Source: Cordylochernes scorpioides
Taxonomy: Eukaryota > Arthropoda > Arachnida > Pseudoscorpiones > Chernetidae
Direction of reading: 5' to 3'
Assembly (NCBI GenBank): GCA_030710605.1
Contig: CP092871.1
Coordinates: 69,224,294 to 69,288,293, forward strand
Length of the DNA stretch: 64,000 nt
In this document: in pieces, positions 1 through 64,000 of the stretch
Layout of the letters: each line of letters opens with the position of its first letter
How positions within the stretch are numbered: the first letter of the stretch is position 1
Position numbers and translations under genes: made by a program
The notes under the pieces: model-generated
The model's input: the letters and a program-made list of their open reading frames with translations, nothing else
Told to the model about the DNA's origin: nothing
The model's database searches: none

Positions 1-59
1 TTACCACAAAGGACGGTGCGGAGTTATAGCAACTGGATGAAAATGCAAACGGGGGAGAA

Positions 60-1339
60 TTGGTAGTATCTCCAGACCCACAATTGAAATCTACTACATG
101 TAAAAATTCTAATGACATTTTATACTGGAACATAAATGGATACATGAGAGCTAGTTCATTGTTTGATCTTCTCGATTATGTAAAACATTATCATATTTTT
201 GCACTTGCAGAAACCTGGCTCGACCGCAATATACAAGTTGACATACATGAATTTACTATCTATGAATCGCTGGCTACAAGATGCTGCAAGACTGGAAGAC
301 CGTCTGGTGGAATACTGGTCGGAATCAGCAAAATGTTCGCAAATTATATTTACAAAATAGAAATTGAGCCTGACTGGATTTCAATTTGTTTTAAACAAAC
401 CTCTATATGTAAACTGTGTATACTAGTCGCATATTTACCAGCTGGTGATACTTTTAAGCTCAACCTAAACAAACTATTTAGGTTTATTGATGAAAGATTT
501 TTACGTGGCTACGAAATAATGCTGGCGGGTGACCTTAACATTCGAACGGGATCTATGGGGGGTTTTCACAATGTATTTGCGCTCTCTTCAAATATTTTCT
601 CACAGCGTAATTCCAGTGATAAGATGATCTCTCCAAATGCAACCCATTTTGTTGAGTTCCTCGACAATAGTTTACTGACAATATTAAATGGCAGATCGAT
701 GGCAGATCAAAATGGCAATTTTACTTACATCTCAGACCGTGGCTCTTCGGTCTTGGATTACTTTGTGGTGACCCCTTGCTTTTGGATCTAATTGAGAACT
801 TCCAAGTTGAATGTTCTCCATACTCGGACCATCTCCCTATCACCTTGTCTGCCCTCACAGTGCCTGGTTCTGATCGCAGAATTACTTCATTGCAGTCGAT
901 GGTGAATTACTCGAGACATACAAATCCAACACCTTTAACAAGTTATAGATGGACACATGAGAACTCACAGTTTTTCTTGCAGACCCTAAACGAAATACAC
1001 CTGAATTGGAATCACTCAATAGATAGTATAATGAGGCTTTTAACTGATAAAATCATTGATACTATGGGCAAAGCGGGGATGCAGAGAAGATCTAAAACAT
1101 CGAACCCAAATTCAAAGCCCTGGTTTGATCGAGAATGTTATCTGACAAAAAATAATACTAAATCCCATCTTAAAATCTACATGAAATCAAAAAAAGAAAC
1201 AGACAGTGTTAACTATATTTCAAAAAAGAAATTCTATGCTGCATTAATTAGAGATAAAAAGAAAAAAAATACTACCAATCATTGCATGTTAATTTATCAA
1301 GCAATACTCATGACTCTAAAAACTTTTGGAAAACAATAA
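60..1339 (+). pseudogene. LINE endonuclease (apurinic-like) domain, frameshifted
   Basis: The first frame (60-791) carries ETWL, GGILVGI, AGDLNIR and a GNFTYIS...SSVLDYF stretch. The next frame (776-1339) carries YSDHLPITL. Together these are the successive motifs of the exonuclease-endonuclease-phosphatase fold that nicks target DNA for LINE integration: metal-binding E, GDxN, and the terminal SDH. The frame change at about 775 lies between the LDY and SDH motifs. The region from 1340 to 1598 continues the linker in yet other frames. The true start is not identifiable, because the 5' end of the element lies at or beyond the window edge. Confidence 0.8.
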
Positions 1340-1598
1340 GCATTTATAAAAAAAAAGTTTTATTCAAGGAAACATATCGCTTCAAGAATGGCACCAATTT
1401 TACGGCGAACTACTCTCATCTGAAACATCAACAGAATATATCCTTCCTATACTAAACACGCTTTCAGTGGATACAGGCTTATTGGCGGAAATTACAATGA
1501 GGGAGATAACAGAAGAAATCTAGCGTTTAAAGAACTATAAAGCAGCTGGAATCGACGAGGTACCGAACGAAGCAATTAAGCTCTTTCCCCACAGTTAC

Positions 1599-3171
1599 TT
1601 GCTGTTACTCAAGGATCTATACAACAGAATAGTAAGATCAGCCGTATTCCCACTCTCCTTCTCGAAGTCTATTATTCACCCGATTTTTAAAAATGGCGAT
1701 TCTGATAATCCATCCAACTACCGCGGATTCTCACTGCTGAGCAATTTCGCGAAACTATTTATAGCAATACTTAGGTCCCGCCTAGTCAAATGGATTGAAA
1801 CTAATGATATTATCCCAGAGAATCAAGCGGGCTTTAGATCTGCTCACTCATGTCAAGATCATATTTTCATATTGACGTCTGTAATCCAACTTGCCCTAAG
1901 GAAGAAAAGAGGTAAATGTTACTCCTTCTTTGTAGACTTAAAAAAAGCTTTTGATACGGTTTCTCACGCATTGCTATGGACAAAACTAGTCAAAATAGGA
2001 CTGAATCACCGATTTGTCAACCTAATTAAATGTTATTATGAAGACATGACCGCTGCGGTTCGTTGGAACAATTCTATCACCGAATTCATTGAAATTCGTT
2101 CGGGGGTGCTCCAAGGTGACCCACTATCCCCATGCCTATTCCTACTCTTTATTAATGATTTGATTAAAATATTTGATGACTCGGGGTTGTCAGGAAGATA
2201 CTTACCCAATTTCGGAAACATACACCTCCTCCTATATGCCGACGATATTGTTTTGATCGGTGATTCTAAAATAAACCTTCAATTGAAAATCAATATACTC
2301 TGAAAACCTATCTAGAAACTAACTTACTAACTCTGAACGAAAACAAGTCAAGAATAATGGTTTTCCGTAATGGAGGAAAGGTGGCACGTTCAGAAAGATG
2401 GTATTGGGGTCAAAGTCCTTTAAGTGTTACATCAAAATATACGTACCTGGGCTACCGCTCACCCCTTCGATTTCTTTCACTCAAGTTGCCTTAAATTATA
2501 GAGGCAGGACCATGGCCGCGATGGGTGCTGTGGGGGAGATTATTCTGAGGTCCAAGCTCAAATCCTTCCATGCAAGTATGAGATTGTTGGATTCTAAGAT
2601 CTTGACAGTCCTACTCTATGCGGCTCCAATCTGGGCACATAACCAGGCCTTAATCTTAGATAGAATCCAGGATACCTTTCTCAGACGTTTTCTGTGCCTT
2701 CCAGGCTACTCCGGGCTATATTTTGAGGTCCGAAACAGGAAGAAACTCTCTTGATATCACAGTGAAAAAACTAACTTTAAAATTCTGGACTAGAATTCTG
2801 AAAATGGACGGCAGCAGGCTACCTTCAATTTGTTTGGCACATTTGTGGGACATTTCAATTTCTTCAAAACAGAATATCGGACTGGTAAAAAGTATAACAG
2901 TGCTACTCAATACCACCAGTCTCTCATGGCTTGTTGGATGTACAGACTTCAATATTCTACAAAGATACATTCCCCTAATTATTAGAACGGCAACCGATCA
3001 GTCTTTGCAGATGGATTATGTAAGAATAAGAAAATCAGTACTCTACTCTCACTATAAATACTTTCATTCATCACCTACAATGGAACGCTATCTGAATGAC
3101 AATATCCCCCTAACCTTAAAGAGAATCATTGCACAAGTAAGAAGCCTTTTTGTAGTACAGAGAATTAATCA
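1599..3171 (+). pseudogene. LINE reverse transcriptase, fragmented
   Basis: RT motifs appear in order in 1599-2303: NYRGFSLLSNFAKL (motif 2), NQAGFRSAHSCQDHI (motif 3), FVDLKKAFDTV (motif A, catalytic Asp), SGVLQGDPLSPCLF (motif B) and LLYADDIVLIG (motif C, YADD). Reading then moves frame into 2398-2754 (thumb, with LLYAAPIWAHNQ) and 2723-3184. The last frame runs into the inserted LTR, so its apparent end VCA is LTR-encoded. It would copy its own RNA by target-primed reverse transcription, but this copy cannot make the protein. Confidence 0.85.
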
Positions 3172-3530
3172 TGTTTGCGCCTAGCTATGTAAATCACTAG
3201 CTAGGCTGCATTGATTCATAGTCATGCAAATTTTTTCTTTCTTTCTTTTAATTATGTAAATATGTGTGTATATAAAATGAGTGGATGATTGAATAAAGTT
3301 AGTGTGTTAGCAATATCGTGTGAGGCGTTCTTCCTCTAGTCATACAACGTGCTACATCTCAGTCTCGCGAAGGAACATCATTCTCGTTAGTCAATCACGC
3401 AGGTCTGGTCTCGTAACATACAGTCCAACTTAAGCTCTGCCACATATCGTCAACACCTGAGACCAGAAAGAAGGCGGAAGGAGCTACACGGAAGACCAAA
3501 CTATTACTGTGAGGAACCAGGCTCCCAACA
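3172..3530 (+). repeat. 5' LTR of nested BEL/Pao element
   Basis: Begins TGTTTGCGCC and ends CCCAACA. It contains a possible TATA segment (tatataaaatga) and AATAAA near 3290. It matches 4612-4967 with scattered differences, so the copy is not very recent. A TGG-containing primer-binding-like sequence (TGGTCCCTCGAGCC) follows two bases after the LTR end. Confidence 0.85.
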
Positions 3531-3602
3531 TATGGTCCCTCGAGCCGGATATTAAGGAAAAGAGCGTGGTTCTACTGAGAAGAAACCTTCAAAACTGAAA
3601 AC

Positions 3603-4175
3603 ATGTCTAAAGCAATGAAAGGCATAAAGATCAAGATCCGTTCACAGATAAGACGAATGGATAGATACCTGGCATCCGTGGATGAAGACATATCGGGAGG
3701 CGATCTCCATAAATTGAAACTGATAGAAGAGGGAATTACAGAAATAAAAACGGAGACAAAAATCCTATTCGATGAGTTATTTGATCAGGAGGAAGTAGAT
3801 GAAGACAAGGAACTCGAAGGTTATGAAGCGATTCAAGATAAAATGGAAAAACTGGAATTAAGGCTTAGGCGTGCATTAGAAGGAATGCAAAGTACAGCTG
3901 ATACAAAACAAACAAAGGGCATCGAAACAGTGATATTGCCCAAGTTCGAGTTGCCTCACTTCTATGGAGATGCGAACTCTTGGTTCAATTTCAAGGAGGT
4001 CTTCGGAATGACCATAGATCAAAATCCAGGGCTAAATGATCTACAAAGGCTACAATATTTGGGCTCCGCAGTAAAGGGAGAGGCGGCCAAACTGATACGT
4101 GGGTTCCCGATATCATCAGAAAGCTACAGGCAAGCATCGACATTATTCTATGTGCAGATATGTATGCATATCTGA
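3603..4175 (+). pseudogene. BEL/Pao Gag, N-terminal part
   Basis: The 190-codon frame starts MSKAMKGIKIK at the expected distance after the 5' LTR. It has a long charged, probably coiled-coil N-terminal half, then LPKFELPHFYGDANSWFNF and LQRLQYLGSAVKGEA, the signature of Pao-family Gag. It breaks at about 4135, where the protease-region sequence DMYAYLMQG begins in another frame. A deletion has therefore joined gag to pol out of frame. The product would be a truncated capsid-like protein. Confidence 0.8.
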
Positions 4176-4595
4176 TGCAAGGAGAGAAAAAGATGCTGGG
4201 AAGGAACCAGCCTATAGCAGTGAATTCAAAGCTCGGTTGGATTCTGATGGGCAAAGTGGACAGCTCTCTCTCGTCGAGCTATAAAGGTGGACCTTGTAGC
4301 CTTGCGGTTCAAACAACATCAGATGGTCAGGTGGGAGATTTCAGGGAATCGGAGTCAGTGCCGTCATTACAGGACCAGAATCCAAGGGAAGAAGTTTATG
4401 AAACTTATTGCCAGAAAACCTATTCCAGAGGTGGCCAAGGAAGATGCAGAGTGAGACTGCTATTAAGGAAAGCTCATCAAAACAACTCCATTCCTACCTC
4501 TAGATCGCCAATAACGCAACGGAGGAGCTTTCAGGAGACCAATCGCCAAGCTGGCCCCTCTTCCCATTGCGCCTCAAGATCTGAACTGAAGTTCA
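4140..4595 (+). pseudogene. BEL/Pao protease-RT junction remnant
   Basis: Reading MYAYLMQGEKKMLGRNQP then [15 protein letters not shown] matches the segment between protease and reverse transcriptase in Pao elements; compare [14 protein letters not shown] in the intact element at 8.5-12.4 kb of this window. It is followed by ESVPSLQ and a short degraded stretch. No RT catalytic motif, RNase H or integrase remains. Confidence 0.7.
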
Positions 4596-4599
4596 GCGG

Positions 4600-4611
4600 T
4601 GGGGGGGAGTA
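4600..4611 (+). promoter_or_regulatory. Polypurine tract of nested BEL/Pao element
   Basis: GGTGGGGGGGAGTA lies immediately upstream of the second LTR, where plus-strand DNA synthesis would be primed. Confidence 0.7.
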
Positions 4612-4967
4612 TGTTTGCGCCTAGCTATGTAAATCACTAGCTAGGCTGCATTGATTCATAGTCATGCAAATTCTTTCTTTATTTCTTTTAATTATGTAAA
4701 TATGTGTGTATATAAAATGAGTGGATGATTGAATAAAGTGTGTGTTAGCAAATTCGTGTGAGGCGTACTTCCTCTAGTCATACAGCGGGCTACATCGCAG
4801 TCTTGCGAAGGAACAACTTTCTCGGCAGGCAATCCGCCGGTCTAGTCTCGTAACTTACAGTCCAAAATTAAGCTCTGCCACATATCGTCAACACCTGAGA
4901 CCAGAAAGAAGGCAGTAGGAGCTACAGGAAGTCCGGGCTACTAGTGTCAGGAAACAAGCTCCCAACA
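4612..4967 (+). repeat. 3' LTR of nested BEL/Pao element
   Basis: Direct repeat of 3172-3530, beginning TGTTTGCGCC and ending CCCAACA. Confidence 0.85.
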
Positions 4968-5134
4968 TATGGTATCTATCCATTCGTCTTATCTGTGAAC
5001 GGATCTTGATCTTTATGCCTTTCATTGCTTTAGACATGTTTTCAGTTTTGAAGGTTTCTTCTCAGTAGAACCACGCTCTTTTCCTTAATATCCGGTTCGA
5101 TATGGACCATATGTTGGGAGCCTGGTTCCTCACA
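4968..5134 (-). repeat. Inverted copy of the nested element's 5' region
   Basis: Reverse complement of about 3509-3668 (LTR end, primer-binding region, leader and first gag codons). It sits between the 3' LTR and the right-hand AATCA duplication, so it arrived in the same insertion. This suggests strand switching during reverse transcription or integration of a rearranged cDNA. Confidence 0.8.
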
Positions 5135-5139
5135 AATCA

Positions 5140-5299
5140 TGTTTCACTATTGAAAACTAGGACCATAAAATTCACCTTATGCAACGGTGAATTTAGTCTC
5201 GATTTTCCACACTACATGTTCTACTGCAAGGCAATGGAAGAAGAAAGAAAATTATTCGTCAAGAGACCGGCTATAATAGCAATTCGCCTTATGTTTTAA
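5140..5299 (+). pseudogene. C-terminal end of the 1-3 kb LINE
   Basis: After the LTR insertion the frame resumes as VSLLKTRTIKF, then TLCNGEF...HYMFYCKAMEEER. This is a degraded Cys/His motif like those ending LINE ORF2 proteins. The same frame precedes the insertion, which supports it being one gene split by the insertion. Confidence 0.7.
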
Positions 5300-5728
5300 T
5301 GGCAAAAGTCGTAAAATCCAGACCCTTTGCATTCGCTTTTTATAAATGCTGGAAATCAGCTCAATCAAAATGTTTAGCACAGACACCGGATCCAACTCGA
5401 TAATTGGTCGAGGTCAATACCCAATATTTGTATATAACTATGATGCTAATCTGTTATTTATTTATTTTGTCCTACCAGGAGAATCCTGTATGGCACGTGT
5501 GCCCAATAAAGGCTATTGTTGTTGTGTATATCAAGTTTTTGCGAGTTTTCATTAATATATATCCCAAGGATATTAGTGTGCTTTGATTATACGATTTCAG
5601 TGAGCTTTGTTTTCCTTCATCAAGCACATATGGTGTTTTGAGTTTCTAGGTATTGATTAGAAGCAATGGGATACAGTAAAACCTTCCATGAGAGACTAGT
5701 CTAATGAACCACCACCTCTTTGATATTG
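5300..5728. other. Non-coding, probable LINE 3' region
   Basis: AT-rich sequence with no recognisable motif. It may be the 3' untranslated part of the LINE upstream. Confidence 0.3.
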
Positions 5729-5800
5729 TAGTTGTTGTGTCCAATGAAGAGCCTCAGATGTCTCCATGCATCTCTATCACAGCAATGTTCTCTATCTGCT
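5729..5800 (-). repeat. 3' end of a second LINE family (HGDI-tail LINE)
   Basis: On the minus strand this reads AVIEMHGDI, stop, then a tail ending GGACACAACAACTAC. The same terminus occurs at 38077-38190 and 59204-59485. It is a dead, 5'-truncated copy. Confidence 0.7.
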
Positions 5801-5984
5801 GGAGATATCGGTTTTGCTCTTCATTGGAAAATAGGAGCCGTTGCCATATTAGTCACCTTGGAAATGAACCATAATTTGGTCGAATATTCCAAGGGTCCAT
5901 GGGGGACCGCAGGGAGGTGTGGTCGGACTTCTCTTCCCAACCTCTTTGATCAACCACTCTTTTGTAACGATAAAAAAATAACTT

Positions 5985-6200
5985 GACCCAACATAACCCA
6001 ATTGATTGGGGAGGGGGCAAGGTTCATCATTGGTGAACCCTCCCAGCGCTTTTGCCATTTTAATCTACAGACCGCTTTATTATTGTATTAGACTGAATTT
6101 CTCATATACTCTTCCCCACTCACCTTGGTTATAGAATATGAAATATGAGTGCTCAATAGAACTACAGACATATGCTTTTATGACTAGAAATATATATTTG
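5985..6200 (-). repeat. Fold-back family F copy (degenerate)
   Basis: Contains the family word TGGGAGGGTTCACCA on the minus strand followed by ATGATGA, plus the upstream GCGGTCTGTAGATTAAA. Family F recurs at about ten places in the window (best copies 24027-24291 and within 45749-46173). Confidence 0.6.
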
Positions 6201-6384
6201 AGACAATAGACAATTAAAATATTTTATTGACATCTTGTCAATACATGCAAAGTTCTGAAAATAGAGCAATCCATACTTAAATCGTTTAATTATTAAAAAT
6301 GCATATATCAGATTGAATAAAATATTTATTTAGATATATATTAGAAATATATATCTAAATTAAAGATGTACTGCAAAGCGGTCT

Positions 6385-6480
6385 AGAGATTAAAATGTGG
6401 CGAAACCTTTGGAAGAGTTGACCACTGATGATCCATGCCCTACCTCAATCAATTTTTATTAATTGCAGTATAAGACCTGT
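6385..6480 (+). repeat. Fold-back family F copy (degenerate)
   Basis: GGTCTAGAGATTAAAA, GTGGCGAAACC and GACCACTGATGATCCA follow in the family order. No terminal repeats were found around it. Confidence 0.55.
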
Positions 6481-7019
6481 TGGAATAGATTTAACTAGAA
6501 GTAGTTTTCAAAAAGCAACGCGTTATAATTATAAATAATATAAAGTTACAATTCTCTAAAGAAGTAAACAACATTCCAAAGAGCTGGCCCAGCTTTGAAC
6601 TCTAGTTACCAACCAACCCAGATCTCAGCGGAGAAACTTTTTTTTCAAGCAGGCGGTCGTGCTTTGTTTAGACCGGACACAAAGGAAGGACAGCGACTGT
6701 GTCAACTTTAATGTCACGGCGATAGACGTAATATTTACCTCTGTAAAGACAACGTAACGTGTCTAGATTATGTCCTTTCTAAATTGGTCTCACCGCAAAA
6801 CTTTTATTTTATAAGATTGTTTAGCTCCTTATTTATTTGAGTACAAATGAAAAACTTTTCGTGTAAGAAATTTAATATATACAATTGAACTTGGATAATT
6901 CAAAGCTCAAGGGACCAAAAGAAAATTCGAATTATCCAAAAATTCCAATTAAAAACGGAAATTCCAACATTTTTCCTTTCCAATTTTTAAAATGCCCAGT
7001 TTACAACGAACCATGAACA
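6481..7019. other. No gene recognised
   Basis: AT-rich repeat-like sequence. I see no ORF of note, no RNA gene and no terminal repeat. Confidence 0.4.
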
Positions 7020-7400
7020 TTTTAAGGGTTTTTTATCAAAAATTGGAGCGGTTAAGGACTCTAGCTGTCATTGTGGCAACGAATTCCAGGACTCGAGATA
7101 CCTACTGCTGAAATGCCCACTCTTCTTCACCGCTAGACAACAGGCAGTAAACAATGTTGTAGATCTATATCAATTTGTAAATAGCAGAGAGAATTATCAT
7201 AGATTTAACTATTTTTGTAAATATATTTATTATTATCTTTCAAACCTGAAAGGTTCAGGTTCCTAATATATATATTATTGTTTCTCTTTTTATTTTTTTG
7301 ATTACTTTCTTGTGTATAACTGTTTCTGTTTAAAAAATGTAAATCGACGCAATTATCCCTAGCCGGGATAACGCGTTTTGTGTGTTGAAATAAATAGAAG
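7020..7400 (+). pseudogene. LINE ORF2 C-terminus and 3' region
   Basis: The frame SSCHCGNEFQDSRYLLLKCP, then LFFTARQQAV, shows a CxC...C pattern followed by an R-containing helix, as at the end of many LINE ORF2 proteins. It ends shortly after NLKGSGS. The following 3' region holds CGCAATTATCCCTAGCCGGG and AATAAA; a related string (cgcaattatccagatcgg) lies near 52450. Confidence 0.6.
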
Positions 7401-7544
7401 AAAAATATTTGAATTAAAGACGTTAGAATTATACAAGTTCTATTGTATTACCTTTTACATGTCATTTCATTTCGTATAGCGCTGTCTACACTTATACTAT
7501 GTACATATGGTACTACAAGTAAAATGAATTGTAACATGTTTCTT

Positions 7545-7590
7545 TATTGAAATGCCGAAAGCTTTCGAGAGTTATCTCTCCCTCAGACCT
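7545..7590 (-). ncRNA. Degenerate PLE-type hammerhead
   Basis: On the minus strand CTGAGGG, a GAGAG/CTCTC hairpin with ATAA loop, then GAAAGCTT and AATAAA downstream follow the order of the PLE hammerhead at 35672. The core is altered (CTGAGGG for CTGATGA), so activity is unlikely. The BEL element has inserted just beside it. Confidence 0.45.
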
Positions 7591-7612
7591 ACTGAATTTG
7601 CAAATAAGGTAT

Positions 7613-8012
7613 TGTTTTGTTTCCCACTTGGCAAATACGCAAGGAGGAAAAGCAGAATGATTGTTTACAAAACAATTTGTTCTCGTTAGGCTTAATTGAA
7701 TAGAATGTTTTATACTAGCTTAAAGAAACAAATGTACTTATCTTTGGTCAGGCAATTATCCCAAGCTTTACAAATGAATTTATTTTAACTCTCTTTACAA
7801 TGAATATTTAAAGAATTTACAAAAGAATTAAAGCCGCAGCTGATAGGCCTTGTTGTTTAGTGGCGAGCGTCCTCAGAATATTCGAGAAGGTGGCGAGCTC
7901 CCCCTGGCGGTGCCGCCAGCTGGCCTCCCATTGGTCAGCGATGACGTAGCTCTTCTTTCTCTCACCGCTGCGCGCTGCCTTCTGCCACCTATGTTCAGAA
8001 TAAAACTAAACA
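7613..8012 (-). repeat. 3' LTR of BEL/Pao element
   Basis: On the minus strand it starts TGTTTAGTTTTATTC and ends GGGAAACAAAACA. It is the same length as the partner LTR at 13301-13700; the one difference I noticed is GAGCTCCCC against GAGCTCTCC. Confidence 0.95.
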
Positions 8013-8024
8013 TACTCCCCTCCT
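8013..8024 (-). promoter_or_regulatory. Polypurine tract of BEL/Pao element
   Basis: AGGAGGGGAGTA on the minus strand directly abuts the 3' LTR; it would prime plus-strand synthesis. Confidence 0.8.
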
Positions 8025-8100
8025 GTGGACGTAGTCCACACACAAGGCAAAAGAAAAGGATCACATAGTGTAGAAAGTTTTTTTTTTTGAAGAAGAAGAA

Positions 8101-8457
8101 TTAGAATGGCATAAGTGCAATCTTCGAGATGGGTCTTATTAGATGATGTTGTTTCTCTGTTTGAAGTTCCACAACTCGGACAATGCCATCCGCTCCAGGT
8201 GACACCTTGGTGATGCGGCCAAGGCTCCACTGCATTGAAGGCATAGGAAAGTCTTTTACCAACACCAAATCTCCTACCTTCAGGTTGGAAGAGGGTTTTT
8301 TCCATTTGGACCCTTGTTGCAGATTGTTTAGATATTCCCTGGACCATCTTTGCCAGAAAACATCTCTGGCCTTTTGAGTTAATTTCCATCTAGTTAAGTA
8401 ATTGTCATTAGGGTGATAACTGGGCTCTGGGAGTGCTGTTAATGGTCTTCCAATCAA
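8101..8457 (-). pseudogene. BEL/Pao polyprotein C-terminal domain, out of frame with pol
   Basis: [12 protein letters not shown] opens the segment, followed by RWKLTQKARDVFWQRWSREY, LQQGSKWKK, VGDLVLVKD and WSLGRITKVSPGADGIVR. This is the usual end of Pao polyproteins after integrase. It should continue the 8454-12398 frame, but the frames part in a run of T at about 8457. A short-read or long-read homopolymer error could explain this as well as a mutation. Confidence 0.85.
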
Positions 8458-11400
8458 AAAATATGTCCTGGAGTGAGAGGGTTGAAATCATTTGGATCCG
8501 AACTCATCGGATACAACGGGCGAGAATTCAAGCACGCTTCAATTTGACTTGTCAGAGTATTGAGTTCTTCAAAATTTAACACTGCAGATTTTAAACACCT
8601 TAGGAGATGATACTTCAATGATTTAATTCCTGCTTCCCAAATGCCGCCGAAGTTTGGAGCAGATGGAGGTATAAAATGCCAAGTGATGTGTTCATTAGCG
8701 ACATAATTTTGAATTGAAGAATCCTTTACAAGTTGATGTATATTATTCAAAATATTCTTAGCTCCTTTAAAGTTAGTAGCGTTGTCGGTGAAAATATCAG
8801 AGGGTTTTCCTCGACGAGAGATGAATCTTCTAAAAGCAGCGAGGAAGGCAGGGGTTGACAGATCTGAAACTATCTCAAGGTGAATAGCCTTCGTTGAGAA
8901 ACAAATGAATAATGCTATATATGATTTTAATGTTACTTTTGTTCTTATGACATTAGGTTTAGTTATAAATGGTCCTGCGAAGTCTATTCCTGTTTTGCTA
9001 AAAGGGCTTGAGGGTATGATTCTATGGATAGGCAGATCTCCCATGATTTGTTTTGACACTTGGCGTTTCGTCTTGAAACATGTCATGCAACGATTAATGA
9101 GCTTTTTTACTAGAATTCTACCGGATGGAATCCAGTACTTTTGTCGGATGGCACACAGAGTTAATTGGAGACCAGAATGAAGATGCTCTACGTGGAATTG
9201 TTGAACAATCAATTCTGTAACGAAATGGTTGTGAGGAAGAATTATTGGATGCTTCTCATTGAATTGCAGGTTGGATTTGCGCAGTCGACCTCCTACACGT
9301 AGAATTCCTGATGAATTAATAAATGGGTTTAAGGATAAAAGTTTTGAGTTTGTTGGTAGTACTTTGCTTTGATTACAACATTGAATTTCAGTTTGAAATT
9401 CTGAACTTTGAATGATTTGAATAAGAGTTCGAATTGAATTATCGAGCTCATTAGAGGACAATTCTTTGTGTTTTATTTTGTCGCTGCTGTGTCTATTGTG
9501 GATAAATCTTAGGAGACATGCCGGAACTCTGCTCAGCTTCCTGAATGTTGAGAATTTAAATATAAAGTATAGAATAGGACAAGTAGTGAAATGAACAATC
9601 GGAACAGTCTTTCTTTTCTCATGACAAACTTCTTTTGGAAGTTCATATGTGAATGGTAACGGATCTTGTAAACTTGAGTTTGATAGCCAATCAGGACCAT
9701 TCCACCAAAGTGAATGGTCTACTAGCTCTGAAGAAGTTATACCTCTGGAGGCGCAATCTGCAGGATTATCCTTGGTAGACACATAGTACCAAGAAGATTG
9801 CAGAGTTAGTCGCTGAATTTCTGCAATCCGGTTACCAACAAAAGGTTTCCAATGTTTTGATTCAGATTTTATCCAACATAAAACAATCTGGGAATCTGTC
9901 CACAAAATTACTCGGTCAATCTGCAACAGCAATGAGCTGCAAATGGAATCATATAAATTTGAAAGGAGAAGAGTAGCACAAAGCTCCAGACGAGGTATTG
10001 ACGTTGCCTTCAAGGGAGCGACTTTTGTCTTGGCAGCAATTAATGTGACTTGAACATGACCAGATTTAAAACGAGATTTCATATAAACAACTGATGAATA
10101 TGCAGATTCGGAAGCATCACAAAATCCATGGAGTTCTAAAGATTGTATAAGTCCCTTGCAGGAAATATATCTAGGAATTTTAATATGATTTAGCATGGCC
10201 AAATCCATTTTCACTCTCCTCCAATGAGAACACAACGATTCAGACAAGGGATCATCCCAATCCAAATCCTGTTTCCACAAAGTTTGGAACAGAATCTTGA
10301 AGCTAATGATCACCGGTGATAACCATCCCAAAGGGTCATAAATTCGAGAAATGTCCGATAACAATTGTCTTTTAGAATATACGTCTTTTAGTGAATTGAC
10401 TGTAATTGTGAAATTATCCGTGGATGGATTCCAATTTATCCCAAGAATCTTAACAGATGAATTATCTCCGATTTCATATGAATCATGTGCTTTCAGCGCT
10501 TCAGGTACCTCTGAAAGAACCTCAGGGACATTTGACATCCATTTTCTTATGCAAAAGCCACCAGAAAAAAGGATTTTCCGGATATCATCAATGAGAACTT
10601 TTGCTTCTTCGATTTTTGTTGCGCCAGAAAGTAGGTCGTCTACATAAAAATCAGTTTTTATGATTTTAGATGCCTCTGGGAACAGGAGTTCTTTGTCGGT
10701 GGCAAGTTGCATCAAGGTACGGATTGCAAGATATGGTGCACACGACATTCCATAAGTTACTGTGAGCAATCTATACTCCAATAAAGATTCCAATGGACTA
10801 TTTCTCCAGAAGATTCTCTGAAAGTCGAGATCAGAAGAGTTCACTTTTATCTGTCTGTACATTTTCTCAATATCTCCCGTAAAAGCTATAGGATTAGTAC
10901 GAAACTTCACAAGAATATTGAAAATATCATGCTGCAATTTTGGTCCAGTATGAAGAAATTCATTTAAGGAGTAATTGTTGCTCGTTTTGCACGATGCATC
11001 AAACACTACTCTTAATTTAGTAGTGCTGCTCTGCTCACGCAGAACGCAATGGTGAGGTATATAATAGCACTTGTCTGATGGTTTGTCACGTTCGTTTTTC
11101 GGAATGAGCTCCATGTGGTTGAGAGAAAGGTATTCCATCATGAAATCCTTATATTGCTGAAGAAGATTCGAAGATTTGTGCAATTTTCTCTCAAGAGCAA
11201 GAAACCGTTCCATGGCATTATGACGTGAGTCTCCGAGATTAGGCACAGATTTAAACGGTAGACCAACAGAATATCTTCCATCTGTTGATATGCAAAAGTT
11301 CTTGTCATAAATGTCCTCGGAACTCTTCTCCTCTTTAGTCAATGGAAGAGCGGCAGGAACCGATTCCAATTCAAAAAACTTTCGCAGATTATCATCTCCT

Positions 11401-12398
11401 TGGGATTTTGAGCATAATGAGATATAGCTGTTTCCAGTCTCAGAACTGGAAACATTTCCTGAAAGTATCCATCCTAACTTGGAATTACAGGCAGTGGGTC
11501 CTGGATGATTTTGGAATCGTAGTTTTCCTGTATATAAAAATGGGGCTAGGTCTGCACCAATTAATAAATCAATGGGACTTGTTTTATCAAAATTGGGATC
11601 TGCTAATAAAGTATTCTTAAGATGAGGCCAATTATCTTTATTTATCAGAAAATTAGGTAAATCAACAGTGATTTGATCGAGTATTATGGATGAAATTTTG
11701 AATATTCTATCAGAAAAATGAGGCTTAAATTGAAGAAAAGTCTCACTAGCAGACTGCTGTATTGGTTGGTTACCAATTCCAAAAACTGTGAGTTGTCTCT
11801 TTTTAACAGGAAGATTCAATTTTTCACGACAATTTTCTGTTATTAGACTTCTTTGAGAACCAGTATCAATCAAAGCTCTGCATGGATGAAACGAACCATT
11901 TTCTGCTCTCACTCTAACGATAGCAGTAGATAATAAGATTGTCTCATTGGGCTTTGTTGTATCACTGAGAAAACATGAAACGCTAGATTGGGCAATTGGA
12001 GCTTTAATTGAAGTGGTATTCAAAGGTTCGGGTTGGAAGGAATGCAAAAGAGTGTGATGTTTTTTGTTGCATGATTTACAATGCATAGTAAATTTACATG
12101 ACGTTACTCTGTGGTTGGATCGCAAACAATTGAAACAAAGGTTATTGGTTTTGACTATGTTCCATCTTTCAAGGAGAGAACTTTTATGGAACTTGTCACA
12201 TTTGAATAAAGGATGTGAATTTTTGCATAATAGGCATTTATCATCACCTTTTGAAATAGAATTATATACATGTGTTTGTTTCACTACAGATTTATCCTCC
12301 CTAGCATAACCTTTTATCGATTGCAAACTTTTTGCTTGTTTTTCAAGAAACATAATAAAATTTTCGTTGGATGGAAAGCCATCATCTATCAACGTCAA
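8454..12398 (-). CDS. BEL/Pao Pol polyprotein (NC-PR-RT-RH-IN)
   Basis: 1314 codons; the apparent start is a TTG after an in-frame TAA, so the true reading continues from Gag. Zinc-knuckle-like Cys/His clusters lie at about residues 55-110 ([27 protein letters not shown]). Protease [12 protein letters not shown] is at about 175-186. RT has VVFDASC at about 470, [12 protein letters not shown] (motif A) and FYVDDLLSG at about 584-592. RNase H begins [12 protein letters not shown] at about 758. Integrase has the zinc-binding HxxxH/CxxC region, [16 protein letters not shown] and [10 protein letters not shown] (the D, D, E residues). All catalytic motifs are present. It would convert element RNA to DNA and insert it. 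Confidence 0.92.
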
Positions 12399-12404
12399 TT
12401 CCCA

Positions 12405-12815
12405 TTACCTTTTCAAATCATCACCTATTTTTCTTTGTAGGAAATGTATTAGAAAGATATCAACAAGTGTATTTCTCTCCAAACCCAGTGATTTCAAATT
12501 TTTCATGGCTTCATTACATATATCTAGTAGTTCGAAAATGGCCTTGGAATTTATTAGTTTTAAAGGTTTTAAAGTGAATAATTTTGTACATTGTGAAAAG
12601 GCAAGTTCTTTTTTGTTATCATATCTGGAGACCAATGTGGCCCAAGCATGGGCATAGTTTTCATCAATAACAGGAAATCCCCTAATAAGTCGTTCAGCGC
12701 CTCCAGTAACAGCTGATTGTAAATATTGCAGCTTTTGTGAATCAGTTAGAGCAGTATTTGGAATCAATAGACAGAGAAAACAATTGCTTGAAACTAAGCC
12801 ATTCGTTAACATCAC
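12405..12815 (-). pseudogene. BEL/Pao Gag, C-terminal part
   Basis: Contains TALTDSQKLQYLQSAVTGGA, ERLIRGFPVIDENYAHAW and LVDIFLIHFLQRKIGDDLKR, typical Pao Gag. It joins the upstream Gag frame only after a one-base shift at about 12775 (CCAAAT). It ends at a TAA (12405-12407) that is in frame with the downstream Pol, whose next codons [11 protein letters not shown] belong to the same domain. The stop is therefore probably a point mutation rather than the natural end of Gag. Confidence 0.8.
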
Positions 12816-13209
12816 CAGAAAAGGAAGGTAAATTAAATTTAGGAAGTTTTACTTTACTTGTGGTTGTTTGATTTAGATCATCAATTTTGCTTGAAATGGC
12901 TGTACAAGATACTTTATTGATATCCGCCACTAAATTTCTAAGATTATCATTGTATTGCATAACACTAGAAAAGTAAACTTCATCATCAAATTCAGAAAAT
13001 GTTAAAAGATTACAATAAGTTTTTTCAATGTTAGATTTTATATCTAAAATATCTTGTTTAAATGTCTGTAAATTTGCATCATCCTTCGCTTCAATTATCT
13101 TGAGCGAAATTTGCTCAAAATAATCCACTTGTTTGAAATGAAATTCAAGAATATTTAAAGTAGCTTTAAATTTGGAAGCCATTTTGGCAGCCATCTTTAA
13201 TTTTTGCAT
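12742..13209 (-). pseudogene. BEL/Pao Gag, N-terminal part
   Basis: Starts MQKLKMAAKMASKFKATLN about 90 bases after the 5' LTR. It has a helical N-terminal half and then KVKLPKFNLPSFSGDVNEW, the Pao Gag signature. It ends by frameshift after FSLSIDSKYCSN. The nested element at 3.2-5.1 kb carries a related but clearly different Gag (KFELPHFYGDANSW), so two BEL/Pao families are present in the window. Confidence 0.85.
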
Positions 13210-13279
13210 TATTAATTTTAATAATATATTTCAAAATGAATTATAATTATTTATATTTAAATAATTATTTAATAGATTT

Positions 13280-13300
13280 ATTCCCGGGTTTCGGCACCAA
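13280..13300 (-). promoter_or_regulatory. Primer-binding site of BEL/Pao element
   Basis: Right after the 5' LTR on the minus strand lies TGGTGCCGAAACCCGGGA, complementary to a tRNA 3' end reading CCCGGGTTTCGGCACCA. The tRNA identity was not determined. Confidence 0.8.
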
Positions 13301-13700
13301 TGTTTTGTTTCCCACTTGGCAAATACGCAAGGAGGAAAAGCAGAATGATTGTTTACAAAACAATTTGTTCTCGTTAGGCTTAATTGAATAGAATGTTTTA
13401 TACTAGCTTAAAGAAACAAATGTACTTATCTTTGGTCAGGCAATTATCCCAAGCTTTACAAATGAATTTATTTTAACTCTCTTTACAATGAATATTTAAA
13501 GAATTTACAAAAGAATTAAAGCCGCAGCTGATAGGCCTTGTTGTTTAGTGGCGAGCGTCCTCAGAATATTCGAGAAGGTGGCGAGCTCTCCCTGGCGGTG
13601 CCGCCAGCTGGCCTCCCATTGGTCAGCGATGACGTAGCTCTTCTTTCTCTCACCGCTGCGCGCTGCCTTCTGCCACCTATGTTCAGAATAAAACTAAACA
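13301..13700 (-). repeat. 5' LTR of BEL/Pao element
   Basis: 400-bp partner of 7613-8012, TG...CA ends on both strands. Confidence 0.95.
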
Positions 13701-13785
13701 GGTATAAAAAGTTATCACTCGAAAGATTGCTGCATATTGATAAAGAAACATGTTCCAAATCGTCGTTTTACATTTATAACAAATT
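13701..13785 (+). repeat. Right half of the repeat split by the BEL/Pao insertion
   Basis: Sequence up to ATAAAGAAACATGTTCC is an imperfect inverted copy of the left flank (aacatgtttctttattg...ctttcgag at 7535-7570). The BEL element landed inside a fold-back made from PLE-type hammerhead ends. Confidence 0.55.
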
Positions 13786-13869
13786 TGAAAGTAGATTTAT
13801 GTGAAGCAATAACGCGTTATGTATATAGCGAATGAAAACATTAAAACGCGAATGATTCAGTCACAGATA

Positions 13870-14150
13870 AATCAAACTTCTATTGTTCTTACTGTGATGA
13901 AAAAATATTGGGAGAGCTTGGCTCATCAGTGGTAAACCCTTCCAGCGGTTTCGCCAGTTTAATCTATCAGACCGCTTCTTTTGAGCTCTAATACTGCATT
14001 GGATCATTCTGCTTATATATTCAACACTGAAGGGTGGAATCTTAGAAATGGTATTTATGAAAACTATGGACATAAGCTTTTAGGATAGTATAATTACATT
14101 TAATTATTTGCATCGAGCAATTCTCTTCCGCAAACAATAGGTACAAGGCC
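13870..14150 (-). repeat. Fold-back family F copy
   Basis: Minus strand: GCGGTCTGATAGATTAAACT, GGCGAAACCGC, ACCACTGATGAGCCA. The family's other half (GGACATAAGCTTTTAGGATAGT, CTCTTCCGCAAA) follows on the plus strand at 14060-14140. Confidence 0.65.
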
Positions 14151-14247
14151 AGTTAGGCATAAATTAATATAAAGCTGTAACGCGCCATCTATATACAAAA
14201 CATCTCCTGTATATGTATACATGTTGTAATATATTCCAATATATACC

Positions 14248-14419
14248 TGTTGTATAGTTATTATTTAATTAAACATTACTCACCAGATGAAATTATTATT
14301 ACAAATTGTTTATTACACTTTATATTTATATTTTTACATCAACACGTTGTTTACATTATACATCGTATTATTGTTTATGATGATGATCTCTAATATATTT
14401 TAAAACACAGAATACTACA
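14248..14419 (-). repeat. 3' LTR of Gypsy element
   Basis: 172 bp; minus strand starts TGTAGTATTCTGTG and ends ACAACA. Preceded on that strand by the purine tract AAGGAAGGAGGGAA (14420-14433). Confidence 0.93.
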
Positions 14420-14432
14420 TTCCCTCCTTCCT

Positions 14433-17400
14433 TTAGATGAAAGGAATCATGTCTTTATATCTTGATGATGGCTTGACGACTCTTCCACTCCTGGTGATCA
14501 CGGGTTCCTTGGTAGTCGGCAAGGGTGGAGAAACCTCTGGTGGCAACTGGTGAAGAGCCTCGGCATCAAGTCTATCTGAAACAACTGGGTTAAATGTAGA
14601 CCCTGTTCTACTTGAACTTGGTCGGTTTAAAGAAGTGTCCTTGTCTTGGTTTGAGGAATTATCATCTGGTATTTGTACATCAGAAGAGTTGAGGTGTTCA
14701 ATTCTTGTCGAATCTGAACTAAGATTTTCCTGGCTCTCTTCTGGAATCAAGTCAGAAATGCCTTGATTGGTCTCTTGAGTAGGAACATGTTTCAAATGTT
14801 TAGTATTTCTATGAATTATTTTCCCATTTTTAGTGTTGATTAATTTAAAAGAATTTATTGAAGTGTTTTCAAGAATGACATGATGTTCTAATCTGAAATT
14901 TGAATCAAGTTTTCCATTATTTGGATTTGCCACATAAACTAAATTTCCAATTACAAAATTATGAGGACTAGCTTTCCGAATTATATCATTATATGTTTTC
15001 ATTTTTTCTTTGTAGACCATATTGAATTCTTTGATGTTGGATTCATCTTCTTCTGCATCATTAACAAGTGAGCTTAATTTAGTTTTGATTTCTCTTGAAA
15101 ATAATAGGAATGCTGGAGTCTTTCCTGTAGATCTGTTTGGAGTAGTTCGGTAAGACATTAAAATTCTGGATAAATCTTCTTTCCAATCTTTCCCTTCTTC
15201 AGAACTTGAATTGAATTGTTTCTTTAGAAATCTATGGAATCTTTCTATCTTCCCATTACTTTTTGGGTAATAGGGTGAGGCTTTGATGTGCCTGATTCCA
15301 CATTCTTTTAAAAATCTTTCCATTGATGTACTTACAAACTGTAAGCCATTATCTATTACAACTTCATGTGGATAACCATGTCTTGCAAAAATCTCCATCA
15401 ATTTTTTAATAATTGTCTTGCTGGAAATGTCTTCTATTATCATTGCTTCAGGATATGAAGAATAGTAGTCGATCACTGTTAAAACATAATGATGGCCAAT
15501 TGGACCAACTATGTCAATTCCAAGTTTCATCCAAGGTTTTGATGGTAACGGAACTATTTGCAATGGTTGATCATTTATCAATGGTTGATTCCTTACACAA
15601 ATTGGACAGTTTCTAATCAAATTTTCAATATCAAAGTCCATGTTTATCCAAAAATATTTTTCTCTTAACAGTTGTTTGGTTCTTGTCATTCCTTGATGTG
15701 TTTCATGTGCAATTCTCAAGACTCTCTTTATTAGTTTTGAAGGTAGCAAAATTCTACTTCCTTTTAAGATAAGATTATCAAAAATTGAGAGTTCATCTTT
15801 AAACTTATAAAAACATTTGAATTCTTCATTCAAAGGATATGGCCAAACTCCCTTTTGAACCATATCTTTCAGTTTTTGAAACAAAGGATCTTGCTCTGTA
15901 CAAACTTTTATCTCTTTCAAAGACAGTGCTTGAAGCTCTTCAGAAGTGATGGATAAGACTTTATGAACATAGTCCTCCAGCCATTCTTCATCACTTGTGT
16001 TAGAAAGAGGTTGTCTTGAAAATATATCTGCAATATTTTGCTTTCCTTGAATGAATTCAATTTCAAAGTCATATGGTTGTAATCTCCAACTCAATCTTTG
16101 AATTCTTGGAGGCAAAACAGCTCCATTTTTAGGATTCAGCATATAGATTAGAGGTTTGTGATCTGTTTTTAACACAAATTTCCTTCCCCAAATATAGGTG
16201 TTAAAATGTTCAATTGCCCATACACATCCCAATGTCTCTTTTTCTATTTGTGAATATCTTTTTTCAGTATCAGTTAAGGATCTGCTGGCATATGCAATGG
16301 GTCTTTTAATGCCATTTTGTTGTGTTTGTATTAATACTGCTCCAAGACCAATAGGGCTTGCATCTGTGATTAATTCAGTTGGTGAGTTCAAGTTGTAATA
16401 TGCCAAGCATGGCTCTTTTGTTAGTGACTCTTTAAGATCCTGAAATGCTTTATTTGTTTTCAAATCCCAATTCCACCTAACCTTTTTTCTAGTCAAATTA
16501 TTTAGAGGTTCTGCCAATTTAGAAAAATTAGGTATGAATTTTCTTAAAAACCCACAAGTTCCTAAGAATGACCTTAACATCTCAATATTTTTTGGTATTG
16601 GAAAATTTAAGACTGCTTCTATTTTCCTATTATCAGGTTTAATACCTTCACTACTAACAATGTGACCTAAAATATCCAATTCTTCCATGGCAAATTTGCA
16701 CTTATTCCTGTTGAGCCTAATGCCTACTTTATCAAATCTTTGTAAGACTTTTCTAAGCCTTTCTTCTAGTTCTTGTCTATCTTTGGCGTAAACTACGACA
16801 TCGTCCAAGTAACAAATTACACCTTTCAAATCAAGCAAAATTGAATCCATTCCTTTCTGATATGCCTCTGGAGCACTTGATAGACCAAAAGGAACTTTAC
16901 AAAATCTGTAACAACCACGGTGCGTGATGAAAGTTGTAAGGGGTCTAGATTGAGGGTCTAAGTCAACCTTCCAAAACCCTTTTTTTGCATCCAGCTTTGC
17001 AAATACTTTAGCACCTTTAAGGGCATGTAACATATTGTCAATTGTAGGAATTGGATGTCTTTCTCTCAATATTGCTTTATTCACTTCCCGAAGGTCTATG
17101 CATAGTCTAATTTCCTCACTATCCCTTTTTGGAACAACTATTATGTTAGAAACCCATTCAGAACCTTGATGCACTTCTTCAATGATTCCATTCTCTAGCA
17201 TCTTATCAAGCTCTTGATTTACTGCTTCTACCATTGCATAAGGTATACGACGGCATCTCTGGGCAATGGGCCTATAGTTGTCTTTCAATGTCACTTTATG
17301 ACTATAGCCTTTTATAGTTCCAAGTCCATGGAAAAGATGTTCATGTTCTTGAACAAGAGTTTCTATATTAGTAGACATTGATTCATTTACATGATTTACC

Positions 17401-17891
17401 CTTTTAATTATACCTAGTTCAAAACTAGCCTTGCCTCCCAACAAAGACTCAACTTTTTTATCAATCACATAAATTTCTTTTGAAACTGAATTTTCTTTCC
17501 AAGAAATCACAGCATTGAAATAACCATAACATGGAAGAGGTCTATCTTGACCATAGGCAAAAAAGGTTCGGGTGGTGTCATGTAATTTTGGCATAATTTT
17601 ATGGCCATATAATCCAAGCATCTTATTATAGCTTATGAAAGTTCTATCACTCCCTGTATCAATTATCATATTTATTTCACTACCATCTATTTGCACTTTT
17701 TCTTTATTTTCAGCACCTGTATAGTAGGTATATTCATCTGAACTTTCACCTACTTCAGTCTTATTTTCTTCTTGTATGGTCTTAACTTTAGTTTGATTGA
17801 AACTTTTGTGGTTTCTATTATTATTTTGATTTGGGCGGTTCCTGCAAGCTCTAAAAAGATGTCCTAATTTATTGCAATATGAACAAGTCAT
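14433..17891 (-). CDS. Gypsy Pol polyprotein (PR-RT-RH-IN)
   Basis: 1152 codons. Residues 3-16 form a CCHC knuckle (CSYCNKLGHLFRAC); a second knuckle (CYRCGLDTHSAQEC) lies just upstream in the same frame, so the true protein starts in gag. Protease MIIDTGSDRTF is at about 75-85. RT has FAKLDAKKGFWKVDLD at about 297-312 and CYLDDVVVYA at 360-369. RNase H has LITDASPIGLGAVL at about 505. Integrase has HxxxH/CxxC (HETHQGMTRTKQLL ... CPIC), LGIDIVGPI, VVIDNGLQF and SNGKIERFH. The tail ends RSGRVVKPSSRYKDMIPFI. All catalytic residues are present. Confidence 0.93.
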   Translation of the reverse strand: MTCSYCNKLGHLFRACRNRPNQNNNRNHKSFNQTKVKTIQEENKTEVGESSDEYTYYTGAENKEKVQIDGSEINMIIDTGSDRTFISYNKMLGLYGHKIMPKLHDTTRTFFAYGQDRPLPCYGYFNAVISWKENSVSKEIYVIDKKVESLLGGKASFELGIIKRVNHVNESMSTNIETLVQEHEHLFHGLGTIKGYSHKVTLKDNYRPIAQRCRRIPYAMVEAVNQELDKMLENGIIEEVHQGSEWVSNIIVVPKRDSEEIRLCIDLREVNKAILRERHPIPTIDNMLHALKGAKVFAKLDAKKGFWKVDLDPQSRPLTTFITHRGCYRFCKVPFGLSSAPEAYQKGMDSILLDLKGVICYLDDVVVYAKDRQELEERLRKVLQRFDKVGIRLNRNKCKFAMEELDILGHIVSSEGIKPDNRKIEAVLNFPIPKNIEMLRSFLGTCGFLRKFIPNFSKLAEPLNNLTRKKVRWNWDLKTNKAFQDLKESLTKEPCLAYYNLNSPTELITDASPIGLGAVLIQTQQNGIKRPIAYASRSLTDTEKRYSQIEKETLGCVWAIEHFNTYIWGRKFVLKTDHKPLIYMLNPKNGAVLPPRIQRLSWRLQPYDFEIEFIQGKQNIADIFSRQPLSNTSDEEWLEDYVHKVLSITSEELQALSLKEIKVCTEQDPLFQKLKDMVQKGVWPYPLNEEFKCFYKFKDELSIFDNLILKGSRILLPSKLIKRVLRIAHETHQGMTRTKQLLREKYFWINMDFDIENLIRNCPICVRNQPLINDQPLQIVPLPSKPWMKLGIDIVGPIGHHYVLTVIDYYSSYPEAMIIEDISSKTIIKKLMEIFARHGYPHEVVIDNGLQFVSTSMERFLKECGIRHIKASPYYPKSNGKIERFHRFLKKQFNSSSEEGKDWKEDLSRILMSYRTTPNRSTGKTPAFLLFSREIKTKLSSLVNDAEEDESNIKEFNMVYKEKMKTYNDIIRKASPHNFVIGNLVYVANPNNGKLDSNFRLEHHVILENTSINSFKLINTKNGKIIHRNTKHLKHVPTQETNQGISDLIPEESQENLSSDSTRIEHLNSSDVQIPDDNSSNQDKDTSLNRPSSSRTGSTFNPVVSDRLDAEALHQLPPEVSPPLPTTKEPVITRSGRVVKPSSRYKDMIPFI

Positions 17892-17969
17892 TTTTTTAGC
17901 ACCACATTCTTGTGCTGAATGTGTATCTAATCCACAGCGATAACATTTAGGCTTTGAGGCACCTGAAAA

Positions 17970-18605
17970 TTATGGGGTACCTTGATTAGTGAATCTACCT
18001 TTGTTGAAATTATTAGCATTATAGTGCTTTTTAGGTTTATTTTGAACTCTATTTAGTGTTTGATCATTTTGAGGTTCAAGAAGTCTAATTTCTTTTCTAG
18101 AAATTTCTGACATTCTAGCAATATCAATGGTTTTTGACAGTGTCAAATTTTCTTGTTGCAACAATTTTTCTTTAAATTTTTTGTTGTTACATTTTTCAAT
18201 TATTTGGTCTCTTATCATATCAGCTTCTAAATTCCCAAATTCACAAGATTTAGAAAGCTCTCTTAAAGAAATTAGGTAGTTGTCGATCGATTCATCATCT
18301 TTCTGGACTCTTTGTCTAAATTTAAATCTCTCAGTGACCACATTTTTATGAGGTGTGAAATATTTATCTAAAGCCATTTTAGTTTGTTCATAATTTTCCT
18401 TTTCATCTGGCAAGTTGAAAAATATACGCTGTACATTTGGCCCTAAACAATGCAATAGAGTTGCTCTCTTAATTTCATCCGATTTTTTTGAAATTCCAGA
18501 TGCTATTTCAAAAATGGCATAGGATTCCATCCATTGCTTATATTCCGCAAATAAATTGCTGGAATTCATATTCATGGGTAACGGTGGCGTCAGGTTGGCT
18601 GCCAT
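17970..18605 (-). CDS. Gypsy Gag (capsid region)
   Basis: 211 codons beginning MAANLTPPLPMNMNSSNL shortly after the 5' LTR and a T-rich run. It contains FTPHKNVVTERFKFRQRVQ and SIDNYLISLRELSKSCEFG, typical of Gypsy capsids. It stops at TAA (17970-17972). The next codons (FSGASKPKCYRCG) continue in the same frame into both zinc knuckles and Pol, so a single stop separates capsid from nucleocapsid. A C-to-T change at a Gln codon is the simplest explanation; readthrough is possible. Confidence 0.88.
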   Translation of the reverse strand: MAANLTPPLPMNMNSSNLFAEYKQWMESYAIFEIASGISKKSDEIKRATLLHCLGPNVQRIFFNLPDEKENYEQTKMALDKYFTPHKNVVTERFKFRQRVQKDDESIDNYLISLRELSKSCEFGNLEADMIRDQIIEKCNNKKFKEKLLQQENLTLSKTIDIARMSEISRKEIRLLEPQNDQTLNRVQNKPKKHYNANNFNKGRFTNQGTP

Positions 18606-18639
18606 ACTTGTTTTTTTTTTTTTTTTTTTAGGGCTACAG

Positions 18640-18669
18640 TTATATTTTCAAATTCTCGTCGCCAATTTA
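18640..18669 (-). promoter_or_regulatory. Primer-binding site region of Gypsy element
   Basis: After the 5' LTR the minus strand reads TAAATTGGCGACGAGAATTT. TGGCGACGAGAA is likely the tRNA-complementary segment; the tRNA was not identified. Confidence 0.6.
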
Positions 18670-18841
18670 TGTTGTATAGTTATTATTTAATTAAACATTA
18701 CTCACCAGATGAAATTATTATTACAAATTGTTTATTACACTTTATATTTATATTTTTACATCAACACGTTGTGTACATTATACATCGTATTATTGTTTAT
18801 GATGATGATCTCTAATATATTTTAAAACACAGAATACTACA
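18670..18841 (-). repeat. 5' LTR of Gypsy element
   Basis: 172-bp partner of 14248-14419. Confidence 0.93.
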
Positions 18842-18846
18842 ATACC

Positions 18847-19550
18847 TATATCCCCATGTGTTATATAGTTTTAGTGTAATTGCCAATGTGACAGAAATAA
18901 AATTTCGAGTGAGTGACAGTCGGCGCCTGTAGAGGAAAAAGGTCCGAAAAACAAGTCGGGTTACCAGGCGTGCCCCTTTCTTGCTCAAACAGATCAGTCC
19001 GCTTTGAGACACGAGGATTGACAGATCCATCACAACAGATCTGCCCTGACCGGTGTCGGCTTCACTTACTCTCTCGCCATCTCTGTGGTGACATCCAACA
19101 TGCCTCGTCCTTTTGTTCAATCCCAATCACGCCTGAAACCACTTTAAACATTGTGATCACCACGACTGCAACCAATATGCCACACTGAATTCATCCAACA
19201 GCAACACCAACTACATTACAACATATATCAAATATGGTAGTGGGATTTTCTTTGATTAGATATTATACACTTAAAAAAGAAGTCTTGGTTAAAGTGTTTT
19301 ACTGAATCATGAACAAAACATCTTAGAGGACAGTAGAACGATATATAGCAATGGTCTTCATCAAACAATCCCCAAAAAGCCAGTTAGGCCTAAGTTAAAC
19401 ATAAAACATAATCACGCCATATATACTACGGTATTGGGACTTCTCTATGGACATGGGGGAATATAAACTGGATCCCGACATTGCCATGTCTTTATACCAT
19501 CAAATTTAAAGAAATGTGTACAATTATAAAAAAACGGCCCCCGAGAATAT
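18847..19550. other. No gene recognised
   Basis: A moderately GC-rich patch (18900-19190) with short opposing ORFs that resemble nothing I know; the rest is AT-rich. Confidence 0.4.
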
Positions 19551-19557
19551 TTTTCTT

Positions 19558-19690
19558 GATTTATATATACATTCTCTCAAGCTTTCGATTATTATAAACC
19601 TTTATACAGGAGTATATGGCTGTCATATACTACTGTAGAAGGGTTTATAATACCCGAAAGCTTGAGAGAATGTATATATAAATCAAGAAA
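19558..19690. ncRNA. Palindrome of two hammerhead-like units (variant core)
   Basis: Plus strand 19633-19672: CTGTAGAA, stem GGGT/ACCC around a TTATAAT loop, GAAA, GCTT. The left arm (19558-19615) is its inverted copy, with an altered stem II side. The core has A6 and U7 of the hammerhead consensus changed (CTGTAGA for CTGATGA). A similar unit lies at 62298-62340. It resembles a pair of PLE ends facing each other. Confidence 0.5.
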
Positions 19691-20019
19691 TTTATCCTGG
19701 GAGGCCATTTTTTTATTATTGTTTACATTTCAGGGGATTTTATCGTTTTAAAGAAATGTTGCAACTTGGTAAAAATTTAGACAAAGTTATGCTTTTCTAA
19801 AAACAAAAGCCACCTCTACCGTCAAAATATACTCAAAACTCTACTCCATCAACTTGACGGTCTTTGTGAATTAGAAATCTCAGTAATTTCATACCAAGAA
19901 GAATCAACAAGTATTTCATAGAATAAATACAACGGGTTTTAGAGTGAAAGGTATATATTTTATTGTTGCAATCTTTGAGACTGCCTCTTTCATAGTGTCA
20001 TATAATCCGTCTTGTTAAC

Positions 20020-20440
20020 GTTATATTTAAAGTACAACGTTTTCCCAAAAGTTCGTAAACTTATTATGAGGGGGTTCGGTGGAAGGATGGTCTAAACCGT
20101 TGGTTTTCGACCGCTACGACCTGGGTTCGATTCCCGCATTGGGCACTTTTTTCTGATTAAAAAAAATATGCTCCAATGGCCCCCGATTCTTGCAAAAGTC
20201 CAACCCCATCAGCGAGTGCAAGTAACCAAACGGGCCTCTGGTATATTTGTAAGTGCAAGCTCGAACTGCTTTCTACATGTGTAGAAATGTGGTGCACTTA
20301 CAGTAAAAGCAGTCGCCAAATTCTACTCACCATGATTATCATGGCATGTACCACATGTACTAGGGACAAGTAAAAAAAACTTATTATGATTATTAATTAT
20401 ATTTTGCAAGTGTTTACAAACTTTTGGGACAACCTTGGTA
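20020..20440. repeat. MITE with TIR-like ends, host of a nested SINE
   Basis: Left end CCCAAAAGTTCGTAAAC and right end GTTTACAAACTTTTGGGACA are inverted. A compact relative with the same ends lies at 20548-20632. The SINE at 20070 sits inside it. Confidence 0.6.
20070..20377 (+). mobile_element. tRNA-Glu-like SINE, copy 1
   Basis: The head (GGGGTTCGGTGGAAGGATGG, then TCTAAACC, GGTTTTCGACC and GGGTTCGATTCCC) matches a tRNA with A-box-like and B-box segments; the loop context TTTTCGA puts TTC in the anticodon place, as in tRNA-Glu. The body has hairpins (CCATGATTATCATGG) and the tail is A-rich. It is flanked by the 12-bp duplication AACTTATTATGA (20058-20069 and 20378-20389), so it moved by LINE machinery. 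Confidence 0.88.
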
Positions 20441-20547
20441 AAAAATTATAACATTATTCTTATTATAGAAGATTGATTAATCTCTGATGTTCTCTCTCTA
20501 TATCAAGGGTGGCCAATCAGCAGGTGGGCCAAGTTTCAGAATTATAA

Positions 20548-20632
20548 GGTTGTCTTAAAAGTTCGTATACACTTGTAAAATATAAATCATAATAATAATA
20601 ATATGTTTAAGAACTTTTGAGACAACCTTGTA
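20548..20632. repeat. Short mariner-type MITE
   Basis: About 85 bp with inverted ends AAGGTTGTCTTAAAAGTTCG and the complement near 20632, bounded by TA. It has no coding capacity. Confidence 0.7.
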
Positions 20633-21083
20633 TGTAGAAAGGCATCATGTTCGATAGTTTTTGCAACTCTTCCAATAATAAAAGATAAAAGCAACAACCA
20701 ATGCTCTTCATTTCAATAACCACTGTATGTGTCATCTAAGGTCTACAGTAGGAGTAGACACGACCAGCCAAACATTGACCTAGGTATGACAGGCGTACCG
20801 AAGAAGGATCGAATGTTTGCTAGAGCTGAGTCATCAGACCGGGATTCATTCCTTTGACCGATATTCTGTCTTTCGTCTTCTTAGGGGATCATTATTTAGG
20901 ACTTTACCTCCCATAAACGACCCATCTTATGACTGAGAACCTCTGAGCGACCACCTTGGTAAAACTATGACACCTAAACGTATCCCTCCTCCCCACAAAG
21001 GGAGGTGAGTGAAGACAGGACCATCCGTAGATTGTGCTTTTATGTTGTGTAAGAAATTGTAATTAGGTTTATTGTAAAAATCG

Positions 21084-21388
21084 AGGGGGTCGGTGTAAGA
21101 ATGGTCTAAACCGTTGGTTTTCGACTGCTACGACCCGGATTCTATTCCCGCATTGGGCACTTTTCTGATTGAAAAATAAGGTCTATTGGCCTCCGATTCT
21201 TGCAAAAGTCCAACCCCCACCAGCGAGTGCAAGTAACCAAATGGGGCTCTAGCTCACGTATAAGTGCAAAAGTCGAACTGCTTTTCACATGTGTAGACAT
21301 GCAGTACATTTACAGTAAAAGCAGAAGCCAAATTCTACCCACCATGATTATCATGGCCTGCACAACGTGTACTAGGGATAATATAAAA
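21084..21388 (+). mobile_element. tRNA-Glu-like SINE, copy 2
   Basis: Same head (GGGGGTCGGTGTAAGAATGG, GGATTCTATTCCC) and the same 3' body (CCATGATTATCATGG, TACTAGGGATAA). The B box carries changes. I found no convincing target duplication. Confidence 0.82.
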
Positions 21389-21711
21389 TAAAAGTATAAA
21401 ACCCTCGCTTGATATTTGTATTTTCATGAAATTAGACTTTTTAATAGGTTTTTATTCGATACACATTGTAGGTTGGCGATTTCTAAGTCTATCTGTCAAT
21501 AAGCACACAGAACGCAAATATCTATGGGAACCATACTAGATGATTCGGTTGCAACCTTATATCAAAAAGATTAACAGAAATTCAAGTTGTAAATATTTGT
21601 TCCTCTAGACTTGGGGCCATTAGTCCGAAACCATGGTCTCTAGGTGGAAGCTTCTCAGTTTGCTGAAGCTGGGGCTGCGGCTTTGTTACCCACCTGACGC
21701 CGCTAGTTTGT

Positions 21712-22262
21712 GGCGACGCTCAATAGTGACATAAAGGGAATTGTGCATTATGAATATCTAGAGAAAGGTCAAACAATCAATAAGGAGTCTTATTTAAACA
21801 TTATGAGACGTGTACGTGAATCATTTCGTCTGAAAAGAAGTGAAATATGGAGTTCCAAAAATTGGATTATCCATCATGATAATGCACCACCACACACCGC
21901 TTCATCTGTACTGACTTATTTGGCTAAACACGGCATCCAAATACTTTAACACACACACACACACAACCTCCCTATTCCCCAGACCTAGCTCCAAATGATT
22001 TTTTTTCTCTTTCCAAAACTCAAAATGGCTCTAAAAGGAAGGAGATTTGACACTATAGAGTCCATCATAGCGGATTCGAAAAAGGCCTTGAAGAACATCC
22101 CGAAATATGCCTTTTCTAAATGTTTTAAATCATAGGAGAAGAGATGGAAATTATGTATAGATGCGAGAGGGGACTATTTTGAAATATACTAATTAAAATG
22201 TGTTTAATCATTCTATTTTTTCTTTATTTTTGACCAGTCTCATTATTTATTGGACACACCTT
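21712..22262 (+). pseudogene. mariner transposase, C-terminal part
   Basis: SDIKGIVHYEYLEKGQTIN, WIIHHDNAPPHTASSVL, and after a shift across an (AC)n run YSPDLAPNDFF and LKMALKGRRFDTIESI are mariner catalytic-domain motifs. The second and third Asp of the DD34D triad are visible. The N-terminal DNA-binding half is missing; the 5' junction abuts sequence related to the fold-back at 50801-50995. The region ends in ATTTATTGGACACACCTTGT, likely the 3' terminal inverted repeat. Confidence 0.88.
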
Positions 22263-22383
22263 GTATCTTGCCGTGAGAGGTGACCTTTATATATGTATAC
22301 ATATATATATATTATTTTGTTTTCTAGTTTTTTCTATTATTTTTTCACATATTATATGTTGAAAATTGAGCATTCCATTTTTG

Positions 22384-22727
22384 TTAAAATGAGGGCATAT
22401 TTTTTAGATTAAATATTTTTATTTTTTAAAAATTCGATATATCGACGAGGCTGTTCGCCTATCCTCCTTCTAAAAAACCAAACTCCTTTGTAAGCTTATT
22501 ATCCACGTGATGTCCGAGCATTGTTGTTTTATATAACATAGGTATCAAATAATTTGGTCACACCAACCTATGTTATATAAACAATAATTCTCATACATCA
22601 CACAAGATAATAAGCTTATAATGAGTTTGATTTTCCTAGAAGAAGATAGGCGAACAACCTCGTCGAGAAATATTGAATTTTGTTTTTTAATAAATATATT
22701 TGATCCAAAATATTCCCTCATTTTAAT
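22384..22727. repeat. Fold-back repeat
   Basis: Arms of about 150 bp are inverted copies; for example CGACGAGGCTGTTCGCCTAT on the left is mirrored near 22650-22675, and TAACATAGGT is mirrored near the centre. No ORF. Confidence 0.75.
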
Positions 22728-22737
22728 ATATTATATA

Positions 22738-22882
22738 TAGTAGAACCTCCCTTTAGCGGATACCTCTCCACAAAGTACAGTTTTCATTTACAAAATTACC
22801 GTTTTTACAATTTAGCAACTCTCTAAAGAACACTTGACTCTGCAATTAGGTGTCCTACAGTTACAGGAGGTTCTACAGTATA
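22738..22882. repeat. MITE (pogo/Tigger-like ends)
   Basis: Ends AGTAGAACCTCCCTTTAG and GGAGGTTCTACAGTA are inverted and lie beside TA. About 145 bp, non-coding. Confidence 0.65.
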
Positions 22883-22891
22883 TGAGAATTC

Positions 22892-22954
22892 GAAACTATT
22901 ATAGACGCGTATGATTCTTTAAATAATTATATCATACGCGTCTATAATAGTTTC
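22892..22954. repeat. Minimal family-F palindrome
   Basis: GAAACTATTATAGACGCGTA and its complement face each other over a short spacer. It is an element reduced to its terminal repeats. Confidence 0.75.
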
Positions 22955-23009
22955 AAATTATCATAACATATGACGCGCTAATGTATCATATTATATTATT
23001 AATTAAAAA

Positions 23010-23470
23010 TAAAGATGGCATATCGTGACCAGGAGCACATGTACCTTTTAGATGGCAGAGCGCCATTTAGTGGAACAGAAATCAACTAAACGTTGACTTA
23101 GCCTGTTCCCTGATATTTGGTCAACCCACGCCGTAGCTCTTTATAATAAATATATACGTGTGTGTGAAAAAAAATAAAAAGGTCAGGTGTTGATATTAAA
23201 AATATACTAGACATATCCTGACCACTAAATATAGGCGTTTTATAGATGGCAGAGCGCCATCTAGTGGAACAGAAATCAACTAAACGTTGATTTAGCCTGT
23301 TCCCTGATATTTGCCCAACCCATTTCCTTGATAAATCAAGAAAAGCCATCCACGAATGCGTTTCGGGTTGTTGGCCCTTGTCAGCGTGGAGCAGGCTGTA
23401 CTACTGCGACCAAAAATGTTTTGGTCCCAAAGGCTTCTTGAGAAACCAAGAAATGGGTTATTACATATAT
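23010..23470 (-). repeat. Hammerhead repeat family A, partial tandem
   Basis: Two partial units (23010-23117 and 23200-23470) share AGATGGCAGAGCGCCAT, the following GTGGAACAGAAATCAACTAA and TTAGCCTGTTCCCTGATATT. The second contains hammerhead 23350-23389. Related units are at 38596, 39011, 47060 and 54190. No ORF. The structure suggests retrozyme or PLE terminal-repeat units. Confidence 0.7.
23350..23389 (-). ncRNA. Hammerhead ribozyme, family A, inactivated
   Basis: Minus strand: stem I CCACG/CGTGG, core CTGACAA (G8 changed to A), stem II GGGC/ACCC with CAACA loop, GAAA, stem III region ACGCAT. The G8 change and broken stem III predict loss of cleavage. Confidence 0.7.
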
Positions 23471-23802
23471 GCTTGAATATTCCTCGAGAGAGATTGAGAT
23501 TGAAACTACTTTATTTCAATGTCCATATATGATTATATATGGTTAAATACAGAGAGAGTGTATAGTGTTGATTTCGAGACATTATCCTGATGAATCTCTA
23601 TTTGCCTGGCTCCATAGACTAACTAATATGAAATCAACAATTTTCCAATTTATCTCATAGATACATCCCCCTGAATGGATTTTACCACGATTGTGAATTT
23701 TCCTTTATAACGGAAACCTGCTTGCGAACATACAACAAGAGTGTCATTAACATCAAACGTACAAGAAAGAAATCGAGGTTACGCAGCAACTAGTCACGTT
23801 CT

Positions 23803-23849
23803 CAAATCTACTGATGAAAGGGCATACCTCGAAAGCTTCGTGTATTTTG
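23803..23849 (+). ncRNA. Hammerhead ribozyme, PLE-type (AGCT stem III)
   Basis: CTGATGA (23811-23817), stem II AGG/CCT with GCATA loop, GAAA (23831-23834), AGCT and T. CAAA/TTTG can form distal stem I, but the base pairs next to the core are poor. AATAAA follows, as in the PLE ends at 31354 and 35672. It is probably the 3' end of a PLE relic. Confidence 0.6.
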
Positions 23850-24026
23850 ATTGAATAAAAAAATAATGACCTAACCTTTCCTTTTTTATAATTATATTGA
23901 CCCACAATTCCCACGATTCTGTACATTCCAGCTGTCGACTTCTTGAAGTCCTTGAATTCCTGTCATTTGATTGGTAGACGATACTTTTGTTATTATGATG
24001 CATTAGCGCGCCATCTGTTATCAAAA

Positions 24027-24291
24027 TTCGAAACTATTATAGACGCGTATGATTCTTTTATGTCCATAGTTCATCTAAAATACCCGTTCCAAGAGTCTAG
24101 TATCAGTATCACTATAAAAGGAAGATCGAAAAATGCAATATAACAGCGGTATGGTAGATTAAACTGGCAAAACCGCTGGGAGGGTTCACCACTGATGAGC
24201 CAGGCCCCCCCATTAATTTTTCCATTGCAGTAAGGGCAGTAGAAATTGTTTATTTTTAAAAAGAATCAAACGCGTCTATAATAGTTTCGAA
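24027..24291 (+). repeat. Fold-back family F, complete short copy
   Basis: Bounded by inverted ends TTCGAAACTATTATAGACGC and its complement. Inside are ATGTCCATAGTTCATCTAAA, GGTAGATTAAACTGGCAAAA, CCGCTGGGAGGGTTCACCA and CTGATGAGCCAGG. This is the best-defined 265-bp form of the family. Confidence 0.75.
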
Positions 24292-24299
24292 TTTTGACT

Positions 24300-24860
24300 T
24301 TTTTTTATTGCTTATTGTGCTTCTACAAAATTTTTTGGTTTATATCGTTGCAAGCCAACAAGGAGGGAGTAGTATCTGTATAAGACTGGTGTCTTAATAA
24401 TGGCCTCATGTGTGTCATATTTTCTCAAGTTGTTCCATTTATATAGGACAAAGGTATCAGTAAAGAAAGCCCTGACGTGTGTCCATAACAACCTGGCCGT
24501 GAAAGGAAGGATGAGTGGTTCAGGCAGGACGAATACAGATGATAGGGAAGCGATGTCCAGGAAATCTCGGCCCGGCAATGGGAACTCGAGAGACAAATCC
24601 GGGTCACTCGAACACATGCACTTTTGTCTGTTGGGAATACCAATAGAGTGGACTACTTCTTGTTTCAAGGCGTCTTCTTGACAGATTTATCACTGATGAG
24701 CTAACCCCTTTCAATCTATAAACAAATACTATCCACTATCTATATACACATACTTGTATTTCATTGCGGTAAATATAGAAGGAAAGTGTTTTAGTCTCGA
24801 AGATAGAGGTTTCCTGAGCTGCATTTATAGTTCTCAGAATTAAGAAAATTCGTTCAATAA
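24300..24860. other. No gene recognised
   Basis: Overlapping short ORFs on both strands (24312-24681) resemble no family I know; none has convincing coding character. Confidence 0.35.
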
Positions 24861-24876
24861 AATTTTTATATAAAGA

Positions 24877-25177
24877 TTTTTTTAAATTATCCCTAGTACA
24901 CGTGGTACAGTGCATGATAATCATGGTGGGTAGAAATTGGCGACTGCTTTTACTGTAAGTTCACCGCATGTCTACACATGTGAAAAGCAGTTCGACTTTT
25001 GCACTTACAAATGTGCCCTGTTTGGTTACTTGCACTGGTTTGTGAAGTTGGACTTTTGTAAGAATCAGTGGCCATTGGAGCATTTTTTTATCAGAAAAAA
25101 AGTGGCCAATGTGGGATTTGATCCCGGGTCGTAGCGGTCGAAAACCAACGGTTTAGACCACCCTTCCACCGACCCCC
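24877..25177 (-). mobile_element. tRNA-Glu-like SINE, copy 3
   Basis: Minus-strand head is the tRNA-like GGGGGTCGGTGGAAGGGTGG with GGTTTTCGACC, B box GGGATCAAATCCC, body CATGATTATCATG and A-rich tail. Flanked by TATATAAAGA (24867-24876 and 25178-25187). Confidence 0.87.
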
Positions 25178-25620
25178 TATATAAAGAATATAAACTTTTA
25201 TTATCTGAAATGTCTCTTAATTCTAAGAAAAGGTTTTATTTAAAAAAGAAAGTCGTGTTATAAAATAGTCTCCTTTCTTGTAGATATGGATATAGGTGGG
25301 AACATATTGACGATAGAGGTGACCTGCCTTTTATAGGAATTTTATCAAAAACTAGGTAACCCCGGAGCGTATCCATAGATCGTTAAACTATCCGAGTTGT
25401 CTTGATGTTTAGGAGTAAGTCTTGTTAGCCTTAGTGAACCAGTTCACCAAGTGCTTCCAGGCCGGTTTGTTTCTTGGTAAGTTCAAGAGGGCAGTGCTGA
25501 TGAAAGAGGGCAACCCAAGGAATTAAGCCGTTTGGATATATGTGAAAAAATAAGAGAAAAATAGAAAAAGGCTCGTTTGAGTGGTCAGGATATGCCATTT
25601 TTGTTTTTAATATATAAATA

Positions 25621-25816
25621 CACTCGTGGACAAAACCAAAGGAAGTAGAACGTATTTGACGTGGTCGGTCGTCTGTTTTTATAAAGGTGACAGAGACCAT
25701 TATTGGTTATCTCGTGTGTCTTCAATAAAGGTCACTGTAATATCTTTCAGAGTTATTGTCCTAATCCCGATATACGTGCTAAAAGGTACAACTTCCTTAA
25801 GTTCTGTCTATGAGTG
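25621..25816 (+). repeat. MITE family P copy
   Basis: About 196 bp between TA dinucleotides, with inverted ends CACTCGTGGACAAAACC and TTCTGTCTATGAGTG. It contains TCTTCAATAAAGGTCACTGT. Related copies: 37174-37364, 40495-40695, 44051-44208, 53855-54059. The 3' half is amplified at 63186-63772. Confidence 0.82.
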
Positions 25817-26119
25817 TATATATGGCGTGTAATTGTGCCCAGAATGGAAACGTTTATAAATTTATTAAAATTGATAGGCTAAAGCAACTTATGGGAAGAA
25901 ACTAAAGACGCGGCTGCTATCTGATAATCATTTATCTTACTTCAAACTTCTTGGTATCTACACTACGTGAGTATAGACCTAGCTGAAGATATTTGTAGAT
26001 ATCACCTCGATACTGCGCCCTGATATTCCTTATTTATTATTTACAGAGTATTGTACAAGTAAAAGGAGATGTGATATCACCAAATATGCAATCGCCGCCT
26101 TCTCGAGAGTCCTTTGCCC

Positions 26120-26925
26120 ACTCTATACTAACAGCTCCTATATTAATTAAAGACAATCTTTGTAGCGGCAATTGTAGATATACCGATTTAACAATACTAG
26201 AATAACTGCTCCTTTTGCAATTCAGACATTCCCGGCAGTGGCAATGGTAGATACAACGATGTAACAACACTAGAATAACAGTTCCTATTACAATCAAAGA
26301 CAATATTTGTATCGGCAATTGTAGATATATCAATGTAACACACTAGACAGACCGCTTCTATTACAATTCAGACAATCCCGACAGTGGCAATGGTAGACAC
26401 AGCGATGTAACAACACTATAATAACAGCTCCTATTTCAATCAAAGACAATCTTTGTATCGGCAATTGTAGATATATCAATGTAACACACTAGACAGACCG
26501 CTTCTATTACAATTCAGACAATCCCGACAGTGGCAATGGTAGACACAGCGATGTAACAACACTAGAATAACAGTTCCTATTACAATCAAAGACAATATTT
26601 GTATCGGCAATTGTAGATATATCAATGTAACACACTAGACAGACCGCTTCTATTACAATTCAGACAATCCCGACAGTGGCAATGGTAGACACAGCGATGT
26701 AACAACACTATAATAACAGCTCCTATTTCAATCAAAGACAATCTTTGTATCGGCAATTGTAGATATATCAATGTAACACACTAGACAGACCGCTTCTATT
26801 ACAATTCAGACAATCCCGACAGTGGCAATGGTAGACACAGCGATGTAACAACACTAGAATAACAGCTCCTATTACAATTCAGACAATCCCGGCAAGTAGT
26901 AGATTGACCAATGTAACAATTCTAG
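26120..26925. repeat. 146-bp dimeric satellite
   Basis: About 5.5 units. Each 146-bp unit is two diverged ~73-bp halves, one with CAATCCCGACAGTGGCAATG and one with GACAATCTTTGTATCGGCAA; both halves carry a TGTAACA(A)CACTA join. Central units are almost identical, edge units diverge, as expected for an array homogenised by unequal exchange. Confidence 0.9.
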
Positions 26926-28379
26926 TCTGACCATCCAATAGATGTATAAGATTAGGGTATGAAAGATTTATTAAGGAAGTTTTAATATGATTGAATGAGT
27001 GTGATTTTATAAACTTGTACATTTTCATTTGCTAATAGGCATAGGAGGCTGCTAATATCTGTTCTTTCCTTTGAAATATGGAACAATCAAAAATACGATA
27101 GAATGTCCTATCTTGAATGGATTCAAGTAAATTATTGAAACTTGAAGGTATTCAGTTCCATTTGTTAAAAGAATAAAAATAGAATTCACATTAACTAATA
27201 GTAGAATTTACAAAAAAGGTAGATAGTGTGGTAGCCTTGAATCAATCATTAGCAAATCCCGCTCAACGTTCCATTATAAACTGACCATGGGGTAATGTAT
27301 GGCTACAACAAGGAAATGTATGTCCGCCATCCATGCTGAACCATGTCCAATATGAACAATGTAGCTTAGGCAACTTGTGCCCTCAATTACAAACAGTAAC
27401 TGCCAATCACGCCCTCTGACATCACCTTAACTCTTCCATTGATCAATTTAATTGAATTTGTGAGATGTGGGGAGATAAAATAGCTTCTTTCACTTCTTTT
27501 TTCAATATTAATCATTTCTTATCATTCTTTGTGGGTGCTCGGTCGTGACCTACAGATGATTTGTAGGTAAACATCATTGTGATTGCTATCAACCTAGCAA
27601 ACTCTATCGTTGAAAAATTGATTTAAATTTTTACCCCGCTACGTTTCTTTATATATACGTTAGAAACATGTCTAAACTTGGGCTTTTCTTCAGGTGGCCT
27701 CTTAATAGAAGCTCTTCTTTCACACGCAAAATCGCATTCCATATCCTTTATTGAACAGAATTTCCCTGTTGGGCATCTGTTTATTAAATATATGATTATT
27801 ATAATGATGGACATTTGTTTCCATTATTAAAGAGCAATAATTACTTTGCATTTATTTACTGGAGTAAAAGTCGATCTGGTAAATTGTAAATTCCAACAGC
27901 CGGTTGGAGACCTGTTTTGTAGAAGTTTTTCAAATAACAAATTACTCCAAGAATCCCTGTTTCTATATAGCGGTCAATTCCATATCAGAATATATTGGAA
28001 AATCTTCAAATAACTAAATCTACTCGAAGATCATTTGTTGATTGGAAGTTGATTCAGAGAAAAACACAGACGAATCAACCAATAGTTCATCATTCCCATG
28101 AAGAGAGTGACAGGAAGTCACTGAAAGGTCACATTGGTTAATGTGACTGTGTTTTTCTCTAAATTTACTTGATGCTACATTATGAGGATTGAACTTCCAC
28201 TTTCCATGCAAATAGAATTTCAAGACTTTAGTTTAAAGGACATCCCGAATAGTTAGAGACATCCGTACGGTCCCAGGTACCTAGATTGACCAAATAAATG
28301 ATAAATCAATGAGTGCTGGTAGCCCAACGGCAGGAGTCCAGTACTTTGTGAGTGAAAATTATAACTGCCTCTATATATG
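26926..28379. other. No gene recognised
   Basis: AT-rich sequence with short ORFs of no evident character. No terminal repeats or RNA structures seen. Confidence 0.4.
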
Positions 28380-28450
28380 TAAATATTAAAAATAAAAAGG
28401 CATATCCTGACCAGGAGCACATGTGCTTTTCAAAAGGCAGAGCGCCATAT
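28380..28450 (+). repeat. Fragment of hammerhead family A
   Basis: GGCATATCCTGACCAGGAGC, then ACATGTGCTTTTCA and GGCAGAGCGCCAT match the family A body at 38610-38660; the ribozyme part is absent. Confidence 0.65.
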
Positions 28451-28621
28451 TTTTTATTTTTTCTATTGTTTTTCCACCTGTAAATATGTACCAAAAGAGG
28501 TACCTGTCCCTTAATTATGCATCAGAACGATGCATACTGTACACCACTTTGATAAAAAAAAATTACTGGATAAAGAATGAGCCATAACGCCAGTTTTAGC
28601 AAATTCAGACAAAAAGCCAAT

Positions 28622-28662
28622 CTGTATACCATGGTTTCGGGCTATGTCCCTCATCAGTACAG
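28622..28662 (-). ncRNA. Hammerhead ribozyme, family B, intact
   Basis: Minus strand: stem I CTGTA/TACAG, core CTGATGA, stem II GGG/CCC closing ACATAG, GAA, stem III ACCATGGT (3 bp with AT loop, self-complementary), cleavage base A. Beyond an internal loop GCC/GGC extends stem I. All core positions fit the type I hammerhead. The predicted cut lies between 28626 and 28627. No host or TE ORF overlaps it. Confidence 0.87.
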
Positions 28663-28781
28663 GGGCAGCTTCGATTTCATCACATTCTACGAGAGGGGTT
28701 ATGAAATTGGTCAAATTTACCAAACACAGGTGTTTAAGCTGGTGAAGTGGCAAGGGCCGAGGTTATGAAATCTAAGCCGCC

Positions 28782-28823
28782 CCTGTATTGATAAAGGCCA
28801 AAGCCCGAAATGATTGTATTCAG
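28782..28823 (+). ncRNA. Hammerhead, family B, decayed
   Basis: CTGTA then TTGATAA (core changed at C3 and G8), GGC CAAA GCC hairpin, GAAA, then TGATTGTATTCAG. Stem III is destroyed. Inactive copy opposite 28622-28662. Confidence 0.65.
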
Positions 28824-29305
28824 GTTGGCCTTTGTCTGAATTTGCTAAAACTTGGTGTTGTGGCTCATTCTTTATAATCACAGTAAAGGTTTTTTACTGG
28901 GGTGATGAACAGTGCATTATGCACAATTAAAGGGAGAGTTTCCTCTTTTGATACATGAATATCATCTTCCCGCAACTTTATGTTGCATATGTAGATATGT
29001 CAAATATTATCATCTTAGCACCATCTAATGATGAAAATTAAATTTTAAACATTACCTTTTTTAATACACATGAATAAAATTATTTTTAAACTGGTGAAGC
29101 CGCTAGAAGGATTCTCCACTGATGTGGAATTCACTCCATTTTTTTTTTTTTTTAATTTTATTCGTTGCTGAATGAGAGGTCTATAGAACTAGTTTTTAAT
29201 TATGTGTACACTACTGTTTCATTTTAAAATAACTTTATTGGGTGCCGTGTACACTACTGTTCATTAAAATTTCTACATCATGAAAAAATGCAATTAGCAA
29301 AATGA

Positions 29306-29496
29306 TATTGCCACGTAGAAAATTAGGGAAAACTAACTTCGGGATGAAACAACAATTTATTTCAGGCAAAAACAAACTATGAATGGTAAACAAAAGATAA
29401 GCCACGAGGGAAATTCACAGAGTAGCAAAATATAAACATAAAAATGACCACTCTGTTAATAAAAATAATAAAATTAATAAATACTTTGTTACAATA
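29306..29496 (+). repeat. MITE family M copy 1
   Basis: About 190 bp starting TATTGCCACGTAGAAAATTA and ending near TTGTTACAATAT. Also at 30512-30698, 41298-41503 and 51536-51728, all in the same orientation. Confidence 0.75.
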
Positions 29497-29570
29497 TTTA
29501 TTGAACAAATAGTTCTTACTAGGAATAACAATTGATCAAATGTTCAAGAAATTTGGAGGTAAGGATCCTG

Positions 29571-30842
29571 AGAAATAAGTACCCAAAGAACTGCCTCTGG
29601 GTGCAATGACCGCACTGGACATTGAGTCAAACCGAGATTGGATGACATGTACAGGTACAGCTTTCCATGTAGCTCCAACCCAATGTCACAGTTCATCAAC
29701 AGTAGTGACTGGAGTGTGGTGACGAGTCAGTTGCTCGGCTACCATTGACCAGACGTTTTCTATTGGTGACAGATCAGGAGAACGTACTGATCAGGACAGC
29801 AGGCGAGCATTTTCTGTATGTAGGAAGGTCCGTAAAGTACCGGTAACATTCAGTCGTGCATCCTACTGAAGCGTTGCGTTCACCAGGCTTTGAATAAAGG
29901 GAACTGCCACGATACATAACACATTAGAAATGTAACGGGGGCTGTTCAAAGTGCCGGGAATGCAGCAAGATGGTGACCAAGACGTGGCCTTCACACATTA
30001 GAAATGTAACGGGAACTGTTCAAAGTTCTAGGAATGCAGAAAGAAAGTGACCAAGACATATATCCAATGGCCTCTCATACCATCGTGCCAGGTGATGGGC
30101 CAGTATGACATTTGGAATGCAAGCTTGAAATGTCTTCTTCACAATGACACCAAGCACGGATGCGGCCATCATAGTGCTCTAAACAGAACCTGGATTCGCT
30201 TTAAACACGGTGTTACGTCATTCCAGCGTCCAGTTTTATCGTTGACCACACCATTGAAGGCGTCATGTAGCGTCAAGAGTAGCCGAAGCCATGGTTTCCG
30301 AGCTGACAGTCCAGGCTGCTGTTAACCTCGTCAAACTGTTCATGCAGACATTTTTTGACTTAAAAACGACCTCATTTCTTGACTCAAATATCTTAACATG
30401 GCTGTACGATTCATTAAAGCCATGCGGGTAACATGTCGGACTTCTCGGCTGTTAGTGATAGCGGGCCGCTGAGTACGTCGTTCCGTATGACCGTCCTGAA
30501 CCCATCGATTATATTGCCACGTAGAAAATTAGGAAAGACAAACTTCAAGATGACACAGCAATTTATTTTAAGGCAAGAACAAACTATGAATGATAAAAAA
30601 AAAGATAAGCAATGAGGGAAGTTTACAGAGTAGCAAAATATAGACATTAAAAAAATGATACTCTGTTAAAAAAAAATGATAAATACTTTGCTACAATATA
30701 TTCTGCTAACAGCCATGGGATCTCGACCGATGCGAGCAGCAATACTGCGGTACGATAAACAACAATCCAGGTATGCTATAATTCTACCTCTATCAAACTC
30801 AGAAACGTTTTGGTAAACATTTCTCCTTCTTACACGGGGCAT
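29571..30842 (-). pseudogene. Tc1-like transposase, split by a MITE
   Basis: The start at 30842 reads MPRVRRRNVYQNVSEFDRGR, then YLDCCLSYRSIAARIGRDPM (helix-turn-helix). After the inserted family M copy (30512-30698) it continues RWVQDGHTERRTQRPAITNS, then ESRFCLEHYDGRIRAW, GPSPGTMV, TLNSSRYIS, a damaged QDNARPH region, and SPDLSPIENVWSMVAEQL with the catalytic Glu. These are Tc1 (DD34E) motifs. Stops, shifts and a ~65-bp tandem duplication (29923-30055, around the RYIS motif) show it is dead. Confidence 0.9.
30512..30698 (+). repeat. MITE family M copy 2, inside the Tc1 transposase
   Basis: Interrupts the transposase between VSRI and RWVQDG; TATA/ATA sequence borders it on both sides. It shows family M was mobile after the Tc1 copy arrived. 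Confidence 0.82.
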
Positions 30843-31353
30843 CACAACTTTTCACAACGAAACAACGTTAAAATGCAATTACTATATGTGAGAAACCCCT
30901 ATTATATAATATCTTCTTTTCAACACATCATTGTAAGTGTCGTTACCGGCGCCTATTTTACATATAGTGTTGAAAATCGAATCGTTTGCATGTCATAGCA
31001 TCTTCTTCCTATCGTGTAAATTTAACTCTGTAGCATGTCGCCATCTTGGTGTAGAAATTTTGATAGCCAGTACTGTATTTTCAAAATAATATCGTTACAA
31101 ATCAGTACCATCTTTAAAATGTAGGCATCGCTTTCTTTTAATAAAAGAGGAGCACAGTGATCGTTGAATATATGTAAATAAAGATAAATTCCGTAGAAAT
31201 AGTGATACGCCTCTTTTATTTTGAAAATATGTAAATAGGTGATTTACATACAGCGAACGTAGTTGCAAACTACAGTTCACTATTAAGTAGAACTGCTCTT
31301 CACTGAAGGTTAATAACGAGTTTACAAAGTGGGAAGAGGAGCTTCTTTTTATT

Positions 31354-31413
31354 AGCATGCACATAAGCTTTCGGACACATCGTCCTTCATCAGATAAGAG
31401 TAATAAACACGCT
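31354..31413 (-). ncRNA. Hammerhead ribozyme at the 3' end of the minus-strand PLE
   Basis: Exact inverted copy of 35672-35731: CTGATGA, stem II GGAC/GTCC with GATGT loop, GAAA, AGCT stem III, distal stem I AGCGTG/CATGCT. Confidence 0.87.
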
Positions 31414-31610
31414 GAGGATCCATATATACACAAAGCTGAAAAGAAAATTTACATAACTGCAAAAGATAAAAGTATTTAAAGATAAAAATAAAAAATAAGA
31501 ACCAAATATGCTAAAAAAGAGATTATAGGGATTAAATGCTAATAAATCTGGACTAAGTACATATGCACTATGAATGGTGTTAATCAAGGGCAGGCAAATG
31601 CAACCTAAGG

Positions 31611-33956
31611 CTATTCACATAACATATGGTATTGTTCTGGTATATCTATATGCCTGTTGATGCTGTTTGTTTTTATTGACACAAATGCCTCTAGTAAAAG
31701 TCTTTGGTACTTATTATTGATATTGCTGTATAGAATGGATGGCTTTGATAGATTGAATGTATGACCGGTTTGTATAGAATGACTGTAAATAGGGGAATTT
31801 AGGTTTTTATTAGAGACGTTTCTGGAATGCTCAACCATTCTGATGGCGACGGATCTACCCGTCTCCCCGACATAAGTGGCATTACATTGGTCGCAAGAGA
31901 CGGAATAGACAGCACCACCAGAACGGAGAGCACTCGCATGAAGGGAAGATCTGGTAATGGGGTGTCGGATTAGTGTGGCGATGTTAGGTGGGTTCTGGAA
32001 GTATGTTGTAATGCCATGGTGCCTTAAAAACCTGGCTATGGTGATAGACTGGGGGCAAAAAGGAAGGGAGCAAATATTTCTGTGTATAGCTGGAGCACTG
32101 TTGTGGTGAGGGTCATGCATGTGTTTAAGAATAAAGGGGGTCGGGTAGCCGGATTTGGATAAATATGAAAATATTTTAGCCTTTTCTATTGTTTGGAATA
32201 ACGGGAGGGAACAATGAGTAAAGATACGTTTAGTGAGAGCTCTAACTGTATTGATTTTGTGTGGTATTGGGCAATGTGATCGGAAGTTTGTGTGGTGTGG
32301 GGGTGTGTTGTTTTTATAGTATACTGTGGTATGGAAACTGCTGGGGGTGCGTATGACTAGTGTATCTAGGAATGGTAGGACTGAGTGATTTTCTGTTTCA
32401 TGGGTGAAGGCTATGTCTGGGTGGAAGGAGTTGAGGTCAGATAGGATGTGAGAGGCAGATACCTCACTTACCAAGCAAAAGGTATCATCGATGTACCGCC
32501 TCCATAGAAAGATGTCTGAAGAATGGCGTGAAGTGATCCATTGGTCCAGTGACCTCATGACAACCTCAGCCACCACGGTTGAGAGGGGGCTACCCATGGG
32601 GGAGCCCTTGGTCTGCTTGAAAAACTGGGTATCAAATGTGAAGGTGGACATGCCTAGGCATATGGAAGTGAGCTCGACAACCGTCTCCGCGGTGAGGGTG
32701 TCTAACAGGGGGGCATTTTCGAGGAAAGTGCGTAAACTATTAATGATCAAGGGGTGGGCAAGGGAGAGATATAGAGACGTTACATCGAAAGAAACCATTA
32801 TGGACCTGGGGGGAGGTGTGAGGCTGGTGATATAGGACACAAACGAGGGGGAGTTTGCAATGGTATATTCCCATGGGGGAGACTGTAGAAGGGGGGTCAA
32901 GAAGTTGGACAAAAATTTTGACAGGGTATATGCCGGAGAGAGATGGTAAGATATGATTGGTCGGAGGGGAACATCGGGCTTGTGGATTTTTGGAAGGCCG
33001 TAAATGTAGGCTATTTGGGCGAGGTTAGCTGTGAAGTCGTTATATTGCTCTTTAGTGATCTGCTGAGACCTTTTTAATCTTAACAATAGTAAACGGAAAT
33101 TCTTAACGGATGTTTTATGATCCTGTTCAGTAATGGCAGAAAAAATAGAGTGTTGGTCGAGAACGTTTTGCATTTTTTGCTTGTAAACTGTGGTGTTGAG
33201 AATTACGGTCTGTGAGCCTTTGTCGGATTTTGTTATGACTATGTCTCTATTGCGTTTAAGACGGGAGATAACCCTGTTCATGGCTAGGGACGGTCTAGGG
33301 ATATTGTAGGGTCGTTGAAGGGTGGAGGTGACAAAATGTCTGATCCTATGGGTGTCTTGGTGGTTAAGGCCTCTGAGAGCGGGTTCCACACCAGCTAAGA
33401 TGCGAGGAATATCAGAAGGCCCAGGCAGTCTGTATTTTAGGCCCAATGACAGAATCTCAGCATCAGCAGATGGCAAGACATAGTCCGAGAGGTTGACCAC
33501 TCCTTGGGGTGACTGGGGAAGATGGGCTTCTACTAGATAGGCAGGGAAGTTGTACTTCTTGATCCAGTGATGAAGCTTGGAGTTGTGACGTTGCGTTATA
33601 TCGTTCTTCTGGAGCCGAATGTCCCTTGTGATGGATTGCAACAGATCGGCCATTTCTGGATTGGTTAGTAGCTGAGAGACCAGAAAGATCAATCCCTTGA
33701 CGGACTTAGAAATAAATCGGATGTTGGAGTGGCAACCTTTGATTCTAGACGATAACAGGTGGAGTTGGGCGCGGCGTATGACGACGGATGAAAATGGATT
33801 GCGAACAGGATCCCTGATTCGAAGGGATGGAGGTATAAAATCAGCCGTTTCACACAGTTTGTTAAAGCTCAAATGGAGGCGCCATCTTGACAACTGTAAC
33901 GATTTCTTTCGTAACTGATAGGTATAACGAGGTAGGTCTTCAGCGGAAGGATTCAT
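31611..33956 (-). CDS. PLE reverse transcriptase with GIY-YIG endonuclease
   Basis: An uninterrupted 781-codon ORF starting MNPSAEDLPRYTY. The Penelope-type RT spans about residues 230-600: ITKSDKGSQTVIL (about 241-253), YGLPKIHKPDVPLRPI (319-334), SFDVTSLYLSL with Asp391, QTKGSPMGSPLS (motif B, about 448-459) and RRYIDDTF with the YIDD at 488-491. The C-terminus (from about 680) is a GIY-YIG nuclease: VYSVSCDQC, TYVGETGRS, the Arg, and a later Glu (LLLEAF). CDQC could help bind zinc. The enzyme would nick DNA and copy PLE RNA. With intact ORF and ribozyme this copy may be competent. Confidence 0.95.
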   Translation of the reverse strand: MNPSAEDLPRYTYQLRKKSLQLSRWRLHLSFNKLCETADFIPPSLRIRDPVRNPFSSVVIRRAQLHLLSSRIKGCHSNIRFISKSVKGLIFLVSQLLTNPEMADLLQSITRDIRLQKNDITQRHNSKLHHWIKKYNFPAYLVEAHLPQSPQGVVNLSDYVLPSADAEILSLGLKYRLPGPSDIPRILAGVEPALRGLNHQDTHRIRHFVTSTLQRPYNIPRPSLAMNRVISRLKRNRDIVITKSDKGSQTVILNTTVYKQKMQNVLDQHSIFSAITEQDHKTSVKNFRLLLLRLKRSQQITKEQYNDFTANLAQIAYIYGLPKIHKPDVPLRPIISYHLSPAYTLSKFLSNFLTPLLQSPPWEYTIANSPSFVSYITSLTPPPRSIMVSFDVTSLYLSLAHPLIINSLRTFLENAPLLDTLTAETVVELTSICLGMSTFTFDTQFFKQTKGSPMGSPLSTVVAEVVMRSLDQWITSRHSSDIFLWRRYIDDTFCLVSEVSASHILSDLNSFHPDIAFTHETENHSVLPFLDTLVIRTPSSFHTTVYYKNNTPPHHTNFRSHCPIPHKINTVRALTKRIFTHCSLPLFQTIEKAKIFSYLSKSGYPTPFILKHMHDPHHNSAPAIHRNICSLPFCPQSITIARFLRHHGITTYFQNPPNIATLIRHPITRSSLHASALRSGGAVYSVSCDQCNATYVGETGRSVAIRMVEHSRNVSNKNLNSPIYSHSIQTGHTFNLSKPSILYSNINNKYQRLLLEAFVSIKTNSINRHIDIPEQYHMLCE

Positions 33957-33993
33957 GATGAATTCCAGGATAAAAAGCGTAAAAATGAGCGAA

Positions 33994-34082
33994 TTAAGTA
34001 GAACTGCTCTTCACTGAAGGTTAATAACGAGTTTACAAAGTGGGAAGAGGAGCTTCTTTTTATTAGCATGCACATAAGCTTT
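33994..34082 (-). repeat. Partial 5' terminal repeat (pLTR) of the PLE
   Basis: Repeats 31284-31372 in direct orientation. Its outer edge lies at AAAGCTTATGTGC, seven bases from the predicted hammerhead cut. Confidence 0.85.
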
Positions 34083-35474
34083 TACGGCCTTCCAAAAATC
34101 CACAAGCCCGATGTTCCCCTCCGACCAATCATATCTTACCATCTCTCTCCGGCATATACCCTGTCAAAATTTTTGTCCAACTTCTTGACCCCCCTTCTAC
34201 AGTCTCCCCCATGGGAATATACCATTGCAAACTCCCCCTCGTTTGTGTCCTATATCACCAGCCTCACACCTCCCCCCAGGTCCATAATGGTTTCTTTCGA
34301 TGTAACGTCTCTATATCTCTCCCTTGCCCACCCCTTGATCATTAATAGTTTACGCACTTTCCTCGAAAATGCCCCCCTGTTAGACACCCTCACCGCGGAG
34401 ACGGTTGTCGAGCTCACTTCCATATGCCTAGGCATGTCCACCTTCACATTTGATACCCAGTTTTTCAAGCAGACCAAGGGCTCCCCCATGGGTAGCCCCC
34501 TCTCAACCGTGGTGGCTGAGGTTGTCATGAGGTCACTGGACCAATGGATCACTTCACGCCATTCTTCAGACATCTTTCTATGGAGGCGGTACATCGATGA
34601 TACCTTTTGCTTGGTAAGTGAGGTATCTGCCTCTCACATCCTATCTGACCTCAACTCCTTCCACCCAGACATAGCCTTCACCCATGAAACAGAAAATCAC
34701 TCAGTCCTACCATTCCTAGATACACTAGTCATACGCACCCCCAGCAGTTTCCATACCACAGTATACTATAAAAACAACACACCCCCACACCACACAAACT
34801 TCCGATCACATTGCCCAATACCACACAAAATCAATACAGTTAGAGCTCTCACTAAACGTATCTTTACTCATTGTTCCCTCCCGTTATTCCAAACAATAGA
34901 AAAGGCTAAAATATTTTCATATTTATCCAAATCCGGCTACCCGACCCCCTTTATTCTTAAACACATGCATGACCCTCACCACAACAGTGCTCCAGCTATA
35001 CACAGAAATATTTGCTCCCTTCCTTTTTGCCCCCAGTCTATCACCATAGCCAGGTTTTTAAGGCACCATGGCATTACAACATACTTCCAGAACCCACCTA
35101 ACATCGCCACACTAATCCGACACCCCATTACCAGATCTTCCCTTCATGCGAGTGCTCTCCGTTCTGGTGGTGCTGTCTATTCCGTCTCTTGCGACCAATG
35201 TAATGCCACTTATGTCGGGGAGACGGGTAGATCCGTCGCCATCAGAATGGTTGAGCATTCCAGAAACGTCTCTAATAAAAACCTAAATTCCCCTATTTAC
35301 AGTCATTCTATACAAACCGGTCATACATTCAATCTATCAAAGCCATCCATTCTATACAGCAATATCAATAATAAGTACCAAAGACTTTTACTAGAGGCAT
35401 TTGTGTCAATAAAAACAAACAGCATCAACAGGCATATAGATATACCAGAACAATACCATATGTTATGTGAATAG
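34068..35474 (+). pseudogene. 5'-truncated second copy of the PLE ORF
   Basis: From residue 319 (YGLPKIHKP) to the end it matches the minus-strand ORF with no amino-acid difference that I can see; the first codons MHISF come from the junction. It retains the RT catalytic Asp residues and the whole GIY-YIG domain but lacks the N-terminal 318 residues, so a full enzyme cannot be made from it. Confidence 0.93.
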
Positions 35475-35671
35475 CCTTAGGTTGCATTTGCCTGCCCTTG
35501 ATTAACACCATTCATAGTGCATATGTACTTAGTCCAGATTTATTAGCATTTAATCCCTATAATCTCTTTTTTAGCATATTTGGTTCTTATTTTTTATTTT
35601 TATCTTTAAATACTTTTATCTTTTGCAGTTATGTAAATTTTCTTTTCAGCTTTGTGTATATATGGATCCTC

Positions 35672-35731
35672 AGCGTGTTTATTACTCTTATCTGATGAAG
35701 GACGATGTGTCCGAAAGCTTATGTGCATGCT
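35672..35731 (+). ncRNA. Hammerhead ribozyme at the 3' end of the plus-strand PLE
   Basis: Distal stem I AGCGTG (35672-35677) pairs CATGCT (35726-35731). Core CTGATGA 35692-35698, stem II GGAC/GTCC (35700-35712), GAAA 35713-35716, stem III AGCT, cleavage base U at 35720, proximal stem I of about 3 bp. AATAAA follows. Hammerheads in PLE terminal repeats are an established feature of these elements. Confidence 0.88.
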
Positions 35732-35799
35732 AATAAAAAGAAGCTCCTCTTCCCACTTTGTAAACTCGTTATTACAGTTCACTATGATAATAATAGCCT

Positions 35800-36360
35800 G
35801 TGCCATGTGTGGCAATGTTAATGATCTCCTTACACATGAGCATCATTAATACCAAATTTGGCATATTTCTAACACGAGACCTCACCATATAACGATTCAA
35901 TTCGTTATACGTTTAGTTCTCGTGTTTTAAATAGCATCAGAGATTTATTCGACATATTTCTTTGTGAACTTAAAGAAAAAAATAAAAGATCCCCAGATGT
36001 TTAAAAGAAGATAGCCTTGAGAAACAGCGATAAAAAATTGCGGCATGTTTATGATCCTCAGGGGTTAGATGGGGCAGAGTTATGAAGCAGGAAGACCGCC
36101 ATGATAAGCTAAGTACGAGCGTATTTTGTTCGACTTTATGTTCACCTTGTGTTATTTAGATTTATCTTTGTCCTCACAATCTGCCAAGTATTTCTGGTTT
36201 ACAGCTTGTCATCATTTTGACGTAATCTTTAAAACTACAGGACATTTCTTACCTGAACATTCTACATTCTTGTATAAAGAAACACCTGTCCCTTTATAAA
36301 AATACATTTAAGAATAATGCAATAAGGGTCATTACCTTAGTACAGAACGTAAAGTTGGTA
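35800..36360. other. No gene recognised
   Basis: AT-rich sequence; no ORF or repeat structure that I can assign. Confidence 0.35.
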
Positions 36361-36369
36361 ATAAACAAT

Positions 36370-36845
36370 GCGCCACAGAATCGAATTTGTGAAATTCAGA
36401 CAAAAGCCAACCTGTGTCTACTGGTGTGGCAAATTCTTCTCATCTCTATTTTTATGTTCTGTTCTGATATGATGAACTCAAATATTGTTTTAATGCATTT
36501 TTAAAGGGAGAGGTGCCTCTCTTGGTACATGGAGGCTATCCTCCTGCATTTTTATGTGGCAAAATGACTTTTTATCAGTCCTTATGATTCACCAGCTTAA
36601 GCACCTTTTTGGTCAATTCGACTGATTTCATGACTCCTCTCGTGGGATGTTATGATATCGAAGCCGCCCCTTTATTGATGAAGGCCAAAGCCCGAAACCA
36701 TGGTATACAGGTTGTTGGCTTTTTGTCTGAATTTTGGTGTTGTAGTTCATTCTTTATCATCCCCATTACGCTTTGTACTGGGTTAATAAACAATGGGAAT
36801 GGTTTTAATGCATTTTGAAGGGAGAGGTGCCTCTTTTGACACATA
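36370..36845 (+). repeat. Hammerhead repeat family B copy
   Basis: A scrap (AAATTCAGACAAAAGCCAAC, 36390-36410) is followed by a fuller unit (36590-36790) whose order matches 28566-28875, including TCACCAGCTTAAGCACC, GATATCGAAGCCGCCCC and the hammerhead. Confidence 0.7.
36669..36711 (+). ncRNA. Hammerhead, family B, near-intact
   Basis: Core reads TTGATGA (C3 changed to T); stem II GGC/GCC with CAAA; GAAA; stem III ACCATGGT intact; stem I CCTTTA/TACAGG with one mismatch. The C3 change should impair cleavage. Confidence 0.75.
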
Positions 36846-37173
36846 AATACAATCCTCCCTCAACTTTATATGCCATAACCGATTTTTACTTTTTATTCTT
36901 TTACAATTCAGAAATTTCATGAATCACATAAAAAATACACAACTCCAAAAGTAAGTTTTAAAAATGAAATTTAATTAAAAATGCACACAAAGCCTTGATT
37001 AATAATAGTAATAGCGTAATCTGATATACGCGTGGTGATTTGATGTATGCGAGGAAAAAGAATAACACTTTGAAGCTATTTACATTTAATGGTAATACAG
37101 TAAAATCTAATTAAGACAGCAAAAATGTTTATTAATTTAAACATATATAAGTATTTCACTCTCTGGCTATATA

Positions 37174-37364
37174 CACTCATGGAAGTTGTACCTTTCAGCA
37201 TGTATATCGGGATTCAGACAATAACTCTGAAAGATATTATAGTGGCCTTTATTGAAGACACACGAAATAACCAAGGGTGAAAAAATTGTCTTATCTCTTA
37301 AAAAAAAACAGACGACCTGTGACATCAAAACACTTTCCATTTCCTTAAGTTTTGTCCATGAATG
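37174..37364 (-). repeat. MITE family P copy
   Basis: Inverted orientation; ends CACTCATGG and TTTTGTCCATGAATG, bounded by TA. Confidence 0.8.
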
Positions 37365-37556
37365 TATGTATATTCAACAGCAAAATATCATTCCAATCGA
37401 TCATATTTACATATTAACCGAATTCTTTCCTTTAGAGTCAGAGACTACAAATAAAGGATATACTATACTTGATTACTACAAGTATTTTACTATTTGTATA
37501 TTATTAATACATAGTATTTATAGATGCATATGGAAAGAATAAGCTGCCCAGAGACT

Positions 37557-37800
37557 TTGGAAATATCACTTTTGAGCAAAGAGCATTATACGGGGGCGAA
37601 ACATGGAAGCTGCTGTCAGTAAGAGACTTCAAATTTCTGATGTTTTAGAGATGTGGTACTGGAAAGGCTGGTTGAAGACACCATGGACTACACATGTCAT
37701 AAACGACAAGGTGCTTTTACTAGCGGTAGAGAACAGATGTCTCAATAAATATCTAAGAATGGTCTTAATTGGATATTTTCCATGTTCTAAGACATTATAG
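37557..37800 (+). pseudogene. LINE reverse-transcriptase C-terminal fragment
   Basis: LYGGETWKLLS followed in another frame by MWYWKGWLKTPWTTHVIND, then KVLLL, matches the connection region after the RT of many arthropod LINEs (pattern YGxETW...MWxW/Y...PWTxHVxNxxVL). Frames shift, so it is dead. Confidence 0.7.
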
Positions 37801-38000
37801 CCCGCCCAGAAGTCCTCCTCTACGTGACGGGCGGGAGAAGCAGCACAATTAAGGGACTGCCCTGTAGTACGGTGTCGTGAGCCCCGACATGAAGGCCTAC
37901 AGGGAACTCTGAAATGTGGCTGACTAACGGAGCAATGGCACCCTCCTTTCCATGGAGCAACAATTTTTGGGCAAGACACCACCACCAAGACATTATAGAC
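37801..38000 (-). repeat. Copy of the 190-bp GC-rich repeat
   Basis: Inverted relative to the tandem pair at 59940-60317; shares TAAGGGACTGCCCTGTAGTA (inverted form there), GAACTCTGAAATGTGGCTGA and CCATGGAG. Confidence 0.7.
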
Positions 38001-38076
38001 TACTCGATTGATTGAAGGGCACAAATTAAAGATACCACATTTCTCAAGAAGACACTCTCGTACTGGCCGCAGCCTT

Positions 38077-38190
38077 GCAGAAAATTGACATGGACCGAGA
38101 GCAGCAGCTTTACACACCCAAGATAGCGGATATTGCTGTGATAGAGATGCATGGAGACATCTGAGGTTCTTCATTGAACACGACAACAAC
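38077..38190 (+). pseudogene. 3' end of HGDI-tail LINE
   Basis: LQKIDMDREQQLYTPKIADI, then AVIEMHGDI and stop, followed by GAACACGACAACAACAACAA, the 3' tail of the family also seen at 5729 and 59204. Confidence 0.75.
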
Positions 38191-38595
38191 AACAATTCTC
38201 CCGTACTACTTTTAGTGTCGCGCTGAGCCACGAAAAAATGTTATAATACTTGAACAATTATTTATTGCCAAGATAAAGCTACAGTAGACATCTAAAGTAA
38301 CAAGACTACTCAACTGCTAACACTGGACTGGACTCCTCAACATAATTCATACGTCCTATTTATAGCACAAATAAGTTAAACCATGTAAATTGTGCTACAA
38401 CAAAGAACAGATATGCAAAGACACAACACAGAGAGGAACAACTAAGTCTTACCTCTAGTTGGCAACTATGTCAATGGAGGACTGTCTTGGAGAAGTCTGA
38501 TTGGAGAGGTACGGTTTTATCTGATATAATATAATATTCGTTTTAAAAAAAAATACTTGCGCGCACATATGTACATTAATGATATATATAAATAA

Positions 38596-38870
38596 ATATT
38601 AAAAATAAAAAAGCATATCCTGACCAGGAGCACATGTGCTTTTCAGAAGGCAGAGCGCCATCTGGTGGAATAGAAATCAATTATTCATTGACAAATCAAG
38701 AAAAGCCATCCACGAACGCGTTTCGCGCTGTTGGCGCTCGTCAGCGTGGGGTAGGCTGTACCACTGCGACCAAAAAGATTTTTTTGGTCCCAGTGGCTTC
38801 CTGAAAAACCAAGAAATGGGTATTTAAGGCCAAACTTGCGTAAATACGCTTAACACATGAAAAAAATAAT
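38596..38870 (-). repeat. Hammerhead repeat family A copy
   Basis: Body GCATATCCTGACCAGGAGCA, GGCAGAGCGCCATCTGGTGG, then hammerhead 38710-38749, then ACCACTGCGACCAAAAAG. Non-coding. Confidence 0.75.
38710..38749 (-). ncRNA. Hammerhead ribozyme, family A, intact, covarying stem II
   Basis: Minus strand: stem I CCACG/CGTGG, core CTGACGA, stem II GCGC/GCGC around CAACA, GAAA, stem III ACGCGT, cleavage base U. Against the GGGC/GCCC of the copy at 47115 both sides of the second stem II pair changed together, keeping the pairing. Confidence 0.88.
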
Positions 38871-39010
38871 AGAAAAAAAAAGAAGAAATAAAATAAAACA
38901 CCTGACCTTTTTAGTTTTTTTTTTCTATTGTTTTTTCATAAATAAATATATATGTGTGTGAAAAATAATAAAAAAATATATATAAAAGGTCAGGTGTTGA
39001 TATTAAAAAT

Positions 39011-39270
39011 AAAATAGGAATTTCCTGACCGTGTTCACATGAGCGTTTCTAGATGGCAGAGCGCCATCTAGTTGAACAAAAAAAAAACTAAACATTTATT
39101 TAACTTGTTCCGTGATTTTTGGCCAACCCAATTTCTTGATAGCAATAAATTGGGTTGGCCAAATATCCCGGAACAAGTTAAATAAATGTTTAGTTTTTTT
39201 TTTGTTCAACTAGATGGCGCTCTGCCATCTAGAAATGTACATGTGAGCACGGTCAGGATATTCCTATTTT
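39011..39270. repeat. Family A fold-back without ribozyme
   Basis: Two family A bodies in inverted order; the arms include CTAGATGGCAGAGCGCCATC and AACTAAACATTTATTTAACT. The hammerhead segment has been lost from both arms. Confidence 0.8.
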
Positions 39271-39275
39271 ATATG

Positions 39276-39449
39276 CAGTAGAGCTACCTCTCTATAAAGG
39301 ACAACACCTATTTTCTAAGTCGAGCGTTCTTTAGAGAGAGGTGCCTTCTTACCGGAAAGTTGATAAGAGTAACAATGGTCATTTTGGCAATGAAAATAGT
39401 CCTTTGTAGTGTAGTGCCCTCTACTGAATGTTCCAGGGATTTTCTACTG
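39276..39449. repeat. MITE (pogo/Tigger-like ends)
   Basis: CAGTAGAGCTACCTCTCTAT at the left and TTTTCTACTG at the right; short inverted ends, non-coding. Similar in style to 22738-22882 and 50156-50334. Confidence 0.5.
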
Positions 39450-39599
39450 TATTTCGTATTTGTGAAATTTAATACAAATATTTTAAAGAGATACTTTTTA
39501 TATAATTAAAAATATTTCTACACAGACCACTCTTATACTGAAATTTGAAAAATTTAAATATACAAATAACAAATATATCTCAATACCTTAGTAGTTGAG

Positions 39600-39690
39600 C
39601 GGTTTGAATATTAAACTGGCGAAGATACTGGAAGATTTCACTATTAATTAGCCATATATTCCTTTTTTAAATTTTAATCAATGCAGCATA
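39600..39690 (+). repeat. Fold-back family F copy (degenerate)
   Basis: GCGGTTTGAATATTAAACTG followed by GCGAAG and a decayed central segment. Confidence 0.5.
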
Positions 39691-39699
39691 CGGGGTCTG

Positions 39700-40490
39700 T
39701 AGGAGAATAGAGCTTAAATTATTAGGGAAAAGCACTAGCAATAAAAATTTGCATCAAATTTCAGCGCTAGAGATCTCTAAGAAGAAGAAGAAGAAGGTAT
39801 TTGAGATATGAGGAGCAGTCACCTACTTCGCTAATCAAAGTACAGGTAGCGAGAGAGCATCGAGATAGCCGTGAGGTCATGCCCCAGGGAAGACGTGAGG
39901 CACATCTCGAAGATAAAAGAGAAAGAACTGTGGCAGATTGTGAAAGGTAGAGAATCTGGTCTGGTGACAGTTCCTGGTGACATACTTCAAATACTTTTGA
40001 AGACATCTGTCTATCTTACTTCATTATCTATCTGCAGGGGGAGGGAGAAAAGACGGTAGACAGCCACAGTGTGAAGATAGAAAACCTTAATGAGGCTATC
40101 ATCAACAGACCATCAACATTTCTGATTCAAAAGGAGTGGCATACTAGAATATTAACTCACAGTCGCACAAACCACGGAAAATTACAAGAATAAATACTAA
40201 TAATGGTCTTAATAGGATATTCCATATGTTCTATGGCATTTTAGACTACTCGAGATTGATTTATTGATTTCAGGGCACATTAAAGATACTATATCGAGAA
40301 GATGTCTTCGTATTACATTTATGAACCAATTGAAGAGAGAAATCAACAAAGACAGCACAGGCCACATGGATGGATTGTCTCCAAGTAATTGTGTCCAAGT
40401 AATGGAATCATTCTCACGCCGCTAAAATGTGTCACTACAGAATAAGAAGATCAAACGTCAAATCCCTATATTACAAAGAATAAAAAGGCC
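39700..40490. other. No gene recognised
   Basis: Short ORFs at 39767-40059 have no recognisable domain. A phrase at 40200-40240 (ATGGTCTTAATAGGATATTC) also occurs at 37758, so part is old repeat. Confidence 0.35.
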
Positions 40491-40494
40491 TATA

Positions 40495-40695
40495 CACTCA
40501 TGGACAAAACTTAAGGATGTTTCTATTTTGATGTTGCGCCAGTTGTCTATTTTTTAAGGAGACGAAGCAATTTTGTTCACACTTGGTCATCTCGTATGTC
40601 TTCAATAAAGGTCACTGTAATATCTTTCAGAGTTATTGTCTGAATCCTGATATACATGTCAAAAGGTACACATTCTTAAGTTTTGTCCATGAGTG
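40495..40695 (+). repeat. MITE family P copy
   Basis: Ends CACTCATGGACAAAACTTAA and TTAAGTTTTGTCCATGAGTG are inverted; TA on the left edge. Confidence 0.85.
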
Positions 40696-40979
40696 AAAAT
40701 CAAAATCATTCATAATTGCAACTCGGATATAAATATGCTTTTTTAAAATACGAATTGAATGACAAAAATAAAAATATTTTTAAAAATATAGATCTTCCTA
40801 GAACTAAATCCGCAATCTTAATATAGAATTTAATTATTCAATGTAAACTCTCTGAGCTAAAGAAACACTGCACGCTGATTGGCTATTGAACCCTAAGGAG
40901 CGTTAATTACACTGGCCAACAACAAAATTTTCTGTTGACGACAAGGTAACAGATGTTCTAGGGGTATTTCGAAGTATTG

Positions 40980-41150
40980 ATTCCAAATTACAACAACAAC
41001 AAAAAGTTTTATTAAGACCTTTTAGTCTTATACAGATTCTCCGAGTAGAAGAGGGTATATACAGGAATAACAGTAATAGTAACAATAATCATCAATGTTA
41101 TTTACAATGTATCAAATAGGGGGAAAGAAGAAAGAAAGAACTTGGTATAT
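40980..41150 (-). repeat. LINE-like 3' end with (TTG)n tail
   Basis: On the minus strand TAAGACTAAAAGGTCTTAAT precedes AAAACTTTTTGTTGTTGTTG. The adjoining part (AACAGTAATAGTAACAATAA) recurs at 60480-60560. Confidence 0.5.
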
Positions 41151-41297
41151 ACTTATATACAAGCATTCGAGAACGAGCAGTTCATTTTCTTTAAATATAA
41201 TAATTAGTAGTATTGACAGAAAAATAGATTTGATGATTTCAAATTTACAAACAATTTCTATCAGTTACCGTTTACAAGGTGCAGTTTTTCCAACTTA

Positions 41298-41503
41298 TAT
41301 TGTATCATAGAAAATTAAGAAAGACAAACTTCAGGATGACACAGAAATTAATTTAATGTGCAAGCACACAATCAACATTTATAAGATACAAGATAAACAA
41401 TGAGGAAAATGTTTCCAGAGAGAGAGAGTAGTAAAATATAAATAATATAAATATCAAAATTAATAATCTGTATATAAAATATAATAAATATTTTGCTACA
41501 ATA
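41298..41503 (+). repeat. MITE family M copy 3
   Basis: Diverged copy: TATTGTATCATAGAAAATTA at the left, GCTACAATATA at the right. Confidence 0.65.
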
Positions 41504-41635
41504 TATCGAAGACGTTTTATCTCACTCTGCCATGTTTCTATACCAGTTGTTCCGAGTTCAACTTTAGCTGAAAACCCATAATAACGGTGAGGAAGAAGAC
41601 ACATGACACCTACAGCGACAAGCCCATCTTTTATT

Positions 41636-41931
41636 TATTTTTATTTATTTTTTTTGCTCATCCCTAGTACACGTAGTACGGGCCATGATAATCAAGTTGG
41701 GTAGAAGTAGGCGACTGCTTTTACTGTAAGTGCACCACATGTCTACACATGTGAAAAGCAGTTAGACTTTGCACTTACAAATGTGCACTCGCTGGTGGGG
41801 TTGGACTTTTGCAAGAATCGGGGGGCATTGAAGCATTTTTTTTAACAGAAAAAAAGTGCCCAATGCGGGAATCGAACCCGGGTCGTAGCGGTCGAAAACC
41901 AACGGTTTGAACTATCCTTCCACCGACCCCA
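41636..41931 (-). mobile_element. tRNA-Glu-like SINE, copy 4
   Basis: Minus-strand head GGGGTCGGTGGAAGGATAG, with GGTTTTCGACCGC and B box GGGTTCGATTCCC. Body and A-rich tail as in copy 1. Flanked by ATCTTTTATT (41626-41635 and 41932-41941). Confidence 0.88.
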
Positions 41932-42143
41932 ATCTTTTATTGATATATTGAACCGATATTTAAATGAAATTTTTATTAAAGAAATAGTCAATCAATTTTT
42001 AAATACTCATTATTCGTTATTGTGTTAATTAGTGTTCAGTTATTCCATCCCTCTGAATTATTATCAATTAATGTAAATAACACTCACTTTTTTACTCTTT
42101 TTTCCTCGGCAGACTTCTTTGTGAAACCATTTATAAGAGTATA

Positions 42144-42977
42144 TCTATATATATTAAATTGAATGTCTGTCTGTCTGTCTGTCTGTGTGTCCTCTATGGA
42201 TTCAAAAACCATACATCCAATCGCCGTGAAAATTTGGGATATTATTAGGTGTATCCCCGGAAAGGTTTACGAAAAATAATTTCTTGAATATCTTGAATAT
42301 CCTTAGAGTTATTTGCAGATTTGTATATTTAACTCGCAAGCAGCGCCGCCATTGAGACGGAGATAGGCTTAGTTTGCTGCTTCTGATGACCTTGGGTCAT
42401 CGTGTGAGTCACAGCATGATGCTACAAAAACACTCTCTCTGGGGATTTTACAGCGTCGACAACCTGTAAGATTGCCTCTCTCATATATTATACTTTAAAC
42501 ATCTGCTTAATTAAAGCATTTTTCATTTGAAAGAGACTGCTCTCTTAACCCCCTTTAGACAACATTAAATGATATCCCGTGTCGATGATTTTGTAATGTA
42601 TAGAATTAGGAAATACAAAATTCGGGATGACACGGCACACAGGGACCGGGAAAAAATGATCACTTTATCGAGAGATTCACGACCATTATTTTATTCAACT
42701 TATCGAGTATTTATCAAGGGACCGGGAAAATATGTTCACTAGATAAAACGATGATTTTGTAATGTAGAAAATTATGAAAGACAAAATTCAGGATGACACG
42801 GCACACAGGGACCGGGAAAAAATGTTCACTTTATCGAGAGATTCACATTTACGAGTTTCAAATTATCAAAATATATCTCTTTTTTTTATAAGTTTATAGA
42901 GAATTGTTTTAACAAATGTTCGTTAGACAAACCTTTACTCGGGTAAAACCTCGGGCGAAGCCGGGTACGTCCGCTAG
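42144..42977 (+). mobile_element. Non-autonomous Helitron
   Basis: Starts TCTATATATATTAAATTG after an A and ends CTAG before a T, with a GC-rich hairpin (CGGGCGAAGCCGGG) just upstream of the 3' end. These TC...CTAG ends with A/T target are typical of Helitrons. It has no Rep/helicase. Two direct internal repeats (about 42583-42690 and 42752-42848) share GACACGGCACACAGGGACCG, and carry a stretch resembling family M (gtagaaaattaggaa). Confidence 0.85.
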
Positions 42978-42999
42978 TGTCTTAATAAAGGTTTTTGTG

Positions 43000-43850
43000 T
43001 ATATCTATGTGTATGCAAGATTTCGGCACAGCTACAAAATAGTACAAAATTGATATATTTTAATCCAGGATTTATTTATTTATTTTTCAATTTAAAGCGC
43101 TATGTCACCCTAGGGACACTTGCGCTGTCATACATGTATGCCTAGGATAAAGAGAGAAAAATTTTAAAAAACATTACCATCAAATATTTACATCAAAATT
43201 GTTCATTATCATTATTTTTAAAAGAGAAGAGAAAAAAATATTCAAGAGTTTAAGCATTCTAAGGACAAATAAAGCTCTTAAATCTTAACGAGAAAAGAGA
43301 ACTGTGTACAAAAGAAAGAAATACTTGGCAATATCTACAATATTCGGCTCCTTGGAAATCTTGTTTTTGGTTTTGAAACTTTTTTCTGGCCTCTCTGATG
43401 AATTTTTAGAGGGTTATTTATTTTCTTTCTTCTATTTTCCTTCATTTGGATAAAGTTGATAGTTGTGCACAACCCTTATAGGATTTACCTATGTTCAAAA
43501 CTTCACATATGTGCATAAGTGGCAGCATGTAGAAAGAAACAATTAGAATTGTCAAGACGGCCATTGTCTCCAACGTTGTCCCAGATGTCGCAAGAGAAAT
43601 CTGTCCTGAATTGATAACTAAGCCCTCTCATATCGAGATCTATTTTTTCCAATACCAGAAGGTCAAAGAATATTCCTAACTATATCCATATAAAATTTTT
43701 CTCATGCGTCTATCAACGTGACAATTCAAAAAAAGATTAACAAACATTTCTCTTGTCCATTCACAATGAGAGCCTTGTCTAGGTGTACTGCCAATTCTAC
43801 AGTTGAACAGAAAAACTGAGAATATTGTTAAAAATATAATAATAATATAA
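43000..43850. other. No gene recognised
   Basis: AT-rich. A short GC-richer string (GCGCTATGTCACCCTAGGGA) near 43098 may be an old repeat. Confidence 0.35.
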
Positions 43851-43862
43851 CTATTATATATA

Positions 43863-43960
43863 TGTTTAACGGAAAGATTTAACAACGGAAACAAACTTAT
43901 AAATCGGCTTTTACATGTCATACACTTGTGGTTGCATTGTTAAATCTTTCCGTTAAACAT
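43863..43960. repeat. Short inverted repeat
   Basis: TGTTTAACGGAAAGATTTAA and its complement at 43938-43960 flank about 50 bp. Confidence 0.75.
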
Positions 43961-44050
43961 TGAAGTGAAAACATCTCAAAATTAAAAATATACACTTCCT
44001 TCATTTTGTTTCTCTCTATTTACTCTTAATTGTTTTCTATATATACACAT

Positions 44051-44208
44051 ACTCATGGACAAAACTTAAGGAAGTGAAAAATCTTTAATTTCGCCAGTCA
44101 TTTTTTGGGGGGGGGGGGGGATTTTGTTGACAGAGGCAATTTTGTTCACACTTAGTTATCTCTTGTGTCTTTAATAAAGGTCACTGTAATATCTTTCAGA
44201 ATTATCCC
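44051..44208 (+). repeat. MITE family P copy, 3'-truncated
   Basis: ACTCATGGACAAAACTTAAG at the left, then AATAAAGGTCACTGTAATAT; stops after ATCTTTCAGAATTATC. Contains a G12 run. Confidence 0.75.
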
Positions 44209-45122
44209 AATTATTTTCAGTAAAGTTATGTAAATATGAATGAGTACGAGTTAAAGTCAATGCATACTTGTTTTTAAAAATATTTATCTATATTCAGTCC
44301 CCACACTAACTTTTTAAAAGCTCTAACCTTCCTCCATATATGTCTGTTTGTCTGTTCACAAATCTTTTAATCAATTTATAATATACTTACAGAGCATCTA
44401 GAAGCCTAATATTTGATACACCTTCTCAAACCTGATGACAATGTAAGTTGACAAAATTTCAGACTTTTGGGTCACAGAGTGGTTGCACACAAATTCATTA
44501 ATTTCTATTATTACTTTTAAATTATGGGATTGATTTTTGTATATTATTCTTCTTTCTTATTTCCACTCAATCATATTAGGGTATCAAGCCTGTAGAACGT
44601 GGCAACCATCATGACTGGGTGAAGTAGAATGCGTCTGAATTTGTCATTAAGACTGTTAGCAATACTCAGTGGCTAAGTCGGCTCCAAAAGAAATGGCCGC
44701 CTCTGACATGAGGAACAGACACCATATGCAGCCGCTCCTAACATGAAGTACAACTCATCCTGTATCCCTGGATCAGGAGTCCTTACAGGGTACTATCAGC
44801 CGGGCCAGCTGAGCCCAGGTTTTTAAGCGATCTTGTTACTGCTCCCCCTCCTCTTTTTTACAGTGCACCTAGAAGTCTAAAATTATTTACATATGTTCAA
44901 TCCTGATGATGTTGCAAGTTGACAAAATTTCGGTTTACTGGGTGGTCAGGATAGTCGGCAATTGTTGAAACTAGTTTGCATGGTTTTTTGCATAGTTTAT
45001 TGCATGTTTTTTTTGCATAGTTTTTGTATAGGTTTTCCGCGTGTTTTTCGTTTTAGAAAGATTCATTTGTTTAGGTTTGATTTTTGTAGTATTTATGTGG
45101 TTTGGTCACGTGCTTGGGACCC

Positions 45123-45130
45123 TATAAAAA
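45123..45130 (+). promoter_or_regulatory. Possible TATA box
   Basis: TATAAAAA in a GC-richer setting (GGGACCCTATAAAAAG) about 155 bases before a 76-codon ORF. The surrounding 44980-45230 block could be a solo LTR or promoter; unproven. Confidence 0.3.
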
Positions 45131-45223
45131 GAAAGGCGCAGCCAGAGGAAGTAGAGTCTGCCGAGTAGGAGAAGAGAAGACGGGCGCGCGCTGTAGGAGT
45201 CTGCAGATTAGGAGAGCGGAGCA

Positions 45224-46698
45224 AGTATTTAAGTCAGAAACTTTCTAGACAGCTGTGTTAGATTGTATACAGTCATCACATGAGAGCTCTGAATGTTGAC
45301 AGCTGCAATAATGAAGTCTGTGTGTGCCTGCCTACAGCCATTATTGTCCTCGACAATCCCCGACCTGGACCTGACGACCAAAGACACGCTCAATTCCGCA
45401 GGACTCTGAGGACTTATCTTGGATGGAATGGATCCTCACACCTAGGACCTCCTGATACTGAGGACCTGCAGGATTGTTTCAGTCCACACCACTGGACAGC
45501 CACGGTCTAGATGGAACTGTCGGACCTCCCTCCATATGGACCACGTGAGTAACAACGTCAACATCTCACACACCAGACACATGGCCACAGTTTTACATTC
45601 GAGCATTCAATGTAAACATTTAGTGGACACATTAGGAAGAAGGTGAATATATCAATGGCAGAAATCTCCTAGGTAAAGCTTTTCCTTCGATAAATTATTA
45701 AATGTTTCTTAATATTAAAATGATATAATTTTAATAAAATATATTTTTTTCGAAACTATTATAGACGAGTATGATTCTTTTAAAAATTAAATAATATATA
45801 CTGCCCTTACTGCAATGGAAAAATTAATGGGAAGGCCTGGGTCATCAGTGGTGAACCTTCCCAGCGGTTTCGCCAGTTTAATCTACCATATCGCTGTTAT
45901 ATTGCATTTTTCGATCTTCCTTTTATAGTGATACTGATACTAGACTCTTGGAATGAGTATTTTAGATGAATTATGGACATAAGCTTTGAGGACAGTAGAA
46001 TTACATATAATTATCAATATATATAATGCTTCGAGAAAGATTAAACTGGCGAAACCGCTGGGAAGGTTCACCACTGATGAACCAGGCCCTCCCATTAATT
46101 TTTCCATTGCAGTAAGGGCAGTAGATATTATTTAATTTTTAAAAGAATCATACTCGTCTATAATAGTTTCGAAAAAAATATATTTTATTAAAATTATATC
46201 ATTTTAATATTAAGAAACATTTAATAATTTATCAAAGGAAAAGCTTTACCTAGGAGATTTCTGCCATTGATATATTCACCTTCTTCCTAATGTGTCCACT
46301 AAATGTTTACATTGAATGCTCGAATGTAAAACTGTGGCCATGTGTCTGGTGTGTGAGATGTTGACGTTGTTACTCACGTGGTCCATATGGAGGGAGGTCC
46401 GACAGTTCCATCTAGACCGTGGCTGTCCAGTGGTGTGGACTGAAACAATCCTGCAGGTCCTCAGTATCAGGAGGTCCTAGGTGTGAGGATCCATTCCATC
46501 CAAGATAAGTCCTCAGAGTCCTGCGGAATTGAGCGTGTCTTTGGTCGTCAGGTCCAGGTCGGGGATTGTCGAGGACAATAATGGCTGTAGGCAGGCACAC
46601 ACAGACTTCATTATTGCAGCTGTCAACATTCAGAGCTCTCATGTGATGACTGTATACAATCTAACACAGCTGTTTAGAAAGTTTCTGACTTAAATACT
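45224..46698. repeat. 1.47-kb near-perfect palindrome
   Basis: Arms run from 45224 (AGTATTTAAGTCAGAAAC) inward and from 46698 inward; matched points at 45224/46698 and 45749/46173 have the same sum, so I see no net length change between the arms. Each arm contains the same 76-codon ORF (45280-45510 plus, 46412-46642 minus; identical) and a family F half ending at TTTCGAAACTATTATAGACG. The centre (about 45910-46030) is not symmetrical. The ORF (MRALNVDSCNNEVCVCLPTA at its start) resembles nothing I know. Confidence 0.88.
45815..46130. repeat. Two family F core motifs facing each other
   Basis: Minus copy: CTGGCGAAACCGC, TGGGAAGG, TTCACCACTGATGA, CCCAGG, CCTTCCCA. Plus copy: the same with ACCAGG and CCCTCCCA. 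They form the inner part of the palindrome. Confidence 0.75.
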
Positions 46699-47059
46699 CT
46701 ATTCAGCATGTGTCACTCTAAGTGGATAAAACGCTGTTAATTTGACTATGATGTTTATTTCTTTGATATATAAATGCGTTTCCCACTTGGTTTTATTTAA
46801 GCCTCCTCTGAATGTGATAGATTTGTTAAAAGGGAAACAGGAACTAATCGTTTAGGAAAAAAGTGATTCGTATTTAGATGAATCCTGTTTGAATTCTGTT
46901 TCGTTTTGTCTGTAATTTTAATAAAAAAAGTGAAAGATGATTGTGTGTCAAACAAAGTAGTAACAGAACGAATACAACAAGAGATACCATGATTTCATTG
47001 TTATTTCTCCGTGGACTACACACATACAACTTTAACTACACATAATTACCCGTTTCATG

Positions 47060-47320
47060 ATTTTTCAGGATGCCTTAAATGACCAATTTTTTTGGTCGTT
47101 GAGGTACAGCTTGCACCACGCTGATGAGGGCCAACAGCCCGAAACGCGTCCGTGGTTAGCTTTTCATGATTAATCAAGAATGGGTATTTGGCCAATTCTG
47201 GAATAATTAAAAATCAACGAGAATAGTTGATATTTATTCCGATAGATGGCGCAAGCCATCAGCAACTTTCTGTTGCACGATAAGGAGATGCCTTTTTTCA
47301 TACATACAAAACCATATTTA
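47060..47320 (+). repeat. Hammerhead repeat family A copy (plus orientation)
   Basis: Hammerhead 47107-47162 followed by GATTAATCAAGAATGGGTAT, CGATAGATGGCGCAAGCCAT and GTTGCACGATAAGGAGATGC. The distal part recurs at 52850-53030. Confidence 0.75.
47107..47162 (+). ncRNA. Hammerhead ribozyme, family A, intact
   Basis: Proximal stem I ACCACG (47115-47120) pairs CGTGGT (47151-47156); distal AGCT/AGCT adds four pairs across an internal loop. Core CTGATGA 47121-47127, stem II GGGC/GCCC with CAACA loop, GAA, stem III ACGCGT (47144-47149), cleavage base C at 47150. Every conserved position fits a type I hammerhead. Confidence 0.92.
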
Positions 47321-47522
47321 ATTTTTATGAATTTGGAACTTAATGTGATTTAATATTTAAATTAGACCATTGCCGACTATCTCGACCACCCAGTAAACCG
47401 AAATTTTGTCAACTTGCAACATCATCAGGATTGAACATATGTAAATAATTTTAGACTTCTAGGTGCACTGTAAAAAAGAGGAGGGGGAGCAGTAACAAGA
47501 TCGCTTAAAAACCTTTAATTTT

Positions 47523-47600
47523 TAAAAGAATCATACGCGTCTATAATAGTTTCGAATTTTTTAAACATATGGCGCGCTAATGCATCAAAATATATTTTTA
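47523..47600. repeat. Family F terminal fragment
   Basis: AAGAATCATACGCGTCTATA then ATAGTTTCGAA and GGCGCGCTAATGCATC, the outer flank seen also near 22960, 24005 and 52150. Confidence 0.65.
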
Positions 47601-50150
47601 ATACTATATTTATTAATGAATTGGTTTATATAAAATAAAAATTTGATCATTTGAGTATAACAATGGAATAAAAACTAAATTTCAGTTAAAATTTATATTT
47701 TTTCTTTATAAATATGACCCTCTATCCATAAGTGATTTTCTATAAATATATATTTTAAATTCATATAATACAAATTTCAAAGGAAAAACTGATATTTTAA
47801 ATCATCACTTTGTAAATGAAACAAAAAAAAATGATTTTAAAATATCCTAATTCATATCATAGTAATTTGAAGAAAAAAATATTCATTGATACATCGTAAA
47901 ATTTTTATTGAAATTTGAACATGGTTTCCATAAAACAAATGCAATTAATTCTATCTCTCTTTTGTATAAAGACAAAATAAGACAAAAATAAGTTATTCAA
48001 CAAAATATAATCAACTAAACAATATAATTATTTAAAAAATAAAGAAAAAGAATAAAAATATTTCTTTGAAAATTAAAAAATATATATGAGGAATTATGAG
48101 ACAAAATTTGATATAATTCAATATTTACTAATAACGAGAAAATACTGACGCAAAAATTTAGAAGAGAAAGAAAGACGCAATAAACACACATCAAAACAAT
48201 TATTACAATCTTCAAAGTGAATTTAAATACCAATATGTTGAAGAATGCAGGTAAGAATTCTTATGATCACCCTGACAATCATACCGAAGACAATTAAACC
48301 AGATGAATCCAACTCTTGTATCAATCTCAGATGTCAACTCTGGTGTCGCCTCTCTACTGATGAGGGCCACAATGTCAGCTGGACAGCTTCTTCATCACCA
48401 AATCTTGATACACCGTCAACCAACCAGAAGTTGGATAAATATCACGTGATATGAACTGGCCCTACTGATTGGTTGGATTGATAGAAATCAACATGACGCC
48501 TATTGAGCTTCTTATTGCCCAATCTTGATATTCTTTAAGAAATCTCTTCCACATATTTCTGCACTAAATGTATCTAACTTTGACCATCCCATATGCTGAG
48601 ATAGCAACAACTATCATCAGGATAGTAGAAGCTCTAACTCAGCTCTGTTATATTTAAGGAAGTAAAATCTCCCTATCTCAGTCAAGTGGATTTAAATTGA
48701 AACGGAATACCATTCTGATGACACAACAAAAAAATAATTAACATTTATTTAAAAAATTAAAAAGTGCTATTGGTAATCTAAGCTAGACATAAGCATAACC
48801 TTTAGAAAATTGTGGCTAAAAAATAATAGTTTGTAAATATTAAACACCCGGGTAAAATTTTACTAAAAATAATCAGAGAAAACACTAAATGATGTGTGAT
48901 CATAATTAAAAACCAATTTAGTTATATTTTAAAGATACGCGTATATAGCGGCTTCAGCCATAAATATTTTAATATATTAATTTTAAATTAATTTATATAA
49001 AAATATTTTAACCATTTCACAATTTTTGAGATATTCTTACGTAGTTTATTATATAACTTGAAGAAATGCGAAATTGAATTTAGAGTTTGTAGGTTTTTCT
49101 GAGGTTCTTGGAGTAATCTGATGTCTTGGGTTGCTGATTAGAACTGCTCCATTAATGGGTTGGTTTAACAAAAATTGTAACGAACTTCTTTGTTATAGTT
49201 GGAAGCTCTTCTTGTGAACATTGAGAGCTTTTCTAATTTAGGTATAATAGATAACTTACAAACCGCTTGAATGCCAAGGAATAAAAAGGGACTCGGTGAC
49301 AATAGCAATCTGTTGACCATAAAGTCTGAATTCTAGGCTGTTGTGTGTAACAGACGTTCCAGATGGAGAGCCGTGACTTCCCTGTGTTCCAGCTCTACTA
49401 ACGACGTTGTTGCAGGATCTAGCTAGTGTTAGACAGTAGCTATTGACAGCGGGGCGGGTTTTAGCGCTTACACTCCTGTGGTGATCATAGCAGGGGCTGT
49501 GGTCATTTACCATTCCACGTTGGGCGGGAGGATCCACTACTTTAACCCTGTGTCACATAACGTGGATTGGTACTCAACTTCTCCTCCGGCAGCTTGGCTC
49601 GCTCCACAGACCCAGGACTAGGTACTGATTACTAGTCTGCTGGTTCTGGCGCAAAACTCCGATGGGAGGCCTCGCGTGTGACGTTAAGTCCGGCTTTCAG
49701 CGTTGGCAGTGTCAGCAGTTCTGTCTTCGGTCTCTAGTCCGCTCCATTCAACTTTGTTGTCCAATAGTGAACTCAACGAGTTCATCGAGTTGTCGGAATT
49801 GGGAAGTTGGGTTCAGGGGTGTAGCAATACATGACGGTGTGTATAGTCTACCTCTAACCCCCTCTGTGCTATGTATCTAGATATCACGTGGAGCCCTCAC
49901 CGTGTCTAGTTAACATTTAGGTAAATATCTTTCTTTAAGCTCCCTCCTTAGGTCACCGAGTCCCTTCTTTATAACTTGGGCTTCACGCGGTTTCAACTAT
50001 ATTTTGGAGTTATAGGAATCAATAACCCTTCCTTAATTATAATTTATAAATGCAGTATTATATTTTTAAAACTTTTTTATAATCAGTATAAAAATTGAAA
50101 CTTTCTTTAATCAGTATTATATAGAATATCATCATTAATTTGGCACCTTC
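47601..50150. other. No gene recognised
   Basis: 47600-49250 is very AT-rich with short ORFs of no character. 49250-49930 is GC-richer, with ORFs 49256-49537 and 49662-49880 that match nothing I know; it may be an old repeat or a regulatory block. Confidence 0.4.
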
Positions 50151-50155
50151 TATAT

Positions 50156-50334
50156 ACAGTTAAACCTGTCTATAGTGCCCCCTTTTGGGACTCACCAAAA
50201 TAGGGTGCTATAGAGAGGGGGTGCTATAGACAGGTCACTTTTAATGTAAATCGCATCGTACTACGTATTCAAAATCGGGCGCTATAGAGAGGAAGGCGCT
50301 CTTTAGAGGGGGTGCTATAGACAGGTTTAACTTT
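50156..50334. repeat. MITE with pogo-like ends
   Basis: CAGTTAAACCTGTCTATAGT at the left and CTATAGACAGGTTTAACT at the right are inverted, beside TA. Interior motifs GGTGCTATAGAGAGGGGGTG repeat within it. Confidence 0.8.
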
Positions 50335-50399
50335 ATATATATATCGCTGAAATATATAAATATATTTTAACGCTACTCTTTTTCATTCTAATATATATA

Positions 50400-50770
50400 A
50401 GAAACTTGAACTATTTTTGACGTGTATGATTCTTTAAAAAATAAATCAATTTTCAACTGCTCTTATTACAATGATAAAATAATGGGAGAGCTTATCTCAT
50501 CATTGGTGAACCCTCCCAGTGGTTTCGCCAGTTTAATCTAACATGCCGCTGTAATATTGCATTCCTTTTGGTTTTCTTTTTATAGTGATACTGATTCTAG
50601 ATTCTTGGAGAGTGTATTTTAAATGAACTATGGACATAAGCTTTGAGGAGAGTATAAATACATATAATGATAAATATATAATATGCTTCGAGCATTGCTC
50701 TTCCGCAAATGCATCGTATAAATATTGTGTTTTAAAAATACTTTTACTTGCATTTGCGGAAGAGGAATGC
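50400..50770 (-). repeat. Fold-back family F copy with terminal palindrome
   Basis: Minus strand GGCGAAACCACTGGGAGGGT with ATGATGA (core changed). It continues into GGACATAAGCTTTGAGGAG and a palindrome around 50690-50775 (ATGCTTCGAGCATTGCTCTT, GCAAATGCA and inverse). Confidence 0.65.
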
Positions 50771-50800
50771 TCGAAGCATATTATATATTTATTATTATAT

Positions 50801-50995
50801 AAAGAGACAAAGGTCGTCTCTCCCGTCAAAATAGACGTCAAAACTAGACGCCATCTATTGACCGTCACCGCAAACTTGCCAAACTGGTGTTGTGACTTTG
50901 TCACCGACCCGAGGCCGCTAGTTTGCGGTGACGGTCAATAGATGGCGTCTAGTTTTGACGTCTATTTTGACGGGAGAGGCGACCTTTGTCTCTTT
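50801..50995. repeat. 195-bp fold-back element
   Basis: Arms of about 78 bp (AAAGAGACAAAGGTCGTCTC; CGTCAAAACTAGACGCCATC; GACCGTCACCGCAAACTTG) are near-perfect inverted copies. A fragment of the family also joins the mariner remnant at 21690-21715. Confidence 0.87.
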
Positions 50996-51082
50996 AGATC
51001 AATATCCTCCCGGCAAAATTTCCATTTATTATTATATGTATTTCTACTGTCCTCAAAGCTTATGTCCATATATTTATTGTAT

Positions 51083-51133
51083 CATGTTTTCTCCTGTAAA
51101 AGGGCTTCCATGCCCGAAAGCTATAGAGATATG
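51083..51133 (+). ncRNA. Hammerhead-like RNA, variant core (CTGTAAA)
   Basis: Stem I TCTC/GAGA, then distal CAT/ATG across an internal loop; core CTGTAAA; stem II GGGC/GCCC with TTCCAT loop; GAAA; AGCT. Structure is complete, but the core departs at A6, U7 and G8. Confidence 0.5.
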
Positions 51134-51217
51134 AATTAAATTATTTAAAAAGAAACTTATCCCTGGAAACCTGATGATTTCACCTTTAATATTTATAGAA
51201 GGGATTATTTTATTGAC

Positions 51218-51526
51218 CTTTTTTTGCTTATCCCTAGTACACGTGGTACAGGCCATGATAATCATGGTAGTTAGAAACAGGCGACTACTTTTACTGTAAG
51301 TGCACCACATGTCGACACACGTTAAAATCAGTTCGACTTTACACTTACTAATGTGCCAGAGCCCCGTTTGATTACTCGCACTCAGTGTTGGGGTTGGACT
51401 TTTTCAAAAATCAGTGACCATTGGAGTATTTTTTTATTATCAGAAACAAGTGCCCAATGTGGGAATCGAACGCGGGTCGTAGCGGTCGCAAACCAACGGT
51501 TTAGACCATCCTTCCTCCGACCCTCA
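51218..51526 (-). mobile_element. tRNA-Glu-like SINE, copy 5
   Basis: Minus-strand head GGGTCGGAGGAAGGATGG, GGTTTGCGACC, B box GCGTTCGATTCCC; body as in the other copies. A short ATTGA occurs at both flanks; duplication uncertain. Confidence 0.82.
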
Positions 51527-51535
51527 TTGAAAATA

Positions 51536-51728
51536 TATTGCCACGTGGAAAATTAGGGAAGACAAAAACTTCAGGAGGAGACAACAATTTATTTCAGGCA
51601 AGGACTAACTATGAATACTAAACAAAAGATAAGCCACGAAGGAAATTTACAGAGTAGCAAAATATAAACATAAAAATGACCACTCTGTTAATAAAAATAA
51701 TAAAATTAATAAATACTTGGTTACAATA
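51536..51728 (+). repeat. MITE family M copy 4
   Basis: TATTGCCACGTGGAAAATTA at the left, TTGGTTACAATAT at the right; very close to copy 1. Confidence 0.78.
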
Positions 51729-51959
51729 TTCTTCAAAACACCTTTAAATCCTCCGTTGTATATATTTCGGATAGGTCGCGGCAGTCTTCAATCAGTGCTG
51801 AGGAATGGAATGAACTCTAATCAAAACGATCAATGGTATTCTCGGCAGTATGAGACAGATGAAAGTTGATCTACTGGATGCGGGTTGATCTAGAACACAG
51901 ACAACTTCCCGCTGTGATAAAATGTCGAGGAGGTTAAGAGGATACCTGACTAATAGAGC

Positions 51960-52035
51960 TATAACGGTAGATTAAAACCGCTGGGAGGGTTCACCACTGA
52001 TGACCCTCCTATTATATTTCCCATTGTAGTAAAGA
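51960..52035 (+). repeat. Fold-back family F copy (deleted)
   Basis: ACGGTAGATTAAAACCGCTG then GGAGGGTTCACCACTGATGA; the CTGGCGA segment is missing. Confidence 0.6.
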
Positions 52036-52042
52036 TAGTTTT

Positions 52043-52146
52043 TCAAATTACAAAACTATTTTAGACGCGTAATATTATTTTTAAAATAAAACAATTGTTT
52101 TATTTTAAAAATAATATTACGCGTCTAAAATAGTTTTGTAATTTGA
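52043..52146. repeat. Perfect 104-bp palindrome
   Basis: Symmetrical about 52094/52095 (ACAATTGT) with no mismatch that I can find. The arms carry AAAACTATTTTAGACGCGTA, a relative of the family F ends. Confidence 0.9.
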
Positions 52147-52149
52147 TAA

Positions 52150-52680
52150 CAGATGGCGCGCTAGTGCATCGAAAGATAGTTTTGTTTTATTTATTTTTCA
52201 ATTTTCGCTACACGATACTAATTATTACAGATAACTTCATTAAATCAACTTCCATCATTGATTAACATATTGTAAATAAATACCTTGCGATATTTCTTCT
52301 ATCTGCTTATGTTGTTGCTTATTTGTTTAATGGATATGTTTATTCAATGCTCTTTTTCTTAATTGTTTATTTTCATTTTTTTTTTTTAATCATAATTATA
52401 ATTCTGTTACCTACTCTACTACAATATGAATTATTGTAAATAGTTTCACGCGCAATTATCCAGATCGGATATAGCCTTTCTTGTTTGCAACTGGTAAATA
52501 ATAAGTTTCGCTAAAATAGGTACAATTATAAACATCTTTGTCAATTCTTTCTTATAATCGCCTACTATCCTCTCAAATGAAACAATTTCTTGATGTTCTC
52601 ACTACGATGGAATATGGATTTCTTTAAATACTCACTAAGTAAGTGTTAGATATAAAGGAGACCATCACAATATTTGGAGC
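52150..52680. other. No gene recognised
   Basis: AT-rich; a LINE-3'-like phrase (cgcaattatccagatcgg) near 52450 matches 7350. Confidence 0.35.
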
Positions 52681-52689
52681 GATCTGGTT

Positions 52690-52765
52690 GATAAAGCTGA
52701 TGAAACTGCTGGGAGGGTTCACCACTGATGGTCATCCCAATATTTTGACATCGCAGTAAGATCCA
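52690..52765 (+). repeat. Fold-back family F copy
   Basis: AGCTGATGAAACTGCTGGGA then GGGTTCACCACTGATGGTCA; diverged in the outer stem. Confidence 0.6.
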
Positions 52766-52849
52766 TAGGTTAAGATTCCATAAATTAGAATGGAACTTCT
52801 AAGTTCTTCAAGGGATCTACCAGAATAAGTAACAATCTTAGAAGATTGC

Positions 52850-53030
52850 AACTGAAATTTGCTGATGGCTTGCGCCATCTATCGGAATAAATATCAACTA
52901 TTCTCGTTGATTTCTAATTATCCTAGAATTGGTTAATTACCCATTCTTGATTAATCAAGAAAAGCTAACCAAAGCCATCAGCAACTTTCAGTTGCACGAT
53001 AAGGAGATGCCTTTTTCATAATTTATGCAC
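52850..53030. repeat. Family A body without ribozyme
   Basis: Inverted joining of two family A bodies: GCTGATGGCTTGCGCCATCT at the left and GCCATCAGCAACTTTCAGTT at the right, meeting at AGAAAAGCTAACC where the hammerhead should follow. Confidence 0.65.
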
Positions 53031-53169
53031 CTTATCCCAGTACAATATCACATTTGTGCTATTTTTTCACAATCTTAGAAGATATTACGCCAGAAGATCA
53101 GATCAAGATAAGGAATGTTCAAATGAATCACAAAATATTCGAAAAACGCAATATGTTTCTTTATTGCGA

Positions 53170-53205
53170 AAACACCACGAGCTTTCGATCTCTCGCTTCA
53201 ACAGT
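53170..53205 (-). ncRNA. Degenerate PLE-type hammerhead
   Basis: Minus strand CTGTTGAA, GCGAGAGATC, GAAAGCTC, then GTGGTGTTTTC and AATAAAGAAACA. Same order as the PLE end, core position A6 changed to T, stem II weak. Confidence 0.4.
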
Positions 53206-53209
53206 AAAA

Positions 53210-53850
53210 ATCATAATCTAAGAGTGAGCAAGGAAGGCGAGATGGCTATTTATACTGAGAGTGTACCAATGCAAAAATAGCAATAGAACTTAAGGCTTAG
53301 GGCTTATCTTCCGTAGCCCTAGAACAATTGGAAATATTCTTAGAAATACCATCACAAACCCATCCATAAATCAGAATCCCAAACAGAAGAAAAATGCCAT
53401 ATATTCAATACTATGTTTAGATTGCCAAGACATTTTCCAAGTCTCCTCCAATGTATTGGAGGAATATGTAGAAACAGCTCGCTATAAGTTCCCAGCACTT
53501 AGGAAGACAAAATGCCACCCTGACATCTCCACGTGACAGACAATGTCCTAGAGCAGCTAAGCCAGGAGAGGGCCGAGCAGAGAGAACGGGATTAGTTCTT
53601 AACTCTATCTAGTTTTTGGAGAAGGGCACTTACTTGCCCTCAAGTTGAAAACTGCATGAAGAAGGCAAGAAAAAAAGAACACAACCTCATTATTCCTTCA
53701 TTGAAAATCCTAAAAGAATGAACCAAATGGACCAAGTTAATGGCTTTCCACCATACTACCACTCTAAATCCATCGTATTGGAGAAGTCTGGTTGAAGATG
53801 TACACCAGTATTAGGAGTGATTCACCCGAAATATATAATAAGAAATAAAA
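53210..53850. other. No intact gene; possible LINE scrap
   Basis: Near 53765-53800 the string GGAGAAGTCTGGTTGAAGAT recalls the fragment at 37660; nothing else recognised. Confidence 0.35.
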
Positions 53851-53854
53851 CCTA

Positions 53855-54059
53855 TACTAATGCACAAAAGGTTTAGGGAAGTTTCACATTTTGAATCGTC
53901 TGGTTTTTTTTTATGAAACAGAGGCAATTTTGTTTACACTTGGTTATCTCGTGTATCTTCAATATAGGACAGTTTGGATCAAACATCTTTCGGAGTTATT
54001 GTCTGAATACTGATATACATACTGAAAGATACAACTTCCTTAAGTTTTGTCTATGAGTG
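53855..54059 (+). repeat. MITE family P copy, diverged
   Basis: Decayed left end (ATACTAATGCACAAAAGG), right end TTTTGTCTATGAGTGTA. Confidence 0.75.
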
Positions 54060-54382
54060 TATATTACTTCTTTAGTCAGTAATATGTAAACACGATAGAA
54101 AGAAAAGGTGTACATTTTAAATCTTTACGATGGGCTTTAATGCAAATCATTACCTGAAGATATATATATATTGGTAAAACACACACAAATATATATGTAG
54201 AAAAAAATATAAAAGGTTAGGTCTTGATATTAAGAACAAATTAGGCATATCCTGACTTCTAACATGAGCGTTTTTTAGATAGCAGAGCGCCATCTAGTGG
54301 AACAGAAATCAACTAAACATTGATTTAGCCTGTTCCCTGATATTTGGCCAACCCATTTTCTTGATAAATCAAAAAATGCCAA

Positions 54383-54422
54383 CCACGAACGCGTTTCGGG
54401 TTGTTGGCCCTCGTCAGTGTGG
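54383..54422 (-). ncRNA. Hammerhead ribozyme, family A, core intact
   Basis: Core CTGACGA, stem II GGGC/ACCC (three pairs plus C-A) with CAACA loop, GAAA, stem III ACGCGT, base U, stem I CCAC/GTGG. Confidence 0.78.
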
Positions 54423-54687
54423 TGCAGGTTGTACCTCTACGACTAAAAATCTTTTGGATATATATGTATTTGAACATATTAGGTTGTGGGAAAAAATAGT
54501 TACAAAAGGGAAATTATGCTGAGACCAGGTTGGTATATTAAGAAAAATGAATCTCCGGATGGTGAAACTGAAAATTGCTGATAGCTTGCGTCATCTGTCG
54601 GAATAAATATCAACGAATCGTTGATTTTTAATTATTCCAGAATTTTCCAAATACCCTTTTTCTCTCTTAATTAACCAAAAATATCTG

Positions 54688-54729
54688 ACAATGTACGCGT
54701 TTCAGGTTGTTAGCCCTCATCAGCGTTAT
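54688..54729 (-). ncRNA. Hammerhead ribozyme, family A, core intact but weak stem II
   Basis: Core CTGATGA, stem II GGGC/ACCT with TAACA loop (two strong pairs plus a wobble), GAAA, stem III ACGCGT, base A, stem I about ATAACG/CATTGT with one mismatch. Confidence 0.7.
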
Positions 54730-54787
54730 GTAAGCTATATTGATGTGCATTTTAATATGTCAATTCAATAAATTCATTTTAATCCTT

Positions 54788-54790
<3 letters not shown>

Positions 54791-54820
<30 letters not shown>
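54791..54820. repeat. (TA)n microsatellite
   Basis: About fifteen TA repeats. Confidence 0.95.
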
Positions 54821-54822
<2 letters not shown>

Positions 54823-55036
54823 CGATATATAAGTGTATATTTAGTACCTTTAATGTGACTTGTCTAATCTTCTGCTAATTATCTGCTGAATGTTATTACT
54901 AACGCTTCTTTATCTTTCTCTTTTAAACCTATAATCTTAAAGGAATAAAGAAGCCTTAGTAATAACATTCTATAACACTGGTCTACACTGAAAAAAATGT
55001 TTTTGATAATGCATCAGTTTCTGACTTAATTTGAGG

Positions 55037-57211
55037 CGCTCTCTCTCTCTGTGCTCATGGCTCGTCTGCGACGTCATCTACCAGACCTGGTGCCCCAATG
55101 TCAGACCTACGCCGTTCCAGGACGGTCATCTTCCTGGAATATCGCGCGAGTGTCTGACGAAGCCGCCGGGGCATCCAGATATGACACGCCGCTGGCTGTC
55201 ATCTCTTTGGACCTAAAGTCGGCCTTCGACACCCTGAGCAGGAGCTACCTGTTCGCCCTGCTGGAGAAGCTGGGTCTACCATCTACCTTCCTAGGGTGGA
55301 TTGCTGTCCTCTACGGGGAAGCAGACGCCTCCATCCGGGTCGGAGATGTCTACACCAAGGCCTTGCCGCTTCTCAACAGGGTGAGGCAGGGCTGCCGTCT
55401 CAGCGCCGCGCTCTTCAGCATCGGAGTTGGACCTTTGCTACGCCGCCTCGAGAGGACCTTGGGCCGCGGCAACGTGGTCGCCTATGCGGACGACATCGTA
55501 CTCTTCATCAGGGACGACGCTCAGTTTGAGCTCGTGCCCCTGATCTTTGAAGAGTTCCGCATGTCCTCCGGGGTGGCTGTCAACTTCAAGAAGAGCTGCG
55601 GGCTCTGGTGCGGTTCCTGGAAGCACCGGACGGATTCTCCTCTGGGAATATCCTGGACGTCTGAGTCGCTGACCGTCCTGGGCTGCACCATCACCACCAG
55701 AAACACCGTCGCCTCCCAGGCCTCACACCTGATGGGGCTGCTGGAGCGAGCCATCGCGAGGTGGTCGCCCTTCACCCGCGGCCTGTCGCTGGTGGGTCGT
55801 GCTCGCGCGGCCAACAGCCTGGTCCTGGGTTCCATCCTGCACCACCTCCATGGCTACCTTCCACCTGAAACCACCATCGGCCGACTGCAGGCGCGGTTGG
55901 CGCGCTTCGTATGGGGTACGAGCCGAGTCTCGTGGCTCCCCGGGCGCATCCTGGCTCGTCCAGACTCCGATGGTGGCGTCGGCCTGCTGGACATCGCTGG
56001 CCAGCTTCGGCTCGCCTGCCTGAAGGGGGTCCAGGCTTCTCTTCGCGGCGCCGCCAACGGCTACTCTTGGCTGGTCCGCAGCCGGGCGTGGCTGACAACG
56101 CCGGCTCCTGACGTCTGGCACTCGCCTAGGAGGAGGAGACTACTGAGCCTGTGGGAGGCCGCGTCCAGCGTCCTCGAGCTTGACCACCGGATTCTTCATC
56201 CCGCCAGCCTGAGGTCCCTGCGTCTTCGAGGTGACAACAGGTTCCTGCGGCCGCCAGACCTGCTGGCTCCCGAGCGCTGGCTACAGGCGACTGTCGGGGA
56301 CTTCTCCGATGGCGCCCCTGCACTTGCGCGCTCAACGCGGGCCGCGCTCCTAGACGCGCAGCATCTGGGGGCCTTCTGCCAACGTCTCCTGCGGGAAAAC
56401 GCCAGCTCCAGCTATCATGCGGAGTACGAGGCGGAGACCATCGTCCTGCGGGGATCGGCGACCCCCATCACCCGCCTGCCCAGCCAGAGGGCGCGCCGGG
56501 CATTGGACTCGGCACGGCTCCAGGCGTTTCCTACTGCAGAGCTGGCTGCTCGGTGGACCCCCATCGTGGATGTGCCCCGCTCCATCCCCTGGGCCGACCT
56601 GCGTCGAAACTGCTTCTCGGGGCACGACGCAGATGTCGCCCTACGGCTGGCCCTCCACGCCCTACCACATCCTGACCATCCTGCCTCGAGGCGTGCCAAC
56701 TGTGCCGCCTGTGGGTCCAGCGACGGGTCGCTGGCTCACAGATATTGGAGTTGCCGAGCCGTGCGACCCCTGCTCCGGGAGGTGTTCGCCTCCTGCGAAG
56801 TGCCCCTGGATCTGCAGGCCTGGCTCTTCGGCGTCGGCCTCCATCCCGAGGCAGTGAAGCTAACAAGTGTGGCGAAGGCTACCATCTACAAGTACCATCT
56901 TGGTCTTGAGTTGGGTAATGCCAGCCAACACATCGACCTGCCCACCCTGTGGGAAAGAACTCTCGCAGTCCATCGGTGGCGGAGTCTTTCTCGCGGTGGG
57001 CGCCACCAATGAAGACCTTGTATATATTTTATATATATGTATATTTATCAATTACTTTATGTATTTATATCTATTTATTCATGTATTTTTCATTATATAA
57101 TCTTATTTATTCATATTTTTATTTATTCTGTATTTAACCTTATATAATCTTATATGGACGTTAAAATAAATCAGTTTCAATCTCAATCTCTCTCTCTCTC
57201 TCTCTCTCTCG
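55037..57211 (+). mobile_element. Tx1/L1-like LINE, 5'-truncated, bounded by (TC)n
   Basis: The unit sits between a short (CT)n run (55037-55050) and a longer (TC)n run (57186-57211). It holds the 3' part of ORF2, an AT-rich 3' region and AATAAA (57168). GC content of the coding part is far above its surroundings. Some Tx1-group LINEs insert specifically into (TC)n; this fits that habit. Confidence 0.8.
55051..57012 (+). CDS. LINE ORF2, C-terminal half (RT palm to zinc motif)
   Basis: 653 codons, open to the stop, but beginning inside the RT domain. ISLDLKSAFDTLSRSYLF holds the motif A Asp (residue 54); NRVRQGCRLSAALFSIGVG is motif B (about 109-127); VAYADDIVLF holds YADD at 145-148. A thumb (SESLTVLGCTI) follows. 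A Cys/His motif (CAACGSSDGSLAHRYWSC) lies at about residues 552-569. The endonuclease and RT fingers are missing, so it is a 5'-truncated copy. The first ATG is not a real start. The absence of stops or shifts over 650 codons suggests recent insertion. Confidence 0.88.
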   Translation: MLMARLRRHLPDLVPQCQTYAVPGRSSSWNIARVSDEAAGASRYDTPLAVISLDLKSAFDTLSRSYLFALLEKLGLPSTFLGWIAVLYGEADASIRVGDVYTKALPLLNRVRQGCRLSAALFSIGVGPLLRRLERTLGRGNVVAYADDIVLFIRDDAQFELVPLIFEEFRMSSGVAVNFKKSCGLWCGSWKHRTDSPLGISWTSESLTVLGCTITTRNTVASQASHLMGLLERAIARWSPFTRGLSLVGRARAANSLVLGSILHHLHGYLPPETTIGRLQARLARFVWGTSRVSWLPGRILARPDSDGGVGLLDIAGQLRLACLKGVQASLRGAANGYSWLVRSRAWLTTPAPDVWHSPRRRRLLSLWEAASSVLELDHRILHPASLRSLRLRGDNRFLRPPDLLAPERWLQATVGDFSDGAPALARSTRAALLDAQHLGAFCQRLLRENASSSYHAEYEAETIVLRGSATPITRLPSQRARRALDSARLQAFPTAELAARWTPIVDVPRSIPWADLRRNCFSGHDADVALRLALHALPHPDHPASRRANCAACGSSDGSLAHRYWSCRAVRPLLREVFASCEVPLDLQAWLFGVGLHPEAVKLTSVAKATIYKYHLGLELGNASQHIDLPTLWERTLAVHRWRSLSRGGRHQ

Positions 57212-59010
57212 GCCGTGCGGCCACGCGGCGCGCGAGCTCCGCATTTTTCTATCTGGCGATGGAAAACTTCGAGTTTTCCAAACCATATGCAGTACTGGCG
57301 GTGAGCCAGGATAAAGATCTACACGGCGGTATGATTCCCATCGAGGTAGCTGAAATGGAAGTCGATTTATCGACGATAAAAGATTCGACGAAGAATTGTT
57401 TGAATTCAGGTATGAGCGACGGACATGCAAATTCGTTCGTGAAAAACGGCGGATATGTAAATCCGGCCGCGGCAAAAAGTGAAAATTGGGCGGAGCAAGT
57501 TGAGGCCGCGGAAAAGGATAACACCGAACCTTTCGAATCTGTACACCGGAAAAAAAGGAAACGTTTTGACTCTAAAAGTCAGCGGGCCCAGATTGTGAGG
57601 CCGGACGCTAGCTCTCCAAAACCATCTGGACAGCTTCGAAGGACCACAAAGGAGTCTGTGACCCACGTCAGGAACACCAGACAGCAACAGGCGCTGAACA
57701 AAGCTAGATCAGAAGCAACATCGTTCGACCAATGCTGCTATGTCGAATGGTGCGCGGATTTCCATCCCGTCCACTATATGAAGGCCTTGGAAGAGTTGCT
57801 GGGGAAGGAATCCGTCTACCAGCTGATGAAGAAGTCCGGCCATGCTATGGTCGGATTGGCCAGCATTGAGAAGGCGGAGCGCCTGGTGGAGAATGGACTC
57901 ACCATCAACAACACCTTCCTCAGGGCATTCCCATACAGAAGGAAGGCGGAGAAGATCATCCTCGGGAACCTGCCCATCGCAGTGAGGGAGGAGGACATCA
58001 TCGAGGCCCTGCGACCTTACTGCCGGGTTGTCTCCCTGGCCTATGAAGTGGTGTCCTGTAACGGATACACCTGGACCACCGGCAACAGGGAGGCCTTCGT
58101 CCTCCTGAATGAAGGACGCAAACTCCACCAGCTCCCTGCCAAGCTGGTGATCATCTCCAAAGGAGAGTCCACACCCGCCTACGTCACCTACGGCGTTAGG
58201 TGTAGTAGATGTCACCGCCAGGGACATCGGCGAGCCACCTGCCCCCAGGGCACCCGAAGTGGACCGGTGTTGACACCTCCATCCTCCTTGCCCACGCCCT
58301 CCCACAGCTTCACAGCGACTACATCGGCTGAGAGAAATTCTGGAACCATCCAGACAATCCATGTGACACCTCCCAATCCTGCCGCGTCTTCGCCCGCGGA
58401 GAGCTGCCCAGTCCTTTCCCAGAACACTCCAGCCACCAAGCCTTCTACTCCGGCGCCGAGCACCAGCGTGTTACCATCTCTACTAGCACCTTCCTCGACC
58501 ACTACTTCACCAACAGCGGACCCTGCCAAAGATCAGGCCAAGACTGCACTAACAATGGGATCTTCCGTCCCTAAACCACAAACCATACAGCTTCCTCAGC
58601 TCACTTTACAGAAGGTTGAGGATCTGTTCAAGGTACTAGACGCTGACTCCTTCCTGGAACCCCTATATTTGGATTATCACAGGTGGGAAATAGAGAAGGC
58701 TGTTGTATGCCCAACTATGAGGGAGGACGTCTTCACATTTCTTTCGCCCGAGCAGATCTCTGCTCTGAAGAAATTCCTTGACAAGGCAATCGCCCAAGTC
58801 GGGGACAAGGACTCCGACCTAGGCAAGAGGCTGTCCGACTTCAGGACAGAATGCGACATTGAACGAGACGAATCCCAATGGTATTCGTCTGATACAAACG
58901 ATTAGAGATTCTGAATATTTATTTTTTTGTTATATTTAACTGTTGTAATGTTTAACTGTTGACCTGAGGTCAATAAACCTTTTTAATTGTCATTGTCTCT
59001 CTCTCTCTCT
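57212..59010 (+). mobile_element. ORF1-only LINE unit, bounded by (TC)n
   Basis: Follows directly on the (TC)n run that ends the previous unit. It has a GC-rich leader (57212-57258), ORF1, a short 3' region with CAATAAACC, and ends in another (TC)n run (58995-59008). No ORF2 follows. It may be an internally deleted copy or a non-autonomous family of the half-L1 type. Confidence 0.75.
57259..58905 (+). CDS. LINE ORF1 protein (RRM-like and CCHC)
   Basis: I place the start at ATG 57259 (MENFEFSKPYAVLAV), because the upstream part of the open frame translates the microsatellite. 548 codons. A basic, disordered N-terminal part is followed by an RRM-like segment (KIILGNLPIAVREEDIIEAL near residues 230-250), then a CCHC knuckle CSRCHRQGHRRATC at 315-328, a Pro/Ser/Thr-rich linker, and a charged C-terminal helix region. 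Such ORF1 proteins bind LINE RNA. The match to Tx1-type ORF1 is by architecture, not by search. Confidence 0.82.
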   Translation: MENFEFSKPYAVLAVSQDKDLHGGMIPIEVAEMEVDLSTIKDSTKNCLNSGMSDGHANSFVKNGGYVNPAAAKSENWAEQVEAAEKDNTEPFESVHRKKRKRFDSKSQRAQIVRPDASSPKPSGQLRRTTKESVTHVRNTRQQQALNKARSEATSFDQCCYVEWCADFHPVHYMKALEELLGKESVYQLMKKSGHAMVGLASIEKAERLVENGLTINNTFLRAFPYRRKAEKIILGNLPIAVREEDIIEALRPYCRVVSLAYEVVSCNGYTWTTGNREAFVLLNEGRKLHQLPAKLVIISKGESTPAYVTYGVRCSRCHRQGHRRATCPQGTRSGPVLTPPSSLPTPSHSFTATTSAERNSGTIQTIHVTPPNPAASSPAESCPVLSQNTPATKPSTPAPSTSVLPSLLAPSSTTTSPTADPAKDQAKTALTMGSSVPKPQTIQLPQLTLQKVEDLFKVLDADSFLEPLYLDYHRWEIEKAVVCPTMREDVFTFLSPEQISALKKFLDKAIAQVGDKDSDLGKRLSDFRTECDIERDESQWYSSDTND

Positions 59011-59099
59011 GATCACGAATATAATGTTAGTTTTTATTTATCTCATCAATTTTTAGAAATATAACATATACATATTTAGGCCACAATGTGGTACATCAG

Positions 59100-59485
59100 T
59101 CCATATAAGTGGTACGATAATTATAATTATCAGAAGATTACTCAAATTTATTAAACAAAAAATAAGAAAAGATCAAATATGCGAAATAAACTCTGAGAGA
59201 AGAATGACAAAAACTATAACAAGACTTAGAACAAAACACTATAAAGGAATTACAATACATCTAGATGGCACAAGAACCTATAGGACATGCAACAACTGTC
59301 CTGGTGTGGAACTAACACCTACTCACATATTCTCATGTCCAGCAATGGCCACAGCCTTGGAGAAAATTGACATAGACCCAGATCAGCAGCTTTACACACC
59401 CAAGATAGTGGGCATTGCTGCTGCTGTGATAGATATGCATGGAGACATCTGAGGCTCTTCATTGGACACGATAACAGCAACAGTA
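59100..59485 (+). pseudogene. 3' end of HGDI-tail LINE, longest copy
   Basis: TRLRTKHYKGITIHLDGTRT then YRTCNNCPGVELTPTHIFSCP and LYTPKIVGIAAAVIDMHGDI, stop. The CxxC...HxxxxC pattern is the ORF2 C-terminal zinc motif. The tail GGACACGATAACAGCAACAG matches the other copies. Confidence 0.82.
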
Positions 59486-59489
59486 CTCA

Positions 59490-59939
59490 AGCCATTAAAG
59501 GTACTAAAGCCACAGATGATGATAATTTGTACTAAATTTTTAGATATAGAGAACTTACAAGATCTATAAATTGACACCAAACGAATCAGTGCATAATTCT
59601 ACAATTATCTAGAGTTCTAAGTTGGTAGGAATGGCGGTCATCCAACATTCTATACAATCCTGTAGATGGTGGGCGATGTGGCATTGTCATTATTGGACTG
59701 TTGGTCTTCCTCTTTTACCTCATTTATAAGGTAGTAGGGTAGAGAGTTGAAGTAGAGTTCAGGAGGATGTCTCACCGATATAACCCAGTGAGATACAGGA
59801 TTTGTGGAGGAGATCTAAGCCCCCACTTCACCCCACCCTACACAAACATCCGTCAGCTAAGCGGATAAAGTCAGGTGGAGTCACGGGGTAGCCGGATCTC
59901 TGGTAATGTATCTTTCTTTACCATTCCGCTGGAATGAGA
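59490..59939. other. No gene recognised
   Basis: Mixed sequence; the part at 59640-59900 is GC-richer and may belong to the repeat that follows. Confidence 0.35.
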
Positions 59940-60317
59940 GGGTTTGACGTCAATGTCTTGTCCATTTCTCCATGGAGAGGGGAGGGTGCCATTGCCCCGT
60001 TAGTCAGCCACATTTCAGAGTTCCCTGTTCACGGTTACCGTAGCGGCTCGAGGCTTACGACACCGTACTTCGCCCTATAGGGCAGTCCCTTACTTGTGCT
60101 GCTTCTCCCGCCCGCCACCACTTCTGGGCAGGGTTTGACGTCAATGGTGGTGGTGTCTTGTCCGTTTCTCCATGGAATGTGGGGTGCCATTGCCCCGTTA
60201 GTCAGCCACATTTCAGAGTTCCCTGTTCACGGTTACCGTAGCGGCTCGGTGCTCACGACACCGTACTTCGCCCTACAGGGCAGTCCCTTACTTGTGCTGC
60301 TTCTCCTGCCCGCCACG
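59940..60317. repeat. Tandem pair of a 190-bp GC-rich repeat
   Basis: Units 59940-60130 and 60131-60317 share GGTTTGACGTCAATG, CCCCGTTAGTCAGCCACATT and GCCCTA(T/C)AGGGCAGTCCC. A third, inverted copy is at 37801-38000. Confidence 0.88.
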
Positions 60318-60479
60318 TAGAGGAGGATTTCTGAGCAAGGGTTGACGCCAATCTGATGGACAATAATATAATCAATTAGTCATTTAACTCAACATTCTTT
60401 ATGATGAAGTAAGATTGAAATATTACCTGAACGTTATTTTATCTTTGCTTTCTTATTTTTCTTTACATATCCTCAGTAC

Positions 60480-60560
60480 AAAAACAGTAATAGTAACAAT
60501 AATCAACAATGATATTTACAATGTATCAAATAAGGGGAGAAGAAAGAAAGAGCTTGACCT
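60480..60560 (-). repeat. LINE-like 3' fragment
   Basis: AACAGTAATAGTAACAATAA and TTTACAATGTATCAAATA(A/G)G also at 41060-41115. Confidence 0.5.
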
Positions 60561-60730
60561 ATATGTAATGTAATCTCCAAAACGGGGTTCAGTCATCGTC
60601 AAATTCCAGCCTCAAGACAATTTCCCATGAGGCGACTTAGGACCTGATATTGGATAAGAGCTTCTAGAGAACAAATACAAACTTCTTTTATAATACAATA
60701 TAATGCGGCTTATGATTGTAGAACGACATT

Positions 60731-61017
60731 TGAAAATTATACCGCAAATGTTTCTTTTGAACGAAAAATCGAAATTTAATTTAAGGAGAAATAACGATTA
60801 TTTTTAACCTTAAGGATGAAGTATGATAAGATGAATTGTGAATAGTAATGATAAACGGAAAAATTCCCATCCCTGGATACTTTATTTTTCTGTTTATCAT
60901 TACACTTCACAATTCATCCTATCATACTTCATCCCTAAGGTTAAAAATAATCGTTATTTCTCCTTAAAATGAATATCGATTTTTCGTTCAAAAGAAACAT
61001 TTGCGGTATAATTTTCA
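60731..61017. repeat. 287-bp fold-back element
   Basis: Arms of about 130 bp: TGAAAATTATACCGCAAATG outward, AAGGATGAAGTATGATA inward, mirrored to 61017. Non-coding. Confidence 0.87.
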
Positions 61018-61359
61018 AACTTTTTTCTACAAGTTTCTTTTAATAAAATACATTGTCCGGATTGTATTTATACATATGATCAAATGTTAATTACAATCTT
61101 TCTTTACAAATACAATCTTTTTAAAATAAAAGACATTTGTACACAGGTTGTGTACTCATAAATATGATCAAATATCCATTACAATACCTTTCTTTATTTC
61201 TGAGGTCTCGATGACCCGCTATCATCCTTGTCAGGAGGCGCTCTACACACTTTGCAATATTATCAAAATTCAGCTCACGATTTTGTTCCCTGATAATATA
61301 TTGTCCAAGCGATTATTCAACTTATGATATGGACGCAAACTTTGTGATATCTTCTTAAC

Positions 61360-61713
61360 TCGGCCTTCACGATTTCTCGTGTCATCCTTACACGGGGCCC
61401 ATGCTAATCTTCTCTGTATCGTTCCTATTGTAGTAGTTGTACCGCGGAACTGGTATCGCAGGGGCCATGCTAATCTTCTCTGTATCGTTCCCATTTTAGT
61501 AGTTGTACCGCCGAACATGTATCGCAGGGGCCATGCTTATCTTCTCTGTATCGTTCCAATTTTAGTAGTTGTACCGCCGAACATGTACCGCAGGGGCCAT
61601 GCTAATCTTCTTTGTATCGTTCCAATTTTAGTAGTTGTACCGCCGAACATGTACCGCAGGGGCCATGCTAATCTTCATTGTGGCGTTCCAATTTTAGTAG
61701 TTGTACCGTCGAA
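61360..61713 (-). ncRNA. U6: Tandem array of U6 snRNA fragments (pseudogenes)
   Basis: On the minus strand five copies of the U6 5'-to-central region start at 61713, 61647, 61581, 61515 and 61449, exactly 66 bases apart. Each has CTAAAATTGGAACGATACAG or close variants, AGAAGATTAGCATGGCCCC (AGC triad) and GCGGTACA. Units 3-5 keep ACAGAGA; units 1-2 are changed there. The last unit continues into the U6 3' part (AAGGATGACACGAGAAATCG). No convincing TATA or upstream promoter element precedes the array, so I call these pseudogenes. Confidence 0.88.
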
Positions 61714-61759
61714 CAAGCGTGACAGAGAAAGTGGGTCGCAGGAATGGCGCAAATAAAGA

Positions 61760-62290
61760 AAGATTAAAGTGAATATTGGTGCATCATGATTAATGCGCGT
61801 GTTTTTAAAATTATTTATAATACCATTTTTAATATATTTAAAATTTAAATTATATATTTATTTATTTTCATTCAAAACAGATTATTTAGATTATCATCAT
61901 TCCTTTTTATAGTTTTATTCCTTTTGTAATATTTTATTGTACATATATCTTGATTGCTTATTGGAGCGAGAGTACCTAGACGAAGACTGCGGATCGCGAC
62001 CTACGAGGAAGACAAGAATAAATATACGCAATAACTTTAAAAGGTAATTTAATTTTATTTACTTACTTTTATTTATTTGCTTTGACTATGGAAACCCGCT
62101 CGGGAAACGTGTATAACACCAAGAAGGAAGAAACCAAGGTCGACGACCCTGCAAAGCTGCAACTTGCTGCAACAATATATAAGCTTATAAACACAAGTAT
62201 GTGATCAAAGTTGTTTTTATTAGATTTTGAACAAGTTTATTTTCAATAATACCAAAAAAAAAATGCTTCCGAGGATAAGTTTCCTGTTCT
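61760..62290. other. No gene recognised
   Basis: AT-rich, no structure assigned. Confidence 0.35.
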
Positions 62291-62297
62291 TTTTATA

Positions 62298-62340
62298 CAT
62301 TCTCTCAAGCTTTCGGGTATTTTATAAACCTTTCTACAGG
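62298..62340 (-). ncRNA. Hammerhead-like unit, variant core (CTGTAGA)
   Basis: Minus strand CTGTAGAA, a hairpin ending ACCC, GAAA, GCTT, GAGAGAATG; near-identical to 19633-19672, including both core changes. Confidence 0.5.
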
Positions 62341-63110
62341 ATTATATTGAAATCAGTGTTCCTTCTCCTGGATGAACCATCAATTCTGACTATGGAGCCC
62401 CATCTGCCCTAGCTTTTAGCTTTAAGTGATCACAGGCCTAGTATAGTATCCTGGTTTATGTGGCTTTTTATAGGTTCCATGGAACACATTACTTAAAATA
62501 ATAGTAATAACATATGTGAAAGTAGTCTTATTCCCAATAGATGGGAAATCAGAGATCTATTCAGTCCAAAGTTTCACCAAATCAATTTCAAAACATCAAA
62601 ATTCTCTTTCAAATCGCCGCCACACAGTTTGCTCTACCTTCGTTGAATCACACCCAGTTAAACTTGACAAGAACGGGGCGTTGCTATTCCCTGAAATGTG
62701 AAAGCGTAAAATCAACTTTATCTCCATTAATCAAAAAAAGTGAAAGCATGTCCGCTGTCACAATGTTCGCTGGCGAATTCGAAATTGACAGAATAGAGAT
62801 GGCAACATTCACCACTCACCCACACATGTTTAATTCTATCTTTTCTATAAAGAACACATGTGTCAAATGTGAAGAATGATTTATACATTAATCATTGCTC
62901 CACACAAACATAAACGTTTTCATTTCTATAGGGTAATTCTTTTTTTTTTCTTTTTATTCTTATTTAATAGCTAGCCGAATGAATCCAACTTCACAAGGCC
63001 GCATTTTTTTTACCATGTTTCGATTGTTACGACCCCGTCCAATATTTTAAAATTATTTTTTTGACACCCACTACAGACACAATTGATAAAATATATAACA
63101 GATTTTTATA
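62341..63110. other. No gene recognised
   Basis: The overlapping ORFs 62516-62701 and 62541-62879 carry no domain I recognise. Confidence 0.35.
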
Positions 63111-63772
63111 TACACTCATGGACAGAACTTAAGAAAGTTTCATATTTTGATGTCTCCAATCGTATTTTTTTTTTTCGAACGACACTTGGCTATCTCGTAT
63201 TTCTTCAATAAAGGTCACTGTAATATCTTTCAAAGTTATTGTCTGAATCCCGATATACATGCTAAAAGGTACAACTTCCTAAGTTTTGTCCATGAGTGTA
63301 TGGTTATCTCGTGTGTCTTCAATAAAGGTCACTGTAATATCTTTCAAAGTTATTGTCTGAATCCCGATATACATGCTAAAAGGTACAACTTCCTTAAGTT
63401 TTGTCCATGAGTGTATATTGGTTATCTCGTGTGTCTTCAATAAAGGTCACTGTAATATCTTTCAGAGTAATTGTCTGAATCCCGATACACATGCTGAAAG
63501 GTGCAACTTCCTTAAGATTTGTCCATGAGTGTATATTGGTTATCTCGTGTGTCTTCAATAAAGGTCACTGTAATATCTTTCAGAGTTATTGTCTGAATCC
63601 CGATATACATGCTAAAATGTACAACTTCTTTAAGTTTTGTCCATGAGTGTATATTGGTTATCTCGTGTGTCTTCAATAAAGGTCACTGTAATATCTTTCA
63701 GAGTTACTGTCTGAATCCCGATATACATGCTAAAAGGTATACAGCTTACTCTTAAGTTTTGTTCATGAGTAT
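63111..63772 (+). repeat. MITE P head plus five tandem 117-bp units
   Basis: Starts as a normal family P MITE (CACTCATGGACAGAACTTAA). The 3' half is then repeated, each unit running from GG(T/C)TATCTCG to TTTTGTCCATGAGTGTATAT (unit starts near 63188, 63302, 63420, 63539 and 63656). Every unit ends in the MITE's 3' terminal repeat. Confidence 0.9.
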
Positions 63773-64000
63773 AAACTCTAATAGCATTTTTTTAACACAG
63801 GATATTTTTTTAATAAAAACTTACTATTTTAGTATATATTTTGCTACATAGCTAACTTATTCGCCAATGATGAGCAAAGCTTTCCATTGATTTTTTTCAT
63901 TTCTTCATTTTATAGCAGTAGAAAGTTAACTTGTATAATCAAACAAAATAAATAGAACTAATAATGATTAGAATTCATATTTTCACCGACAGATGGAGCT
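63773..64000. other. No gene recognised
   Basis: AT-rich sequence to the window edge. Confidence 0.35.

Follow-up and report, generated by a model that had tools for sequence, protein, structure and literature searches.

Paired changes in the hammerhead ribozyme of a pseudoscorpion retrozyme, and an insertion anatomy resembling that of Penelope-type elements

Small hammerhead-bearing repeats have been described in several animals, and two systems are especially close to the one analyzed here. Animal non-LTR retrozymes are tandem repeats of 150 to 450 bp that carry a type I hammerhead ribozyme; they are described as having a GC content below 50%, a self-paired monomer, and a very high copy number in genomes that also contain a Penelope-type element (PMC7229834). 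In one of them, HHR_Amex1 of the axolotl, helix III consists of a single pair plus a palindromic tetraloop, and this ribozyme is weak as a monomer and better as a dimer (PMC7229834). Retrozymes are suspected of using Penelope-like elements for their mobility (PMC7229834, PMC7761336, PMC8969392). The second system is pDo500, a repeated hammerhead of Dolichopoda cave crickets, for which 19 compensatory changes in stems I and II were reported from 13 of 198 sequences, along with C/T variation at position 7 and a hammerhead that is more conserved than the remaining repeat (PMC2837043).

We examined 64,000 nt of the pseudoscorpion Cordylochernes scorpioides (C9:69224294-69288293, hereafter the window) and searched the 2.62-Gb genome, comprising 24 contigs, to which it belongs. 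Judged by their sequence, the elements under study are 338- to 352-bp hammerhead repeats of the non-LTR retrozyme kind, that is, nonautonomous retroelements. They share with the animal non-LTR retrozymes all of the traits listed above, with HHR_Amex1 the architecture of helix III, and with pDo500 the compensatory changes in stems I and II, the variation at position 7, and the greater conservation of the ribozyme. Representative monomers, one per subfamily, measure 350 and 338 nt, with GC contents of 0.400 and 0.399 and with 60 and 64% of bases self-paired. Arrays have spacings of 338, 349 to 352, and 114 bp, with up to 5 motifs in line. Unlike the tandem repeats described in PMC7229834, most clusters on contig C1 hold one exact motif (62 of 74 in its first 7.3 Mb, where copies with a broken motif are invisible to the search). 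The 114-bp spacing comes from L041 (C1, at about 4,128,700) and represents a shortened tandem unit.

The features of the window that concern these elements are as follows.

38704..38757, minus strand: type I hammerhead including stem I, GCG subfamily, with predicted cleavage between 38715 and 38714
38736, minus strand: 5' partner of stem II pair 2, C here and G in the other subfamily
38726, minus strand: 3' partner of stem II pair 2, G here and C in the other subfamily
38590..38892, minus strand: minus arm of the insertion that contains this hammerhead, monomer positions 174 round to 161
38897..38939, plus strand: short plus arm of the same insertion, monomer positions 163-208
38588..38599, no strand: left copy of the candidate target-site duplication ATAAATAAATAT, A+T only
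38938..38949, no strand: right copy of the candidate target-site duplication ATAAATAAATAT, A+T only
38963..39274: second two-arm insertion, no hammerhead, minus arm 38963-39141 and plus arm 39132-39274
47043..47297, plus strand: GGG-subfamily copy with its hammerhead at 47108-47161 and 96% identity to the L030 monomer
52832..53083: two-arm GGG-subfamily insertion between ACAATCTTAGAAGAT duplications, arms 52847-52971 (minus) and 52973-53071 (plus)
54202..54449, minus strand: retrozyme copy with a GGGC/ACCC hammerhead, in the clade of GCG copies
54487..54739, minus strand: degenerate retrozyme copy with a GGGC/ACCT hammerhead
23169..23458, minus strand: copy in the GCG clade whose core is broken (CTGACAA), with a GCG-like stem I and a GGGC/ACCC stem II

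Another hammerhead-like motif, CTGATGAGGGACATAGCCCGAAA, with 5 pairs in stem I, lies at 28657-28622 (minus strand). Beside it, at 28382-28448, is a fragment of a retrozyme tail, and this region resembles 36588-36761 in both orientations. The window contains several other features. A BEL/Pao-type retrotransposon open reading frame (Peptidase_A17) at 7613-13600 is flanked by two 300-bp repeats, and because these are 100% identical, the insertion is possibly recent. A second LTR-type element at 14248-18847 (RVT_1, RNase H, and integrase) has flanking repeats that are 98% identical and a PNMA-like open reading frame. An inverted repeat of 661 nt, 99% complementary with a 153-nt spacer, occupies 45224-46698. 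Finally, 61347-61720 (minus strand) holds a full-length match to U6 snRNA and, after it, a tandem array in which a 66-bp unit corresponding to U6 positions 1-65 is repeated four times; the fourth unit scores below the gathering score.

The first-pass annotation of this DNA had reported a compensatory change in stem II between two of the hammerheads, and the double change is real: GCGC/GCGC at 38744-38710 (minus strand) corresponds to GGGC/GCCC at 47121 (plus strand). The first copy reads CTGACGA GCGC CAACA GCGC GAAACGCGT at 38744-38716 (full string CTGACGAGCGCCAACAGCGCGAAACGCGT), and the second reads CTGATGA GGGC CAACA GCCC GAAACGCGT at 47121-47149 (full string CTGATGAGGGCCAACAGCCCGAAACGCGT), so that stem II pair 2 is C-G at 38736/38726 and G-C at 47129/47139. 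The annotation also held that the loop, core, and stem III were kept. This is accurate for the loop CAACA and for helix III, ACGCGT, but not for the variable position 7, which is C in one copy and U in the other; H17, at the cleavage site, differs as well (U in the 38744 copy and C in the 47121 copy). Both copies have the fixed core and an NUH triplet (CUGACGA, GAAA, and GUU at 38744; CUGAUGA, GAAA, and GUC at 47121). The ribozyme at 38744 lies on the minus strand and, with stem I, covers 38757-38704. Its layout comprises an outer stem, AGCC/GGCU, an internal loop, an inner stem of up to 6 pairs, a stem II of 4 pairs, and helix III as the palindrome ACGCGU; the stem I internal loop and a stem II loop of CAACA or CAAAA are present in the hammerheads. 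Stem I pair 6 of the 38744 copy is broken (C x A at 38750/38709), at a place where the GCG subfamily mostly has U-A. Exact matches of CTGANGAN{8,30}GAAACGCGT number four in the 64-kb window and zero in 100 shuffles. In two of these four exact copies, and in a degenerate fifth copy (23384), pair 4 of stem II is C x A.

Predicted folds of both copies form stems I and II, together with an extra helix that pairs core letters with ACGCGU, and circular folds of both monomers give the same two hammerhead stems and the same extra helix. The hammerhead fold has energies of -17.4 and -17.0 kcal/mol, compared with -17.7 and -18.2 kcal/mol for the best fold, and is therefore 0.3 and 1.2 kcal/mol weaker. 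Folding energies are no better than those of shuffled sequences (z of -0.8 for the 38744 copy and -0.9 for the other), and the predicted fold of copy 54417 is one other than the hammerhead. No hammerhead family in Rfam reaches its gathering threshold; RF02275 (Hammerhead_HH9) scores 27.3 and 25.7 bits (25.7 for the 38744 copy) against a gathering score of 52, which lowers the case for membership in RF02275 and not the assignment as a hammerhead.

Genome-wide, the pattern CTGANGAN{8,20}GAAACGCGT has 22,046 + 22,259 matches (44,305), compared with 4 + 4 for a reversed control pattern. Stem II was tallied in the 36,581 motifs, all with intact cores, that have G at 10.1, C at 11.1, and 13-nt arms. 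Here pair 10.2/11.2, which is pair II-2, is G-C in 17,303 and C-G in 16,168; the remainder comprises 820 with G and another partner, 686 with C and another partner, and 1,604 with A or T at 10.2. Because the G-C and C-G forms together make up 91.5% of the motifs, the stem II change separates two subfamilies, and a standard pair is present at II-2 in 95 of 100 among the first matches listed. The double change, presented earlier as an event in the 38744 copy, is instead a subfamily mark common to 16,168 motifs, and this count rules out a change private to that copy. On contig C1, at about 138.4 to 139.0 Mb, a local cluster of the GCG subfamily shares T at 11.3, which suggests a larger repeat unit that carries the hammerhead. 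The exact motif has 0 matches in IMG/VR; a relaxed motif matches 1 viral and 18 bacterial contigs, which is near chance (about 13 calculated by hand for 19 fixed bases, seven spacings, and 257 Gb).

A midpoint-rooted tree of 81 distinct copies, drawn from 75 genome loci plus the window, groups every one of the 30 sampled copies that carry C at 10.2 within a single 34-member clade (support of 0.995). The other four members of the clade are GGGC copies (L086, L089, and window copies 54417 and 23384), which may be prechange lineages or reversals. With this root, G is reconstructed as ancestral at 10.2, and the principal substitution is from G to C (support of 0.995), with a possible reversion to G at the base of the C clade (support of 0.73); a separate analysis of 68 copies, described below, labels its single double change CG to GC. 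An ancestral G-C pair at II-2 is thus favored but not secure. Window copy 23384 combines a GCG-type stem I with a GGGC/ACCC stem II, and window copy 54417 retains A-U at stem I pair 6. These copies look like successive steps, in a tentative order, of one lineage within a single window, and the stem II change is most simply read as having arisen once, at the root of a single clade or close to it.

The annotation had further called the double change strong evidence for the RNA fold. We assessed this first with a tree-based null in which the substitutions on each branch were reshuffled over columns (200 replicates), using 68 of the 81 copies; the other 13, with a foreign or shifted stem I, were excluded, and stem I was drawn one pair short, with pair 22-63 absent from the stem list. 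In this analysis, pair II-2 comes sixth among 2,485 column pairs, with an E value of 4.9 over all column pairs, which rules it out as significant covariation by itself. The top-scoring column pair is the unpaired combination N7-H17, and unpaired columns are linked as tightly as stem pairs. Moreover, the loci were picked by their stem II state, and therefore II-2 cannot be judged from the fetched sample. Such results, together with the confinement of the sampled C-G copies to a single clade, are what would be expected if the subfamilies simply differed at many sites, the pairing were coincidental, and the fold were unselected. Three unpaired sites (position 7, H17, and a stem I loop site) are likewise fixed between the subfamilies.

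Nevertheless, we regard this explanation by linkage as improbable, as the fixed differences in the stems occupy six positions that form three complete complementary pairs. This comparison used 19 GGG rows with U7 and 21 GCG rows at a 75% threshold, with 13 of 53 rows that belong to neither subfamily set aside; a simple draw gives such an arrangement a probability of 4.6e-5, or about 7e-4, calculated by hand, when II-2 is left out. Also against linkage, three of the top nine column pairs in the 68-copy analysis are stem pairs (hypergeometric probability of 1.5e-5, with the cut at nine chosen post hoc), namely, II-2, an outer stem I pair (U-A versus C-G), and the sixth inner stem I pair (A-U versus U-A).

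A second test considered 17 stem pairs of a fold that was derived from the same alignment, which favors it, and used 54 of 57 rows and 150 replicates; the 38744 copy is among the 3 rows dropped, because its alignment outside the ribozyme is gapped. Two of the 17 pairs pass, the sixth inner stem I pair (E value of 0.005) and II-2 (E value of 0.028), compared with 21 of 19,306 for any column pairs, while the other 15 fail, including both outer stem I pairs (E values of 0.3 and 0.88). Covariation at II-2 above phylogenetic expectation is therefore found among the 17 stem pairs and not among all column pairs, and the choice of loci by their stem II state biases this result. Across 15 stem pairs in 49 distinct rows, 95.8% of cells are paired, with a covariation score of 0.246; sliding the partners gives no more than 41.9% and 0.052, respectively. 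Three of five pairing measures beat all 500 shuffles; the two that do not are the number of pairs changed on both sides (5, reached in 98 of 500 shuffles) and the number of further pair types (122 of 500).

The two representative monomers are identical at 43 of 54 hammerhead positions and at 181 of 276 aligned positions elsewhere, where 28 further columns are gapped. Six of the 11 hammerhead differences form the three pairs, five lie in loops, at position 7, and at H17, and none lies in the fixed catalytic core, although the invariance of the core and of helix III, a single A-U pair within ACGCGU, is built into the search pattern. Compensated states are found outside the ribozyme too, and these again argue against linkage. 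A second hairpin about 50 nt downstream of the predicted cleavage site occurs in five fully complementary states (GGAATAA/TTATTCC, GGAACAG/CTGTTCC, GGAGCAA/TTGCTCC, GGAGTAA/TTACTCC, and GGAACAA/TTGTTCC). It is fully complementary in 37 of the 47 rows, out of 57, that could be parsed (the 3' arm of two was misread), and one of its pairs changed from C-G to U-A twice on the tree. What stands of the claim for the fold is that pairing is kept and that the hammerhead has further changes of this paired type; the II-2 pair alone is no stronger than linkage. Taken together, the base changes in matched pairs suggest that the folded shape was kept during the spread of the elements.

Paired changes can also arise without selection, in one step, if a polymerase switches templates and copies one arm of a hairpin into the other (quasi-palindrome correction). 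The G-C to C-G and A-U to U-A changes, two of the three, are double transversions with no route through a wobble pair, and so a one-step copying event is possible for them. Mismatched forms are also few, with G-G in about 17 (counted by eye) and C-C in about 22, each out of about 100 mismatched places listed; hence no large intermediate subfamily is visible, and L089 is the single candidate for a mismatched intermediate on the stem between the subfamilies. Still, in stem I both pair 6 and the outer pair span the whole ribozyme rather than one short hairpin, outer pair 17-66 shows U-G intermediates in 4 of 49 distinct rows, and the loop between the stem II arms is unchanged. We therefore consider template switching unlikely, if slightly less so than linkage.

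If selection on the fold is the cause of the paired changes, the copies now resident in the genome indicate where it did not act. At pair II-3, A occurs at 10.3 in 1,249 motifs, T occurs at 11.3 in 761, and both occur in 41, where independence expects 26.0 (Fisher p of 0.004). This 1.6-fold excess needs no pairing, since A at 10.3 associates at least as strongly with a change at the nonpartner position 11.2 (11 of 100 motifs listed, counted by eye, compared with about 4% overall). At II-2, in strand-symmetric contexts, the pair-breaking combination A x C (806) is more frequent than the pair-keeping G-U (501), with a p of 3e-17 that is inflated by clusters of local copies. Likewise, U-G (379) does not exceed C x A, at an approximate number near 410 that was extrapolated from A in 61 of 101 rows among the matches listed. 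The proposal that the fold was under selection after the copies split is thus unsupported for inserted copies, in which II-3 is near independence and wobble-keeping changes are not in excess; with 806 A x C against 501 G-U motifs, resident copies show no sign of being held by selection for pairing. Those whose cores are intact change irrespective of it. It follows that selection, if it is the cause, acted on the RNA of the spreading source lineages.

Very probably, then, this is the type I hammerhead of a non-LTR retrozyme in which pairing was kept on source lineages while inserted DNA copies decay freely. Under this reading, arrays would be transcribed, and the hammerhead would cut the array RNA into monomers, probably acting as a dimer, as helix III is merely the self-complementary ACGCGU. 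The RNA monomers would then be circularized and copied back into DNA. Offspring would be left only by lineages whose RNA still folds and cuts, and in this way pairing would be kept along the source lineages. From sequence data, we infer self-cleavage, a circular RNA, and selection as the cause of the paired changes. Compared by description with pDo500, in which compensatory changes were found in 13 single sequences (PMC2837043), those reported here are subfamily-wide. With tens of thousands of copies, selection on RNA in active lineages becomes separable from neutral decay among the resident ones, two processes that cannot be distinguished from a compensatory change between repeats alone.

Neither the ribozyme nor its compensation is of a new kind, and the more interesting part is the signature of insertion. 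Within the initial 7.3 Mb of C1, neighboring exact motifs separated by under 1.5 kb comprise 18 pairs in line, 7 head-to-head, and 1 tail-to-tail. For a closer description of this anatomy, we used 62 loci (61 of the 75 genome loci plus the window, with 14 overlapping loci left out) and took as arm ends the points where BLAST similarity to two monomers stops. These loci contain 159 arms, with 41 complete head-to-head pairs whose 5' ends abut, compared with 7 tail-to-tail contacts. The 5' arm ends are scattered over the entire monomer. The 3' ends cluster at two sites away from the hammerhead, A (about positions 150 to 160) and B (about positions 195 to 208); among the 154 arms that are not truncated by a locus boundary, the 3' end falls at A in 76, at B in 50, and at neither site in 28. 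The 41 pairs comprise 28 A/B, 2 AA, 1 BB, and 10 with another end, so that A/B accounts for 28 of 31 classifiable pairs. After the removal of L021 as a near-copy of L020, A/B accounts for 27 of 30, where 48% is expected (p of 1.6e-6).

The edges of the insertions carry short repeats. At least 8 bp are shared near the edges in 23 of 27 A/B pairs, compared with 34% in mixed pairings, and the figures without TA runs are 11 of 14 and 7.7%. Target-site duplications of more than 4 bp, a trait of non-LTR retrozymes, are accordingly present. In the window, the ATAAATAAATAT duplication around the insertion with the 38744 hammerhead is weak because it is A+T only, and the ACAATCTTAGAAGAT duplication at 52832..53083 is clearer, with one arm there ending at monomer position 128, outside A. 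No target-site duplication was found at the two-arm insertion 38963-39274. As the elements contain many hairpins and are found as inverted pairs, their palindromes might have been kept as DNA hairpins for insertion and not for a ribozyme. Selection at the DNA level is nevertheless very improbable, given that the unpaired, fixed catalytic nucleotides are identical between monomers that are 66% identical outside the ribozyme and that the 3' ends of insertions cluster away from the hammerhead.

The window also contains a Penelope-type element with the same two-arm anatomy.

31272..35785: Penelope-type insertion of two head-to-head arms, minus arm to 31284 and plus arm 34081 to 35773

The arms meet at 34080/34081, are 100% complementary over 1,701 nt, and have 3' ends offset by about 27 nt. 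A minimal hammerhead motif lies near each 3' end, at 31393-31369 (minus strand) and 35692-35716 (plus strand), and the 12-bp repeat ACAGTTCACTAT is found at both edges of the insertion. A Pfam search of its two open reading frames returned RVT_1 only.

Penelope-like elements as described in PMC3846280 have the same features as the two-arm retrozymes, including inverted arms, of which head-to-head is the commonest form, a short tail on one arm (31 bp in Penelope), 5' truncation, and target-site duplications of 8 to 10 bp in several copies; some Penelope copies have direct repeats only or no duplication. A purified Penelope-like element (PLE) protein cleaves and extends each of the two DNA strands, with copying initiated internally, and the tail corresponds to the stretch between two internal start sites (PMC11167929). 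The systems differ in that the retrozyme unit is just 338 to 352 bp with 5' ends over the whole monomer, and in that its two end sites are offset by about 48 to 50 nt, compared with 30 to 40 bp for PLE tails (PMC3846280, PMC11167929). Among the open-licence papers listed by our searches, we found no report of a two-arm anatomy for retrozymes; the word "inverted" occurs in PMC11722881 and PMC4918200, while "inverted" and "head-to-head" are absent from the main text of PMC7229834 and from PMC7761336 outside its reference list.

Inverted arms are not unique to Penelope-like elements. Twin priming of LINEs also yields them, but with a random second start. By analogy, we infer that the retrozymes here were inserted by machinery of the Penelope kind, and we lean toward a general two-site, two-arm model in which Penelope-type machinery would insert animal retrozymes by acting on the two ends of a single staggered cut. 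In this model, reverse transcription of the circular RNA would start at two fixed internal sites about 48 to 50 nt apart, one for each DNA end. Copying would run for at least one round, and the two cDNAs would meet head-to-head at a random point. If true, the model would account for the arrays and their inverted arrangement, for 5' ends that are scattered and 3' ends that fall at two sites, and for the duplications, and it would tell which machinery moves retrozymes. The two-site, two-arm signature would thereby offer a concrete, testable mark of Penelope-type mobility.
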